Below, one piece after another: positions 1 through 64,000 of a stretch of DNA of 64,000 nucleotides. The translations under genes were made by a program, and so were the position numbers. The stretch's first letter is position 1. Every line of letters starts with the position of its first letter. The notes below the pieces were generated by a model. The model did not search any database and was not told where the DNA came from. It was given only the letters and a program-made list of their open reading frames with translations. Where the stretch lies: positions 496,001 to 560,000 of the forward strand of contig NZ_LT906662.1 in assembly GCF_900205865.1 (NCBI RefSeq), written 5' to 3'. The DNA is from Thermoanaerobacterium sp. RBIITD. Lineage in GTDB: Bacteria > Bacillota > Thermoanaerobacteria > Thermoanaerobacterales > Thermoanaerobacteraceae.

Positions 1-69
1 ACCGCCGCTGACATGGAAGTATTTTTTCAAATTTTTAACTTCTAATATCACGTTATCCTTCACTTGCAT
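1..69 (-). CDS. oppF: Oligopeptide ABC transporter ATPase OppF, N-terminus only
   Basis: Only the first 23 codons are inside the window. The reverse strand opens with ATG at 69, preceded by GGAGGCG, and reads MQVKDNVILEVKNLKKYF, the usual N-terminus of an OppF/DppF ATPase. It overlaps the end of oppD by 17 bases, which fits translational coupling as the last gene of the opp operon. Walker motifs lie outside the window, so the assignment rests on the N-terminal similarity and on the gene order. Confidence 0.8.
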   Translation of the reverse strand, partial: MQVKDNVILEVKNLKKYFHVSGG

Positions 70-1087
70 ACGCCTCCTTCTCTATAGGATTGTTTACCTT
101 TGGCGCATATGGATGTTTAAGCCAGCATGCAACTTTATGTGATACGCTTTCCTCTGAATATTCAGGTGGTGCTTCATGGCATATTTTCATAGCATAATCA
201 CATCTTGCAGCGAAAGGACATCCAACAGGCGGTGCAAACAAGTCAGGAGGTGTTCCTATTATTGGTACAAGCCTTTCCTTGTTTTGTGCATCAAGTCTTG
301 GAACTGATTTTAATAGTCCCCATGTATACGGATGTTGAGGATGTTTAAATATTTCTTCTGCTGTACCTGTTTCAATAATCTTTCCTGCATACATTACGAT
401 TATTCTCTCAGCAATATCCGCTACAACGCCTAAGTCATGCGTTATCATTATTATCGAAGTATTAAATTCCTTTTGTAAATCTTTCATTAAATCTAAAATC
501 TGTGCTTGTATCGTAACATCCAATGCCGTTGTCGGTTCGTCAGCGATTAAAAGTTTCGGCTTACATGCGAGTGCTATAGCAATCATCGCTCTCTGCCTCA
601 TTCCGCCGGAAAATTCATGTGGATACTGATTTATCCTTCTATCTGCATTCGGTATTCCAACAACATCTAGCATTTCTTTAGCCATTTTCATGGCTTCTGA
701 TTTTGATACCTTCTGATGCTTTAAAATTACTTCCGCAATCTGCTTTCCAATTGTCATAGTTGGATTTAATGATGTCATAGGATCCTGGAATATCATACCT
801 ATTTCAGAACCTCTAACTGTTTGCATCTGTCTTTCACTATATTTAGATATCTCTTTACCGTCAAATATTATCTTACCTGCTTTAAACCTCCCTGGTGGCT
901 CTGGGTTAAGTCTCATTACAGCTTGCATTGTAACAGATTTTCCACAACCAGATTCGCCAACAATAGCTAAAGATTCACCTTTCATAACTTGAAAGCTAAC
1001 ATCTCTAACTGCCTTTACTTCGCCGGCATATGTGTCAAATGAATATTCTAGATTTTGTACATCCAATAAAATTTCCCTATCTTCCAA
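53..1087 (-). CDS. oppD: Oligopeptide ABC transporter ATP-binding protein OppD
   Basis: This cytoplasmic ATPase energises peptide import together with OppF. The 344-residue protein has Walker A GESGCGKS at about residues 44-51, the Q-loop in IFQDPMTSLNP near 99-109, the signature SGGMRQR at about 160-166 and Walker B LLIADEP at about 179-185. The C-terminus carries the oligopeptide/dipeptide transporter extension with spaced cysteines (CPFAARC near 285), typical of OppD/DppD. It lies 14 bases after oppC and overlaps oppF. Substrate could be oligo- or dipeptides; sequence alone does not separate Opp from Dpp. Confidence 0.93.
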   Translation of the reverse strand: MEDREILLDVQNLEYSFDTYAGEVKAVRDVSFQVMKGESLAIVGESGCGKSVTMQAVMRLNPEPPGRFKAGKIIFDGKEISKYSERQMQTVRGSEIGMIFQDPMTSLNPTMTIGKQIAEVILKHQKVSKSEAMKMAKEMLDVVGIPNADRRINQYPHEFSGGMRQRAMIAIALACKPKLLIADEPTTALDVTIQAQILDLMKDLQKEFNTSIIMITHDLGVVADIAERIIVMYAGKIIETGTAEEIFKHPQHPYTWGLLKSVPRLDAQNKERLVPIIGTPPDLFAPPVGCPFAARCDYAMKICHEAPPEYSEESVSHKVACWLKHPYAPKVNNPIEKEAYASEG

Positions 1088-1101
1088 ATCTCTTACCCCC
1101 T

Positions 1102-2019
1102 TTAGCGGCGAAGTCTCGGATCGAGAGCATCTCTCAAACCGTCACCAAGCATATTAAATGCAAGCATTGTTATACTGATAAAAAATCCCGGTATAAATAG
1201 TTGCATTGGGTACATTAATAAAACTTGTGTAGCATCATTTGCAAGTGTTCCCCAACTTGCAAGTGGTGCTCTTATGCCAAGTCCTATATAACTTAAAAAT
1301 GCCTCTGCAAATATCGCATTCGGTACATCAAATGTCATTGAAACTATTATTGGTCCAAGTGTATTTGGTATAAGATGTCTTAATATTATTCTTCCTGGGC
1401 TCGCTCCAAGTGTCTTTGCCGCAAGAACAAACTCCTGTTCTTTTATCTGCAGTACCTGACCTCTAACTATTCTTGCCATACCAACCCATCCTGTCATAAC
1501 CATAGCGGTAATTATTGTCCAAAGTCCTTGTCCCATAACAACCATTAAAAGTATAACGAGTATTAAATATGGTATTCCATATAGTATATCAACAATACGC
1601 ATCATAATATTATCAACCTGTCCGCCAAGATAACCTGCTATACCACCATATGCAACACCTATTACAGCATCAAGTATAGCTATTATAACACCTATAAAAA
1701 GTGATACTCTTGCACCCATCCATACTCTAACAAATAAATCCCTACCAAGATAATCTGTCCCAAACCAGTGGACATTTGAAAATGGTTTATTTGTATTCAA
1801 TAAGTCCTGATGTGAATAATTAAAAGGCCTCATGTATGGTCCAAATATTGCCATTAAAACGAGCAATCCTAGAAATACTAAAGAAGCCATAGCAATTTTA
1901 TTCATCTTCAATCTGCGCCATGCATCCTGCCAGTAATTTATACTTGGTCGTACGATAGACTGGCTTTCTTCAGCATTAGCACCAACTATTTCAAATTTAT
2001 CTTTACTTACCTCTACCAT
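1102..2019 (-). CDS. oppC: Oligopeptide ABC transporter permease OppC
   Basis: This is the second membrane subunit of the peptide importer, 305 residues. A cytoplasmic N-terminal stretch of about 40 residues ending in WQDAWRRLKMNK precedes the first membrane helix, as is normal for OppC/DppC. A periplasm-side loop with HWFGTDYLGRDLFVR and the EAA loop (EFVLAAKTLGASPGRIILRHLIPN near 195-220) mark the binding-protein-dependent permease family. Five to six helices are evident. The start codon overlaps the oppB end region almost directly (one base between them), so the two permeases are probably translated together. Confidence 0.92.
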   Translation of the reverse strand: MVEVSKDKFEIVGANAEESQSIVRPSINYWQDAWRRLKMNKIAMASLVFLGLLVLMAIFGPYMRPFNYSHQDLLNTNKPFSNVHWFGTDYLGRDLFVRVWMGARVSLFIGVIIAILDAVIGVAYGGIAGYLGGQVDNIMMRIVDILYGIPYLILVILLMVVMGQGLWTIITAMVMTGWVGMARIVRGQVLQIKEQEFVLAAKTLGASPGRIILRHLIPNTLGPIIVSMTFDVPNAIFAEAFLSYIGLGIRAPLASWGTLANDATQVLLMYPMQLFIPGFFISITMLAFNMLGDGLRDALDPRLRR

Positions 2020-2020
2020 A

Positions 2021-2959
2021 TTACTTTCCTCCTTTTGCCAGTCTTACTCTCGGATCGATAAATCCATATGCTATATCTACTAAGAACATCATCACAACTA
2101 ATATTACGCTGTAAAATATAGTAGTACCAAGAATCATTGAATAATCTTCATCGTAAATACTCTGCACAAAAAACTTTCCAAGACCAGGTATGCCAAATAT
2201 CTGCTCTATAACAAATGTACCAGTAACTATACCTGCAATCAACGGGCCAAGCACAGTCACAACAGGCATTATTGCATTCCTTACCATATGCTTCCATATT
2301 ATTTGCATTGATGAAAGACCTTTAGCCTTAGCTGTCTTTATATAATCCTGTCCTATAACATCCAACATACTTGTCCTCATCATACGTGAAATAATTGATA
2401 GTGTCGCAAATGAAAGAGCTACTGATGGAAGTATTGTAAACTTAAATGAGCCCCATCCAGAAACTGGCAACCAGCGCAATTTTGACGCAAACAATAACTG
2501 TAATAATGTCGCTATAATGAAGTTTGGAACAGAAATACCAATGATTGCTAAAAACATTGATACATAATCCCATGTTCCACCGCGCTTTAAAGCCGCAACA
2601 ATTCCAAATAACAAGCCAAAAACAACACCTAGAAGTATTGATTGTATACCAAGTTGGAATGAAGCGGGAGCAGATTTTCTAATAATATCGTTAACTGTCC
2701 TATTTAAATATTTTAGTGAAATACCGAGGTCACCATGAATTAAATTATTTAGATAATAACCATATTGAACTATCAAAGGTTTATCGAGATGATATTTAGC
2801 AAGCATATTTTGCCTAATTTGTTCCGGTACCTTTTTAGCACTTGTAAAAGGGTCACCTGGAATCATATGCATTAAGAAAAACGTCAGTGTTACAATTAGC
2901 CATAGTGTAATTATCATATACACCATTCTCTTTAATGAATAATTAAGCAATATGAACAC
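2021..2959 (-). CDS. oppB: Oligopeptide ABC transporter permease OppB
   Basis: This is the first membrane subunit of the peptide importer, 312 residues. The N-terminus LNYSLKRMVYMIITLWLIVTLTFFLMHMIPGDPF is the classic OppB/DppB first helix followed by the PGDPF motif. An EAA-type loop (DYIKTAKAKGLSSMQIIWKHMVRNA near 200-225) would contact OppD/OppF. It follows oppA by about 90 bases; that gap contains a strong hairpin that probably reduces permease expression relative to the binding protein. Confidence 0.92.
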   Translation of the reverse strand: MFILLNYSLKRMVYMIITLWLIVTLTFFLMHMIPGDPFTSAKKVPEQIRQNMLAKYHLDKPLIVQYGYYLNNLIHGDLGISLKYLNRTVNDIIRKSAPASFQLGIQSILLGVVFGLLFGIVAALKRGGTWDYVSMFLAIIGISVPNFIIATLLQLLFASKLRWLPVSGWGSFKFTILPSVALSFATLSIISRMMRTSMLDVIGQDYIKTAKAKGLSSMQIIWKHMVRNAIMPVVTVLGPLIAGIVTGTFVIEQIFGIPGLGKFFVQSIYDEDYSMILGTTIFYSVILVVMMFLVDIAYGFIDPRVRLAKGGK

Positions 2960-2979
2960 CCCCTATTTGATATTTAATT

Positions 2980-3015
2980 TATGGTATATATGGGATTATA
3001 ACCATATATACCATA
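2980..3015 (-). promoter_or_regulatory. Intercistronic hairpin between oppA and oppB
   Basis: A perfect 14-bp inverted repeat (arms 2980-2993 and 3002-3015, 8-base loop) sits between the binding-protein gene and the permease genes. It has no T-run after it on the minus strand, so a full terminator is unlikely. Such hairpins commonly stabilise the upstream mRNA or partly attenuate transcription so that the binding protein outnumbers the permease; that role is inferred here. Confidence 0.6.
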
Positions 3016-3046
3016 TTCATTTTCATTGCTTTTTTATTATTACAAC

Positions 3047-4687
3047 CTATTTATTTTGAATATATGCCCATTTGAATTCCCAATCAGATCCGAATGTAGG
3101 GAAACAAAGATTTTTTACATATGGTTTTACAACAAATGACCTTGCCTGAAAGTATACAGGCCCTATAGGCATATCATTCATAAGAATTTTTTCAGCTTGA
3201 ATTAACTCTTCATTCCTAGCTTTTAAATTTCCATTTACTTTCGCTTCTTCTATAAGCTTGTCATACTGTGGATTGCTGTAAAATGCTGTATTATTTCCAT
3301 TATTTGTTTCCCACATATCGAGGAATGTCAATGGATCATTGTAATCGGCACCCCAGCCGGCAAATACGACATCAAAATTTCCTTTGTCCATCATGTCAAG
3401 TCTTACTTTAAATGCAACATTTTGAATCTGGACATCTACTCCAAGGTTTTGTTTCCACATCTGTTGTAATGCTTGATCATATTTCTTTGCATTATCTGTA
3501 TCATCACCAAGTAATCTTACAGTCGGAAGTTTACTTAATCCAAGTTCCTGCATTCCTTTATTTAACAAGTCTTTTGCCTGTTTTACATCATTATCCTTAA
3601 AATAAGTTTCCCCAGCCTGTTTCCTAAAATCATCATTGAATCCAGGTACTCCTGGTGGAACTACTGCTTCTGCAGCTATTGAACCATCTTTTGTCACCTG
3701 CTCAACGAATGATTTCCTATCAATTGCAAGTGTAAATGCCTTCCTTATATTTGCATTCTTAAATATTGGGCTCTTTGTGTTAAATTGAACATACCAGTTG
3801 ATTGCTAACGCTTTATTGCTGTATTCCTGAGAATTCTTGTATTTATCAATATAATCACCAGGTACAAAGATTGAATCAAGCGTATTACTGTCATAATTCT
3901 GTATTAGCGTGTTGTTATCTTTAATCATTGAAAAATTAACTGTCTGCAATTTAACATTACTGCTATCCCAATAATCTTTATTCTTCTCGAGTGTTATGCT
4001 TTGTTGGTGATCCCATTTACTTATAACAAATGGTCCACTGTATACAAGTTTATCTGGATCAGCACCGACTTTGTCACCAAATTTTTCATATGCTGATTTT
4101 TCTATTGGAAGATATGTCACAAATGATGTAAGACCTAAAAATTGTGGTGTAGGTGCTTTTAATGTTACTTGAAGTGTCTTATCATCAAGTGCCTTAACAC
4201 CAACTTGTTCAGCTGTTCCCTTACCCGAGTTATATTCTTCTGCACCTTTTATATAAAATAATTGGTATGCATATTGTGAAGCCGTTTTTGGATCTAATGC
4301 TCTTTTCCATGCATATTCAAAATCTTGGGCTGTTATTGGATTACCATCACTCCATTTAGCATCTCTTAGATGAAAAGTATATGTCAATCCATCTTTTGAG
4401 ATATCCCAGCTCTTTGCAAGGCCTGAACCAGGCAATATTTTACCATCTTTATTATACCTTGTTAGGCCGTCTAATACTTCATTTAATATATCTATAGATA
4501 CTACATCTGTAGCTTTTTGCGGATCAAGTGTTGGTGGTTCCTGCGTAAGGTTTAGATTTAATACTTGCTTATCACTACTACCATTTGATGCACTGTTTGA
4601 AGTACTCCCCCCACATCCTGCAAGTACCGCACTCAGTGCCATTAACATAACTAATCCTATTATGACAATCATTTTATGTCTCTTCAT
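3047..4687 (-). CDS. oppA: Oligopeptide-binding lipoprotein OppA (first paralogue, operon-linked)
   Basis: This extracellular peptide-binding lipoprotein has 546 residues. The N-terminus is a lipoprotein signal peptide ending in the lipobox LAGC (Cys about 25), followed by a low-complexity Ser/Asn linker. The body is a family-5 solute-binding domain: TQEPPTLDPQKATD near the start, GLTRYNKDGKILPGLAKSW-type blocks, and ADYNDPLTFLDMW near 455. It is the first gene of the oppABCDF unit. It is clearly paralogous to the protein encoded at 5182-6855, with long identical stretches such as GNPITAQDFEYAWKRALDP, so a recent tandem duplication is likely. Confidence 0.93.
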   Translation of the reverse strand: MKRHKMIVIIGLVMLMALSAVLAGCGGSTSNSASNGSSDKQVLNLNLTQEPPTLDPQKATDVVSIDILNEVLDGLTRYNKDGKILPGSGLAKSWDISKDGLTYTFHLRDAKWSDGNPITAQDFEYAWKRALDPKTASQYAYQLFYIKGAEEYNSGKGTAEQVGVKALDDKTLQVTLKAPTPQFLGLTSFVTYLPIEKSAYEKFGDKVGADPDKLVYSGPFVISKWDHQQSITLEKNKDYWDSSNVKLQTVNFSMIKDNNTLIQNYDSNTLDSIFVPGDYIDKYKNSQEYSNKALAINWYVQFNTKSPIFKNANIRKAFTLAIDRKSFVEQVTKDGSIAAEAVVPPGVPGFNDDFRKQAGETYFKDNDVKQAKDLLNKGMQELGLSKLPTVRLLGDDTDNAKKYDQALQQMWKQNLGVDVQIQNVAFKVRLDMMDKGNFDVVFAGWGADYNDPLTFLDMWETNNGNNTAFYSNPQYDKLIEEAKVNGNLKARNEELIQAEKILMNDMPIGPVYFQARSFVVKPYVKNLCFPTFGSDWEFKWAYIQNK

Positions 4688-5141
4688 TAATTTCTCCTCC
4701 TATTTAATCTAAAAAATATTAATTTATTAAACTTTTGTCCCCCCTCAGCTAACTATACTTCAAATACACCTCCTATAAAAAGTATTTTTTGATTTATATG
4801 ATAATTGAATTTTAAAGATATATAAATTTTATACTATTTAGGGACAATAATCAATAACAAAATTATACACTAAATTAAGTAATATTATAATAATTAACTA
4901 TTTTAATTCAATACACTAATTTATCGAATTATTTATCATTTGTTAAAAATATAATATAATTTCCTCATATCAAGGTGTATAATTAATTTGTTTTTTCTAA
5001 AATATTGCTATATTTAAACTAAATACTTAATAAGTATACCACCATGCTGAATTTTTCTCAACATATCAATGTATTTCGGCAATTTTTTTGTATAATTTAA
5101 AATCATTATGTAATTGTTTGAATATTTATAAACATGATTTA
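4688..5141. other. AT-rich intergenic region upstream of oppA
   Basis: About 450 bases of very AT-rich sequence separate the two oppA genes. It should contain the promoter of the downstream oppABCDF unit, because the upstream oppA has its own terminator. I see no reading frame with a ribosome-binding site, no obvious CodY-type palindrome and no RNA motif I recognise. Confidence 0.5.
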
Positions 5142-5162
5142 AGCCGGGACAAAATCCCGGCT
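5142..5162 (-). terminator. Terminator after the second oppA paralogue
   Basis: An 8-bp GC-rich stem (AGCCGGGA / TCCCGGCT, 5-base loop) lies 20 bases after the stop of the gene at 5182-6855. The run after it on the minus strand is only moderately T-rich. It probably separates this monocistronic oppA from the oppABCDF operon. Confidence 0.7.
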
Positions 5163-5181
5163 GTGGGTTAATACCAATTTA

Positions 5182-6855
5182 TTATTTGTTTTTGCCTTCT
5201 ATATATGTCCATTTCAATTCAAAGTCAGGTCCAAATGTAGGTACCAAATAGTTCTTTACATATGGCCTTAAAACATAAGCTCTTGCTTGGAAGAATATAG
5301 GTCCAATTGGCATATCATTCATCAATATCTTTTCAGCTTGAATTAGCTGATCATTTCTTTGTTTCAAATCGCCATTTACTTTTGCTTGGTCAATTAACTT
5401 ATCATATTCTGGGTTGCTGTAGAATGCTGTGTTGTTGCCGTTACCTGTCTGCCACATATCAAGGAATGTCATAGGATCATTGTAGTCAGCACCCCATCCT
5501 GCAAATACTATATCAAAATTACCTTTATCCATCATGTCAAGTCTTACCTTAAATGCGACATTATCAAGCTCAACATTAACTCCGAGATTATTTTTCCACA
5601 TCTCCTGTATCGCCTGATCTTGCTGTTTTGCTCTTGATGTATCATCACCAAGGAATTTAATGGTAGGAAGCTTAGATAGTCCAAGCTCTTGCAAGCCTTT
5701 TTGTAAATAATCCTTTGCTGCCTGTACATCATTATCCTTGAAATATCCTTCACCTGCTTGTTTCCTGAAGTCCTCACCATTATATCCAGGAATTCCTGGC
5801 GGTACTACAGACTCTGCTGCTATTGAACCATTTTTAAGAACATTTTCTACAAAAGATTTTCTATCAATTGCTAATGTAAAAGCTTTCCTTATATTAGCAT
5901 TCTTAAATATTGGGCTCTTATTATTAAACTGTAAATACCAGTTCGTTGCAAGTGCCTTTGTATGGAATTCCGGTGTGCTCTTATACTTATCCATATATGA
6001 TGAAGGAACACCCATCTCATCGATTGCACCGCTTTCATAGCTTTGTACAAGTGTATTATCATCTTTTACTATTGTTAAATTTATTGTCTGTAATTTTACA
6101 TTATCTTTGTCCCAATAATTAGGATTCTTTTCGAGTACAAGATTTTGCTGATGATTCCATGTCTTTAATATAAATGGGCCACTATATACCATCTTATCTG
6201 GATCAGATCCTACTTTGTCACCATATTTTTCGTAAACTGATTTTTCAAGCGGACAATATGTTGGAAATGATGTAAGACCCAAAAATTGTGGTGTAGGTGC
6301 TTTTAATGTAACTTGCAATGTCTTGTCATCAAGCGCTTTTACACCAACTTGATCAGCTGTCCCCTTTCCAGAATTGTATTCTTCTCCACCTTTAATATAA
6401 TATAGCTGATATGCATATTGTGAAGCTGTTTTAGGATCCAGTGCTCTTTTCCATGCGTATTCAAAATCCTGTGCTGTTATTGGATTGCCATCGCTCCACT
6501 TTATATTGTCCTTTAAATGGAATGTGTACGTGAGACCATCACTTGATACATCCCAACTCTTTGCAAGACCTGAACCCGGCTTAATCTGGTTACTTTGGTC
6601 ATATCTTGTCAAACCATCAAGAACTTCATTAAGTATATCAAATGACAAAACGTCAGTTGCCTTCTGCGGATCTAGATTTGGTGGTTCATCTCCAAATGGC
6701 AGATTTAAAACCTGTTCATCCTTTGATGCTGGTTTATTTGTATCACTGCTATTATTCTGTGCTTCTTGTTTTTTTGCTGAGCATCCCGCTAATAGCGCGG
6801 AAAGAACTAAAACTGCTGTTAATAATAATGCTAACCAATTTCTTCTTTTCATCAA
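5182..6855 (-). CDS. Oligopeptide-binding lipoprotein (second OppA paralogue, monocistronic)
   Basis: A 557-residue family-5 extracellular solute-binding lipoprotein. The signal peptide ends in LLAGCSAKK (lipobox Cys at about 25). Most blocks are near identical to the neighbouring OppA (for example DEPPNLDPQKATD, SQYAYQLYYIKGGEEYNSGKG and ADYNDPMTFLDMW), with differences mainly in the N-terminal linker and central region. It lies upstream of oppABCDF with its own terminator, so it is expressed separately and presumably feeds the same permease with a different peptide preference or amount. That division of labour is inference. Confidence 0.92.
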   Translation of the reverse strand: MMKRRNWLALLLTAVLVLSALLAGCSAKKQEAQNNSSDTNKPASKDEQVLNLPFGDEPPNLDPQKATDVLSFDILNEVLDGLTRYDQSNQIKPGSGLAKSWDVSSDGLTYTFHLKDNIKWSDGNPITAQDFEYAWKRALDPKTASQYAYQLYYIKGGEEYNSGKGTADQVGVKALDDKTLQVTLKAPTPQFLGLTSFPTYCPLEKSVYEKYGDKVGSDPDKMVYSGPFILKTWNHQQNLVLEKNPNYWDKDNVKLQTINLTIVKDDNTLVQSYESGAIDEMGVPSSYMDKYKSTPEFHTKALATNWYLQFNNKSPIFKNANIRKAFTLAIDRKSFVENVLKNGSIAAESVVPPGIPGYNGEDFRKQAGEGYFKDNDVQAAKDYLQKGLQELGLSKLPTIKFLGDDTSRAKQQDQAIQEMWKNNLGVNVELDNVAFKVRLDMMDKGNFDIVFAGWGADYNDPMTFLDMWQTGNGNNTAFYSNPEYDKLIDQAKVNGDLKQRNDQLIQAEKILMNDMPIGPIFFQARAYVLRPYVKNYLVPTFGPDFELKWTYIEGKNK

Positions 6856-7302
6856 AATATCCTCCCTTTACTATAATATGTTTTATAAAATTTAAGTTCC
6901 CCCCTATGAGTATTCATCTCTCACCCCCAGCTATTAATATAATAAAACATTTAAGCTAAACTCTTTAGAGAAAAATTTATATTGCAAATATTAGATAAAT
7001 AGAATTTATAAAATGCAGATATTGGTAAATTAGATAACTATATATATAATAGTCCCACTATATATTCTTAAAATCCCCATTGATTTTAATTATAATTTAA
7101 CAATAATGACGTAGTATGAAATATATTATTATTAATGTTATTAATGTTCTTTTAATTTCATATCATTTGTATCAATTTCTTATAATTATATCACCATATG
7201 TTTATCTATACAAGTATAAAATGAATATTCAGTAAAAATTGTTTATGCACTAAAACAAACTTGTACTTAACAGTAAATTCTGATAATATATTAAATCTAA
7301 AA
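6856..7302. other. AT-rich intergenic region between gatB and oppA
   Basis: About 450 bases, very AT-rich, between the end of the gat operon and the start of the minus-strand oppA. It must hold the oppA promoter. A short inverted repeat TAGTCCCACTA lies at about 7051-7061. No coding frame, RNA gene or familiar riboswitch is visible. Confidence 0.45.
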
Positions 7303-7331
7303 GGCATACAACATCTATGCTATTGTATGCC
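7303..7331 (-). terminator. Terminator of the pcrA-ligA-gatCAB operon
   Basis: A 9-bp stem (GGCATACAA / TTGTATGCC) with an 11-base loop is followed on the minus strand by TTTTAG. It lies about 20 bases past the gatB stop. Confidence 0.75.
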
Positions 7332-7353
7332 CAAATATTTAAATATAGTAATA

Positions 7354-8784
7354 TTATTTTGAAAGTTCTTCTTTTAATAGTTTATTTGCCAATTGTGGAT
7401 TTGCTTTGCCTTTTGTTGCTTTCATTATCTGCCCTACTAAATAACCTATAGCTTTATCCTTCCCTTTTCTATAGTCTTCGACAGATTTAGGGTTATCTTT
7501 AATAACTTTTGCCGCTATCTCCCTTAATTCATCTTCATTGCTCATCTGTTTTAAGCCTTTTTCTTCAACAATTGTTTCAGGATCTTTTCCTGTCATAAAC
7601 ATCTCTTCAAATACTGTCTTTGCAATTGACCCAGTTATTGTTGCGTTATCAATAAGTCCAAGAAGTGATGCCATCTGATGTGGTTTTATCGGAACTTCAT
7701 CAATATCCTTTCCAGTTTCTTTGAGAAGTCTCATCATTTCTCCCATTATCCAATTGCTTATGGTCTTTGCTGATGAATATTCTGTAACACATTTTTCAAA
7801 GAAATCAGCCATGGCCTTTGATGATGTTATAATAGATGCATCATATTCCGGTATCCCATACTGGGATATAAACCTTTCCTTTTTATGTTCTGGCATTTCA
7901 GGAAGTGATTTTTTAATCTCATCCTTCCATTCTTTTGTAATAATAATCGGCACAAGGTCTGGATCAGGAAAATATCTATAATCATGTGCTTCTTCTTTTG
8001 ACCGCATCGTTTCGGTAATCCCTTTTTGTTCGTTCCATCTTCTTGTTTCTTGAATAACTTTTCCGCCGTCTTCAAGCACTTTTACCTGCCTTTTTATCTC
8101 ATATTCCAACGCTTTTTGAACAGCTTTGAAAGAATTAAGGTTTTTAAGCTCAATCTTTGTGCCAAATTCTTTTGTACCTTCAGGCCTAACTGATATATTA
8201 GTATCAACTCTTAATGAGCCTTCTTGCATCTTGCAGTCAGATACCTCTGAGTATTCAAGCACACTTTTAAGCTTTGTGAGATAAAGATATGCCTCTTCTG
8301 GTGTCCTTATATCAGGCTCTGAAACTATTTCAATAAGGGGTACCCCTGTTCTGTTATAGTCAATAAGTGAGCCATCGACATTTTCATGCATTAATTTGCC
8401 AGCATCTTCTTCAATGTGTATCCTCGTCAAACCTATCTTCTTTTTATAACCATCAGATGTTTCAATTTCTACATAACCGTTTTTACAAAGTGGTAGATCA
8501 TACTGTGATATCTGGTATGCCTTCGGTAAGTCAGGATAGAAATAATTTTTCCTATCCATCTTGCTAAAATTAGGTATCTCGCAATTTAACGCAAGCCCAG
8601 CTTTTACAGCAAATTCTACTACTTTCTTATTTAAGACAGGAAGTGTTCCTGGAAGTCCAAGACAAACAGGACATACATGTGTATTTGGTTCACCACCAAA
8701 TTCTGTTGAACAACTACAGAATATTTTCGTTTTTGTAAGCAATTCTGCATGTACTTCAAGACCTATAACAGCTTCGTAATTCAT
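7354..8784 (-). CDS. gatB: Asp-tRNA(Asn)/Glu-tRNA(Gln) amidotransferase subunit B
   Basis: GatB recognises misacylated Glu-tRNA(Gln) or Asp-tRNA(Asn) and activates the carboxylate during indirect Gln-tRNA or Asn-tRNA synthesis. The 476-residue protein begins with the signature [23 protein letters not shown]. It has the zinc-ligand cysteines CSCSTEFG...CPVCLG near residues 23-42 and the C-terminal tRNA-binding YqeY-like domain ([24 protein letters not shown]). Length matches the family. Its ATG overlaps the gatA stop by one base (TAATG), so translation is coupled. Confidence 0.96.
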
Positions 8785-10253
8785 TATATAGCACCACCTT
8801 TAAAACTTGGTTTTTCGTTGAAGTTCCGTGCTTTTTCAAAAGCATATGCAGCATTCAACATGACACCTTCATCAAAATGCCTGCCTACAATCTGTAAGCC
8901 GACCGGCATTCCATCTGATAAACCGCAAGGAATCGACATGCCCGGAAGCCCAGCGATATTAACAGGTACAGTATATACATCTGCAAGATACATCGTCAAA
9001 GGGTCTTCAGTTTTTTCACCTATCTTAAATGCAACAGTTGGCGATGTAGGACCCACAATCAAATCGACATTTTCAAAAGCCTTCTCATAATCTTTTTTGA
9101 TCAATGTTCTTATTTTTAATGCCTTATTGTAATATGCATCATAATATCCTGAACTTAATGCATATGTACCGAGCATAATCCTTCTTTTTACTTCTTTCCC
9201 AAAGCCTTCACTTCTTGATACCTTGTACATATCAATTAAGTCCTCATATTGTGATGCTTCGTGTCCATATCTGATACCATCATATCTTGCTAAGTTTGAA
9301 CTGGCTTCCGCAGAAGATACTATATAATATGCAGCAAGTGCGTAGTCAAGATATGGAAGTGATATCTCTTTAACCTCCGCTCCAAGACTCTCAAAGACTT
9401 TTAATGATGATTCTATCGCTTCCTTTACACCTTCATCTAAGCCTTGTCCAAAAAATTCCTTTGCATAGCCTATTCTCATGCCTTTAATATCATCTTTTAA
9501 GAATTCTTTGTAATCATTTTTTCTCACATTGTCTACGGATGTAGAATCCTTTGGATCATATCCAGCAATAGCATTTAATACTATAGCGCAATCTGTTACG
9601 TCTTTTGTCAACGGACCAATTTGATCAAGTGATGATGCAAATGCAACAAGTCCGTATCTTGATACAAGACCATATGTAGGCTTTAATCCAACGACACCAC
9701 ACAGTGATGCAGGCTGTCTAATAGATCCACCTGTATCAGAACCAAGAGAAAATGCGCCTTCGTCGGCTGCAATTGATGCTGCAGATCCACCTGATGAACC
9801 GCCTGGAACACGGGTTAAATCCCATGGATTTTTCGTTATCTTAAATGCTGAATTCTCAGTTGATGAACCCATAGCAAATTCATCTAAATTTGCTTTCCCA
9901 ATCATTACAGCCCCTTCATCATTAAGCTTTTCTACTACTGTTGCATTATAAGGTGGTACAAAATTTTCGAGCATCTTTGAAGCACATGTTGTTTTTATAC
10001 CATCTGTACACATATTATCTTTTATGATTACGGGTATTCCTGTTAAATCATTAATTTTTCCTTCAGAAATCATTTTATCTGCTTCAGCTGCTTTTTTTAG
10101 TGCATAGTCCTCTGTAGTACAGATTAGTGCATCTACTTTTGGTTCTACATCTTTTACTCTTTCTAAAAATGCTTTAGTAACATCTACCGCGCTTACCTCT
10201 TTCTTTTTAAGAAGGTCATGTAATTCATGTATTTTAAGTTTATGTAGTTCCAT
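8784..10253 (-). CDS. gatA: Asp-tRNA(Asn)/Glu-tRNA(Gln) amidotransferase subunit A
   Basis: GatA is the glutaminase subunit that delivers ammonia to GatB. The 489-residue amidase-signature protein shows the catalytic triad context: Lys in PVIIKDN (about residue 78), the Gly/Ser-rich [14 protein letters not shown] (cis-Ser) and the nucleophile in [15 protein letters not shown]. It lies between gatC (12-base gap) and gatB (one-base overlap). Confidence 0.96.
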
Positions 10254-10265
10254 TTATCTCACACC

Positions 10266-10553
10266 TCACTCTATTACCTTCGGTACTTTAAAGCATCCGT
10301 TTTCTTTTTCTGGTGCATTCATTAGAACTTTTTCCCTCTCCATCGACGGCTTTACTTCATCATCTCTAAAAACATTGCTTATTGGTACTATGTGTGCTGT
10401 CGGTTGGACGTCGTCTGTTGACAATTCATTTAATTTATTAACATATTCTATAATACTGTCTAGTTGATAAGAAAATTTTTCAAGTTCTTCATCAGTAAAT
10501 TTAAGTCTTGCGAGATTTGCTACATGCTTAACCTCGTCTTTTGTAATAGCCAT
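10266..10553 (-). CDS. gatC: Asp-tRNA(Asn)/Glu-tRNA(Gln) amidotransferase subunit C
   Basis: A 95-residue GatC, the belt-like subunit that stabilises the GatA-GatB interface. The N-terminus MAITKDEVKHVANLARLKFTDEELEKF and the C-terminal DEVKPSMEREKVLMNAPEKENGCFKVPKVIE are typical. The ATG is preceded by GAAAGGATG. It is the first gat gene, about 80 bases after ligA; that gap has no clear terminator, so it probably belongs to the same transcript. Confidence 0.95.
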   Translation of the reverse strand: MAITKDEVKHVANLARLKFTDEELEKFSYQLDSIIEYVNKLNELSTDDVQPTAHIVPISNVFRDDEVKPSMEREKVLMNAPEKENGCFKVPKVIE

Positions 10554-10635
10554 ATCTACACATCCTTTCTAAAATTCTTAATAATTTCATTTTAATTTTA
10601 GATTGTCAAAATGAATTTCTATTTAATTAATTTTA

Positions 10636-12621
<1,986 letters not shown>

Positions 12622-12629
12622 TCACCGCC

Positions 12630-14780
12630 TTATGAAATTGCTCTTATTGGGGCATATTTGACAGACAGTATTTTTACACCGACATTTGGAAATGCTACTG
12701 TTAACTCTTGATTATCACCACTGCCATTCACATTTACTACCGTTCCAACGCCCCACAATTTATGTTCAATTCTATCACCCGGATTATATTTTTCTTTATT
12801 ATATGCTTTTCTTGCAAATGTATTAATGTACGATGATACCGTCTTGTAATCTTGTTTTTTTATCATTCCATCATCATATTCCGTCACTAAATCCTCAGGT
12901 ATTTCATTGATAAACCTTGATACGGTATTGTACTGCGGTTTTCCATAAAGATTCCTTGTCCTGGCATATGTCATAAACAGCTTTTCTTTTGCACGGGTTA
13001 TACCAACATAACATAATCTTCTTTCTTCTTCGAGTTCATGTTCATCAATAAAAGAGCGTGAGCTTGGAAAAACCCCTTCCTCCATTCCCGTCATAAATAC
13101 AACAGGAAACTCAAGGCCCTTTGCAGAATGCAATGTCATTAATACTATACTATCGCCAATTTCACCTGCAGTATCTATGTCAGACACTAATGTAATACCG
13201 GATAAAAAGTTTTCTAAGGATTTGTCCTCAGATGTTTCCATAAATTCATTTGCTGCTCTTATAAACTCATTGATATTTTCAATGCGGCTCTCTGATTCCT
13301 TTGTATTATCAGCATTTAATTCATCAAGATATCCTGTTTTATCAAGTATATATTCTATAACTTCTACTATCGTCATATAATCAAGTTCATTAATTAGGTC
13401 ATCTATAAAATTTTTAAAGCCTTCCAGAGCTTTTTTCGCTCTACCTGACAAATCAACATTTGGAATAGCAAAATACATGCTCGTATTATTATTTCGCGCA
13501 TATTCCTCTAAGGCATTTAAAGTGCTTTCACCTATTCCTCTTTTGGGAACGTTTATTATGCGTTTTAATGAGATATCGTCATATGGATTAACAAGGATTC
13601 TCAAATATGCAATAATATCCTTAATTTCTTTACGATCATAAAACCTTAATGCGCCAACAAGTTTATATGGAATATCGTTCATCATAAAAGCCTCTTCTAA
13701 TATACGAGATTGTGCATTTGTCCTGTATAGGACAGCAAAATCAGAATACTTTCTTCCCTTTTCTATTAATTCCCTTATCCTATTAACTATGAAATTAGCT
13801 TCTTCTCTTTCATTTTGTACTTCACTAACTACAATCTTTTCTCCATCTTTATTATCTGTCCAAAGCTTTTTCTTCTTCCTTTTAACATTGTTATCTATAA
13901 CATTATTTGCAGCATCAAGGATTATCTGTGTTGAACGATAATTTTGCTCAAGCTTTATAACAGTTGCGTCAGGATAATCTTTTTCAAAATCAAGTATATT
14001 TTTGATATCTGCACCGCGCCAACCGTATATGCTCTGATCATCATCACCTACAACACATAAATTCCTATATTTTGATGCAAGTAAATTTATAAATTCATAC
14101 TGTGGCTTATTTGTATCCTGATACTCATCAACCATGATATATCTAAATTTGTTTTGATAGTATTTTAGAATATCCTCATCATTCTTAAATAATTCTATTG
14201 TTTTAATTATAATATCATCAAAATCAAGTGCATTATCTTTTTTCAGTTTATCTTGATACAATTTATAGACATCGGCTACTTTTTTGCTTCTAAAATCATT
14301 GCCAAATTCAAGTAAGTATTCATCAGGTCCTACCATCTTATCCTTTGCATTTGATATAGCATTTAACATTCCTTTTGGCGTATACTGTTTTTCATTGAGA
14401 TTTAATTCTTTTATGCAATCCGTGATCAATGACTTTTGGTCTTGTGAATCGTATATAACGAAATTTTTGTCATAACCGATTTTTTCTATATCTCTTCTTA
14501 AAATTCTGACACAGGCAGAATGAAATGTTGAAACCCATAGGTCACCTGCATATCCTAGTATGCTTTCAACTCTGTCTTTCATTTCCTTTGCGGCTTTATT
14601 TGTAAAAGTTATTGCAATTATATTTGCAGGTGAAACTTTTTTCTCCTTTATTAGATATGCTATTCTATGTGTAAGAACCCTCGTCTTACCGCTTCCTGCA
14701 CCTGCAAGAATTAAAAGAGGTCCCTCTGTCATAAGTACGGCTTCTTTTTGTCTGTCATTAAGTTTATCAAGAATATTCAT
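12630..14780 (-). CDS. pcrA: UvrD/PcrA family ATP-dependent DNA helicase
   Basis: A superfamily 1A 3'-5' helicase for repair and plasmid or replication-fork processing, 716 residues. Motif I AGAGSGKT is at about 26-33, Ia AITFTNKAAKEMKDRV follows, and motif II is DEYQDTN near 219. Further on are GDDDQSIYGWRGA, YRSTQ and the C-terminal VVFMTGMEEGVFPSSRS and EERRLCYVGITRAK. The extreme C-terminus has a PcrA-type Tudor-like patch (GDRIEHKLWGVGTVV). First gene of the pcrA-ligA-gatCAB cluster. Confidence 0.95.
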   Translation of the reverse strand: MNILDKLNDRQKEAVLMTEGPLLILAGAGSGKTRVLTHRIAYLIKEKKVSPANIIAITFTNKAAKEMKDRVESILGYAGDLWVSTFHSACVRILRRDIEKIGYDKNFVIYDSQDQKSLITDCIKELNLNEKQYTPKGMLNAISNAKDKMVGPDEYLLEFGNDFRSKKVADVYKLYQDKLKKDNALDFDDIIIKTIELFKNDEDILKYYQNKFRYIMVDEYQDTNKPQYEFINLLASKYRNLCVVGDDDQSIYGWRGADIKNILDFEKDYPDATVIKLEQNYRSTQIILDAANNVIDNNVKRKKKKLWTDNKDGEKIVVSEVQNEREEANFIVNRIRELIEKGRKYSDFAVLYRTNAQSRILEEAFMMNDIPYKLVGALRFYDRKEIKDIIAYLRILVNPYDDISLKRIINVPKRGIGESTLNALEEYARNNNTSMYFAIPNVDLSGRAKKALEGFKNFIDDLINELDYMTIVEVIEYILDKTGYLDELNADNTKESESRIENINEFIRAANEFMETSEDKSLENFLSGITLVSDIDTAGEIGDSIVLMTLHSAKGLEFPVVFMTGMEEGVFPSSRSFIDEHELEEERRLCYVGITRAKEKLFMTYARTRNLYGKPQYNTVSRFINEIPEDLVTEYDDGMIKKQDYKTVSSYINTFARKAYNKEKYNPGDRIEHKLWGVGTVVNVNGSGDNQELTVAFPNVGVKILSVKYAPIRAIS

Positions 14781-14950
14781 TTAGTTCACTCCAATTATTT
14801 TTTATAACAAGAACTCTATGATTATATTGTATATATAACTTATGAATTTATCAACTGTTTTAAAAAGCTTGGTGATCAAGCCCTTTATAAGTCATGAAGA
14901 TGCTTTATTCTTGCCAATGTATGGGATTAATTTATTAAGACCGATATTAA

Positions 14951-14979
14951 AAAAATCCCGGATATTTACCGGGATTTTT
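14951..14979 (-). terminator. Terminator overlapping the yerC stop codon
   Basis: An 11-bp perfect stem (AAAAATCCCGG / CCGGGATTTTT) with a 7-base loop, followed by T-rich sequence on the minus strand. The last coding triplets of the upstream gene form the 5' arm, and its TAA stop lies inside the loop. Confidence 0.85.
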
Positions 14980-15265
14980 CTTTCAACCTATCAAGAATTA
15001 AATTATATCCGTTCGCGCCATAATTTAGAGCTCTGTTTACTCTGCTTATTGTTGCCGTACTTGCGCCTGTTACTTCAGCAATTTCAATATACGTTTTCTT
15101 GTCTCTAAGCATTTTCGCGACTTGAAGTCTCTGTGCTAATGATTTAACTTCATTTATTGTTGCTATATCTTCAAAAAAACGATAACATTCTTCTATATCT
15201 TTTAACATTAAAATTGCTTCAAAGAGCTTGTCCACGTGTTCATCTTTAATTTTAGATTCGTACAT
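14966..15265 (-). CDS. YerC/YecD family TrpR-related protein
   Basis: A 99-residue DNA-binding protein of the TrpR-like YerC/YecD family. The helix-turn-helix region reads LAQRLQVAKMLRDKKTYIEIAEVTGASTATISRVNRAL (about 39-77), very typical of the family. In Bacillus the yerC gene also neighbours pcrA-ligA, so the synteny supports the call. The regulated genes are unknown. ATG is preceded by AGAGAGGGA. A terminator begins inside the final codons. Confidence 0.9.
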   Translation of the reverse strand: MYESKIKDEHVDKLFEAILMLKDIEECYRFFEDIATINEVKSLAQRLQVAKMLRDKKTYIEIAEVTGASTATISRVNRALNYGANGYNLILDRLKEKSR

Positions 15266-15390
15266 TTTTATCCCTCTCTTTACATATATTATATAACCAT
15301 TTACATTGTACAGAATTTACATTAATTATTCAATACTTTAAAGCAAAAAAATAAAATAGTTTATTTAACGTATGAAAGGAGGTAAGGCTA

Positions 15391-15441
15391 TTGACCAGTA
15401 AAAAAAGACGGCATAAAAACCGTCAAGTAGATAATATATAA
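15391..15441 (+). CDS. Possible 16-residue basic peptide (low confidence)
   Basis: On the plus strand a near-perfect Shine-Dalgarno AAAGGAGGT (15375-15383) lies 7 bases before a TTG opening a 17-codon frame, MTSKKRRHKNRQVDNI. The same bases form the terminator of the PTS operon on the other strand. No promoter or homologue is recognised, so this may be chance. Confidence 0.2.
   Translation: MTSKKRRHKNRQVDNI
15407..15424 (-). terminator. Terminator of the PTS operon
   Basis: Stem GACGG / CCGTC with an 8-base loop, followed on the minus strand by TTTTTTT. It lies about 25 bases past the IIA stop. Confidence 0.8.
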
Positions 15442-15449
15442 TTCTTGTT

Positions 15450-15767
15450 TTATTTTATTTTCTTCTCTATTGAGTCAAGCCTTTTGTACAATTCTATCAT
15501 TCTTCTAATAAGGTTTTTTTCTGCAAGTGCAGTCATAAGTTGATCCTGTGCATGAACGACGAGAAAATTTGGCGCTTCGCTTTGCTCACCTTGCACTAAT
15601 GCATTCTGATAATCATGACCTGCATAAAATTCTTCATCAGCCTTTTCAAGGTGTTTTTCAGCAGCTTCGAAATCCCCTTTTTCTGCTGCGTCCAATGCTT
15701 CGTATGCTTCACCTCTGGCGTTACCACCATGCAAGACTAAATTGTATATAATTTGCTCTAAATCCAT
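15450..15767 (-). CDS. PTS lactose/cellobiose-family IIA component
   Basis: A phosphocarrier that moves phosphate from HPr to the IIB protein. The 105-residue chain has the all-helical PTS_IIA lactose/cellobiose sequence MDLEQIIYNLVLHGGNARGEAYEALDAAEKGDFEAAEKHL, and the phosphorylated His is in VVHAQDQLMTA near 75-85. I chose the ATG at 15767 because GGAGGAACCC sits just upstream; the longer frame to 15821 would overlap the IIC gene and adds a non-family N-terminus. Sugar specificity (cellobiose, lactose or chitobiose) cannot be told. Confidence 0.92.
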   Translation of the reverse strand: MDLEQIIYNLVLHGGNARGEAYEALDAAEKGDFEAAEKHLEKADEEFYAGHDYQNALVQGEQSEAPNFLVVHAQDQLMTALAEKNLIRRMIELYKRLDSIEKKIK

Positions 15768-15789
15768 AAGAGGGTTCCTCCTTAATTCA

Positions 15790-17115
15790 TTATTTATTTT
15801 CTTCTGAAGCTTCTTTTTCATTTTTTACAAGTTGTGCTTCGTACATCTTAAAGAATGGATAGTAAATAATAGCTGCTACAATTAGATTTATCAGTTGTAA
15901 AATAGGTCCTTTCCAGTCAAGCCCACTTGATATAAATCCTCCAAAGAAAACTGGTACAGTAAATGGCAGCTGGTATAAAGGTCCAGTTACTATTTGGAAG
16001 TGGAAAGCTATATAATTAATAGTAACAACAACTGCCGGTGCAATTATAAATGGAATCATCAGTATCGGGTTCAAGACTATTGGTGCACCAAATATTAATG
16101 GTTCATTAATATTGAATATTGCCGGTATAAGCTCAGCTTTACCAATGGTTTTTAACTGTGTTGATGCTGAAAATAAGAACATTATAACAAGTGGCCATGT
16201 TATACCTGAACCGCCAATATGTGTAAACATGTGAAAGAATGGTTCTGTTACAATACCTGGCATTGCTTGATGTGCTTTTAATGCCGCCACATTTGCTGCA
16301 AGTTGGCTCATCCAGAAAGGATATGCTATTGAGGATACAACATTCATACCATGTATTCCAAGTGACCACAGTAGCATCATCAATATTATTTCTGCCAGTG
16401 CTGCCCAATAACTGTTTGATACGGCAACAAGTGGTTTAAATGCTTCAAGTACTAATTGTGGTAATGTTACTTTAAAATTAGCCCATACAATCCATTCAAC
16501 AATCCACGCTGAAACTACCATTACAAACATTGGTACTAATGCCATAAAGCTCCTTACAACATATGGCGGTACAGCCTCAGGCATCTTTATTACTAAGTCT
16601 CTTTTTTTAAAGAACCTCACAACCACAGCAGTAATTATACCTATTATTATTGCAACAAATAGTCCTTGTCCACCGAGATAATTTAAAACATCTCCAAAAC
16701 TAACTTTTGTTACATCTGCTGCAGGGAAGCAAGTAATCAAAAATGCCAACATAGATATAATACCTGTCATTGCCTCATCAAGGTCCCATCTTGTTGCTAA
16801 ACTATATGCTGTACCAAAAGCTACCATAAGTGCCATAATACCAAAAGATAGATTAAATGGAATCATTAACTGACCTGCTATAGGTTTAATTGCATTTGCC
16901 CATGCAACAATAGGGCCCCAATTAGCTCCTTCCGTTACCGGAGGATTTGCGATTATCAAAAACAGGGAACCGGTTAAAATAACCGGTAATGCAAAGCTTG
17001 AGAATGCATCCCTTATTGACTGGAGTACGACATTTTGTGCTATTCTTGCAAGAACAGGCATGAGTGAATTTTCCATCCACTTCATAAACCAGTTATTTGT
17101 TAATCTATCATCCAT
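15790..17115 (-). CDS. PTS lactose/cellobiose-family IIC permease
   Basis: The membrane-embedded sugar channel of a PTS, 441 residues with about ten hydrophobic segments. The N-terminus (WMENSLMPVLARIAQNVVLQSIRDAF) and the conserved FNINEPLIFGAPIVLNPILMIPF block near 335-360 are diagnostic of the cellobiose/diacetylchitobiose EIIC family. It lies between IIB (12-base gap) and IIA. The order IIB-IIC-IIA, with a PRD regulator upstream, indicates a self-contained beta-glucoside or oligosaccharide uptake operon. No sugar hydrolase is linked here. Confidence 0.93.
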   Translation of the reverse strand: MDDRLTNNWFMKWMENSLMPVLARIAQNVVLQSIRDAFSSFALPVILTGSLFLIIANPPVTEGANWGPIVAWANAIKPIAGQLMIPFNLSFGIMALMVAFGTAYSLATRWDLDEAMTGIISMLAFLITCFPAADVTKVSFGDVLNYLGGQGLFVAIIIGIITAVVVRFFKKRDLVIKMPEAVPPYVVRSFMALVPMFVMVVSAWIVEWIVWANFKVTLPQLVLEAFKPLVAVSNSYWAALAEIILMMLLWSLGIHGMNVVSSIAYPFWMSQLAANVAALKAHQAMPGIVTEPFFHMFTHIGGSGITWPLVIMFLFSASTQLKTIGKAELIPAIFNINEPLIFGAPIVLNPILMIPFIIAPAVVVTINYIAFHFQIVTGPLYQLPFTVPVFFGGFISSGLDWKGPILQLINLIVAAIIYYPFFKMYEAQLVKNEKEASEENK

Positions 17116-17127
17116 TTATTTATCCTC

Positions 17128-17454
17128 CTATACTTCTTTTCCAGATTTTTTAGCTAGATCTAATATCTGATTTAATATCTTTTTTGCATCCATCAATGCA
17201 AATGCCTGCATATCAACTATATCAACAGGTATATTGTATTTTGATGCAATTGTCTCAACTTCCTTTTTCAGATGCCTTACCTGTGGTTCAAGTAATGCAA
17301 CATCATACTCTTCTGCTTTCTTCTTAAATTCTCCTGTACCACCAGCATCAACTGTTACATCAATACCTTGTTTTTTTGCCTCATCTGTAACTTTTTTTGC
17401 TAATGAACTTGATGTTGCCCCCCAGCTGCAAAGTATAACACCATGTATTGGCAT
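17128..17454 (-). CDS. PTS lactose/cellobiose-family IIB component
   Basis: The cytosolic phosphotransfer protein that phosphorylates the incoming sugar. It has 108 residues. The phosphorylatable Cys is in GVILCSWGATSSSLAKK (Cys about 9), a variant of the usual CxxGMSTS loop. The remainder (LLEPQVRHLKKEVETIASKYNIPVDIVDMQAFALMDAKKIL) is classical IIB-cellobiose. It precedes IIC on the same strand. Confidence 0.92.
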   Translation of the reverse strand: MPIHGVILCSWGATSSSLAKKVTDEAKKQGIDVTVDAGGTGEFKKKAEEYDVALLEPQVRHLKKEVETIASKYNIPVDIVDMQAFALMDAKKILNQILDLAKKSGKEV

Positions 17455-17475
17455 TCAATACACCTCCTTTCAATT

Positions 17476-17727
17476 TTAACTGTTGCTCTTTTTATTGTTC
17501 CTATTTGAGCTTTTGCTTTTCTTTAAATTTTTATCATAAAGTTTTATCATCCTTATGGAAAATGACTGCACAAGTGCTATTGATAATATGAATAATACCC
17601 CAAATACTAAAACAATTAAACCTTGTATAAAGCTCTGTTTTACCATTGAATTTATAGCAGCGATTAACCATACTATTGATAACATTAAATAAAATATTTT
17701 TCGCTGTTTTATTGAAATACTAAACAT
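17476..17727 (-). CDS. Small membrane protein in the PTS operon, unknown function
   Basis: About 83 residues if started at MFSISIKQRK. Two hydrophobic helices (FYLMLSIVWLIAAI and LIVLVFGVLFILSIALV) are followed by a strongly basic, Ser/Asn/Lys-rich tail. It sits between the regulator and IIB, nearly contiguous with both, so it is co-transcribed. I do not recognise a family; a membrane accessory of the PTS is only a guess. Confidence 0.6.
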   Translation of the reverse strand: MFSISIKQRKIFYLMLSIVWLIAAINSMVKQSFIQGLIVLVFGVLFILSIALVQSFSIRMIKLYDKNLKKSKSSNRNNKKSNS

Positions 17728-17728
17728 A

Positions 17729-19816
17729 TCAATCACCTACAAAAAGATTTCTTTTAATCTCATCGTAATATTTTTGCATTAATGCTTTTCGTACTTTTTC
17801 TTTTGCTTCATCTATTTTATTAGTATTATTAAGCACTTCAACGAGGTCTTTGCTTTCTATAAATGAAACACTTAAATCACCGAGTATTTCTATACCTATT
17901 TTGTCATTTTCAGGTGCAACCATCAAAAATGCAGTATTTATCTTCTCATATTCATTTATTAAATTCTTCATTCTGACATCATTAGTTAACTTACCACAAA
18001 TTACAAGCGGTTTTTTTAGATTAGCTGATGTACAGTGGTAAATAACAAAACCTTTGCCTGGAAGGATAATCTTGCCCAGGCTTTCTCGTCCAATGAGCTT
18101 TGTCTTTATAGCGTCAATTTCTTTTGCATCAATATATCCAATTTCTAAAAAATCTTTTAAAAGGCTGTCGATTATTTCTTTTGAATTTACTCCATCGACA
18201 TTCTTTAACGCAAAGTCATTACATATTTCGATTATGTGTTTTCCATATTCGGCTATATGGACTAATTCATTGTATTTATCATTAACTACTTTCTTCTTTG
18301 AAAAGCTCATTATAAAATCGGTATTTAATGCTTTTTTTAATTTTTCCACATCCTCATCAAGAAGTAATGGATTTACTACAATTGTCTCCTTATCATTATT
18401 GTCAAGTGGTATTGTAGACACTATCAGGTCTATATCATCTCGATTTTTAAAATCCTTTAGTCTTAAACTTGATACCGTATCAACAATATTTAGTTGTGGG
18501 AACATCTGCAATTTTGATAAAAGCATTCTTGAAGTCCCAATACCACTTGCACAAACCACCAAAATATTATGCTTTTTAGCCTTATCCTGCTTCCTGACAA
18601 GAGCAGCTCCAAAATGCATAGCAATATATCCAACCTCGTCGTCAGGTATCTCCACATTTAGTTTATTTTTCAATACATTTGAGATAACCTTACATTTATC
18701 AAAGAGTAGACCATATCTTTCCTTTATATCATTAATAAGAGGATTTCTAATTGCAAGCCCCATTTTCAATCGAAATATAGTCGGTCTTAGGTGAGTTTTT
18801 AACCCGCTTTTTAGAATCGAGTCATATTCTAAATCGGTTTTAAACACATCTTCAGCTATTTTAATCATTTCATATGCAATTTCATTTATAAAGTCATCAT
18901 TTATTTCATCTGTATTTGCCCTATATCTTGCACCTTGGAGATGTATTGTTATATAGCCTATCTCGTCATCTGGAATTGCAATATCGAGCTCTTCTTCAAG
19001 GTATCTTGCAAGCATTTTAGCAAATTTGTATTCATCCGACTTCTTAAGCTCTAAAAGGCTCTCATCACCTATTTTTATCTTTTCTCCGTCTTTTATTCTT
19101 TTTAAAGCAAGTGCCAAGTGTACCGTTAGTCCCATATAAGAGCTTTCTGCCAACTCATATTCAAGAGACCTTTCTAATCTCTGAATAGCTTTTTCAATTT
19201 TTAATACTGTGTCATAATCAATAAGTCTTAAAAGTCTGTCATTTATATCTTTATCAAGTCTATTTAAATTATTGTACCCTTTATTTAAAAATTCCATTAA
19301 GTCCTTTGTCTCGACATTTTCATATAGAAAATTAATTATAGCTTTTCTAATGTTACTTTCTTCGCCAATTAAGTATACACCGACACCAGGTTTTGTAATA
19401 ATTGTCACGCCTTGTTTATATAACCATTTTTCTATTTCTTTTATGTCATAGCTTATTGTTGCGGTTGTCACATTATATTCTTTTGCAAAATACTCCAATT
19501 TAACAGGTTCTTTCATTTGTAGAAGTTCTGAAAGAATCAATTTTCTCCTCTGGTTTGCTCCTATATTAGGCCTATAACCGATAACATCAAAGTTAAATCT
19601 TTCTATATCGCTATCACTGCCTTCAACAACTAAAGCCTCAGGCATATTTTTTAATCTTAAACCATAGCCTTTAATATAATCATTTATAGCGTTTAGTTCC
19701 CTATATGCAGTTCTTTTGCTTAATTTGTATTTGCTAACGATATCGTCAATACTTATTGGCTCTTTTGACATAACTTTTTTCAAAATATCCAACTGGCGCG
19801 CGCTTAACTCTCTCAT
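17729..19816 (-). CDS. PRD-containing PTS transcriptional regulator (BglG/LicR type)
   Basis: A roughly 695-residue multidomain activator controlling the adjacent PTS. In order: N-terminal HTH (LSARQLDILKKVMSKEPISIDDIVSKYKLSKRTAYRELN); a second Mga/HTH-like helix set; and two PTS regulation domains with their His contexts (GLTVHLALALKRI, GYITIHLQGARYR, GLKTHLRPTIFRL, GYIAMHFGAALVR). A IIB-like domain with Cys in NILVVCASGIGTSRM and a C-terminal IIA-like domain (KIILPGKGFVIYHCTS) follow. I chose the ATG at 19816, which has AAAGGA upstream, over an upstream TTG. PTS-dependent phosphorylation presumably tunes its activity. Confidence 0.9.
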   Translation of the reverse strand: MRELSARQLDILKKVMSKEPISIDDIVSKYKLSKRTAYRELNAINDYIKGYGLRLKNMPEALVVEGSDSDIERFNFDVIGYRPNIGANQRRKLILSELLQMKEPVKLEYFAKEYNVTTATISYDIKEIEKWLYKQGVTIITKPGVGVYLIGEESNIRKAIINFLYENVETKDLMEFLNKGYNNLNRLDKDINDRLLRLIDYDTVLKIEKAIQRLERSLEYELAESSYMGLTVHLALALKRIKDGEKIKIGDESLLELKKSDEYKFAKMLARYLEEELDIAIPDDEIGYITIHLQGARYRANTDEINDDFINEIAYEMIKIAEDVFKTDLEYDSILKSGLKTHLRPTIFRLKMGLAIRNPLINDIKERYGLLFDKCKVISNVLKNKLNVEIPDDEVGYIAMHFGAALVRKQDKAKKHNILVVCASGIGTSRMLLSKLQMFPQLNIVDTVSSLRLKDFKNRDDIDLIVSTIPLDNNDKETIVVNPLLLDEDVEKLKKALNTDFIMSFSKKKVVNDKYNELVHIAEYGKHIIEICNDFALKNVDGVNSKEIIDSLLKDFLEIGYIDAKEIDAIKTKLIGRESLGKIILPGKGFVIYHCTSANLKKPLVICGKLTNDVRMKNLINEYEKINTAFLMVAPENDKIGIEILGDLSVSFIESKDLVEVLNNTNKIDEAKEKVRKALMQKYYDEIKRNLFVGD

Positions 19817-19875
19817 AAAATACTGTCCTTTCATTTGTGACAATTATTTAATAAGTTAACTTACCTTACAATTAT

Positions 19876-19903
19876 ATTATAAACTAATGCTCGCAATTTT
19901 CAA
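19876..19903 (-). promoter_or_regulatory. Candidate promoter of the PTS regulator operon
   Basis: On the minus strand TTGAAA is followed after 16 bases by a perfect TATAAT, about 60 bases before the regulator start. Confidence 0.6.
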
Positions 19904-19976
19904 CATTAAGATGTAAGTACTATGTCAATGTAGTAATGACATACATTTAATAATTCAAACACCCATGACAAAATGC

Positions 19977-20005
19977 TTGACTTTTCATTTTGAATCTTAT
20001 ATAAT
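19977..20005 (+). promoter_or_regulatory. Promoter of the metNIQ leader
   Basis: TTGACT, a 17-base spacer and TATAAT lie just upstream of the SAM riboswitch, placing the transcription start close to the 5' end of the aptamer. Confidence 0.8.
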
Positions 20006-20033
20006 CATTTTAACAATTTGATACGAAATTTAT

Positions 20034-20137
20034 TCTCTTATCCAGAGAGGTGGAGGGACTGGCCCGATGAAGCCCGGCAACCGGCACAAAAGTGCAATGG
20101 TGCCAATTCCTGCGGCATATGCTGAGAGATGAGAGAG
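20034..20137 (+). ncRNA. SAM-I (S-box) riboswitch
   Basis: The leader carries the S-box core: CTCTTATCCAGAGAGGTGGA, then GGGACTGGCCCGATGAAGCCC, GGCAACCGGC and the closing GAGAGATGAGAGAGG. P1 is CTCTTATC paired with GATGAGAG. The 3' part (AGAGAGG) can alternatively pair with CCTCTTT in the terminator. SAM binding should therefore favour termination, giving repression when methionine/SAM is plentiful. Confidence 0.96.
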
Positions 20138-20142
20138 GATTA

Positions 20143-20170
20143 AACCTCTTTCATAAAGAGGTTTTTTTTA
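20143..20170 (+). terminator. Riboswitch-controlled terminator
   Basis: A 9-bp stem AACCTCTTT / AAAGAGGTT with a 3-base loop and a run of T. Its 5' arm is complementary to the 3' strand of aptamer P1, so it competes with the antiterminator. Confidence 0.92.
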
Positions 20171-20200
20171 TTTTATTTTTTCAAAAAGAGGGGAAAAATT

Positions 20201-21223
20201 TTGATATCTGTTAAAAATCTAAGCAAAGTTTACAATTCCAATGGCAAAAAAGTTGTTGCATTAAAGGACATAAATTTAGACATCAATGACGGTGAAATAT
20301 ATGGTATTATGGGTTTAAGCGGTGCTGGTAAATCATCTTTAATAAGATGTATAAATATGTTAGAAAAGCCTACATCAGGAAGTATCATGATAAATAATGT
20401 TGAGATGACAAAATTAAAGCCTAAGGACTTAAGAAATATGAGAAAAAAAATAGGCATGATATTTCAACATTTTAATCTTTTGATGAATTCCACAGTATAT
20501 GAAAATATTGCTTTTCCTCTTAAAATATCAAAGGTTAAAGAAAGTGATATAGAAAAGCGAGTTAATGAGCTCCTTGAAGTCGTCGAGCTTGAGGATAAAA
20601 AAAATGCGTATCCGTCACAGTTATCAGGTGGTCAAAAACAAAGAGTCGGAATAGCAAGAGCACTAGCAAATAGGCCTGACATAATACTTTCTGATGAGGC
20701 AACATCAGCATTAGATCCAACTACGACCGAAGCAATATTAAATTTATTAAAAAGCATAAACAAGCAGTATGGTATAACAATAGTAGTAATTACACATGAG
20801 ATGTCTGTCATTAGAAACATATGTGATAGAGTAGCGGTTTTGGAAAATGGAGTAATTATTGAAGAAGGCAATGTCATAGACATATTTTCAAATCCATCTA
20901 CAGAAACATCAAAAAGGTTTTTAAAGGATATGATTGCCGAACTTCCACCTGATATACTTATTGATGATGAAAACCCAAATGAAGAAATACTAAGGTTGTC
21001 ATTTTTTGGAAAAAGCAGCAGAGAGCCTGTCATATCACATATGATAAAAAAATTTGACGTTGACGCAAATATAATATCAGGCAATATCGAGAGAATCCAA
21101 GACTCTCAAATAGGAAATCTTTTGATAAAGCTTAAAGGTGAACCTAATTCGATAAAGTCTGCAATAAACTATTTAGAAGAAAACGGCTTAAGAATAGAGG
21201 TGCTTAAAAATGGTATTGTCTAA
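20201..21223 (+). CDS. metN: Methionine ABC transporter ATP-binding protein
   Basis: The cytoplasmic ATPase of the methionine importer. The start is TTG at 20201 with AGAGGGG eight bases upstream. The 340-residue protein has Walker A GLSGAGKS near 38-45, QHFNLL (Q-loop), the signature LSGGQKQRVGIARAL and Walker B ILSDEATSALD. A C-terminal NIL domain (about 265-340) is the allosteric methionine sensor of MetN. It overlaps metI by 14 bases. Confidence 0.95.
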   Translation: MISVKNLSKVYNSNGKKVVALKDINLDINDGEIYGIMGLSGAGKSSLIRCINMLEKPTSGSIMINNVEMTKLKPKDLRNMRKKIGMIFQHFNLLMNSTVYENIAFPLKISKVKESDIEKRVNELLEVVELEDKKNAYPSQLSGGQKQRVGIARALANRPDIILSDEATSALDPTTTEAILNLLKSINKQYGITIVVITHEMSVIRNICDRVAVLENGVIIEEGNVIDIFSNPSTETSKRFLKDMIAELPPDILIDDENPNEEILRLSFFGKSSREPVISHMIKKFDVDANIISGNIERIQDSQIGNLLIKLKGEPNSIKSAINYLEENGLRIEVLKNGIV

Positions 21224-21887
21224 TATATTGCAGTATTTATTAAATTTATGGCAGCTTATGGTACAGCCTTTATGGGAAACAATCTATATGGTGTTTTTTT
21301 CTACACTTTTCTCTATAGTGATAGGGCTCCCTCTAGGCATCATATTAGTAATTACAGATAAAGGTCATATATCTGAAAATATAAAGCTTAATAGGATATT
21401 AGGCACAATCATAAATATCATGAGATCTGTACCATTTATCATATTGATAATTGCAATATTCCCACTGTCGAGGCTTATAGTTGGAACAACAATTGGATCA
21501 ACAGCAGCCATTGTTCCATTATCTGTAGCAGCGGCACCATTTGTTGCAAGGGTAATAGAATCATCATTAAAAGAAGTTGACTGGGGTGTCATTGAAGCAT
21601 CTATTGCGGTAGGTGCAACAATTCCACAGATTATTTTTAGGGTTATGATACCAGAGTCACTATCATCATTGATACTTGGTGTAACTTTGACAATAATAAA
21701 TATCCTCGGGTATTCTGCTATGGCAGGTGCTATTGGAGGAGGTGGTCTTGGAGATCTTGCGATAAGGTATGGATATCAGAGGTTTGAGACAGATGTCCTC
21801 ATAGCAACTATTATAGTACTTATTATTATGGTAGAGATTATACAAAGAATAGGAAATTTTCTCGCTAAAAAAGTTGATAAAAGATGA
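21210..21887 (+). CDS. metI: Methionine ABC transporter permease
   Basis: The membrane subunit of the methionine importer, 225 residues, about five helices. Hallmarks are the N-terminal MVQPLWETIYMVFFSTLFSIVIGLPLG and the EAA loop DWGVIEASIAVGATIPQIIFRVMIPES. The C-terminal GAIGGGGLGDLAIRYGYQRFETDVL is near invariant in MetI. Confidence 0.95.
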   Translation: MVLSNILQYLLNLWQLMVQPLWETIYMVFFSTLFSIVIGLPLGIILVITDKGHISENIKLNRILGTIINIMRSVPFIILIIAIFPLSRLIVGTTIGSTAAIVPLSVAAAPFVARVIESSLKEVDWGVIEASIAVGATIPQIIFRVMIPESLSSLILGVTLTIINILGYSAMAGAIGGGGLGDLAIRYGYQRFETDVLIATIIVLIIMVEIIQRIGNFLAKKVDKR

Positions 21888-21901
21888 AGGGATGGTTTTT
21901 A

Positions 21902-22741
21902 ATGAAAAAAATTATTTTATTGTTTTCATTAATTTTAACGTTATCATTAATATTCGTAGGGTGCTCAAAAAACACTAATAGCAAAGAGGCTATCACAAAT
22001 AATAACTCAAATGCAGTAAAAACTACAAAACTTGTTGTCGGCGCATCACCTACCCCGCACGCAGAAATACTTAATGTTGTTAAACCGGTTTTAGCAAAGG
22101 AAGGCATTGATCTACAAATAAAGGAATTTACCGATTATGTAACACCAAATACGGCACTAAATGATAAGCAAATCGATGCAAATTTCTTTCAACACGTACC
22201 ATACATGGAAGACTTTGAAAAGAAGAATAATATGAAATTAATAGCATTAGTAAAAGTACATGTAGAACCAATGGGTGCATATTCAAAGAAAATAAAATCA
22301 AAAGATGAAATAAAAGATGGCGCAACTGTTGCAATTCCAAATGATGCTACAAATGAAGGAAGAGCATTATTGCTTTTACAAAAACAAGGATTGATTAAGC
22401 TCAAAGATCCTAAGGGACTTACACAAACGCCAAGGGATATTGTCGATAACCCAAAGCATCTTAAATTTAGCGAGCTTGAAGCGCCTCAATTGCCAAGAAC
22501 ATTACAAGATGTAGATTTTGCAATAATAAATACAAATTTTGCACTAGAAGGAAAACTTAATCCACTAAAAGATTCAATATTCATGGAAGACAAGGACTCA
22601 CCATATGCAAATGTGCTAACGGTAAGACCAGATAATCAAAATGATCCTGCTATAAAGAAATTAGCAAAAGCACTAAATTCACCAGAAGTTAAAAAATTCA
22701 TAGAAGATAAGTATAAGGGTGCTATAATCCCAGCATTTTAA
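21902..22741 (+). CDS. metQ: Methionine-binding lipoprotein
   Basis: The extracellular methionine-binding subunit, 279 residues from ATG 21902, which follows AAGGGATGG. The signal peptide ends in a lipobox IFVGC (Cys about 21). NlpA-family blocks include VGASPTPHAEIL, DYVTPNTALNDKQIDANFFQHVPYME and DVDFAIINTNFAL. Third gene of the SAM-responsive operon. Confidence 0.95.
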   Translation: MKKIILLFSLILTLSLIFVGCSKNTNSKEAITNNNSNAVKTTKLVVGASPTPHAEILNVVKPVLAKEGIDLQIKEFTDYVTPNTALNDKQIDANFFQHVPYMEDFEKKNNMKLIALVKVHVEPMGAYSKKIKSKDEIKDGATVAIPNDATNEGRALLLLQKQGLIKLKDPKGLTQTPRDIVDNPKHLKFSELEAPQLPRTLQDVDFAIINTNFALEGKLNPLKDSIFMEDKDSPYANVLTVRPDNQNDPAIKKLAKALNSPEVKKFIEDKYKGAIIPAF

Positions 22742-22810
22742 TGACTAATGTTTGATTTAAATTAAAAAAGTTATACCGTTTTTCTCCCTCTGCTAACCGG
22801 CAGATAATTA

Positions 22811-22834
22811 AAACCCCGGATATCCGGGGTTTTT
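22811..22834. terminator. Bidirectional terminator between metQ and hydG
   Basis: An 11-bp palindrome AAACCCCGGAT / ATCCGGGGTTT with a T-run on the plus strand and the complementary A/T run on the other side. It can end both convergent transcripts. Confidence 0.88.
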
Positions 22835-22844
22835 TTATGATTAT

Positions 22845-24245
22845 TTAAAAATATAAATCTCTTTCACCATTTTCAAGTCTTTTAAGACGTCTCTTAGTTT
22901 CTTCCTTGACCATTTCATTTGGTATCTTTTCTATATTAGCTGCAATTGTTTCTTCACCTATTGCTTTTGTAGTCTCATCACCATAATCAATTAAAAATTC
23001 TTTAAATGTAAGAATCGCATTAGGTAAACAGAAATTGTGTATCTGACCAGATTTTGCAAAGCTCATAAACCTGTCGCCTGTACGTCCCATTCTATAGCAT
23101 GCTGTACAGTAACTTGGTAAATAATGCTGCTTACACAGAGTCCTTAATATTTCATTTGGTGTCCTATGGTCACCAACATCAAACTGTGGTTTTGATGCGC
23201 CGTTATTTGATATTTCCTCATGATATCCACCAACACCAGTGCACGAGCCTGCGCTTATCTGTGATATACCAACAGCTATAACTTCTTCTCTAAATTTTGG
23301 TACTTCTCTCGTCGATAAAATCATACCAGTATATGGCACTGCCAGACGCAATACTGCGACAAGCTTTTTAAAATCTTTGTCATCTACAATGTAAGGAAAT
23401 TCGCTTAATGGTGTATTTAGTGCAGGTCTAAGCCTTGGAACAGATATTGTATGTGGTCCTACTCCAAATTTTTCGTCCAAATGTTTTACATGGTATAGCA
23501 TCGCAATTGTCTCATATTTATAATCGTAAAGACCGTACAAAACGCCAATTCCGACATCATCTATACCGCCCTCCATTGCCCTATCCATAGCTGTCGTATG
23601 ATAATCATAATCGTGCTTTGGACCTTGTGGATGCATTTTATTATATGTTGGTCTATGGTAAGTTTCTTGAAACAAAACATAAGTTCCGATTCCTACTTCC
23701 TTTAACTTTCTATAATTTTCTACAGTCGTAGCAGCGATATTTACATTTACTCTTCTAATACTTCCATTTTTAAGCTTAGTATTATAAATAGTCTTTATAA
23801 CATCAAGCACATAATCAATAGGGCAATTTACAGGATCTTCACCGGCTTCAAGTGCAAGCCTTTTATGCCCCATCTCTTCAAGTATTTCAACTTCACGCCT
23901 TACTTCATCCATCGTAAGTTTTTTGCGTTCTTGCTCATTTGAATGCTTATAGCCGCAATATCTGCAGTTATTTACACAGTAATTGCTTATGTAAAGTGGT
24001 GCGAATAAAACAATCCTATTCCCATATATCTCTTCTTTAATATATCTTGCCACCTTATACATCTCTTCGAGTATAGCTTCATCCTCTAGATTTAAAAGTA
24101 CAGCGGCTTCTTCGGGTGTAATACCCTTTAGATTTTTTGCTTTTTCAATAATCCTTAAAGCATCTTCCTTCGTTGCATTTTCACCATATTCTAATGCAGA
24201 TTGTATCTTTACGTCATCAATAAAATCAGCAATTTGTCTTTCCAT
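22845..24245 (-). CDS. hydG: [FeFe]-hydrogenase H-cluster maturase HydG
   Basis: A radical SAM tyrosine lyase producing the CO and CN ligands of the [FeFe]-hydrogenase active site. The 466-residue protein has the radical SAM cysteines in CVNNCRYCGY (C90, C94, C97). It also has the C-terminal auxiliary cluster motif CTACYRMGRTGDRFM...NFC, which separates HydG from the related thiamine enzyme ThiH. ATG follows AAAGGAG. Its presence implies hydrogen metabolism in an anaerobe. No hydE, hydF or hydrogenase gene is adjacent. Confidence 0.93.
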   Translation of the reverse strand: MERQIADFIDDVKIQSALEYGENATKEDALRIIEKAKNLKGITPEEAAVLLNLEDEAILEEMYKVARYIKEEIYGNRIVLFAPLYISNYCVNNCRYCGYKHSNEQERKKLTMDEVRREVEILEEMGHKRLALEAGEDPVNCPIDYVLDVIKTIYNTKLKNGSIRRVNVNIAATTVENYRKLKEVGIGTYVLFQETYHRPTYNKMHPQGPKHDYDYHTTAMDRAMEGGIDDVGIGVLYGLYDYKYETIAMLYHVKHLDEKFGVGPHTISVPRLRPALNTPLSEFPYIVDDKDFKKLVAVLRLAVPYTGMILSTREVPKFREEVIAVGISQISAGSCTGVGGYHEEISNNGASKPQFDVGDHRTPNEILRTLCKQHYLPSYCTACYRMGRTGDRFMSFAKSGQIHNFCLPNAILTFKEFLIDYGDETTKAIGEETIAANIEKIPNEMVKEETKRRLKRLENGERDLYF

Positions 24246-24318
24246 TCACATTTCTCCTTTCCTTGTCCTCAGATAATATCCTCAGACTTAGATTTATTTT
24301 TATTATACATTATATTTG

Positions 24319-25875
24319 TTAATTCTTCAACAATATCATTTTTTTCAGTTCTTCTACATAAGGCAATTTTATTATATAATTAATTGCTAAATATAGTACT
24401 AATCCTATGAAGACTGTAAAAAGCATTGATATCCATTGATTTAATCCCACAGCTGAAAGATTAAAGTACATAATCATTACAACTATGCCCATGGTTACTG
24501 CTGAGATCAACGGCTTTATAAGCCAATTAATATAGTCTATCGTAAGTCCTGTAATCTTTATGAGTTCCCTCATGTTTAAAATAAATACAAAAGTATCTGC
24601 AAATATAAATCCATATACATATCCAAAAAGCCTTAGCCCAGATAAAGGAATCAAAACATACATGGCAATAATTGAAATAACTGTCCAAATAATTGAATTT
24701 TTTAATACTATATTTTGCTTTCCAAGCCCATTTAATATGCTCGTTACAATCGATTCTAAATATGCAAAAATACTTCCCCCCGCGATCACTTTTACAAGTG
24801 CACCAACTCCCGGACTACCAGGATACAAAAGTGAGGCAATTTGATCAGGAATTGTAAGAAATAAGATGATAGCAGGAAATGCAACCATCGTTGTATATCC
24901 TATTGCTTGATTAATACGAAGTCTAACAGCATCCCATTTATTTAATGAAGCTGCTTCTGATACAGCCGGTAAAACAGTAACAGAAAGGCTCATAGTTATT
25001 ACAGCTGGCATATATGCGAGCGGATACGCCATTCCAGATAGTTTCCCATACTCTGATATAGCTTGTTTATGTGTTAATCCTGATATAATTAATCTTGACG
25101 GTATTATAAGTGATTCAAATAAATCCAAGATATTTACAATCATCCTGGAAAATGTAATAGGAAAAGATGCCCTAAAAATTGTATTTGCAATACTTAGCTT
25201 GTTCCACCTATTGCCATTATCAGGAATCTCTCTATCTAAATAATGTATTTCATACCTGTAAAAAAATATGTACATTAAAAAACTTGTGACTTCACCAATC
25301 GCAATACCAAATACTGCAATTGCAACAGCATACTCTAATCTTATCCCCGTAAATAAACTAAAGAGGTATAATGTCAAGGATACTCTTACAATTTGTTCAA
25401 CTATCTCAGATATTGAAGCTGGAACCATATTGATAAGTCCTTGGAAAAAGCCTTTAAATATTGACGATGATGATACTATAATTAATACTGGTGAAAAAAT
25501 AAGTATTGATATATATGCTCTTGGCTCGTGTAGCAAATTATTTGCTATATACTTAGCATTGAAAAATATAAGACCTGATATTAAAAGACCCATCACGATG
25601 ACTATAAAAAATGAAACCTCCATTATGCTAAATATATTCTTCTTATTTCCCTTAGCCCTTTCTTCTGATATAAATCTTGATGTAACGGCAGTAATTCCTG
25701 ATGTTATAAATGTGATTGATACAAAATATATGGGAAGTGCTATCTGGTATATTCCTATGCCTTCTGATCCAAGAAGATTTGATAGGATTATCCTAAATAC
25801 AAACCCTATTCCCCTATCAACGACATTTGCAATTGTTAATATAAAAGCACCGCGAACAAAAGACCTATTGCGCAT
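24319..25875 (-). CDS. spoVB: SpoVB-like MATE/MVF-family lipid flippase
   Basis: A polytopic protein of about 518 residues with about fourteen membrane helices. The start MRNRSFVRGAFILTIANVVDRGIGFVFRIILSNLLGSEGIGIYQ is the stage V sporulation protein B / polysaccharide-transport pattern. In Bacillus SpoVB is needed for spore cortex formation and is thought to move lipid-linked peptidoglycan precursors. I chose ATG 25875, six bases after GAGGTG. Other members act in vegetative cell-wall synthesis, so a purely sporulation role is likely but not certain. Confidence 0.85.
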   Translation of the reverse strand: MRNRSFVRGAFILTIANVVDRGIGFVFRIILSNLLGSEGIGIYQIALPIYFVSITFITSGITAVTSRFISEERAKGNKKNIFSIMEVSFFIVIVMGLLISGLIFFNAKYIANNLLHEPRAYISILIFSPVLIIVSSSSIFKGFFQGLINMVPASISEIVEQIVRVSLTLYLFSLFTGIRLEYAVAIAVFGIAIGEVTSFLMYIFFYRYEIHYLDREIPDNGNRWNKLSIANTIFRASFPITFSRMIVNILDLFESLIIPSRLIISGLTHKQAISEYGKLSGMAYPLAYMPAVITMSLSVTVLPAVSEAASLNKWDAVRLRINQAIGYTTMVAFPAIILFLTIPDQIASLLYPGSPGVGALVKVIAGGSIFAYLESIVTSILNGLGKQNIVLKNSIIWTVISIIAMYVLIPLSGLRLFGYVYGFIFADTFVFILNMRELIKITGLTIDYINWLIKPLISAVTMGIVVMIMYFNLSAVGLNQWISMLFTVFIGLVLYLAINYIIKLPYVEELKKMILLKN

Positions 25876-25984
25876 ATATGACACCTCACAATAGTTTATT
25901 CGCGGTTTATAATATATATGACATTCTGTATTGTATTATAAAATTGTTCCAAACATTATATGGAAAAATTTCCAAAAGCCTATA

Positions 25985-26425
25985 TTATAACTTCTCTAAA
26001 ACTCCTTTTGCATACTCCTTTGCTGTAAATAATGAATGGTCCCTGTAGTTTCCACATTGTATTTCATTTGTTGCCGGTACGTCCTCTTCTTTGGTATCTA
26101 AAACTTTTTTTAATACCTTTTTTAATACATCTATTATATCTTCGACCGGTGTATCACCAAATTTCGTAAGATAAAATCCAGTCCTGCATCCCATTGGCGA
26201 TATGTCTATTATATCATCCATATATTCTCTAAAATATGTTGCAAATAAATGCTCGAGTGTATGGACTCCCCCTGTTGGAATAGAGTCAACATTCGGTTGT
26301 GTCAATCTTACGTCGTATTTTGTTACGATATCACCTTTAGGCCCTGTCAATATGCCTGCTTTTCTAACATATGGTGCTTTAACAGTCCTGTGATCTAATT
26401 TAAAGCTTTCTACTTTTATATCCAT
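25985..26425 (-). CDS. luxS: S-ribosylhomocysteine lyase LuxS
   Basis: LuxS splits S-ribosylhomocysteine to homocysteine and the AI-2 precursor DPD in the activated methyl cycle. From ATG 26425 (preceded by GAGGTGAC) the protein has 146 residues. It shows the metal-binding HTLEHLFATYFR (HxxEH), MGCRTGFYL with the catalytic Cys, and QCGNYRDHS. The longer in-frame extension to 26482 is not part of the family. Confidence 0.95.
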   Translation of the reverse strand: MDIKVESFKLDHRTVKAPYVRKAGILTGPKGDIVTKYDVRLTQPNVDSIPTGGVHTLEHLFATYFREYMDDIIDISPMGCRTGFYLTKFGDTPVEDIIDVLKKVLKKVLDTKEEDVPATNEIQCGNYRDHSLFTAKEYAKGVLEKL

Positions 26426-26552
26426 AAATGTCACCTCATTTTTCATTTTTACATAATATATTTTATCACTTTTCTTAATCAATAGCCAGTTACATTATCA
26501 TATACAGATTAATATATTATATATAAAAGAAAAAAATCGGGAGTTGATATAC

Positions 26553-26855
26553 GTGGACAAGATAGAAGATTTTATATCTCAATTCCTTTTAGCAATAACA
26601 ATTTTCATTATAGAAGATAATTGGCATAGAAGTAAATATCGTTATCATCGGAGCCTTGAGGATGAGTACTATCAACTTCTGAATCAATATGCTAAAGTAT
26701 TTACACCTTCAAATGTAGTAGAAGGATTGGTTTCAGAAGTTGGCAGTGATTTCATAAGGATAAATTATAAAAATAGAGATGTAACATGCATTATCCCAAA
26801 AAATAGTATATATTCTCTTGAAAAAGATTTATCTAAAATTGCTAAAGAAGGATAA
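26553..26855 (+). CDS. Conserved-looking small protein, unknown function
   Basis: A 100-residue protein starting at GTG 26553, nine bases after GGGAG; the TTG at 26544 would be too close to that site. The N-terminal half has a hydrophobic patch (FLLAITIFII) and an Asp/Trp/His/Tyr/Arg-rich stretch. The C-terminal half (VVEGLVSEVGSDFIRINYKNRDVTCIIPKNSIYSLE) looks like a small beta barrel of the type seen in spore-coat or SH3-like domains. I do not recognise the family. Confidence 0.7.
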   Translation: MDKIEDFISQFLLAITIFIIEDNWHRSKYRYHRSLEDEYYQLLNQYAKVFTPSNVVEGLVSEVGSDFIRINYKNRDVTCIIPKNSIYSLEKDLSKIAKEG

Positions 26856-26916
26856 TCGCATACTGTTACAGAGGGCATCACATATAAAACTATATATGCA
26901 TATAAATATTGTTATG

Positions 26917-26942
26917 ATTCGGCGGATATTTATCCGCCGAAT
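26917..26942 (+). terminator. Hairpin after the small plus-strand gene
   Basis: A 12-bp perfect inverted repeat ATTCGGCGGATA / TATCCGCCGAAT. It is GC-rich but the following T-run is weak. It probably ends the upstream 100-residue gene. Confidence 0.55.
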
Positions 26943-26972
26943 CTCTTATATAAAAATCTGATTAATAAAAAT

Positions 26973-26990
26973 ATCCGGCCATAGCCGGAT
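26973..26990 (-). terminator. Terminator of the 59-residue peptide gene
   Basis: Stem ATCCGGC / GCCGGAT with a 4-base loop, followed on the minus strand by ATTTTTATTAAT. It is positioned just after the stop of the gene at 27015-27194. Confidence 0.7.
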
Positions 26991-27014
26991 TTATCGTAAA
27001 GCAAGGAATCTAAT

Positions 27015-27194
27015 TTATCTTAATTTGTAGCTAAATGCAAATTCATTAAACTCATTATTATTAGTTGCCGAATCATCTACATCTTTGTAGCCAAATTCAC
27101 TTTTCATAAATTCTGTATAGCCACTGTTGTCCCTTTCCAAAACTGCGGGTACTAATATCAATATTAATGCCATTAATGTTATTATGAATAACAT
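27015..27194 (-). CDS. 59-residue single-span membrane peptide, unknown
   Basis: A short reading frame with ATG at 27194. It begins MLFIITLMALILILVPAVL, a clear membrane helix or uncleaved signal. The hydrophilic acidic/Asn-rich tail runs ERDNSGYTEFMKSEFGYKDVDD...FAFSYKLR. A terminator directly follows it, which supports expression. The upstream region has GGGTGG about ten bases before the start. No family recognised. Confidence 0.55.
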   Translation of the reverse strand: MLFIITLMALILILVPAVLERDNSGYTEFMKSEFGYKDVDDSATNNNEFNEFAFSYKLR

Positions 27195-27463
27195 CTTTCA
27201 TCACCCACCCTTCAATACATATTATGCACCATAAATTCAAATTTGTCAAGATTTACTTCATAATATTAAATTATGCAAGATTTCCTGTAATTTTGCAAAT
27301 TTATAAATTCACCCATATAATATATACGAATTATCTTGTTTACTCCATGTTTTCAATGCATAAATATGTATATTAGGGTTATGTTTACTTCAATTCTATT
27401 TTTATATTCCTACTCCAAACCATAAAGTGAATTATAACGTATAATCATGATTTAAAAATTAAA
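27195..27463. other. Intergenic region, AT-rich
   Basis: About 270 bases upstream of the 59-residue gene, presumably with its promoter. A palindromic TTATAACGTATAA occurs near 27433-27445. No gene or known RNA is visible. Confidence 0.4.
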
Positions 27464-27499
27464 CCCCTACAACCATAAAATTCATATAAATTGTAAGGG
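27464..27499 (-). terminator. Probable terminator of murI-amidohydrolase unit
   Basis: A 9-bp stem with one mismatch (CCCTTACAA / TTGTAGGGG on the minus strand), followed by TTTAATTTTTA. It lies about 55 bases past the M20 gene. Confidence 0.5.
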
Positions 27500-27553
27500 C
27501 AAGATTTCATATTATAGCTTTTCGGGTTTAATAAGTTATTTTAATTTTACTTG

Positions 27554-28789
27554 TTATAATGAATCGCTATAATTAATCATATTCTTTAATATTTTTTTAT
27601 ACCTTAAATCTTTTCGCAAATCATTATTTAAAAAGTTAATAACTGTATTAACATGTACCGCAATCCCATATGCTATGCATTCTTCATCGACATTGAACAT
27701 GTTGTTGTGAATTGGTTTATCAATTCCCTTTGCCTTATTTCCACAACCAAGCTTATAAAAACACCCTGGGACTTCTTTAAGAAAATATGCGAAATCTTCC
27801 ACACCAAGTGTAGGCAGTACATTCTTAATATTTTCCTCACCGACAATATTTGCTGCACTCGATTTTAATATTTTCAGAATCTTTTCATCATTAATAAGGC
27901 ATGGATATCCGGCGATTCGGGAAAACTCCGCTTTTCCACCCATAGATTTTGCTATGCACCTTGCTATATCTTCGACTTTTGCAACAGTTTCATCTCTTTT
28001 TTCTTCATTAAGCATACGTATTATGCCTGACATGTGTACTTTATTGGCTATAATATTTCTCGCATAACCGCCTTCTATGCTGCCTATTGTAATCACGAGT
28101 GGTTCTAATGGATCGGCATTCCTACTTACTACAGTCTGCAATGCATTAATTATATTTGCCGATATAACAATAGGATCTACTGATTTATGTGGTTCGGCTC
28201 CATGACTGCTTTTGCCCGTAACAGATATATCAAACATATCTGATGATGCATATGCCTTACCATTAGTAAATCCAATTTCACCTGTATTTAAATCTGGATC
28301 AACATGTAATCCTATAATCGCATCAACGTTGGGATTTTCAAGGACACCTTCTTCTATCATAGGTTTAGCACCACCCGTAGTTTCCTCTGCAGGTTGAAAG
28401 ATAAATTTAACATTGCCATTTATTTTATCTTTCATTTTTGATAATAATTTGGCTGCTCCAAGTGCTATTGCAGTATGTACATCATGCCCGCAGGCATGCA
28501 TTTTTCCAGGAACAACCGAACTATATGGTACATCATTTTCCTCCTGTATAGGTAATGCATCCATGTCAGCTCTTATCGCAATAGTTTTGCTCCCATTACC
28601 TTTTAATAATCCCATTACGCCTGTCGTCGCCAAAATCTTAGTCTCTATACATAAACTATTTAAATATTTACTTATCAAATCAGATGTCTTTGTTTCTTCA
28701 AACCCAAGTTCAGGTTCTCTATGAATTTTTCTCCTAATTTGAATAATTTCATCTTCTATTAATTTAGCCTCTTTTAAAATTTCATTCAT
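27554..28789 (-). CDS. M20-family amidohydrolase (hippurate / N-acyl-amino-acid hydrolase type)
   Basis: A cytosolic metal-dependent hydrolase of about 411 residues. The metal-binding motifs are HACGHDVHTA (about 98-107) and FQPAEETTGGAKPMIEEG. The N-terminus has the family motif IRRKIHREPELGFEETKTSDLI, and a C-terminal EDFAYFLKEVPGCF is present. The lid/dimerisation domain lies between. Such enzymes remove acyl or aminoacyl groups from amino acids; the substrate is not evident. It is 20 bases downstream of murI, so co-transcribed. Confidence 0.88.
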   Translation of the reverse strand: MNEILKEAKLIEDEIIQIRRKIHREPELGFEETKTSDLISKYLNSLCIETKILATTGVMGLLKGNGSKTIAIRADMDALPIQEENDVPYSSVVPGKMHACGHDVHTAIALGAAKLLSKMKDKINGNVKFIFQPAEETTGGAKPMIEEGVLENPNVDAIIGLHVDPDLNTGEIGFTNGKAYASSDMFDISVTGKSSHGAEPHKSVDPIVISANIINALQTVVSRNADPLEPLVITIGSIEGGYARNIIANKVHMSGIIRMLNEEKRDETVAKVEDIARCIAKSMGGKAEFSRIAGYPCLINDEKILKILKSSAANIVGEENIKNVLPTLGVEDFAYFLKEVPGCFYKLGCGNKAKGIDKPIHNNMFNVDEECIAYGIAVHVNTVINFLNNDLRKDLRYKKILKNMINYSDSL

Positions 28790-28809
28790 GTTTCTCCCCC
28801 GTTTGTATC

Positions 28810-29604
28810 CTAATATTTTTCAATATCTATTCTATTAACAATATTAATATCTTCATTTAAAAGCATTTTCGCAGTTTTGATAAAATTCTCTTTATTACTG
28901 CTTACAAAATATTCTGTATGTCCAATTGTACTTGTACTTAGCATATCATTATTTTCTAAGTAATTTTTAACCTCAATAGATAATCTTATAGCTGGGTCTA
29001 TTATTTCAGTGTCTTTATTTACTGCACTTTCAATAGCTTTTAATAGTATTGGATAATGCGTGCATCCAAGTATTAGTGTATCAATTCCCTTCATATTTAA
29101 ATCTTTCAGATATTCTTTAGCTTTATCAAAAGCATCTGCACTTTCTGCCAATCCTGATTCTACAAGTGGTACGAATTCGGGACAGGCTCTGCCATAAACA
29201 ACTATATTTTTATTTATTGATTTAATATTTTTTTCATAGCTTTTACTTTCAATGGTTCTAGTAGTTGCTATAACCCCTATTTTTTTATTCCTTGTCACAG
29301 CTGATGCACTCTTTGAGCCCGCTTCAAGAACATCAAAAAGTATTTCATCATAATCATTTTTATCTATTGATGCACATGTAGTATTACAAGCTATTACTAT
29401 TACCTTAACATTTTTCTCCTTCATAAAATTTATTATCTGCCTTGCGTATTTTTTTATTTCATCTTGTGATTTATCACCATATGGAACCCTCTTTGTATCT
29501 CCAAAATATATATAATCTTCGTTTGGTAAAATTTCTTTTAATCTTTTTAATACAGTTAAGCCTCCTACACCTGAATCAAATACGCCAATTGGTCTTATGT
29601 CCAT
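28810..29604 (-). CDS. murI: Glutamate racemase
   Basis: MurI makes D-glutamate for peptidoglycan. The 264-residue protein has PIGVFDSGVGGLTVLK, the first catalytic Cys in VIACNTTCAS (about 72) and the second in ILGCTHYPIL (about 183). ATG is at 29604 after GGATGTGATG. First gene of a two-gene unit with the M20 amidohydrolase. Confidence 0.95.
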   Translation of the reverse strand: MDIRPIGVFDSGVGGLTVLKRLKEILPNEDYIYFGDTKRVPYGDKSQDEIKKYARQIINFMKEKNVKVIVIACNTTCASIDKNDYDEILFDVLEAGSKSASAVTRNKKIGVIATTRTIESKSYEKNIKSINKNIVVYGRACPEFVPLVESGLAESADAFDKAKEYLKDLNMKGIDTLILGCTHYPILLKAIESAVNKDTEIIDPAIRLSIEVKNYLENNDMLSTSTIGHTEYFVSSNKENFIKTAKMLLNEDINIVNRIDIEKY

Positions 29605-29964
29605 TACATCACATCCTATTTTTAATATCTATTATATATTATCACAAAAAGTGTTGAATGATAACATTAAAATAAAAATGGCACAACATGCTAATCTATT
29701 CATATGCGCCAATTATAGGTTATTATTATAAAAACTTCTTACCCCCCAGGTATTTATGTTATAATCAATTTTTTATAATCTTCTTTAAAAGTTTATAACT
29801 CTTAACTTATTAATATAATAATCTGTTTACATAATTAAAAAACTTTATGTCATTTTATATGCTATAGAAGTGCCATTAATGTAAGCTTGTTAGTATTTCC
29901 AAGAGAAAATACTGTACTAAAAGAAGTATACTTGGGTTCAATTTTCGAAAGTAGTACTACTATG
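29605..29964. other. Intergenic region between murI and the folate transporter
   Basis: About 360 AT-rich bases. The murI promoter should lie near 29610-29690. I see no credible gene; an open stretch on the plus strand near 29850-29980 lacks a ribosome site and does not look like protein. Confidence 0.4.
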
Positions 29965-29969
29965 AAAAA

Positions 29970-29990
29970 GGTGATAGCATAGCTATCACC
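29970..29990 (-). terminator. Terminator of folT
   Basis: A 9-bp stem GGTGATAGC / GCTATCACC with a 3-base loop and TTTTTC on the minus strand, 12 bases after the folT stop. Confidence 0.85.
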
Positions 29991-30001
29991 AATAAATTTT
30001 C

Positions 30002-30535
30002 TTAGTGTGTCTTAAAATGTATAGCCGTATTTGTTCTTTTGAGCAGTATTTGTGTAAATAAAGCATACACTGGCACGTGGATAACTTCTCCTACGACTTT
30101 TGGCGGTAAAGTAGCTATCATAGGTATTTTAAATAACAACTGAAGAAAATATGGCACGAGTATTACTGATGAAATGAATTGGCCTACCCCAATTGCTATC
30201 ATTAATTGCCATAGAGAAGGTTTTGAAGCCTTTATTGGTTTTAAAATCAAAGCAGGAATAATGCCCGTGAGAGCTGCTGTCAGTGTAAAATGCGGCATGT
30301 ATGGTCCCAGTGGATTAATATAATATCCAATTATGTCACCCACAGCGCCTACTATTCCTCCTGCTATAGGCCCAAACATTATTCCTGCAAGAATCACCGG
30401 AAATCCGCCAAAGCCAATTCTTATACTTTCAATACCGCCAATAGCTATTTTAATGCTAGCTATCCTGGTTAAAACTATGTTAAGGCTCACCAGTAAAGCT
30501 AAAAAAACCAGTTCTCGTGTATGAATTTTTTTCAT
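30002..30535 (-). CDS. folT: Folate-specific ECF transporter S component
   Basis: A 177-residue membrane protein with about six helices that binds folate and docks on the shared ECF energising module. The start MKKIHTRELVFLALLVSLNIVLTRIASIKIAIGGIESIRIGFGGFP is typical of FolT. The upstream THF riboswitch supports folate specificity directly. I use ATG 30535, eight bases after GGAAGGAGG, and not the longer frame, which runs through the aptamer. Confidence 0.9.
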   Translation of the reverse strand: MKKIHTRELVFLALLVSLNIVLTRIASIKIAIGGIESIRIGFGGFPVILAGIMFGPIAGGIVGAVGDIIGYYINPLGPYMPHFTLTAALTGIIPALILKPIKASKPSLWQLMIAIGVGQFISSVILVPYFLQLLFKIPMIATLPPKVVGEVIHVPVYALFTQILLKRTNTAIHFKTH

Positions 30536-30610
30536 TAAAATAGAGCCTCCTTCCATTATTATATTGGATATGGCAGAACTGCCACACCAGTGGGAAAAGG
30601 CTCCTGGAGT

Positions 30611-30716
30611 GACAGCGGACGCGGTGGCCCACCGCAAGCCTAGGTTTTACACTAGACTTTTCGTACGGAAGCAACGTCCCATCCTCCGTCACTTTACGCG
30701 GGACACCTACTCTGCC
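30611..30716 (-). ncRNA. Tetrahydrofolate (THF-I) riboswitch
   Basis: Read on the minus strand the folT leader contains GGCAGAGTAGGTG, GATGGGACGTTGC and a closing CCGCTGTC. This matches the conserved THF aptamer elements (GAGUAG, GGAUGGGANGU, CCGC). P1 is GGCAG pairing with CTGTC; the P3 arm in the middle is longer than usual. Downstream, GAGCCTTTTCC (30593-30603) is complementary to the Shine-Dalgarno stretch GGAAGGAGGCTC (30543-30554), suggesting control of translation initiation. Confidence 0.88.
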
Positions 30717-30881
30717 TAAAGTTACTTTAATATTCTATCATATTTTATATATTTTTGCCATACGCTTTTTAATAGGCACAATAAGGGGATCCAAGCCTCT
30801 ATGTTATCCTTATTTCAACATATTTAAGATATTATTTATTATATTTTTAATAAAAGTAAATATACTTCGCAATAGTGATTT

Positions 30882-31184
30882 TTATTCAGGATTATTATTT
30901 ATAAAATTTTTAAATGTTGTATTAAAATTATCCAATCCCTTTCCTTTTTCTTGAAATGTTATTAAAGACGACGAAATAGCTTTTGATACTATGACATTTT
31001 CAGGTAAAATCTGTCCTAAATATTTATGCTCTTCCTGTATAATAATATCATAAAATGCAAATCTACTTCTGTTTAAATCATCTATATAATATTTAATAGG
31101 TTATGGATTTTTAAGCATTTGATCGTCATTGCATACTGTCTCTCTCAATTTCTTCGGTTGTATCTGTACATGATAGACAAACAT
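30882..31184 (-). pseudogene. Interrupted unrecognised gene, in-frame TAA
   Basis: A minus-strand frame from ATG 31184 reads MFVYHVQIQPKKLRETVCNDD...KNP, meets TAA at 31101-31103, and continues in the same frame as PIKYYIDDLNRSRFAFYDII...INNNPE to a stop at 30882. The protein-like composition on both sides suggests a former gene of at least 100 codons with a nonsense change (CAA to TAA would restore Gln). No family recognised. Confidence 0.45.
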
Positions 31185-31286
31185 GTTGAGGAAATGGTTA
31201 ATAAAGAAATCTTATATGAAAAAGCAAATTTACACCATATTGACATATTAGAAAATAACGTTGATTTAGATCGGACAGTATCTTAA
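31170..31286 (+). other. Short plus-strand frame, possible gene remnant
   Basis: A 38-residue frame MIDKHVEEMVNKEILYEKA...DLDRTVS that overlaps the start of the interrupted minus-strand gene. It has protein-like composition but no strong ribosome site. It may be the tail of a decayed gene. Confidence 0.25.
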
Positions 31287-31324
31287 TAGATAAAAGTGAT
31301 AAATCCATTTTTGTAATAAATCAT

Positions 31325-31366
31325 GGTGATGGTCAGAAATTTCATAAGATATTTCTGACCATCACC
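31325..31366. terminator. Large perfect hairpin past the purine operon
   Basis: A 16-bp perfect inverted repeat (GGTGATGGTCAGAAAT and its complement, 10-base loop) lies about 115 bases past the purD stop. It lacks a proper T-run on either strand. It may protect or end the pur transcript, or be part of a small repeat element. Confidence 0.5.
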
Positions 31367-31482
31367 TACTTCAAATAAATGCTATTTTATGATGCAATAT
31401 TCATCTCTTCAATTAATTAAGGAAGATTCAAGCTAATTTTTATACGTTAAAGCCCTATTTATTACATTTAGAGTTGAGATAA

Positions 31483-32732
31483 TTATACTATTCCTATATC
31501 ATTTCTGTAATACATGCCTTCGAAGTAAATCTTTTTAAGTTCATTATAGGCTTTTTCCCTTGCATCATCATACGAATTTCCAACTGCAGTAACTGCTAAA
31601 ACCCTGCCACCAGATGTTATAATTTTATTGCCTGATTTTGATGTGCCTGCATGATATAAAAATACACCATTGATATCATCGAGTCCTTTTATCTCAAATC
31701 CAGTTTCATAATTTCCTGGATATCCTTTTGATGATGCAACTACACATACAGCTTTTTTGTCATCCCATTCAATATCTATACTATCGAGTCTACCATCAAT
31801 GGTAGCTTCATGATATCTACAAGGTCAGTCTTCAAAAGTGGCAGCACCACCTGTGTTTCCGGATCTCCAAATCTTGCATTGAATTCAAGTACTTTTGGGC
31901 CTTCTTTTGTTAGAATGAGTCCGGCATAAAGAACTCCCTTATATACAATACCTTCTTTTCTTAATGAATTAATAACCGGTTTTAATATGGTTTCAACAAC
32001 TTCTTTTTGCAATGCATTACTATAATATGGATTCGGTGCGATGTTTCCCATACCACCTGTATTCGGTCCTTTATCATCGTCATATATTTTTTTGTAATCC
32101 ATTGCCGAAATCATTGGGACGATTGTATCCCCATCTGTAAAAGCAAGTACTGATATCTCTTTTCCGAAGAGCATCTCTTCTATTATAACCGTATCACCAG
32201 ATGTTCCGAATCTCTTTTCTTTCATTATTATATCAAGGGCATTTTTAGCATCCGTATAGCTTTCAACGAGAAAAACACCCTTCCCTTGTGCAAGTCCATC
32301 CGCTTTAATTACGACAGGATACCATATCTCTTTTAAATAGTTTAGTGCACTATCATATCTATCAAATGCCTTAAAACGGGCCGTCGGGATATTGTATTTC
32401 TGAAGCAATAGCTTCGTGAAATATTTACTTCCTTCAATAGCTGCCGCATCTCTTTTTGGGCCAAATATTTTTAAACCATCTTTTTCAAATTCATCTACTA
32501 CCCCTTGCATTAATGGCACTTCAGGGCCTACAACAGTTAAATCTATTTCTTTTTCTTTGGCAAATTTTTTAAGCATATTAATATCCGCAACGTTTATATT
32601 AATACACTCAGCTATTTCAGATATTCCGGCATTGCCTGGCGCACAGTATATCTTATCTACTTTACTGCTTAGGGATATCTTATGAATGATGGCATGTTCT
32701 CTACCACCGCCACCTATAACTAATATTTTCAT
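31483..32732 (-). pseudogene. purD: Phosphoribosylamine-glycine ligase PurD, one-base frameshift
   Basis: PurD makes glycinamide ribonucleotide, step two of IMP synthesis. The frame from 32732 has MKILVIGGGGREHAI, the ATP-grasp core and NARFGDPETQVVLPLLKTDLVDIMK, then shifts and stops at 31776. In the next frame the normal C-terminus continues (ATIDGRLDSIDIEWDDKKAVCVVASSKGYPG... to FEGMYYRNDIGIV, stop 31483), giving about 416 residues. Reading AAGGCTACC instead of AAGCTACC at about 31801-31808 restores the frame. Either a true lesion, which would block purine synthesis, or a base lost in sequencing; the latter seems more likely. Confidence 0.88.
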
Positions 32733-32773
32733 TTAAACTCCCTCCATTGTAATACTTTTTGGTATTCCATAAG

Positions 32774-32806
32774 GGTCTGAGATTCTTCACTACGTTCAGA
32801 ATAACA
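32774..32806. repeat. REP-like palindromic repeat between purH and purD
   Basis: The gap contains GAGATTCTTCACTACGTTCA followed by GAATAAC, close to a dispersed palindromic element (of the form ATTCTGAGCGNAGCGAAGAATCT) that I recall from many bacterial genomes. Only one copy is seen here, so the repeat identity rests on recall. Confidence 0.45.
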
Positions 32807-32827
32807 TATATACTTTATTATAATTTC

Positions 32828-34354
32828 CTAATGCTTAAAATGTCTTATGCCTGTAAATATCATCGAAATGCCGGCTTTGTTTGCTTCATCGATCGATGCT
32901 TTATCATTTATGGAACCGCCAGGCTGAATTATAGAAGTTACCCCAGCTTTTTCTGCTGCTTCTACAACATCAGGAAATGGGAAAAACGCATCTGACGCAA
33001 GAACACTTCCTTTTGCCTTTTCTCCTGCTTGTTTTATCGATTGCTCTGTCGGCCATATACGGTTAACTTGTCCGGCACCTATTCCAACCGTTGCACCATC
33101 CTTAGCGAGCACGATGGCATTTGATTTTACATGTTTAACAACCTTCCATGCAAATTTTAAGTCTCTAAGTTCCTTTTCTGATGGTGCCTTTTCTGTAACA
33201 ACATTTAATTTGTCATCATATAAATCTATTTCATCTTTTTCTTGTACCAGAAGTCCGCCTTCAACTTTTTTAAGGTCATATTCTTTTACATAACCATCTT
33301 TTAATTTAAGTATCCTTACGTTTTTCTTTTTCTTTAAGATATTAAGTGCATCTTCTTCAAAATCAGGTGCAATGATAATCTCTAAAAATATCTTTGAAAG
33401 TTCTTCAGCAGTTTTAGCATCAAGCTTTCTGTTAAACGCAACTATACCTCCGAATATGGATACCGGATCACACTCGTATGCCTTTTTAAAAGCATCATAT
33501 ACACTATCAGCAACAGCAACACCACATGGATTTGTGTGTTTTACTGCGACGGCAGCAGGCTCATTAAATTCTTTTAATAACTCTATTGTAGCATTAGCAT
33601 CATTAATATTATTGAAAGAAAGTTCTTTGCCATGTAACTGTTCACATTCTGATATACCATATGATTTTAACGCATTTCTATAGAATGTCGCCTTTTGATG
33701 TGGATTTTCTCCATATCTCATATCCTGTGCTTTTTCATAAGAGAACGTTATAACATCCGGAAATTCCTCATTATTTTTCTCCAAAAGGTAATTATATATC
33801 AATGAATCATATAAAGCTGTGTGTCCAAAAGCTTTCATTGCAAGGTAAAATCTCGTCTCTTCTTTTGTATCACCGTATTCTTTTATTTCATTTATTACTA
33901 TTTCATAATCTTTTGGATCTACTATAACAGTTACATATTTATTATTTTTAGCAGCCGCTCTAATCATAGATGGGCCACCTATATCTATATTTTCAATGGC
34001 CTCGTCAAGTGTGACATTATCTCTAAGAATTGTTTCTTTAAATGGATATAGATTTACAACGACTATATCGATAGGTTCAATGCCATGTTCTTTTAATGCA
34101 TTTATATGTTCTTCATTGTCTCTAATTGCAAGTAGCCCGCCATGTATTTTGGGATGAAGCGTTTTTACTCTTCCATCAAGTATTTCAGGAAACCCGGTCA
34201 CATCAGAAACTTTTATTACATTTATCCCATTGTCTTTTAAAAGTTTATATGTCCCACCTGTTGAAAGTATTTCATATCCAAGTTCATTGAGTTCTTTTGC
34301 AAAATCTAAAATTCCGTCTTTTTTTGATACACTAATTAATGCTCTCTTTGGCAT
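32828..34354 (-). CDS. purH: Bifunctional AICAR formyltransferase / IMP cyclohydrolase
   Basis: PurH performs the last two steps to IMP. The 508-residue protein has the N-terminal MGS-like cyclohydrolase domain ([35 protein letters not shown]) and the formyltransferase domain. Conserved motifs include [12 protein letters not shown] (about 265-276) and the C-terminal [27 protein letters not shown]. Follows purN by 24 bases. Confidence 0.96.
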
Positions 34355-34378
34355 CTTATTACCTCCTTAACTATTTTA

Positions 34379-34987
34379 TCAAAGTATTTTTACCTTTCTT
34401 CCCTCTATTTTTATACGACCTTCAGTAAAAAGTTTAACAGCATATGGTAAAAGCCTATGCTCTACTTCTAAAACCTTGTTTGATATAGTTTCTGGCGTAT
34501 CATTATCATCAACTTTTACAACTTCCTGAAGAATAATTGGCCCTGTATCAGCGCCTGTATCAACAAAATGTACTGTACATCCTGTATATTTGACACCATA
34601 ATCTATGACAGCCTTATGGACATTTCCGCCGTAATACCCTTTTCCGCAAAAAGAAGGTATTAATGATGGATGGATATTTATTATCCGATTGTGATACTTA
34701 TTTACGAGTTCTTCGTTAAGTATTGTAATAAATCCGGCAAGTATTATGCCATCCGGATTGATTTCATCAACTAATTTCATAAGTTCAGTATAAAAATTGT
34801 TCTTTAATTTTTTCTTTGGAACACAATATGCGGGTATATTGTGATCTTCAGCCCGTTTAAGAGCATATGCTCCTTCTTTGTCGCTTATTAAAGCGACAAT
34901 TTCGGCATTTATATATCCGCTTTCTACTGCATCTATAATTGATTGGAAATCTGTTCCATTTCCTGATGCCATAACTAAAAGTCTCAT
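34379..34987 (-). CDS. purN: Phosphoribosylglycinamide formyltransferase
   Basis: PurN formylates GAR with 10-formyl-THF. The 202-residue protein has LLVMASGNGTDFQSIIDAV, the catalytic Asn/His/Asp context in NIHPSLIPSFCGKGYYG (about 108) and TGCTVHFVDTGADTGPII. The ATG overlaps the purM stop by four bases. A Gly-rich ASGNGTD loop replaces the usual ASGxGSN. Confidence 0.95.
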   Translation of the reverse strand: MRLLVMASGNGTDFQSIIDAVESGYINAEIVALISDKEGAYALKRAEDHNIPAYCVPKKKLKNNFYTELMKLVDEINPDGIILAGFITILNEELVNKYHNRIINIHPSLIPSFCGKGYYGGNVHKAVIDYGVKYTGCTVHFVDTGADTGPIILQEVVKVDDNDTPETISNKVLEVEHRLLPYAVKLFTEGRIKIEGRKVKIL

Positions 34988-35994
34988 AGTAAAACCTCTT
35001 TTTCACCTTTTACTATTTCGCCTATAATATAAGGTATTTCTCCTGCTTTTTTAAGACGATTTATAGCTTCATCACAATCCTCTTGTGAAATAATAATAAC
35101 CATTCCAATTCCCATATTAAATGTTCTGTACATTTCATATTCATCTATATTGCCTTTTTCTTTTAGAAGTGTAAATATATATGGGACATCCCATGAACCT
35201 TTTATTATTTTAGCTGATGTTTTATCTTTTAATATCCTTGGAATATTGTCTATAAATCCACCACCAGTTATATGTGCTATTCCTTTGATATTAATACCCT
35301 TTAATTGATTTATCGCATTTACATAGATTTTTGTAGGTCTTAAAATGACATCTCCGAGTGTCGAATCATATTCTTTTATATAATCATTTATATTCATGTT
35401 GTTTTCATCAAATAAAACTTTTCTAACTAATGAATAACCATTTGAATGTATGCCGGATGATTTTAACCCTATTATAACATCACCAGCCTTAATATCTTTT
35501 CCATCTATTATTTCATCTTTTTCAACAACACCAACTGCAAATCCTGCAAGGTCAAATTCTCCGTCATTATACATTCCAGGAAGTTCGGCAGTTTCACCGC
35601 CTATAAGGGCACAACCAGCTTGGCAACATCCCTCTGCTATACCTTCGATTACTTTTACGCCAACATCACTTTCTAATTTCCCTATTGCAAAATAATCAAG
35701 AAAAAAAAGTGGCTTAGCTCCGCTAACAATTATGTCATTAACACACATTGCAACTAAGTCAATACCTATTGTATCATACTTTTTCATCATAAAAGCAATC
35801 TTAAGTTTTGTTCCAACGCCGTCCGTTCCTGATACAAGAACTGGATTTTTGTAATTTTTAATCTCAAATAGTGCTCCAAAACCGCCGATTCCATGTAAAA
35901 CACCATCGATCATGGTTTTTTTTGCTATAGGCTTTATCATATCAACAAATTTATTGCCTTCATCAATATTTACACCGGCATCTTTATAATTCAT
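34984..35994 (-). CDS. purM: Phosphoribosylformylglycinamidine cyclo-ligase
   Basis: PurM closes the imidazole ring (AIR synthetase). The 336-residue protein shows MNYKDAGVNIDEGNKFVDMIKP, the VSGTDGVGTKLKIA nucleotide-binding block, ALIGGETAELPGMY and ITGGGFIDNIPRIL. It lies 18 bases after purF and overlaps purN. Confidence 0.96.
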   Translation of the reverse strand: MNYKDAGVNIDEGNKFVDMIKPIAKKTMIDGVLHGIGGFGALFEIKNYKNPVLVSGTDGVGTKLKIAFMMKKYDTIGIDLVAMCVNDIIVSGAKPLFFLDYFAIGKLESDVGVKVIEGIAEGCCQAGCALIGGETAELPGMYNDGEFDLAGFAVGVVEKDEIIDGKDIKAGDVIIGLKSSGIHSNGYSLVRKVLFDENNMNINDYIKEYDSTLGDVILRPTKIYVNAINQLKGINIKGIAHITGGGFIDNIPRILKDKTSAKIIKGSWDVPYIFTLLKEKGNIDEYEMYRTFNMGIGMVIIISQEDCDEAINRLKKAGEIPYIIGEIVKGEKEVLL

Positions 35995-36012
35995 AATGCC
36001 CTCCTTAAAAAT

Positions 36013-37410
36013 TTACTTTTTCTCAAATAGATATTTATTACCTTCCTTTGGTACTTCCATAGGATATACTCCATCAAAGCACGCAGCACATATATTTTTT
36101 TTACCAACACTTTTCCTTAAGCCTTCTACACTTAAAAAATTTAGGCTATCTGCACCTATATAATCACATATTTCCTGTACCGTCATTGTCGCACCAACTA
36201 GTTCCTTTTTTGTAGGCGTATCAATACCAAAATAACATGAATATTTGACAGGTGGTGAACTTATCCTTACATGTACTTCTTTTGCTCCACCTTTTTTAAG
36301 TTGTGCCACAAGCCGTTTCATAGTAGTACCTCTCACAATTGAATCGTCAATAAGAACAATCCTTTTATCTTTGACAAGTTCTTTTAATACATTAAGTTTT
36401 ATTCTAACGCCTATTTCTCTGTCTTTCTGTTCAGGACATATAAATGTTCTTCCTATATACTTGTTTTTAATTAATCCTTCCCCAATTGGAATGCATGATT
36501 GGTATGAATATCCTCTCGATGCAGGTACACCTGAATCAGGAACAGGCACTACAAGGTCTGCATCAACGTGGCTTTCTAAAGCAAGCCTTTTACCCATTTC
36601 ATATCTTGCTTTATATACACTCATGCCTTCTAAAACACTATCTGGTCTTGCAAAATAAATGTACTCAAACACACAGGGCATCTTTGCCGCTTTTGTTTCT
36701 ATTTTAAAAGATCTTAAACCTTCTTTATCGATAATTACAATCTCACCTGGCTCTACATCTCTTATGAGTTCCGCCCCTATTACATCAAGTGCACAGGATT
36801 CAGATGATATATAATAAATATCATCTTTTTTGCCTATACAAAGCGGCCTTATTCCATTTATATCTCTTATACCGATGAGTTTATCTTCCATTAAAATAGC
36901 AAGTGCATATGAGCCTTTTATCATATTCATAGTTTTTTTAAGTGATTCAACTAATCCGAGTTTATAATATTTTGCAATTAGATGAAGTATTATTTCACTA
37001 TCTGATGTAGTTTGCAATATTCTGCCCTCATTTTCAAGCTCTTGCCTTAATTCAACAGCATTTATAAGATTTCCGTTATGCGCCAGTGCCATGTATCCAT
37101 CTCTGAAATTTGCGACAAATGGCTGTGCATTACATGCTTCATTATTACCTGTTGTAGAATATCTCACATGTCCAATGCCGACATTCCCTATAAGGTTATT
37201 TAAATTTTCTTTTGAAAATACATCTGTCACGAGTCCCTTATCTTTTATGCAATTTACATATGTCCCTTGAAGAACGGCAATTCCTGCGCTCTCTTGACCA
37301 CGATGTTGTAGTGCTTGAAGTCCGTAATAAATATGGTCATGTATTGGCGTATTGAGGCTAAATGCTCCAAATACGCCACATTCTTCTTTCAATTTTACAC
37401 TATTGTACAT
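36013..37410 (-). CDS. purF: Amidophosphoribosyltransferase
   Basis: PurF commits PRPP to purine synthesis and is the main feedback point. The 465-residue protein has a short propeptide ending before the catalytic CGVFGAF (Cys about 11), the class II glutamine amidotransferase domain with HVRYSTTG, and a PRTase domain with VLIDDSIVRGTT (about 355-367). C-terminal cysteines (CAACFDG) together with internal CVFEY and CYFGID fit the [4Fe-4S] form of Bacillus type. Its substrate PRPP is also the ligand of the upstream riboswitch. Confidence 0.96.
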   Translation of the reverse strand: MYNSVKLKEECGVFGAFSLNTPIHDHIYYGLQALQHRGQESAGIAVLQGTYVNCIKDKGLVTDVFSKENLNNLIGNVGIGHVRYSTTGNNEACNAQPFVANFRDGYMALAHNGNLINAVELRQELENEGRILQTTSDSEIILHLIAKYYKLGLVESLKKTMNMIKGSYALAILMEDKLIGIRDINGIRPLCIGKKDDIYYISSESCALDVIGAELIRDVEPGEIVIIDKEGLRSFKIETKAAKMPCVFEYIYFARPDSVLEGMSVYKARYEMGKRLALESHVDADLVVPVPDSGVPASRGYSYQSCIPIGEGLIKNKYIGRTFICPEQKDREIGVRIKLNVLKELVKDKRIVLIDDSIVRGTTMKRLVAQLKKGGAKEVHVRISSPPVKYSCYFGIDTPTKKELVGATMTVQEICDYIGADSLNFLSVEGLRKSVGKKNICAACFDGVYPMEVPKEGNKYLFEKK

Positions 37411-37424
37411 AATTTTACCTCACA

Positions 37425-38132
37425 TCAGTTGTTTTCAAGTCTATTTAAGATTTCTACATAAGCTCCTTCCACATTGCCGAGGTCTCTTCTGAATCTATCT
37501 TTGTCGAGTTTTTCCATTGTCCTGCTATCCCAGAATCTGCATGTATCTGGTGATATCTCATCAGCAAGTATTACTCCGTCTTTTGATTCACCAAATTCAA
37601 GTTTAAAATCGGCGAGGATGATATTTTTAGATAGGAAATAATTTGAAAGGACGTCATTGATTTTAAATGAGTATTCTTTTATTGTTTCTACTTCTTCTTT
37701 TGTTGCAAGTCCCATTGCTTCTATATGGTATTCATTTATAAACGGATCGCCGAGTTCGTCATTTTTGTAGCAAAATTCAAGAACTGTTCTTTTAAGCTTT
37801 GTACCTTCTTTAATCCCGAGCCTCTTTGAAAGGCTTCCTGCTGCATAATTTCTTATAAGCACTTCAATTGGCATTATGTTTACTTTTTTAACAACCATTT
37901 CTCTGTCATTTAATTTCTTGACAAAATGTGTCGGAATTCCTTCTTTTTCAAGCAATTCAAATAATATAGTAGATATTTCATTATTCAATATGCCTTTATT
38001 GTCAATAGTACCTTTTTTAAGACCGTTAAATGCTGTTGCATCATCCTTATATTCAATAATATATAAATCTTCATTGTCTGTTTTAAATACTTTCTTGGCC
38101 TTTCCTTCATATAACATCTCACGTTTTTCCAT
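37425..38132 (-). CDS. purC: SAICAR synthase
   Basis: PurC joins CAIR and aspartate. The 235-residue protein begins [33 protein letters not shown] and has [19 protein letters not shown] and [13 protein letters not shown]. Its ATG directly abuts the purE stop. Confidence 0.96.
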
Positions 38133-38624
38133 TTACAGCACCTCTTCCTGTATTTTTTTATCTTTTTCAATTACTTCTTCTGCCAATCTCTTTTTATAAT
38201 CTAACATCTTCTGCATCAAATCAGGATATTTTATACCAAGAATTTGTACAGCAAGTAAAGCGGCATTTTCAGCGCCGTCAATTGCAACAGTCGCAACAGG
38301 TATCCCCTTTGGCATTTGAACTGTTGATAGTAATGAATCCAAACCATCCATTGTCGATGATTTAACAGGTACACCTATAACAGGTATTACTGTCATTGAT
38401 GCTATAACACCAGCCAGATGTGCCGCCTTACCTGCGGCGGCTATTATTGCTTCATATCCCTCTTTAGTGGCATTTTTAGAAAAATCATGTGCGATTTCAG
38501 GTGTTCTATGTGCCGAAATAATTCTAACATCATATGCGATATCAAATTCTTTTAAAACTGCTATGCATTTTTTCATCAAAGGAAAATCTGAGTCGCTTCC
38601 CATTATAACTGCTACTTTTGGCAT
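38133..38624 (-). CDS. purE: N5-carboxyaminoimidazole ribonucleotide mutase
   Basis: A 163-residue class I PurE: KVAVIMGSDSDFPLMKKC, VRIISAHRTPEIAHDF (with the catalytic His), AAAGKAAHLAGVIAS and GVPVKSSTMDGLDSLLSTVQMPKGIPVATVAI. No purK is present here, and purL/purQ/purS are also missing from this cluster, so they must be elsewhere. First pur enzyme gene, 65 bases after the permease. Confidence 0.96.
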   Translation of the reverse strand: MPKVAVIMGSDSDFPLMKKCIAVLKEFDIAYDVRIISAHRTPEIAHDFSKNATKEGYEAIIAAAGKAAHLAGVIASMTVIPVIGVPVKSSTMDGLDSLLSTVQMPKGIPVATVAIDGAENAALLAVQILGIKYPDLMQKMLDYKKRLAEEVIEKDKKIQEEVL

Positions 38625-38689
38625 TTTTAACCTCCTTAATTATATAATTAGTATTAGAGTCCGATATTTCTATCGGTATCATATTCAAC

Positions 38690-40138
38690 CTAACCCATAA
38701 AAAATGCAAATCTCAGTAAGAAAAGTAATCCAATGATATACATGAGCGGATGTACTTCTTTTGCTTTTCCAACTACCATCTTACATATCGGATAGAAAAT
38801 AAAGCCAACTGCAATACCATTTGAAATACTATATGTGAAAGGCATAAATGCAATAGTCATAAATGCAGGAAATGCTTCACTGAAATCTTCAAAGTTAACT
38901 TTTGTAACAGAACTTATCATCAGTGCACCAACTATTATAAGAGCGGGTGCAGTTGCCTGTGCAGGAACAATACCAATGATTGGAGCAAAAAACAGTGAAA
39001 CAAGAAATAATATGGCGACAACAACAGAGGTCAATCCCGTTTTACCGCCCTCGCTAATACCTGAGGCACTTTCAACGTATGTTGTTATTGTGCTCGTACC
39101 TAAAAATGAACCAATAGTAGTACCGATAGCGTCTGCAAATAAAGCTCTCTCAAACTTTGTCTTAAATCCGCCTTTTGATTTCTCAAAATCTTCTTCGTTG
39201 AAAATATGTGTCTTTGTTCCAGTACCAATCAATGTTCCAATTGCATCAAACATATCTGCCATACTGAAAGCCAGTATAACAGTTATTAAACCTGTCAATA
39301 TTGATATTAGACTTCCTGTTGTACCAGGTTTAAGTAAGCCTGCAAAATCCAATTTCATAAAAGTTGGAGCTAAACTTGGTGGAATTTGAGCAATAGTTTT
39401 TAAATTTGATATGTGTGTAATCCCCATTGGAATGCCTATTATAGTTGTAGCAATAATACCTATTAGTATTGAACCCTTTATTTTTTTAGTCATTAATATG
39501 GCAATTATTGCTATTCCTATAACAGTGAGAATTACTTCAGGATTTTTAAAATTTCCGAGTGTAACCAATGTGTCTTTACTTTGCGTTATGATTCCGCCGT
39601 TTTCCATACCTATAATTGCTATAAAAAGTCCAATACCTGCTCCAATAGCACTTCTAAGTGATTGAGGTATTGCTTTTATTATCAATATTCTTATCTTAGT
39701 TGCTGTTATAATGATATTAATAACTCCGCTTATTAATGCAAGTGCAAGTGCTGCCTGCCATGAATAATGTAATGTCAATACAACATAAAATGTAAAGAAG
39801 GCATTCATTCCCATGCCTGCTGACAATGCAAATGGCACATTTGCGAATAGACCCATGACTAATGTTGCTACAACAGATGATAATATTGTTGCCACAAATA
39901 CGGCACCGATAACCGGATCATTTGCAACAGATAATCCAGCTTTTGTTGCTGCAGATCCTAAAAGGCCTTTAGCATTCATTCCTGCCTGCATAAGTATTGC
40001 CGGGTTTACAAAAATGATATATGCCATTGTAATAAATGTCGTTATACCTGCTATTACTTCAGTCTTGACTGTTGTACCATTCTCTTTAAGCTTAAAATAA
40101 CTATCGAGAAAACCCTTCTTGCCATTACCATCTACCAT
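38690..40138 (-). CDS. NCS2-family purine base permease (AzgA/PbuG type)
   Basis: A 482-residue, about 12-helix transporter. The start GKKGFLDSYFKLKENGTTVKTEVIAGITTFITMAYIIFVNP is the signature of the hypoxanthine/guanine/adenine permease subfamily (PbuG/PbuO/AzgA). GMNAFFTFYVV and TTTYVESASGISEGGKTGLTS are family blocks. I use ATG 40138, with AAGGAGG upstream, not the longer frame to 40210, which enters the riboswitch platform. First gene after the tandem riboswitch, so salvage uptake and de novo synthesis are controlled together. Confidence 0.92.
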   Translation of the reverse strand: MVDGNGKKGFLDSYFKLKENGTTVKTEVIAGITTFITMAYIIFVNPAILMQAGMNAKGLLGSAATKAGLSVANDPVIGAVFVATILSSVVATLVMGLFANVPFALSAGMGMNAFFTFYVVLTLHYSWQAALALALISGVINIIITATKIRILIIKAIPQSLRSAIGAGIGLFIAIIGMENGGIITQSKDTLVTLGNFKNPEVILTVIGIAIIAILMTKKIKGSILIGIIATTIIGIPMGITHISNLKTIAQIPPSLAPTFMKLDFAGLLKPGTTGSLISILTGLITVILAFSMADMFDAIGTLIGTGTKTHIFNEEDFEKSKGGFKTKFERALFADAIGTTIGSFLGTSTITTYVESASGISEGGKTGLTSVVVAILFLVSLFFAPIIGIVPAQATAPALIIVGALMISSVTKVNFEDFSEAFPAFMTIAFMPFTYSISNGIAVGFIFYPICKMVVGKAKEVHPLMYIIGLLFLLRFAFFMG

Positions 40139-40188
40139 TATAATCCTCCTTATGTATTGTAATAAAAGCTTTCCTTTGAAATAAATAT

Positions 40189-40238
40189 GCCCGGGAAGAT
40201 AGATTTTCATTAAAAGAGTGAAACCTATCCTCCAGGGC
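40189..40238 (-). terminator. Terminator hairpin of the tandem riboswitch
   Basis: On the minus strand GCCCTGGAGGATAG (40238-40225) can pair with CTATCTTCCCGGGC (40202-40189), with one mismatch and one wobble, followed by ATATTTATTTC. The 5' arm is the 3' end of the PRPP aptamer, so aptamer folding and terminator formation exclude each other. Confidence 0.65.
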
Positions 40239-40334
40239 TTTTATCCCACAGGTGTGGCTTATGTATGCCTGTACCGCTCGGTCCAAACGCCATAAAAGCG
40301 TGATATGCGTCACATTTGGCTGGAACCCTCAGGT
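40223..40334 (-). ncRNA. PRPP riboswitch (ykkC subtype 2)
   Basis: Minus-strand sequence reads ACCTGAGGGTTCCAGCC, then TGGACCGAGCGGTACAGGC, ACACCTGTGGGATAAAAGCC and CTGGAGGATAGGT. These are the ykkC-class conserved elements (GGGUUCC, GGACCGAG, GGGAUAAAAGCCC, GGAG). Closing P1 is ACCT with AGGT. The ykkC subtype 2 aptamers that sit right after a guanine aptamer and before purine genes are known PRPP sensors. ppGpp is the alternative ligand for this subclass, but position after a guanine aptamer favours PRPP. Confidence 0.85.
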
Positions 40335-40343
40335 ACACTTTCA

Positions 40344-40410
40344 CTCATAGTCAGACAATTTACGGTTGTCCGGTAGAAACTTCCAGACCATATTCCCGGA
40401 ATTATATGAG
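40344..40410 (-). ncRNA. Guanine-class purine riboswitch
   Basis: Minus strand: CTCATATAATTCCGGGAATA, TGGTCTGGAAGTTTCTACCG and ending GACTATGAG. This is the three-way purine aptamer: J1/2 UAUAAU, J2/3 GUUUCUACC, L3 CCGUAAA, J3/1 GACUAU. The base that pairs with ligand is C (GACUAU rather than GAUUAU), so guanine/hypoxanthine rather than adenine. P1 is CTCAT with ATGAG. Nine bases before the PRPP aptamer. Confidence 0.95.
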
Positions 40411-40435
40411 TTATTTTCACTTGTCTTACATGATT

Positions 40436-40464
40436 ATATTAACAATTTTTTTGTAATAAGTCAA
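40436..40464 (-). promoter_or_regulatory. Promoter of the permease-pur operon
   Basis: Minus strand TTGACT, 17-base spacer, TAATAT (with TATAAT overlapping three bases later), about 25 bases before the guanine aptamer. Confidence 0.75.
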
Positions 40465-40509
40465 CGGTTTTGCGAATGTTTTTTTATTATTTTAAAAAAA
40501 TGTTCGTAT

Positions 40510-40521
40510 TTATTCCCACTC
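40510..40521. other. Candidate attL (guaA-end copy)
   Basis: TTATTCCCACTC matches 11 of 12 bases of the guaA terminus TTATTCCCATTC at 52515-52526 in the same orientation. On the minus strand both read Glu-Trp-Glu-stop, as at the real guaA end. The far end of the element therefore carries a copy of the guaA tail. Confidence 0.6.
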
Positions 40522-40622
40522 TGTGTTTAGGTCTTTTTCTGTATTTTCTACCCTTGATTTTACTGCATTTCACGCCATTATTATTTTTATTTTCATTAAA
40601 AAATTATGGCTTCAAAAAATTT

Positions 40623-40640
40623 TAGTACGTTTTTAGTACG
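40623..40640. repeat. TAGTACG direct repeats near the left end
   Basis: Two copies of TAGTACG separated by TTTT (TAGTACGTTTT then TAGTACG). A third copy, TAGTACGTTTT, is near the other end at 52448-52458 in the same orientation. They may be integrase arm-binding sites or an alternative core. Confidence 0.45.
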
Positions 40641-40684
40641 GTCATTTTTTCTCTTTGCTTATATTTTTTATAGTGTCTATTATG

Positions 40685-40993
40685 TCATTTTATAATTTTG
40701 CTTAAATCCATTTTAGCATATATAACCCTGTGAATCTCAACAACCTGTTCTTTAACTACATAAAACACTAAATAGTTTTTTACAGGTAATATCCTGTATT
40801 CATATTCAAGAGATTTTTCAGGTTGATACACCCTGCATGAATACGGAAACTGTGCAAGCCTTGATATAGAAGTATCCAATTCATTAATTAAATCCATTGC
40901 TGCCTTTGGTGCTTTTAACTCATCTGAAATATAAGACACAATATTTGATAAATCTTTACTTGCCAAAGGCAGGTATCTAATTTCATACTTCAT
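40685..40993 (-). CDS. RelE/ParE-family toxin
   Basis: A 102-residue protein starting MKYEIRYLPLASKDLSNIVSYISDELKAPKAAMDLINELD, with the C-terminal YRILPVKNYLVFYVV and EIHRVIYAKMDLSKII blocks typical of ParE/RelE toxins. These either inhibit gyrase (ParE) or cleave mRNA at the ribosome (RelE); the sequence does not decide which. It overlaps its antitoxin by 11 bases. Located just inside the left end of the element, where it could favour element maintenance. Confidence 0.88.
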   Translation of the reverse strand: MKYEIRYLPLASKDLSNIVSYISDELKAPKAAMDLINELDTSISRLAQFPYSCRVYQPEKSLEYEYRILPVKNYLVFYVVKEQVVEIHRVIYAKMDLSKIIK

Positions 40994-41270
40994 CAGATTC
41001 CATCCTGTCAGAAAGTTTTGCCCTTAATTCATCGAAAACTTCTTTATGGGAATATCTCTTATCAGTTGTTTTGGCTTCCAGTTCCGCTTCCTTCAGCTTA
41101 AAGTAAATTTCACTTTCAAACAGTTTCCGTTCGTAAGCTTCCATGCTCATTACAACCATATCCCCATAACCATTCTTGGTCAAAAATACAGGTTCTTGAG
41201 TTTCATGAACAATCCTTGATATATCAGCAAAATTATTTCTCAAATCCGATACTGGTCTAATATGTGGCAT
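40983..41270 (-). CDS. Phd/YefM-family antitoxin
   Basis: A 95-residue antitoxin. The N-terminal DNA-binding region reads MPHIRPVSDLRNNFADISRIVHETQEPVFLTKNGYGDMVVMSMEAYE, characteristic of YefM/Phd. The acidic, helical C-terminus (KLSDRMESDEV) would bind the toxin. It lies first in the pair and presumably represses the operon through the palindrome upstream. Confidence 0.9.
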   Translation of the reverse strand: MPHIRPVSDLRNNFADISRIVHETQEPVFLTKNGYGDMVVMSMEAYERKLFESEIYFKLKEAELEAKTTDKRYSHKEVFDELRAKLSDRMESDEV

Positions 41271-41292
41271 ACAATTATCACCCCTTTATTAG

Positions 41293-41323
41293 TTTAGCAT
41301 AATTTTATCATAATTATGCTAAA
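41293..41323. promoter_or_regulatory. Palindromic operator upstream of the antitoxin
   Basis: A perfect 12-bp inverted repeat TTTAGCATAATT / AATTATGCTAAA around a 7-base centre, 22 bases before the antitoxin start. Position and shape suit autoregulation by the Phd/YefM protein. Confidence 0.65.
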
Positions 41324-41344
41324 ACATCAATAAAGCTGTAAAAG

Positions 41345-41680
41345 TCATTTTTCCTCATTAAGTTGTTCTAATGGCTTTATATTAAATGGGTCAGTAAGGT
41401 CATACCCCTTATATTTTTCCAGGAATTCAAGTAAGGCTAAACGTGTAACCTTCATTGAACCAAGTTTTAATGCTGGAAGCAAACCAGCTTTTATAAGGTC
41501 ATAAACATATTTCGTATTTGTTTTTATAAGTTCCGCAGTTTCAGCAATAGTATAAAGAATATCCTGTGATTCAGCATTATAAATGACAGTAACATTTTGA
41601 GTATTACCTAAAAGGTTATGCCTTTTCAAATCATTAATAATTGATTCAGCAATTTGTTTTTCATCAATTTCTATTTTCAT
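41345..41680 (-). CDS. Helix-turn-helix (excisionase-family) DNA-binding protein
   Basis: A 111-residue protein. The C-terminal half reads ILYTIAETAELIKTNTKYVYDLIKAGLLPALKLGSMKVTRLALLEFLEKYKG, the MerR/excisionase-like winged helix fold (HTH_17). The N-terminal half is helical. It might act in excision or local gene control; it lies far from the integrase, at the opposite end of the element. Confidence 0.75.
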   Translation of the reverse strand: MKIEIDEKQIAESIINDLKRHNLLGNTQNVTVIYNAESQDILYTIAETAELIKTNTKYVYDLIKAGLLPALKLGSMKVTRLALLEFLEKYKGYDLTDPFNIKPLEQLNEEK

Positions 41681-41818
41681 TGGCTTCAGATTCCTTTCTA
41701 TTTTCCCTTATCCTGCCTTCAGGATCGCCTTGCATCCGTTTTAAATCATCAAGGTAATACATTTATATGCCCTTTTATATTAAAATGCCTTAAAAACGAT
41801 TTTAGAAGGTTTTAGTAT

Positions 41819-42124
41819 CTAATAAACAATATCATCAACATCATAAGTTGGAATTTTACCAATATCACCTTCAGTTTTAATTTCTATTGGTGAATCATCA
41901 AAGAATGTATTTTCAAATACACTATAAGCTGCTAATAAACTATTTTCAGGTGGATAATATGTTCCACCTAATGCAGGTACTTCTTTAAGTAATTCATTAA
42001 ATCTGTTTTGAACTTGTTCATCATATTCCCCATCAAGTTCAATAATTGGAAAACCATCTTCCAAGAAACATTCAACCTGTCGTTCAACTCCAAGATATTT
42101 ACCTTTTGCAATTATCTTTGACAT
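41819..42124 (-). CDS. Unknown small acidic protein in the element
   Basis: A 101-residue acidic protein (MSKIIAKGKYLGVERQVECFLEDGFPIIELDGEYDEQVQNRF). No membrane segment or known motif. It follows the tape-measure terminator and precedes the HTH gene. The region 41681-41818 holds no gene that I can support. Confidence 0.6.
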   Translation of the reverse strand: MSKIIAKGKYLGVERQVECFLEDGFPIIELDGEYDEQVQNRFNELLKEVPALGGTYYPPENSLLAAYSVFENTFFDDSPIEIKTEGDIGKIPTYDVDDIVY

Positions 42125-42193
42125 GCTTCATCACCTATTTTTTGAAAATTAACTTTCAAAAATATTATAGCATATTTGATTTTATCCTATAAA

Positions 42194-42234
42194 CGAAAAA
42201 AAGCCAAGGAATAACCTTATTGGCTATCCCTTGG
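42194..42234 (-). terminator. Terminator of the tape-measure transcript
   Basis: Stem CCAAGGGATAGCC / GGTTATTCCTTGG (two mismatches) with a 5-base loop and CTTTTTTT on the minus strand, immediately after the tape-measure stop. Confidence 0.85.
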
Positions 42235-42242
42235 GTTAATTA

Positions 42243-43506
42243 TTATTCATGCACCCCTTCCGCAGCTATTACCATTGTTTCATAAACTTTATCTTCTAAA
42301 TGAGCAACTATACCATCAAGGTCAAGTTCTGAATTAATATGATTTTCATTGTTCATTTCAATATTAATTTCCGCTGTGGTAAATCTGTTTATTGCTTGTT
42401 GCTCTGCCAGGTCACGCATGTATTCCAGGCTTTCTTCACTTATTTCCATTGAATCAGCCACTTTTGCAGTATTCCCAGCTATATCAGCAATATTATTCAT
42501 CATATTATCATAATCAAATGAAAAACCAGTATTAGCTTCTTTAAATATAGGTTCAAGGGTTGACCAGTTGTCATATATCCATTGTGCCCCTTTACCAATT
42601 CCTTGGATTACTGGTTCAAAGGTCTGAAGCAATGTATTTCCAACAATTGTTCCAATTTGACCAAAGGTCATTGGCATTTCTTTAAACTTATTTTCAATAT
42701 CATCAGCAGCACTAAACATAGCATTTTTAATTACATCAGCAGTAATTAAACCTTCTGCACTCATGTCTTTTAATGTTCCTTCAACACCCATGACATTATG
42801 CATATAATCTTCAATTGCTTGTACCAACATTGGTGCATTTTCCATAATTGACCTGAATTCATCACCTTGAAGTCTTCCTGCTGCCATTGCTTGGGTTAAC
42901 TGATACATTGCTGCTGTTTGTTCTTGAATGCTTGCACCACTTACAGTAAAGGCTTTCTGCATTAATTCAGAAAAAGCAATCATTTCATCATTACTTTTGA
43001 AGGCATCACCAGCCAATAAACCTAATTTTGAAATAACATCTGCTGTTGCCTGATAAGAAGTCCTTGCCCTTTGTGCTAAAGCAAATATTTTATCCTGAAG
43101 TTCTGCTGTGGTTTGTAAAGCCATCATTGATTAAATCAAGCCTTGCATTTGTTTGTGTCATATTATCAGCAAGTTCAATAATCTTTTTAGCACTAAAAGC
43201 AGCACCCAAGGATATTGCCATACTTTTTAATTTGTCCATTAAGCCATGACTATTCCTAATATCATTATTAAATTCTTGCTGTGCCTGGTCTGCTTCCCTA
43301 ATTTGTTGTTCAATCTCATTAAATGCAATTTCAGCCCTGTTTAATTCTGCCCTTGCTGCCTGAATACTCGATGTATCAATTGCATTGCTGGAAGCCCTCT
43401 GCATAGCTTCAAAGCTTGAAATAGTAATATTTAATGCATTGGTTATACTTCTTAATCCTGGTGTCATTCCATCATATAATTGAATTGCACTTCTAATTGT
43501 TACCAT
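42243..43506 (-). pseudogene. Shortened phage tape-measure protein, frameshifted
   Basis: Combined over two frames this encodes about 420 residues. The N-terminal part reads MVTIRSAIQLYDGMTPGLRSITNALNITISSFEAMQR; the second frame continues LQTTAELQDKIFALAQRARTSYQATADVISKLGLLAGDAF and MAAGRLQGDEFRSIMENAPM, the conserved tape-measure core. An extra base in the AAA run at 43117-43119 breaks the frame. The usual long hydrophobic middle is absent: the chain jumps from YDNWSTLEP to the typical C-terminus (DIAGNTAKVADSMEISEESL...NRFTTAEINIEM). Tape measures set tail length, so this would make a very short tail, interfere, or be non-functional. Confidence 0.82.
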
Positions 43507-43923
43507 TTACTTTCCACCCCTTTCTTTGGAATTAAATCCAATAAAATTAAGTATTTGCTTAAATATTGGTTTTTCTTTTGATTGTTCATTAAACTGCTTT
43601 TTAACCATCCTTCTTTTTAATACAGCATTTAAACAGTATTTATAAACTCTATCATATCCATCCCTGTTTTTATCTTGCATATAATCAATTTTCATAAGCA
43701 ATTCTTTATCAGTATTTTGCATTAGTCTTGGAAATAGCTGTTTCAATGTTGGATATATTTCATGACTTTTATTCAACACTATTATTCCATTATCAGTAAG
43801 TGAAGCAACCTTATCTAATGAATCAGGGTCATTACAGGTATAAGGAAGGTCTTTAATATACCGTAAATGATGAAAATTTACCGCCCATAGATTTTCATTA
43901 ATAATTTCAATATTTTTATTCAT
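43507..43923 (-). CDS. Unknown phage-type protein upstream of tape measure
   Basis: About 138 residues from ATG 43923 (GGTGA upstream), beginning MNKNIEIINENLWAVNFHHLRYIKDLPYTCNDPDSLDKVA. Position just before a tape-measure gene is where tail-assembly chaperones are normally encoded, but I see no clear chaperone sequence. A mixed alpha/beta start and a strongly basic C-terminus are visible. Confidence 0.55.
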   Translation of the reverse strand: MNKNIEIINENLWAVNFHHLRYIKDLPYTCNDPDSLDKVASLTDNGIIVLNKSHEIYPTLKQLFPRLMQNTDKELLMKIDYMQDKNRDGYDRVYKYCLNAVLKRRMVKKQFNEQSKEKPIFKQILNFIGFNSKERGGK

Positions 43924-43943
43924 AGTATTTTCACCTACCTTTT

Positions 43944-44747
43944 TTAACAACACTGGTTAAGTATTCCATATAACAAATTATCCAATGTTTCCAGCATTTC
44001 CAGCACAATATCAGGTGAAGCAAATTGATTTATTTGGTCTTTTTCATGTTCCAAAGAATTAAACACCATCCACTGATATTTTTTCATTAATGCCTTGCCA
44101 GCTTCACTATTCCTTATTTTTTTAATTGCTTTAAATTCTGCTTCCTGGACAGATTGACGTGTAACTTTAAATTTTTTAGCTATTTGTTCAAATGTTTGCG
44201 GTTGACCTTTTAAACCATAATGCATAATCAATACATTTCTTACAAGTCCAGCACCTTTTCCAAGGACAGTATAAATTACGTTAAATAAATCTTCTCTTAA
44301 AATCTCATTATCAATTTCATCTTCAATTAATATAAATGGTTCTTCTGATTGTTCATCTGCAATAGATTCTTCAATAGTCACATCATCTGTTCCTGAAATG
44401 GTTTCTGAAATACTACATATTTTTATTTGTTCACTGTTTGAATCGCTTTTCTTTATCCTGCAAATATTTCTGTTTATGAAAGTAATCATTCTATATTTGA
44501 TTACTTCACTTGCATATGAAGAAAACTTAATTGGTTCTTCATCATCAAACCTGTACTTTTCAATCGCTTTTATAAAAGCAATCCAGCCTTCTTGAACAAG
44601 GTCGTCAAAATCCACTAATGCCCTGCTTGCAATACCATAATATTTATTGGCAAAAAATTTAACAATTTTTTCATTTTGTATAATCAATTCATCCAAAGCA
44701 GAATGATTGCCTTCTTGATATTCTTTTATAAGTTCTTCATTAGACAA
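43944..44747 (-). CDS. Sigma-70 family RNA polymerase sigma factor (element-encoded)
   Basis: A 267-residue protein with region 2 (FANKYYGIASRALVDFDDLVQEGWIAFIKAIEKYRFDDEEPIKFSSYASEVIKYRMITFINR) and region 4 helix-turn-helix (QTFEQIAKKFKVTRQSVQEAEFKAIKKIR). An acidic insert lies between them. It would direct RNA polymerase to a set of promoters, possibly late genes of the element or a helper phage. It starts 22 bases after the neighbouring region-4 protein gene. Confidence 0.85.
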   Translation of the reverse strand: MSNEELIKEYQEGNHSALDELIIQNEKIVKFFANKYYGIASRALVDFDDLVQEGWIAFIKAIEKYRFDDEEPIKFSSYASEVIKYRMITFINRNICRIKKSDSNSEQIKICSISETISGTDDVTIEESIADEQSEEPFILIEDEIDNEILREDLFNVIYTVLGKGAGLVRNVLIMHYGLKGQPQTFEQIAKKFKVTRQSVQEAEFKAIKKIRNSEAGKALMKKYQWMVFNSLEHEKDQINQFASPDIVLEMLETLDNLLYGILNQCC

Positions 44748-44769
44748 GCAATCACCCCTTCCCTAACCT

Positions 44770-45174
44770 TTACATCATGTCGGTAATATTAATTTCTGGA
44801 TATAAAATAATTGATAATTTCTTTAAGGCTTTTTCTTTATTCCTTCCAACTGTTGAAATATCAACATTTAAAGCATCTGCTATTTCATTTCTTGTCTTAC
44901 CTTCAATACAATAGTTGTAAAAAATAGCAAATTCCCTTTCGCCAGTTATTTCATGTAATCTTTTTAAAGCATCATTCATGCCTTTTATAAATATTGCAGC
45001 TTCATGTTTTTCATTGGCTGGAATAGAAGCATCTTTTATTCCAGCCAAACAATACTTAAACTTCTCAATATCTCTTTTAGTCAATTCCAAAGCCAAACCA
45101 CCGTTTTTTAATTGTTCTATAATCATTGATTTAAGAATTTCTTTGATTACTGCTTCATCCAGTATATTAACCAC
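44770..45174 (-). CDS. Sigma region-4-like phage regulator
   Basis: About 134 residues from GTG 45174, next to a G-rich stretch; the longer frame to 45300 would run through a terminator hairpin. The C-terminal part (GEREFAIFYNYCIEGKTRNEIADALNVDISTVGRNKEKALKKLSIILYP) is a sigma region-4 helix-turn-helix, as in ArpU-like late regulators of phages. The start is uncertain. Confidence 0.72.
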   Translation of the reverse strand: MVNILDEAVIKEILKSMIIEQLKNGGLALELTKRDIEKFKYCLAGIKDASIPANEKHEAAIFIKGMNDALKRLHEITGEREFAIFYNYCIEGKTRNEIADALNVDISTVGRNKEKALKKLSIILYPEINITDMM

Positions 45175-45183
45175 CCCCCAAAT

Positions 45184-45232
45184 ATAAAAAAAGCTGCATT
45201 GATATAAAAAATACTTTACACCAATGCAGCTT
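45184..45232 (-). terminator. Terminator upstream of the sigma-like genes
   Basis: An 11-bp stem AAGCTGCATTG / CAATGCAGCTT with a 20-base loop, then TTTTTTT on the minus strand. It ends the terS-linked transcript before the sigma-like genes, which therefore need their own promoter or antitermination. Confidence 0.85.
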
Positions 45233-45241
45233 AATGAAAAA

Positions 45242-45430
45242 TTATTCTTCTTTAGGTGCAGGATTATCTCCAATGCCGTCATGAAGAACAGTTCCAACAT
45301 GCTCTATTGCTCTTAAATGGTCATAACCATCATCTGTTGGGTTAACTGCATCCTGTGTTGTTGAACCAGTTTTAATTCCAACAGCTTTACCATTTACTAT
45401 TCCTTTTTATAAATTATCCTGGTATTTCAT
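45242..45430 (-). pseudogene. Small phage-type gene with early in-frame TAA
   Basis: From ATG 45430 the frame reads MKYQDNL, hits TAA at 45407-45409, then continues KGIVNGKAVGIKTGSTTQDA...GYDHLRAIEHVGTVLHDGIGDNPAPKEE to the stop at 45242 (62 residues in all). The long clean frame after the stop argues for a recent nonsense change (CAA to TAA) or restart downstream. It may be a small structural or decoration protein; not recognised. Confidence 0.5.
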
Positions 45431-45436
45431 ATCACA

Positions 45437-46090
45437 TTACACCACCATTTCATTTTTTAATTCAGCTTCTACTTCTTTATATGAAGCAGGAATAATACTA
45501 TCAAGCTTTTGAATAATCCTTTCAATATCTTCAATATCACTTAAAAGTGCAGTTTCTTTCAAAGTATAAGCCAAGCCATTAGTTGTATATGTTCCAGAAT
45601 CAAAGAACTTAGCAAAATTGTTTTTAAGGATTTCAAGATTATTTATAGCTTTATCAAATAATCCAAGGCTATAAGTAGTAACATTCAATCCATTTATTTC
45701 AGAAAGAACTGCATAAAAACGTTTCATAGTCTGATAATCGCCAAAGAATGGCTTTACCAATTCAAAAGCTTCTTCATCTGTAAGCTTATTGCCAAGTAAG
45801 TTAATGAATCCAATTGCATTTGAGATTAAAACCTGATAATCAGCAGGTTTTTTTATAGTAGAATTCAAAATGGCTTCCTTTTCTTCTGTGATGATGTTTA
45901 AAAGCTGTTTGTTAAAGTCTGCATCATTATTTAACATTTGTGCTTTTACCTTCCTGATTTCATCCTGTTTGGCATCACTGGTGTAATAGGAATTGCTTTC
46001 CCATTTCCTTATTTCTTCCAGAAAAGCATTTTTAACCTTTTTATAATTTTCAATAAGTTTTTACACTCTGTTTTTAAGTTCAATTTTCAT
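45437..46090 (-). pseudogene. Helical phage-type gene with early in-frame TAA
   Basis: ATG 46090, preceded by GAAAGGATGG, opens MKIELKNRV, then TAA at 46061-46063, then KLIENYKKVKNAFLEEIRKWESNSYYTSDAKQDEIRKVKAQM and on to a stop at 45437. The full frame would encode about 217 residues. The predicted protein is largely helical and charged, without known motifs; a scaffold-like or minor structural role is only a guess. A downstream start at the Met of QMLNNDADF could still produce 166 residues. Confidence 0.55.
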
Positions 46091-46131
46091 TTTTAACCAT
46101 CCTTTCAATTTTTGTATTTTTGATAAATTTT

Positions 46132-46680
46132 TTATAAGTCTTCTTCACATTGTCTTGCCAAAGCTTTTAATTCTTCAACTGATAATTCATCAAATGGATT
46201 ATCAGTTGATAGTTCAATTTTGTCATTAAACATTCCTAAATGCCTTCCAAGAAGTTCAAGTGCTTTAAGCTTATCATGAAGCTTAAATGATATTCCACCA
46301 TTATTGTTTTGTTTTATTTCCTGAATAGCTGATTTTTTATCAGCAGAGATGGAATCAGTATCAAAAATAACTAACCGTTTATATTCAAAGTTTCCATCCT
46401 TGCAGGTTTCAATCTTCAAGTAATCACCAATATTAGAAAAAGCAATCTTTGCAAGTTCTTGAATTACCATATCCTGTGTGATATTTGTTCTCTTTGCTCT
46501 TTCATCCATAAGTTTTTGAATTCTCTTTTGAATACTAACATTTACTAACAACCTTGCACCTTGTTCATTTGCTGTTTTAGGAGAATACCCTGCACGAATA
46601 GCAGCTTGTGTTGCGTTTAAGTCAACCAAGTATTCTTCACAGAACCTTCTTTGTTTTACTGTTAAATTTGCCAATTCCAT
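46132..46680 (-). CDS. terS: Phage small terminase subunit
   Basis: A 182-residue small terminase from ATG 46680 (AAAAGGCAGGTG upstream). MELANLTVKQRRFCEEYLVDLNATQAAIRAGYSPKTANEQGARLLVN is the terminase_2 DNA-binding domain; the C-terminal part (LHDKLKALELLGRHLGMFNDKIE) is also typical. TerS recognises pac/cos DNA and guides the large subunit. No large subunit follows. Satellites of the PICI type encode only TerS, to redirect a helper's packaging. Confidence 0.9.
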   Translation of the reverse strand: MELANLTVKQRRFCEEYLVDLNATQAAIRAGYSPKTANEQGARLLVNVSIQKRIQKLMDERAKRTNITQDMVIQELAKIAFSNIGDYLKIETCKDGNFEYKRLVIFDTDSISADKKSAIQEIKQNNNGGISFKLHDKLKALELLGRHLGMFNDKIELSTDNPFDELSVEELKALARQCEEDL

Positions 46681-46701
46681 CACCTGCCTTTTAAGAAAAA
46701 T

Positions 46702-46746
46702 AAAAGAGAACACCCAAGCCAGAAGCAAGCTTGAATGTTCTCTTTT
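46702..46746 (-). terminator. Terminator ahead of terS
   Basis: Stem AAAGAGAACA / TGTTCTCTTT with a long GC-containing loop, T-rich on both sides. It separates the early (replication) transcript from terS. Confidence 0.7.
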
Positions 46747-46940
46747 TAATTACTAAAAGCCATACTACAAGCATATCACTAATTATAATGCATTACCAGA
46801 GTATCAATGTGACATGGTTTGTGACATTTTAATAATAGCACAAATAATGTGTGAAATACTATGAAATTCTATGAAATATCTTGAAAATAATGGCTTCAAG
46901 GTGATAAAATCAGGGTGAGAATCTAATATTTATCTCTTGA

Positions 46941-46980
46941 AGCCATTGTGTAATGCTTATCCAGGTATTATGCAATGGCT
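46941..46980. other. Imperfect hairpin after the DUF739-like gene
   Basis: AGCCATTG / CAATGGCT with further partial pairing inside, no T-run. Function unknown; the 230 bases between terS and 46985 are otherwise empty. Confidence 0.35.
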
Positions 46981-46984
46981 TTCT

Positions 46985-47215
46985 TTATGGTCTACATACT
47001 TCAACTTCAAAGAAGTATGCCGGTATTTCTTCAGGTTGAATATTCAAAAGTTCAGCAGCCTTTTCTATTTCAGATTGTGTAAAGTCTGTTGCACTTTTTA
47101 ACCTGGAATTGATTCTTTGCTTGGTCATGCCCATAAGCTTCCCAAAGGCTTCCTTGTTGCCATACATGGCATTGATTCTTTCTTCAAGTTTTTCATGATT
47201 GAAAATAATAAACAT
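46985..47215 (-). CDS. DUF739-like small phage DNA-binding protein
   Basis: A 76-residue protein, FNHEKLEERINAMYGNKEAFGKLMGMTKQRINSRLKSATDFTQSEIEKAAELLNIQPEEIPAYFF. This is the Cro-like HTH pattern of DUF739 proteins of Firmicute phages. It may regulate late or replication genes. Located in the early region, downstream of the primase. Confidence 0.75.
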   Translation of the reverse strand: MFIIFNHEKLEERINAMYGNKEAFGKLMGMTKQRINSRLKSATDFTQSEIEKAAELLNIQPEEIPAYFFEVEVCRP

Positions 47216-47234
47216 TTTTCATTCCCCCTTCATC

Positions 47235-47495
47235 TTATAAGTAAAATTCAACGTCCTTCTTCAGTGTTATAGTTTCCCAGCCAAGGTATTTCCTTAAAAT
47301 GTTCATTGCATCAATTAAGGCTTTTAGTTCATCATAATAAGGATTGTCCGAAAACTTCTTATACTTACCAGTTCTTTGTTCTTCCAAGAAGCAATCCAGT
47401 AAGGCTTCATAATGTGGTTTGATTGCATCAAGTACATGGTCTATGGTAATCACATCCTTTCCTTTTTTGCTTTTAATACCGATACACCACACCAA
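47235..47495 (-). CDS. Unknown small element protein
   Basis: Up to 86 residues. The conserved-looking part begins at VITIDHVLDAIKPHYEALLDCFLEEQRTGKYKKFSDNPYYDELKAL. A GTG at 47450 directly follows AAAGGAT and is too close to be ideal, so the exact start is unclear. Helical, no known motif. Confidence 0.5.
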   Translation of the reverse strand: MVWCIGIKSKKGKDVITIDHVLDAIKPHYEALLDCFLEEQRTGKYKKFSDNPYYDELKALIDAMNILRKYLGWETITLKKDVEFYL

Positions 47496-47524
47496 TAATC
47501 ATTGGTTTGTATTTATACATCAAA

Positions 47525-47863
47525 TCACCACCTATCTTCTAAACCATCATCTAAAATGATTGCTTTTCTTTTGATTAAGTAATGATTCCCTTTAAAATAC
47601 TGGTGTCTTTTACAATCAATATCCAGGCAGCATCCAGTTTGGATTTTACCAAGAATATTACTGAAATGTAGTTCACCGCAATCAGGACATACATACCAAT
47701 AGTTGCCGTTTTGATAAGTTATTGGTTTTACAATGTGGATGTTTCTTTCCTGGTCAAATCTTGTCCGTTTATCAATGTATCCTTTTTCTATAACCAGGAT
47801 GTCACCAGGGTTAATAAATACTTCATCAGCTTGTTCAATCAGTTTCTCTAAACCATTTTTCAT
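47525..47863 (-). CDS. Unknown protein with zinc-binding cysteines
   Basis: A 112-residue protein. VCPDCGELHF and CCLDIDCKRH form a plausible four-cysteine zinc site in the C-terminal half. The N-terminal half (NPGDILVIEKGYIDKRTRFDQERNIHIVKPI) is beta-rich. Lies just beyond the putative origin, and could be a small nucleic-acid-binding protein; that is inference. Confidence 0.6.
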   Translation of the reverse strand: MKNGLEKLIEQADEVFINPGDILVIEKGYIDKRTRFDQERNIHIVKPITYQNGNYWYVCPDCGELHFSNILGKIQTGCCLDIDCKRHQYFKGNHYLIKRKAIILDDGLEDRW

Positions 47864-47896
47864 GATACATTCATCCTTTCTATAATTATTTATCAG

Positions 47897-48183
47897 ATGG
47901 ACAAGGTTATTTTTTATGCCTGTCCATCCCCAAAGAGTCTTGGAAACCTTGATTTTACAGGATTTTAAGGATTTTATATGGACATACTGGACATGCTTAT
48001 ATAATAAATTTATATTATATATATTTTTATTATCATATATTAAGTAAGTATATATTTTATTAAATAAATATATTAAGCTTGTCCAGCCTGTCCACTCTCT
48101 TATAAAGCCTTGATATTACAAGCCTTTTCAAGTGGACAGGGTTATTATTTATGCTTGTCCCGTGCTTGTCCAGCATGTCCACT
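47897..48183. other. Putative replication origin: iterons flanking an AT-rich block
   Basis: A 77-base block that is almost entirely A/T (47998-48074) is flanked by inverted copies of a doublet: TGGACATACTGGACATGC on the left (47979-) and GCTTGTCCAGCCTGTCC on the right (48077-). Further TGTCC/GGACA repeats lie outside, including two about 29-base direct repeats (47897-47925 and 48132-48160, roughly 86 percent identical) and another doublet at 48164-48183. It follows directly on the primase-helicase gene. Iterons around an AT-rich core next to rep is the known SaPI origin design. Confidence 0.68.
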
Positions 48184-50084
48184 TTCAGGTTTAATAAAAA
48201 TTGTATATTTCCTGTTATTAATTGTTTTTCTTGTTGTAGTAAGTTCTGTTTGTCTTTGAAGCTGCTTTGAAAACTCATTATTTGCAAGTGCAGTATAACC
48301 ATTTTTATCACAGTATCTTTGATATTCTTCATATATTACACTTACAGGTTCATTTTCAATCTGAATATCTTCATCTTCACAATATTGAAGAAAGGATATA
48401 ATAGGATTATTTCTTTCAGCATATTCTTCAAGTTCCTTTTCAACTTTTTGAGATTTTGTAAAAGCCTTATTTCTAAGTACCCTTTTCAATCCTTGAATTC
48501 CAAGTTGTATAAGATATTCCATACATTCTTGTTCTCTTAATTCATATTTAATGCCAGGTTTATAATCAGGGTCAGCATCACTAAATCTTGCATTGAATGG
48601 AATAATTACAAGCTTTCTTATAATTGCACCAGTATCCCTTCCTTTTCCTATCCTGGGAATGTTATTGGCTGAAAACAGCATCTTTGCATAGTTTTCAAAT
48701 TCAAATGGATCTTGCCCTTTCCGTTCAACATTAACTCTATCTCCAGTTACAAGCTTTTTAAAAATGAACTATTAGCAATAAATTCATCACCTATATCATC
48801 ACCTATGTTTGCAAGCTTCCCAAACAATTCAGCAGTTTTAAATCTGTCACCAAGTTCTTTTAAGTCCAGTGATGAAATATTGTTGTCACCCAACAAGGTT
48901 TTGACCATATCCAGAAAAGTTGATTTACCATTATTTTTTTCACCAATCAAGATGAAAGCTTTTCCACCTGCAAGGGTATTTGACCTATATATGCAAGCCC
49001 CTACAATTTCTTCAAGAAGCATTCTGATTTCTTTATCATGGCAAGCAATTTTGTTCAAAGTGTTATTAACCAGTTCTGAATAAGCATCAGGATTATAACA
49101 CCAATCAATTTTACTTGTTATTATGTGGTTTGGTGAAAAATCAATGAAGGAATCATCAACCAGGTTATACACCCCATTCTTGAAAGCAATTAAATTTGCA
49201 CTTGAAGCTGGTGTGTTTTCAATTATTAAATCCTCCAAGTATGCCTTGACTTCATTTCTCTTTGCTCTGCTCAACTGTGGTATATGTTTCAGCATAGCAT
49301 TATAGATAAATTTTTCATTTGAAATATATATCCCATCTTTGTATATATGAAGTTGGTTACTTATCCTAATGATATGCTCATTGTTTTTTAAGTAATTAGC
49401 AAACTTATCAAATAAAAAGGTTGTTCCTTTGAAGAATATTGGCTTTTTGAAAGCATCATCCCGAAGTATTGTTTCAAGTTCTTTTTCAGATAAAGATTCC
49501 TTCAGCACATATTGATTGATGATTCTTATACATTCCCTTGCTTCTTCAACTGTAAAATCCGCAGATTGCAAAGTTAGAATATAGTTGAATAAGCTTTGAT
49601 TTCTACCATCCCCAGCTTCCATATTGATAAATTCAATATTAGCTGAAATAGGTGTCAGCCATTTTAGGATTTCATCAAGTTCATCTAGATTTAGCAATAT
49701 TTCTCTTGAAGTCCCATCCATTTTTAATACTTCATATGAATTCTTACTTCCAAGTTTTATATCCGCTTCAAGACCAATAGCCAGCTTACACTTGGTTTTA
49801 TTAGCAGTAATACTATTATTTTTAAACAAGAAATGCTTGCCACGTCCTGTTTTTATAACAACACAATTAATTTTTTTGTCCTGAACTATTTTAAAAAGTA
49901 AATCACTCATTTCAGTATCATCAATGTCAACCATAATGATGCTTTCCTTTAGAATTCCATCAAATTCGGGTTCATCTTTAATTTGGTCAAAGGTTTTAAA
50001 GTCACTTCTACCTTTGATTTTTTCTATGGACTTTTTATTCTTTGTTATAATAAATCCTTGGAATAGTTCTTCATATATGTTCAT
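48145..50084 (-). pseudogene. Primase-helicase (prim-pol plus D5/P4-type ATPase), frameshifted
   Basis: Over two frames this encodes about 646 residues. N-terminal prim-pol-like motifs: IIMVDIDD (metal ligands) and GRGKHFLF. Then a PriCT-like segment (AGDGRNQSLFNYILTLQSADF) and a superfamily 3 helicase with Walker A IGEKNNGKST and Walker B LANIGDDIGDE. The first frame stops at 48747. A missing base in TTTTTAAAAA (48755-48764) would join it to VTGDRVNVERKGQDPFEFENYAKMLFSANNIPR and the rest, ending at 48145. ATG 50084 has GGTGA upstream. Expected to start replication from the adjacent repeats. Confidence 0.85.
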
Positions 50085-50116
50085 TTCATCACCGACTTTC
50101 CATAGCTGATTCATTG

Positions 50117-50305
50117 TTATAAGGCTACTTTTTGTTCAAAGTATCGCTTTGAGATTTTTCCGGCAACAGTAATAAAACCTTGTGCTTTAAGTTCTTCATT
50201 CAATCTCTTGATAATTCGGTAGGCAGTTGATAAACTTACACCTAAAATTACTGCAACTTCTTCTGCTGTCAAGAAGTTTGTAGTTTTCTTATATGTTGTT
50301 TTCAT
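50117..50305 (-). CDS. Small HTH protein (Xis-like)
   Basis: A 62-residue protein: NFLTAEEVAVILGVSLSTAYRIIKRLNEELKAQGFITVAGKISKRYFEQKVAL. This is a winged-helix DNA-binding domain of the excisionase/HTH_17 sort. First or second gene of the leftward transcript; might be the excisionase or a replication regulator. Confidence 0.7.
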   Translation of the reverse strand: MKTTYKKTTNFLTAEEVAVILGVSLSTAYRIIKRLNEELKAQGFITVAGKISKRYFEQKVAL

Positions 50306-50322
50306 GCTGTTACACCACCTTT

Positions 50323-50520
50323 CTAATCTTCATTAAAAAATAATTCCTGAACTGTGCAATTTAAAGAATCAGCAAGCCTTTTCATTAAATCAACACTTGG
50401 ATTTTTAGCTTTTCCTTGTTCCAATTTCATTAGGTATTGTGGTGTTATACCTACTTGCTGAGCTAAATTTTTTTGTTTAATTCCTAATTCGATTCTTTTA
50501 AGTTTCAATTTAGATACCAT
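50323..50520 (-). CDS. XRE-family regulator (Cro-like), leftward
   Basis: A 65-residue Cro/C1-type HTH: KLKRIELGIKQKNLAQQVGITPQYLMKLEQGKAKNPSVDLMKRLADSLNCTVQELFF. It is the first gene of the leftward operon, divergent from the larger repressor, as expected for a lysis/lysogeny-type switch. Confidence 0.88.
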   Translation of the reverse strand: MVSKLKLKRIELGIKQKNLAQQVGITPQYLMKLEQGKAKNPSVDLMKRLADSLNCTVQELFFNED

Positions 50521-50545
50521 ATTGTCAATCCCCCTTTTATAAATT

Positions 50546-50587
50546 AACCGATTTGGTTGTTGTATTTATAATACTACCGTTTTGGTT
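50546..50587. promoter_or_regulatory. Paired operator palindromes
   Basis: AACCGATTTGGTT (50546-50558) and TACCGTTTTGGTT (50575-50587) share ACCGNTTTGGT, 29 bases apart. One lies inside the spacer of the leftward promoter, the other just past its -10. They are natural binding sites for one of the two XRE proteins. Confidence 0.75.
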
Positions 50588-50596
50588 TTTTGTCAA
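50568..50596 (-). promoter_or_regulatory. Leftward early promoter
   Basis: Minus strand TTGACA, 17-base spacer, TATTAT. It would drive the Cro-like, Xis-like and primase genes. An operator palindrome occupies the spacer. Confidence 0.78.
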
Positions 50597-50614
50597 TAAG
50601 TTTTATAAAATAAA

Positions 50615-50643
50615 TTGACATTATGGTTATTTTAAATTATTAT
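50615..50643 (+). promoter_or_regulatory. Rightward repressor promoter
   Basis: TTGACA, 17-base spacer, TATTAT, about 25 bases before the repressor GTG. It has the same boxes as the leftward promoter; a half operator (TATGGTTA) lies in the spacer. Confidence 0.75.
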
Positions 50644-50667
50644 CTTATTAGAAGGGTAGGTGATACA

Positions 50668-51183
50668 GTGGAAGAAAATAGAATAAAAATTGCACGAATG
50701 AGAAAAGGACTTACGCAAGACCAATTAGGAAAACTTGTTGGTGTTTCAGGTGTAGCTATAATGAGATATGAAAAAAATCAACGCCAACCAAAGCAAAAAA
50801 TAATACATAAGCTTTCAAAAGTATTAGATGTAAATGAAGCCTGGTTAATGGGTTATGATGTTCCAATGGAAAGAACTGAAAATAATCTTAACGATTCAAT
50901 AAAAGTTAAAACTAAAAATTTTGAATACTTTATTAAGTATCTCGAATCTATTGGCTATACTGTTGAAATTCAACCTGAAGTTCTTGAATGGCATTATGAA
51001 GATGTTATTGAGAATGGAAAAGTTATTGGTAGAACACAAGTTGTAGATAAAGAAATATATACTGTAAAAATAATAAAAGATAAAACTACAACAATATTTA
51101 CTGAATCAGAATTTGAAGAATTTAGAAAAACTATTGAAAAATCAGTTGAATTTGAGATTTATAAAGCCAACCAAAATAAATAA
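50668..51183 (+). CDS. XRE-family repressor
   Basis: A 171-residue repressor from GTG 50668, with AGGTGA seven bases upstream. The N-terminal HTH reads RIKIARMRKGLTQDQLGKLVGVSGVAIMRYEKNQRQPKQKIIHKLSKVLDVNEAWLMGYD. The C-terminal part is unlike LexA/CI peptidase domains: no Ser-Lys dyad context is visible. Induction might therefore depend on an antirepressor protein rather than RecA-driven self-cleavage, as in SaPI Stl. That is inference. Confidence 0.85.
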   Translation: MEENRIKIARMRKGLTQDQLGKLVGVSGVAIMRYEKNQRQPKQKIIHKLSKVLDVNEAWLMGYDVPMERTENNLNDSIKVKTKNFEYFIKYLESIGYTVEIQPEVLEWHYEDVIENGKVIGRTQVVDKEIYTVKIIKDKTTTIFTESEFEEFRKTIEKSVEFEIYKANQNK

Positions 51184-51185
51184 AA

Positions 51186-51219
51186 AAAATCGCCTGGTGC
51201 TGTAACACCAAACGATTTT
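51186..51219 (+). terminator. Hairpin after the repressor
   Basis: AAAATCG...TGGTG / CACCA...CGATTTT with a 2-by-2 interior loop, right after the repressor stop. Confidence 0.6.
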
Positions 51220-51237
51220 AGTTGATACTTTATAAAC

Positions 51238-51325
51238 CCAAAGGTTTGATATAGTACCTAATATAACCAATTATATTATATCATAGACCTTTGGAGATAT
51301 AAAGGGTCTATTTTTTATACCCTTT
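51238..51325 (+). promoter_or_regulatory. Structured leader upstream of the integrase
   Basis: CCAAAGGT (51238-51245) pairs with ACCTTTGG (51287-51294), enclosing further GATATA/TATATC pairing. It is followed by a terminator-like AAAGGGT / ACCCTTT hairpin with TTT (51301-51325) only about 20 bases before the integrase start. This could limit read-through into int. Confidence 0.45.
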
Positions 51326-51346
51326 TTTAAAGAAAGGAATGATATA

Positions 51347-52439
51347 ATGCCTGTTTACAAAGATGAAAAACGTGGTACTTGGTATGCATCCTTTTATTAC
51401 ACTGATTGGATGGGGAACAGGAAGAAAAAGAAGAAGGAAGGATTTAAAACTCAAAAGGAAGCCAAAGCTTTTGAAAGGGAATTTCTTAATAAAGCACACG
51501 CTTCCTGTGATATGACTTTTGGAAGCCTGGTTGAACTGTATATGGAAGATTGCCAAAGCAGATTGAAGCCAATACATTAGAAAATAAGAAATATGTAATT
51601 GATTTAAAAATATTGCCATATTTCAAGGATATGCCAATTAATACTATAACCCCGACAACGGTTAGGAAATGGCAAAATGAATTGATTTCCAGTGAAAAGA
51701 ATTACAGTCAAACGTATTTGAAAACAGTAAATAATCAGCTTTCAGCTATCTTCAATTTTGCAATGAAATATTATAAGCTTCCTTCCAATCCTGCAAGGAT
51801 ATGTGGAAGCATGGGAAAGAAAAATGCTGATTCAATGCAGTTTTGGACTGTTGAAGAATTCAAGAAATTCATTGCTGCTGTGGAAGATAAACCAACATCA
51901 AAGGTTGCATTTGAATTGCTGTTTTGGACTGGAATGAGGTCAGGGGAATTACTTGCTTTAACATTGAATGATTTTGACTTTGAAGCCCAAACAGTAAGCA
52001 TCAATAAGAACTATGCAAGAATGGGTGACCAGGATTTAATACTTGAACCCAAGACACCCAAAAGCAAAACGGTTATAACATTACCACCTTTTTTATGTGA
52101 CCTTGTTCAAGATTATGCTTCCAAGCTTTATGATTATGAACCTGATGAAAGTTGTTCCAGGTAACAAAATATTACCTTCACCATGAAATGGACAGAGGAT
52201 GTAAAAAATCAGGTGTTAAAAAAATCAGAATTCATGACTTGCGACATTCCCACGCATCATTATTGATTGAAATGGTTTTTTCACCACTGCTTATTTCTGA
52301 AAAACTTGGTCATGAAAATATTGAAACAACCCTTCAGACATATTCCCATCTATATCCTAACAAGCATAGTGAAGTTGCTGAAAAATTAGAAAAACTTAAT
52401 GAAAAAAATCTTAATTCAGAACCACAAAATAACACATAA
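51347..52439 (+). pseudogene. int: Tyrosine recombinase integrase, two frameshifts
   Basis: Over three frames this encodes about 364 residues of a Tn916/phage-type integrase. The AP2-like arm-binding N-terminus (MPVYKDEKRGTWYASFYYTDWMGNRKKKKKEGFKTQKEAKAFE) and SAM-like domain precede the catalytic domain. Catalytic residues all remain: Arg in TGMRSGELLAL, HDLRHSHASLL, LGHENIETTLQTY with the Tyr nucleophile in TYSHLY. Frame breaks near 51569-51572 and 52150-52151 are each explained by one lost base (AGTTG for AGGTTG in the second). It lies next to guaA, pointing at attR. Confidence 0.88.
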
Positions 52440-52447
52440 AAATAAAA

Positions 52448-52458
52448 TAGTACGTTTT
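52448..52458. repeat. TAGTACGTTTT copy near the right end
   Basis: Identical over 11 bases to 40623-40633, same orientation. Possible arm-type integrase site or alternative crossover core. Confidence 0.45.
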
Positions 52459-52468
52459 ATAAAACATG

Positions 52469-52506
52469 AACCCTATAAACCTTTTAATATCAAGGCTTAT
52501 AGGGTT
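52469..52506. terminator. Bidirectional terminator between int and guaA
   Basis: AACCCTATAA-CCTT / AAGG-TTATAGGGTT stem with one mismatch and an 8-base loop, lying between the convergent int and guaA genes. Confidence 0.75.
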
Positions 52507-52514
52507 TATCTTAA

Positions 52515-52526
52515 TTATTCCCATTC
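52515..52526. other. Candidate attR within the guaA terminus
   Basis: TTATTCCCATTC covers the final Glu-Trp-Glu-stop codons of guaA. A near-identical copy is at 40510-40521. The guaA 3' end is a reported integration hotspot for genomic islands, and insertion here leaves guaA intact. Confidence 0.6.
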
Positions 52527-54053
52527 GATTGTTGCAGGTGGTTTTGATGTAATATCATATAAGACTCTGTTTACACCGTATACTTCATTTATTATGCTTG
52601 TAGATATATCTTCAAGAATATCATAAGGAATCTTTACCCAATCTGCAGTCATTCCATCATTGCTTTCAACAATTCTTAAAATGATAGGATATGCATATGT
52701 CCTTTCATCACCCATTATTCCTACGCTTTTAATGTCCGGTAGTACAGCGAATGACTGCCAAACTTTATTATACCAGCCGTTTTTCTTCATCTCTCTTAGT
52801 ACTATACTATCTGCTTCCCTTAAGATATCTAATTTCTTTTCTGTAATCTCACCAAGAATCCTTACAGCAAGGCCAGGACCTGGAAATGGCTGTCTATTTA
52901 ATACCTCATCAGGCATTCCTAGTTCTCTTCCAACTTGTCTTACTTCATCTTTGAATAGCATCCTTAAAGGTTCGATAAGTTCGAATCCAACATTTTCAGG
53001 AAGACCACCTACATTGTGATGGCTTTTTATTGTTGATGCAACATGGCTTCCGCTTTCTATTACATCTGGGTAAAGGGTACCTTGTACGAGGTATTTCACA
53101 CCACCAATCTTTTTAGCTTCTTCCTGAAAAACTTCTATAAATTCGCTACCTATTATTTTTCTCTTCATCTCGGGATCTGTAACGCCTTTTAATTTCTCTA
53201 AAAATCTTTCCTTCGCATCGACTTTGATTATCTTCATATCAAAATTTCTCTTAAATGTTTCAACAACTGTATCACCTTCATTTTTTCTCAATAGACCGTT
53301 ATCAACAAAAATACATATAAGCTGATCATGTATGGCTCTATTGACAAGTACAGCTGCAACAGATGAATCAACACCACCACTTAAAGCACATACAACTTTA
53401 TGGCCGTCTACTTTCTTTCGAATCTCCTTTACTGTCTGTTCAATGAGTGAGTCCATCGTCCAATCTGCCGAGCAGTCACAAATCTCAAAGAGAAAGTTTC
53501 TTATGATTTCAGTTCCTTTTGGTGTGTGTATTACTTCTGGATGAAATTGTACAGAATATTGTTTTTTTTCTACATTAGCTATTGCCGCAATTGGGCAGTT
53601 TGCTGTTGATGCCACAACTTTGAAATTTTTTGGTGGTAATTCTATCTGATCTGTATGACTCATCCAACAGCTTGTCTCTTTTTCAATCCCTTTGAATAGC
53701 GGTATGTTATTATTTAATACTACTTCAGTTTTGCCATACTCTCTTACAGATGCTGCAATTACTTTACCGCCAAGTGCCATAGTCATAAGCTGTGCACCAT
53801 AACATATACCAAGTATAGGATAATCTAATCTAAAAATTCCCTCGTCGCATACTGGAGCATTCGGTGCATAAACGCTAGCAGGACCGCCTGATAGCACAAT
53901 TCCCTTTGGTTCTCTTTTAATAATTTCTTCAGGTTTTATGTTATATGGTACGATTTCACAAAAAACATTTGCTTCTCTTATGCGCCTTGCTATTAGCTGA
54001 GTATATTGCCCACCAAAATCCAGAATTAATATAACTTCTCTACTAATCCCCAT
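52515..54053 (-). CDS. guaA: GMP synthase (glutamine-hydrolysing)
   Basis: GuaA converts XMP to GMP. The 512-residue protein has a class I glutamine amidotransferase domain (GICYGAQLM with catalytic Cys near 82, and [12 protein letters not shown]), the ATP-pyrophosphatase loop [14 protein letters not shown], and the dimerisation domain ending [10 protein letters not shown] start at ATG 54053, after GGAGGATATTG. It lies 12 bases after guaB. Its last codons are the apparent integration site of the adjoining element. Confidence 0.97.
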
Positions 54054-54065
54054 CAATATCCTCCT

Positions 54066-55532
<1,467 letters not shown>

Positions 55533-55579
55533 TCATTATTATAATATTATTTCCTTTAAATACATAATAAATAATAAAA

Positions 55580-55606
55580 CCTGAACATAAAGAATTATTG
55601 TTCAGG
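55580..55606 (-). terminator. Riboswitch-linked terminator upstream of guaB
   Basis: Stem CCTGAACA / TGTTCAGG with an 11-base loop, followed on the minus strand by TTTTATTATTT. About 25 bases downstream of the aptamer, so guanine binding probably favours termination. Confidence 0.85.
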
Positions 55607-55629
55607 CAAAAAAGAGTACGACAATAATT

Positions 55630-55694
55630 CCCCATAGTAAAGAGTTATGGCTCTTTGTAGATACTCCAGTGCCAATTCACCGGATTATATGCGG
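55630..55694 (-). ncRNA. Guanine-class purine riboswitch upstream of guaBA
   Basis: Minus strand: CCGCATATAATCCGGTGAAT, TGGCACTGGAGTATCTAC and AAAGAGCCATAACTCTTT, ending ACTATGGGG. J1/2 (UAUAAU), J2/3 (GUAUCUAC) and J3/1 (ACUAUG) match the purine aptamer. C at the ligand-pairing position indicates guanine. J2/3 has A where the usual sequence has U (GUAUC instead of GUUUC), a position known to be flipped out and variable. P1 contains one G-G mismatch. Confidence 0.88.
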
Positions 55695-55815
55695 TATCAT
55701 TTATCTATTAAATTATAAATCAATATAACAGATTTATATGTCTATGTCAACCATAAGATGCTTCACACTGAAAAACAGATGAATATTTTTATCATTTGTT
55801 CAAAAGTGCTGATGT

Positions 55816-55845
55816 AAAAAAATAACCGGGATAATCCCGGTTATT
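55816..55845 (-). terminator. groESL terminator
   Basis: An 11-bp stem AATAACCGGGA / TCCCGGTTATT with a 3-base loop, directly after the groEL stop, and a T-run on the minus strand. Confidence 0.92.
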
Positions 55846-55848
55846 TTT

Positions 55849-57483
<1,635 letters not shown>

Positions 57484-57491
57484 CTACCTCC

Positions 57492-57776
57492 TTATTCTAC
57501 TATTGCTAATATATCGCTCTGCCTCAAGAGCAAATATTCCTGTCCATCTAATTTAACCTCTGTACCAGCATACTTAGAGAATATAACCTTATCTCCAACT
57601 TTTACTTCCAGCTCGACCTTTTTACCATCTATGTATTCTCCCGAGCCGACTGCAAGAACTTCTCCTTGTTGAGGCTTCTCCTTTGCGGTACCTGGTAATA
57701 CAATTCCGCCTTTTGTAACTTCTTCAGCCTCTGTAGCTTTTACGACAACTCTGTCACCAAGTGGTTTTAATCTCAT
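57492..57776 (-). CDS. groES: 10 kDa co-chaperonin GroES
   Basis: The lid of the GroEL chamber, 94 residues from ATG 57776 (GGAGGG upstream). It has [40 protein letters not shown], including the mobile loop (TKGGIVLPG). The five-codon longer frame lacks a ribosome site. The CIRCE element lies 22 bases upstream. Confidence 0.97.
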
Positions 57777-57797
57777 AATATCCCTCCTCAATTGTTG

Positions 57798-57824
57798 TTA
57801 GCACTCGTTAATTGTGAGTGCTAA
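57798..57824. promoter_or_regulatory. CIRCE operator (HrcA binding site)
   Basis: TTAGCACTC, 9-base spacer, GAGTGCTAA: the perfect CIRCE inverted repeat. groESL is thus under HrcA heat-shock repression. Confidence 0.97.
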
Positions 57825-57974
57825 TTATTACACTTTTATATTAGTTTAATTGTAAGAACATAGCAAATCTTATTTTGCTTCATTTTTACTTATTTTGAGC
57901 AATTATTTAAGATTTTATCCATATATCTTTTAATTATACCGTTAATTTATGATTTACGTAAAAAAATGCAGGTT

Positions 57975-59099
57975 TTAATTTCCTGCATCTAAATCATCAT
58001 TTTTAATTGTCTTCTCGTCATTTTTTTCTTTATCTACATTATTATTTGTTCCTTGTTGCTTTAAATAATTTATCATATTATACATAAACTGCTGTTGCTC
58101 TTTTGTAAGCATTGATTTTAGGTTATCCACAACAGCAGATTGTTGTGGTGATAAACCTAAAGGAATGTTATTGGCTTCAACGTCATTATTTTGGCTATTA
58201 TCTATTGTATTATCTTTATTATTTATCCCTATTTCTTTTTCATCATCTTTATTAGTTCCTTTTTTGTTTTCATCATCTGCAGTATTTGACGGTGTGTTTA
58301 TACGCTCTAAATTGTCTTTTCCTTTAATTAATTCTTTTTTTGATGTCAATGTTGCCATGTTATTTTTATCTGTTTCTTTGTTTATATTCTGTTGTTCATT
58401 TTTATCTTTATTATTCTTAGAGTTCATTATGTTTTCTGCTTTGTTCAATGCCTCAACAAGCTTTATGTTCTTTATTATCTTCTCTGCCATGTCCTGTTTA
58501 TCATCTGGTATTATGGGTTTCACTGCTTCAAATATATCCAGAATTTTATCTATCATATTATTCTTATTATTTTCGTTATCATATTTTTTCATTTTTTCAT
58601 TTAGATTTTGTATTCCTTCATGGAGTTTTATAAATTTATCTATTATTACCTGTTTATCTTCCTTCATATATGGTTTTACGGCTTTTAAGATTCCAATTTG
58701 GTCAAAATTGTCGTCCTCTTGGGTATCTGCATCTTGGTTTTGAAATTCGACTAATTGCCTATGACATTCTACGATCTCTGCTATTTTTGTAAATATATCT
58801 ATGTAGTACTGTTCCTTTCTGTTTACATATGGTTTAACACTTCCCATAAAATTTTTTCCTTTTTCGATTATCTGAAAAATGTCAAACTTATTCTCGTTTT
58901 CGTCATTTTCTCCTTTATCTGAAGTTCCCTCACCTTTTTTCTCTTCGTTTTGATTCTTGCCATAGTTTTCATCATCTTCTTTTCCTTTATCAAGTAATTT
59001 TTTATTTTCTATGCTTAGTTCATCAAATAACTGGAATCTTACAAAAAAGATTATGAAAAGTTCGATTATCAGTATCTTTATAAGCTTTTCCTTATTCAA
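57975..59099 (-). CDS. Membrane-anchored repeat protein, unknown, probably sporulation-linked
   Basis: About 374 residues if started at TTG 59099 (AGGGGG upstream). An N-terminal membrane anchor (LIKILIIELFIIFFVRFQLF) precedes an Asn/Lys/Glu/Asp-rich region. Three repeats of about 30-40 residues share the pattern xVKPYxxxDKQxxxDKxIK: KNFMGSVKPYVNRKEQYYIDIF, ILKAVKPYMKEDKQVIIDKF and IFEAVKPIIPDDKQDMAEKI. A final helical motif LSPQQSAVVDNLKSMLTKEQQQFMYNMINYL follows. No family recognised. Its neighbours are tiny sporulation-type membrane peptides. Confidence 0.65.
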   Translation of the reverse strand: MNKEKLIKILIIELFIIFFVRFQLFDELSIENKKLLDKGKEDDENYGKNQNEEKKGEGTSDKGENDENENKFDIFQIIEKGKNFMGSVKPYVNRKEQYYIDIFTKIAEIVECHRQLVEFQNQDADTQEDDNFDQIGILKAVKPYMKEDKQVIIDKFIKLHEGIQNLNEKMKKYDNENNKNNMIDKILDIFEAVKPIIPDDKQDMAEKIIKNIKLVEALNKAENIMNSKNNKDKNEQQNINKETDKNNMATLTSKKELIKGKDNLERINTPSNTADDENKKGTNKDDEKEIGINNKDNTIDNSQNNDVEANNIPLGLSPQQSAVVDNLKSMLTKEQQQFMYNMINYLKQQGTNNNVDKEKNDEKTIKNDDLDAGN

Positions 59100-59230
59100 A
59101 ATAAAACCCCCTGCTTTTAAAATTAACTTCATTTTAATATATGTATGGGACAGGTTTATTATCACCTGCCCCCATAAATTTTGCTAATACCCTATACAGT
59201 TCTGGTCGCGTTTATTAAAGAAAGGTTATA

Positions 59231-59341
59231 TTATTTGTCTACTACAAATATTCCCGGTATAAACAGGAAAATGATGATTATTATTATTATAATCCATATC
59301 CAGGATCCGCCACACCAAGCTCCACCTTTTCCTTCTGGCAT
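59231..59341 (-). CDS. YjcZ-like tiny membrane peptide (copy 1)
   Basis: A 36-residue peptide, ATG 59341 preceded by GGAGGG: MPEGKGGAWCGGSWIW, eight isoleucines, then FLFIPGIFVVDK. One membrane helix with a Gly/Cys/Trp head, like the YjcZ-type sporulation peptides. A clear paralogue is at 59947-60060. Confidence 0.72.
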   Translation of the reverse strand: MPEGKGGAWCGGSWIWIIIIIIIIFLFIPGIFVVDK

Positions 59342-59408
59342 ATTAAAACCCTCCTTTATTATTTGGCCTCATCGACCTAATACATTATACGTATTTTAAT
59401 TAATTGTG

Positions 59409-59591
59409 TTACTCAAAATTCATCGTTACTAAAGACCATAAAAATCTTCTTGCTTTTTTACGTGGTTTATCTTGTTGTAAAGCGACTAATAGTACGAAGA
59501 AAAACAGCAAATCTTCGAACTCAAATTTAACATCCATTATGACCGTAAGGATGACAAAGAAAAACATCAGGGAATTACCTGTAATAGTCAT
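59409..59591 (-). CDS. Two-helix small membrane peptide (copy 1)
   Basis: A 60-residue peptide, ATG 59591 after GGAG. Two hydrophobic spans (LMFFFVILTVIM and LLFFFVLLVAL), then a basic tail (DKPRKKARRFL). Similar in layout to the peptide at 59731-59916. Confidence 0.6.
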   Translation of the reverse strand: MTITGNSLMFFFVILTVIMDVKFEFEDLLFFFVLLVALQQDKPRKKARRFLWSLVTMNFE

Positions 59592-59696
59592 AAAATCAGC
59601 TCCAATATTTTATTTTAATTCAGTATATTCATGAGCTTAATGTATTGATATTTGATTATTTTTAATATATAGTTATGACTATTTTTATTGAATAAT

Positions 59697-59728
59697 AAAA
59701 TGGTCCTACCAAAAGATAGGACCATTTT
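59697..59728 (-). terminator. Terminator within the small-peptide cluster
   Basis: A perfect 12-bp stem AAAATGGTCCTA / TAGGACCATTTT with an 8-base loop, right after the stop of the peptide at 59731. Confidence 0.88.
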
Positions 59729-59730
59729 AT

Positions 59731-59916
59731 TTATTTGACCTGATTTAGGAATAATCCCATTCCGCCATCCATGACTATTACAAGTAATACGAAGAAGAAT
59801 AGCAATGTTTCCATTGACCAGTTGCCGCCAAAACAACCGCTGCCCATTAATACAACGAGTATTAAGAAGAAGAACAGCAAATTGCTTTCACCAAATACTG
59901 AACTTGTACCTGCCAT
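59731..59916 (-). CDS. Two-helix small membrane peptide (copy 2)
   Basis: A 61-residue peptide beginning MAGTSSVFGESNLLFFFLILVVLMGSGCFGG, then a second span METLLFFFVLLVIVMDGG. The repeated LLFFF motif occurs in both helices. GGAGGATC lies upstream. A paralogue of the peptide at 59409. Confidence 0.68.
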   Translation of the reverse strand: MAGTSSVFGESNLLFFFLILVVLMGSGCFGGNWSMETLLFFFVLLVIVMDGGMGLFLNQVK

Positions 59917-59946
59917 AATGATCCTCCTTTTTATTATTTAAAGATT

Positions 59947-60060
59947 TCAAGCCTTTGGCTCTTCAACTATAAAACCTGGTACAAATAAGAAGATTATTAG
60001 TATTATTATAATGATCCAAATCCAACTGCCACACCATGCTGCACCTTTTTCTGTGGGCAT
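59947..60060 (-). CDS. YjcZ-like tiny membrane peptide (copy 2)
   Basis: A 37-residue peptide from ATG 60060 (AAGGGGG upstream): MPTEKGAAWCGSWIW, an Ile-rich span, then FLFVPGFIVEEPKA. About 70 percent like the copy at 59231. First gene of the minus-strand cluster, divergent from the subtilase. Confidence 0.72.
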   Translation of the reverse strand: MPTEKGAAWCGSWIWIIIIILIIFLFVPGFIVEEPKA

Positions 60061-60213
60061 ATTAATATCCCCCTTTCGCATAATTTTATGTCAGGTCTTT
60101 TTTGACCTAATACATAATATGAAGTCAATAATATTTGTGACACTTTATTATTTTAAAAACTAACAAAAAATTATATTATACATATTCTGATATAAGAAAG
60201 GAGGTTTTAACTC

Positions 60214-61455
60214 ATGGATATTTTTACTGCGTTATTATTTTCAGGTGCACTTAAAAATCTCTACTCAAAAGGAAAAATAGATACTCGATTATTAAAAAAA
60301 GCAACTATTTATAGAAGTGAATGTATAAGTGCAATTATTTACTCAAAAATGCCATACGAATTACTTAAGAAAAGTTTGGAAAACATAGGAGGATCTATAA
60401 AATATGAGTTACCCATCATAAATGGCTGGGCTGTAAACATACCTTGTAATAAACTCAATAATATCGCTTTAAACCGCGGTATCAAATTTATTGCAGAAGA
60501 CTCAACAGTTAAAATGCAATTAAATATTGCAACACAAGAGATAAAATCCCATGAAGTGAACAGCCAAGGTTATACTGGAAAGGGTATTACAATCGCTTTT
60601 CTTGATACGGGAATATATCCCCATCCAGATTTTAGAAAACCAAATGACAGAATAATAGCCTTTCATGATATCGTAAATGGTAAAAAGAATCCTTATGATG
60701 ATAATGGTCATGGCACACATGTTGCAGGTGATGCGGCCGGAAATGGATATACATCAGGTGGTAAATATAAAGGCGTTGCACCCGAAGCAAATATAGTCTC
60801 TGTTAAAGTATTAGATTCAAAAGGAAGCGGTTCATCTTCGGATATTTTAACAGGAATGCAGTGGATTTTGGATAATAAGGAAAAATATAATATAAGAATA
60901 GTTTCGTTATCAATCGGTGAAACTCCAACACTTCCTCCTTTTCTAGATCCACTTGTAAAAGGTGTTGAGAAACTGTGGAAACATTGTCTTGTCGTTACTG
61001 TCGCAGCAGGTAATTCAGGTCCAGCTATAAATTCAATAACATCGCCAGGTACAAGTAGAAATGTTATAACAGTAGGTGCCGTTGATGATAAGCGAACCAT
61101 CGATGTCAGTGATGATGCGATAGCAAATTTTTCTGGAAGAGGATCAGCTTTTTTATATAAACCCGATGTCGTAGCACCTGGTGTGAAAATAGTTTCAACA
61201 GCATCAGGCAACGTACCAGTTGGTGCGGATGACAAGATCTTGCTGAACAGCGCATACAGAACTGCATCTGGTACATCAATGGCAACCCCTATTGTCGCTG
61301 GTGCAGCTGCACTTCTTCTTGAGAAAAATCCAAACCTCACAAATTATCAGATAAAAAATATTCTTAAATCAACATCTATTAATGTAGATCACTACAGTTA
61401 TTATTCACAAGGATATGGTATGATAAATATAGAAGAAGCCTTAAAAAAAGTTTGA
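60214..61455 (+). CDS. Subtilisin-like serine protease (S8), probably intracellular
   Basis: A 413-residue subtilase with catalytic Asp in FLDTGIYPHPDF (about 129), His in DDNGHGTHVAGDAAG (about 168) and Ser in TASGTSMATPIVAGAAALL (about 350). A propeptide-like N-terminus (about 1-95) is present but no signal peptide, as in AprX-type or spore-associated proteases. ATG 60214 has AAAGGAGG upstream. Divergent from the tiny membrane peptides, so a sporulation role is plausible but not shown. Confidence 0.92.
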   Translation: MDIFTALLFSGALKNLYSKGKIDTRLLKKATIYRSECISAIIYSKMPYELLKKSLENIGGSIKYELPIINGWAVNIPCNKLNNIALNRGIKFIAEDSTVKMQLNIATQEIKSHEVNSQGYTGKGITIAFLDTGIYPHPDFRKPNDRIIAFHDIVNGKKNPYDDNGHGTHVAGDAAGNGYTSGGKYKGVAPEANIVSVKVLDSKGSGSSSDILTGMQWILDNKEKYNIRIVSLSIGETPTLPPFLDPLVKGVEKLWKHCLVVTVAAGNSGPAINSITSPGTSRNVITVGAVDDKRTIDVSDDAIANFSGRGSAFLYKPDVVAPGVKIVSTASGNVPVGADDKILLNSAYRTASGTSMATPIVAGAAALLLEKNPNLTNYQIKNILKSTSINVDHYSYYSQGYGMINIEEALKKV

Positions 61456-61472
61456 GGGCTTAAAAGCCCTCA
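61453..61472 (+). terminator. Terminator of the subtilase gene
   Basis: GAGGGCTT / AAGCCCTC hairpin overlapping the stop codon, then a T-rich stretch. Confidence 0.75.
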
Positions 61473-61501
61473 TTTACTTTTTGATGTACATCATTATTTA
61501 A

Positions 61502-62014
61502 TTAAATATTATCAGGTTCTGGCTCTTTTACATCTACATCCAAAATATTCGGTACCGGAAGCCCCTTTATTAAATTTGCTGTTGCAGCAGGTATAAAAGT
61601 ATATGTGAGTGCTGCATATATAGCGTATAGATATTGTAGATTAGAAAAACCAAGCAATGTCAATATAGCAAATATTGCAAGACCAAAAAAGGCTTCTTTA
61701 GAAATACCTTGCGGTGGTGGGAATATCATATGAGGAATATTCTCCTGTGGCTCTGACAGTGTTATAGATTTAGCAGAATAAATTCCATATATAGCAGGGA
61801 AAAATGAAACAACATCAGATGCCGCTACAAGTGCATTAAGTGCTACGGCTGATACTTTAGTATCATTCACAAGTATTATAAGAAACAGAAATAAAATAAA
61901 CTTCGCTATAAATATTGGCTGTATATCACCGTCAGTTTCTCTTAACAATGTTGCAAATGCTTCAATAAGCCTCTCAATATCTATTTCTCCTTTATAACCT
62001 TTTATATCAGCCAA
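61502..62014 (-). CDS. Unknown membrane protein
   Basis: A 170-residue protein with about three to four hydrophobic segments (IFIAKFILFLFLIILV, VSFFPAIYGIYSA, FFGLAIFAILTLLGF, LYAIYAALTYTFIPAATANLI). It has an acidic N-terminus (GEIDIERLIEAFATLLRETDGD) and a Pro/Glu-rich tail. No family recognised. About 80 bases downstream of the ABC ATPase, so possibly linked to it. Confidence 0.6.
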   Translation of the reverse strand: MADIKGYKGEIDIERLIEAFATLLRETDGDIQPIFIAKFILFLFLIILVNDTKVSAVALNALVAASDVVSFFPAIYGIYSAKSITLSEPQENIPHMIFPPPQGISKEAFFGLAIFAILTLLGFSNLQYLYAIYAALTYTFIPAATANLIKGLPVPNILDVDVKEPEPDNI

Positions 62015-62091
62015 TTAAAACACCTCATTCCCTGATAAAAGTAACCTTAAATCATTATATTCAATTCAGGAAATGTGTGTGAGAATATACT

Positions 62092-62883
62092 TTATGCCAG
62101 CATTGCCCTGTCATCTACAAATTCACTACCGTTCACTTCATTAAACATTCTCAGAAGTTTTTGCACAGTCATATTTTTCTTTTCTTCCTTTAAATCAAGT
62201 ACAATTTTCCCTTGATGCATCATTATTAGCCTATTTCCGAATTCTAAAGCATGTTCTAAGTTATGTGTAACCATTAATGTTGTAAGCTTATTTTCCTCAA
62301 TAATTTTATTTGTAAGGTCATTTATTATATTAGCTGTTCTTGGGTCGAGGGCCGCCGTATGTTCATCGAGAAGTAAAAGTTTCGGTTTTGCTAATGTCGC
62401 CATCAAAAGTGTAAGTGCTTGTCTTTGACCACCTGATAAAAGCCCAACTTTTGTTTTAAGCCTATTTTCAAGTCCTAATCCAAGTTGTGCTAATTTATCT
62501 CTAAATAAATCCCTGTTTCTCTTATTAAGTCCCATTTTTAGACTCAAGCCGTAACATTTTGAATATGCAATAGATAAATTTTCCTCAATTGTCATAGATG
62601 GTGCAGTTCCTAGCAATGGGTTTTGAAAGACACGTCCAATAAAATTTGATCTTTTAAATTCCGGATATGATGTCACATCTAAATTATCTAATGTTATAGT
62701 TCCACTATCAACTGGAAATACTCCGGCAATCAAATTTAGAAGCGTAGACTTTCCTGCTCCATTGCTGCCCACTATTGTTATAAAGTCCCCATTATTAACC
62801 TCTAAATTGAGATTTTTGAATATTTGATTTTCATTTGGAGTATTTTTATAAAATGCCTTACATACATTATTAAGCTTCAACAT
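62092..62883 (-). CDS. ABC transporter ATP-binding protein (COG1101 type)
   Basis: A 263-residue ATPase with Walker A VGSNGAGKST (about 38-47), Q-loop GRVFQNPLLG, signature LLSGGQRQALTLLMA and Walker B LLLLDEHTAALD. The spacing and the partner permease match the uncharacterised COG1101/COG4120/COG2984 transporters; in streptococci a related set is implicated in tryptophan uptake, but the substrate here is not evident. DEHTAALD rather than DEPTSALD is characteristic of this subgroup. Confidence 0.88.
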   Translation of the reverse strand: MLKLNNVCKAFYKNTPNENQIFKNLNLEVNNGDFITIVGSNGAGKSTLLNLIAGVFPVDSGTITLDNLDVTSYPEFKRSNFIGRVFQNPLLGTAPSMTIEENLSIAYSKCYGLSLKMGLNKRNRDLFRDKLAQLGLGLENRLKTKVGLLSGGQRQALTLLMATLAKPKLLLLDEHTAALDPRTANIINDLTNKIIEENKLTTLMVTHNLEHALEFGNRLIMMHQGKIVLDLKEEKKNMTVQKLLRMFNEVNGSEFVDDRAMLA

Positions 62884-62898
62884 GTTATCAACTCCTTA

Positions 62899-63759
62899 TT
62901 AATTTGAGCTTAATACGGTTTTTTTAAGCCCTGGTAGTGATAGAGCTATAACAACAAGTATAGCAGTTAATAATTTTAAGTCAGTTGGATCAAATCCAAT
63001 TGAAAGCGCTACAGCAATAGCACCTCTATAAATTATTGAACCTACTACTGCAGAGATTATAGCCCACAATATATTTCTTTCTCTGAATAACGCATCACCA
63101 ATTATAACTGATGCAAGCCCTGCTACAATGGTTCCGATACCCATACCTGCATCTGCAAATCCTTGGCTTTGTGAAACAAGTGAGCCCGATAATGCAACAA
63201 ATGCATTTGATATTATAAGTCCTAAGGTAATTGTCGTATTAGTATTTATTCCCATACTCCTTATCATCTGCTGATTGTTTCCAGTAGCTCTAAGTGCAAA
63301 GCCTACACCTGTTTGTAGAAAATAATTTGTTAATATTATTAATAAAATTATAAGAAGACCAAAAAATATTATATACTTATAATTATTTGCAAATCCTACA
63401 TAATCAAAAACTGTTTTATCACTAAGAAGTGAAATATTTGACTTACCCATTATTCTTAAATTTATAGAATAAAGGGCAGTCATTGTTAGAATACCTGCCA
63501 AAAGCTCTGTTATTTTTAACTTAGTATTTAAAAAACCTGTAATAAAACCAGCAATACCACCAGCAATTAAAGCAACAAAAATAGCTATAATCGGATTTAC
63601 ACCACTTGTAATGAGTTTTGCTGTGACAGCAGCTCCTAATGGAAAACTACCTTCAACTGTTAAATCTGCAAAATTAATTACTTTAAATGATATATAGACA
63701 CCAAGTGCCATTATTCCGTAGACAAGCCCTTGTTCTAATGTTGAAATGGCAAAAGACAT
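62899..63759 (-). CDS. ABC transporter permease (COG4120 type)
   Basis: A 286-residue, 8-9 helix permease. It begins LEQGLVYGIMALGVYISFKVINFADLTVEGSFPLGAAV, a branched-chain-type permease fold used by COG4120. VGFALRATGNNQQMIRSMGINTNTTITLGLIISNAFVALSGSLVSQSQGF is the conserved cytoplasmic loop region. Sixteen bases before the ATPase gene. Confidence 0.88.
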   Translation of the reverse strand: MSFAISTLEQGLVYGIMALGVYISFKVINFADLTVEGSFPLGAAVTAKLITSGVNPIIAIFVALIAGGIAGFITGFLNTKLKITELLAGILTMTALYSINLRIMGKSNISLLSDKTVFDYVGFANNYKYIIFFGLLIILLIILTNYFLQTGVGFALRATGNNQQMIRSMGINTNTTITLGLIISNAFVALSGSLVSQSQGFADAGMGIGTIVAGLASVIIGDALFRERNILWAIISAVVGSIIYRGAIAVALSIGFDPTDLKLLTAILVVIALSLPGLKKTVLSSN

Positions 63760-63780
63760 ATAATAACCTCCATTTAATTT

Positions 63781-64000
63781 CTATTTAATGACATCCTGTG
63801 CTTTCTTCATTACAGAATCAGGAATCTTAAGTCCAATAGCATCTGCTTCTTTCTGATTTATTATAAGCTGTAAATTTTGAGCCGTTTCTACCTTGATGTT
63901 TTCAGGCTTCTCACCTTTTAATATCTTAATAGCCATTTTACCAGCTTGATAACCAAGATCACTATAGCTTATTCCAATTGTTGCAAGGGAACCGCCTTCA
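63781..64000 (-). CDS. ABC transporter substrate-binding protein (COG2984 type), C-terminus
   Basis: The frame runs off the window edge. The visible 72 residues (GGSLATIGISYSDLGYQAGKMAIKILKGEKPENIKVE...SVMKKAQDVIK) match the C-terminus of ABC_sub_bind lipoproteins. Stop TAG at 63781. It is the first gene of the operon seen here and supports the COG2984/4120/1101 assignment of the whole system. Confidence 0.85.
   Translation of the reverse strand, partial: EGGSLATIGISYSDLGYQAGKMAIKILKGEKPENIKVETAQNLQLIINQKEADAIGLKIPDSVMKKAQDVIK

Follow-up and report, generated by a model that had tools for sequence, protein, structure and literature searches.

Tandem guanine-PRPP riboswitch preceding the permease-purECFMNHD operon of Thermoanaerobacterium sp. 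RBIITD

In the codA tandem of Bacillus megaterium (Sherlock et al. 2018, PMC5912903), a guanine aptamer is located directly 5' of a ykkC subtype 2b (PRPP) aptamer, and a single terminator overlapping the PRPP aptamer precedes a purine-related operon. This homologue was measured to act as an IMPLY gate, which is switched OFF only by guanine in the absence of PRPP, so that PRPP overrides guanine (PMC5912903). The P1 stems of known tandems are 5-7 nt apart (PMC5912903). For the tandem of Thermoanaerobacter mathranii (structure 6CK5), Knappenberger et al. proposed a strand exchange in which P0 of the PRPP aptamer and P1 of the guanine aptamer exclude each other (PMC6031431). Singlet PRPP aptamers are known from Facklamia ignava purC and Heliobacterium modesticaldum purB (PMC5912903).

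The window, i.e. the whole stretch of 64,000 nt analysed here (contig NZ_LT906662.1, positions 496,001 to 560,000), contains a guanine-PRPP tandem leader on its minus strand. The aptamer order, the single overlapping terminator and the purine-related operon are those of the B. megaterium codA tandem; in contrast, the first gene encodes an AzgA-type permease and not codA, and the bacterium belongs to a different order. With the T. mathranii tandem it shares the class, the P0/P1 exclusion and the ligand-contact residues, and it differs in having U95, in its longer P1 loop and in a terminator that is slightly weaker; the aptamer sequences of the relatives searched within family f1 are near-identical. 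The singlets of F. ignava and H. modesticaldum share the overlap of PRPP aptamer and terminator but, unlike the window, have no guanine aptamer. The tandem is a clear yet ordinary example of the two-input switch class published in 2018. The initial annotation had located it correctly (40223-40410) and left its strand, minus, unstated. The aptamers, class-defining nucleotides, shared strand, terminator and operon were observed directly at the following positions:

40436..40464, minus strand: promoter-like site TTGACT-17-TAATAT, adjoining the leader on its 5' side
40343..40411, minus strand: guanine aptamer, from P1 to P1 (RF00167, P1 pairs checked)
40216..40347, minus strand: PRPP (ykkC subtype 2b) aptamer including P0 (RF00442 below gathering, model R1, covariation)
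40343..40346, minus strand: strand GAGU, which forms the 3' side of guanine P1 as well as the 5' side of PRPP P0 (overlap 4 nt)
40276, minus strand: C49 equivalent (pyrimidine in PRPP and ppGpp aptamers, A in guanidine-I; PMC6031431)
40233, minus strand: G96 equivalent, discriminating PRPP from ppGpp and pairing with the C75 equivalent at 40254
40189..40238, minus strand: terminator hairpin followed by the tail AUAUUUAUUU (40188-40179); the PRPP aptamer supplies the 5' arm with its 3' part
38690..40138, minus strand: NCS2/AzgA-type nucleobase permease, 482 aa (Xan_ur_permease, 8.7e-40)
38133..38624, minus strand: purE (AIRC)
37425..38132, minus strand: purC (SAICAR_synt)
36013..37410, minus strand: purF (GATase and Pribosyltran domains)
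34984..35994, minus strand: purM (TIGR00878)
34379..34987, minus strand: purN (TIGR00639)
32828..34354, minus strand: purH (TIGR00355)
31776..32732, minus strand: purD, 5' part (TIGR00877, positions 1-313 of 425)

The genes 3' of the leader, all on the minus strand, follow the order AzgA-type permease-purECFMNH-purD. Overlaps between adjacent genes amount to a few bases and gaps to at most 96 nt, so that they likely form one operon, and the profile matches support the earlier view of one leader ahead of a base permease and pur genes. The permease starts with an ATG at 40138 preceded by AGGAGG at 40150-40145, and its nearest solved relatives are the plant adenine/guanine permeases AZG1 (2.6e-63) and AZG2. 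Near the 3' end of purD the reading frame is interrupted by a frameshift, with 318 aa encoded in one frame and the C-terminal part, at about 31490-31780, in another; the cause is either a real mutation or a sequencing error. Promoter-like sites in the region were not more numerous than in shuffled sequences; the promoter position is therefore inferred from its proximity to the leader, directly 5' of it.

The guanine aptamer is identified by a match to RF00167 (Purine) at 40429-40328 (minus strand) with 90.7 bits (E 2.7e-15), far above the gathering threshold of 37 bits. Its P1 is formed by ACUCAUA (40411-40405) and UAUGAGU (40349-40343). The core consists of GUUUCUACC and GACUA, the latter just 5' of the P1 3' strand, and has C, not U, at the ligand-pairing position of the three-way junction, which we take to be the guanine-type nucleotide (xpt versus add). 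Score and junction nucleotide both agree with the guanine specificity first assigned. The tandem element is kept in all nine genomes searched within the genus, one of which is that of the window, and this conservation together with the E-values excludes a chance match.

P0 of the PRPP aptamer comprises eight pairs between GAGUGAAA (40346-40339) and UUUCACUC (40223-40216). Since GAGU belongs to both helices, guanine P1 and PRPP P0 are mutually exclusive. Among 88 distinct relatives, the PRPP aptamer shows 32 pairs with covariation. Seven of the eight P0 pairs, the four outer ones among them, vary on both sides, and for the aptamer as a whole 96.6% of the alignment cells pair, versus 28-47% with the partners slid by one column; judged by this covariation, the P0 helix is real. 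With one internal P0 mismatch allowed, P1 and P0 had two or more nucleotides in common in 33 of the 46 tandems in which both could be measured. In the remaining 13 the overlap was below 2 nt, with the helices abutting or nearly so, which indicates that a shared strand does not fully account for the mechanism throughout the class. As strand exchange had already been proposed for T. mathranii, the present data confirm it over more sequences and do not constitute a new model. A second GUGAAA further upstream (40420-40415) was considered as a mimic of the P0 strand and dropped, as it is not conserved in relatives.

The P0 3' strand and the end of the PRPP aptamer fall within the terminator hairpin. 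Its arms, GCCCUGGAGGAUAG (40238-40225) and CUAUCUUCCCGGGC (40202-40189), pair at 13 of 14 positions with a hairpin energy of -25.7 kcal/mol, which upholds the idea of an arm shared with the ykkC 3' strand. The one mismatch in the stem, U-C, results from U95, a position at which G is found in the relatives examined from the genus, and the U tract after the hairpin is weak. Across the leaders, an arm paired on average at -27.1 kcal/mol when matched to the sequence downstream in its own leader, at -19.7 against that of other leaders and at -12.1 against shuffles; the window value is -26.7 kcal/mol. A simple terminator scan of the region returned nothing and probably overlooked this hairpin because its loop of 9 nt exceeds the scan maximum of 8. 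The aptamers are spaced more closely than the nine bases initially given: 5 nt (40342-40338) separate the end of guanine P1 (40343) from the start of ykkC P1 (40337), within the 5-7 nt of known tandems, and no terminator lies between the two aptamers.

The second aptamer, initially described as ykkC subtype 2, appears from its class residues and a dedicated covariance model to be of subtype 2b (PRPP). At permissive thresholds RF00442 matched 40343-40228 (minus strand) with 48.5 bits, under its gathering threshold of 63, and this was the sole ykkC-type match found. Model R1, for which 12 leaders from within the order served as seeds, the window included, gave 127 bits on 40347-40216 (minus strand); the covariance-model check suggested earlier thus recovered both aptamers. 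R1 matched in 226 genomes of an even sample of 398 across the phylum, and 139 matches were collected, four of which score below 50 bits and probably represent ykkC RNAs of another type. Folded by minimum energy on its own, the second aptamer did not stand out (z -0.29); this is to be expected of an RNA whose shape depends on tertiary contacts, and covariance models were used instead. In the structures (PMC6031431), PRPP is contacted by A5, G6, G48, C49, C77, C78, G96, A101, G104 and G105, and C75 pairs with G96. With the numbering transferred via the Rfam alignment, in which C75 pairs with G96, every contact or class-defining residue tested is present in the window: A5 (40339), G6 (40338), G48 (40277), C49 (40276), C75 (40254), C77, C78, G96 (40233), A101 (40228), A103 (40226), G104 (40225) and G105 (40224). 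G occupies position 96 in 133 of the 139 collected aptamers, and C75 and G105 are invariant. Position 95 varies freely; U95 was considered as a breaker of the S-turn and dropped, as A, G, C and U are all found there in the 139 PRPP-type aptamers.

The residues of the window and their conservation place the second aptamer in the PRPP class and not with ppGpp or guanidine. Few nucleotides separate ppGpp from PRPP aptamers, and G96A alone turns a PRPP aptamer into a ppGpp aptamer, with a shift in specificity of about 40,000-fold (PMC6031431). A guanine-ppGpp tandem (subtype 2a) is nevertheless very improbable, given the G at the 96 equivalent paired to C75 and a gene content of purine synthesis, typical of PRPP aptamers, and not of branched-chain amino acid genes. 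Even less credence can be given to a guanidine-I riboswitch, which the match to RF00442 might suggest: the score stays under gathering, position 49 is C and not A, and P0, absent from guanidine-I, is present and covarying.

We consider the leader, with a probability of about 93%, to be a tandem guanine-PRPP riboswitch controlling the permease-purECFMNHD operon by transcription attenuation as an IMPLY-type gate. Ligand binding, direction of switching and truth table are taken by analogy from published work on close relatives. Guanine binding would stabilise guanine P1 (40411-40405 with 40349-40343) and so keep GAGU from P0; the PRPP aptamer would be weakened, the terminator (40238-40189) would form and transcription would stop. 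PRPP binding, in turn, would stabilise P0 (40346-40339 with 40223-40216) and P3, which would use up the 5' arm of the terminator and break guanine P1, and transcription would continue even with guanine. The initial formulation, that PRPP favours expression unless guanine is present, reverses the priority of the published system, where PRPP overrides guanine. Its wording amounts to a NOT-guanine AND PRPP gate, ON only with PRPP and without guanine. A default OFF state is conceivable, as terminator plus guanine P1 (-74.5 kcal/mol) is statically favoured over P0 plus aptamer (-59.0 kcal/mol), and the ligand-free state may lean OFF where an ideal IMPLY gate would be ON. These energies omit ligand, tertiary contacts and kinetics, and their gap of about 15 kcal/mol cannot fix the ligand-free state. 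The AND gate is improbable, however, as there is a single shared terminator and none separately between the aptamers, and the published homologues of this layout are IMPLY gates with PRPP over guanine.

The first gene is indeed a base permease, as initially described, but this does not set the locus apart. Permease-first was the commonest tandem layout in the gene-context sample: an NCS2 permease came first in 33 of 65 leaders called as tandem and in 5 of 70 called as singlet, by a pattern rule that misses some tandems (L222 is one) and may include false ones. Counted per bacterial family, the ratio was 13 of 23 for tandems versus 3 of 30 for singlets (Fisher p 0.0006), in a sample ranked by similarity to the aptamer of this order and in which a family may sit in both columns. 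Leaders in the sample that lack a guanine aptamer are followed for the most part by purE or purB and seldom by a permease gene. The permease-first enrichment in guanine-containing leaders is a small new observation, which may be worth recording since the word 'permease' is absent from the main text, supplements aside, of the paper describing the class. At one locus (L223), two PRPP aptamers occur within 1 kb (401-503 and 1284-1387), the first with and the second without a guanine aptamer.

The ykkC-type RNA of the tandem is the only one found in the genome (3.40 Mb, one contig), and only two purine riboswitches were found. The second is a singlet guanine riboswitch (55712-55615, minus strand, 65.2 bits) ahead of guaB-guaA. 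The GMP branch would thus be under guanine alone, without PRPP override, and the path to IMP together with the permease under guanine and PRPP; such a division of labour was argued for by the discoverers of the tandem class. The window further contains a THF riboswitch (30611-30716, 70.4 bits) before a gene for a folate-family ECF transporter S component and a SAM riboswitch (20035-20135, plus strand, 92.5 bits). Between guaA and the leader, an element at 40685-52439 holds phage-like genes, a ParE/Phd toxin-antitoxin pair and an integrase, which lies beside the guaA 3' end. In two relatives (L002 and L007) the leader follows closely after the end of guaA; in five (L003-L005, L008 and L009) DNA similar to window 40673-41300, with the toxin-antitoxin pair, is already in between. 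Direct repeats marking the ends of the guaA-leader insert were looked for and none was found.

Other RNAs occupy the place of the guanine aptamer in some lineages. In family f25 (genera g29 and g99), a conserved element of about 55-64 nt, CCUCA...UGAGG, lies just upstream of the PRPP aptamer before purE in five genomes (L141, L142, L144, L147 and L155), with the consensus CCUCA(G)GCA...GG...GGCGGC...GCCG...ACC.AAA..UGC.UGAGG. Its closing helix overlaps PRPP P0, and its fold is much more stable than those of shuffled sequences (z -3.7 to -5.6). In the single example scanned (L141) the element had no Rfam match, and a model of the element was confined to this one family, with strong matches in three genomes, two weak matches overall and nothing convincing elsewhere. 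In the three g99 genomes a second PRPP leader is a guanine tandem before a permease gene. Leaders of family f15 (L133, L134, L135, L138, L140, L178 and L227) have no guanine aptamer and carry instead a short hairpin, e.g. CUCGUUUUUCGGG...CCCGUAUACGAG, whose 3' strand CGAG doubles as P0 strand; it is possibly a ligand-free competitor for P0. In family f52 (L152, L153, L171, L172, L174, L177, L181, L193 and L201), a hairpin with a CGGCA-type internal segment, also shorter than the f25 element, sits directly 5' of the PRPP aptamer, without Rfam match in the two scanned (L152 and L174). The elements of the three families may represent orphan aptamers or else hairpins that compete without binding a ligand. 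A speculative and rather doubtful reading is that the site upstream of the PRPP aptamer acts as a socket, where a helix closing on the P0 strand would let any structured RNA add a second input; the guanine plug, present in the window and about half of the leaders, would go with permease-first operons, and the f25 plug would be an orphan RNA, possibly a new aptamer.

The locus represents a clean case in which RNA alone places purine supply under two-input control, in a bacterium whose family also includes the organism of the crystallised aptamer; the gate covers base import besides synthesis. Across the survey, guanine-sensing leaders go with permease-first operons, strand exchange is backed on many sequences, and other RNAs take the guanine slot of some lineages.
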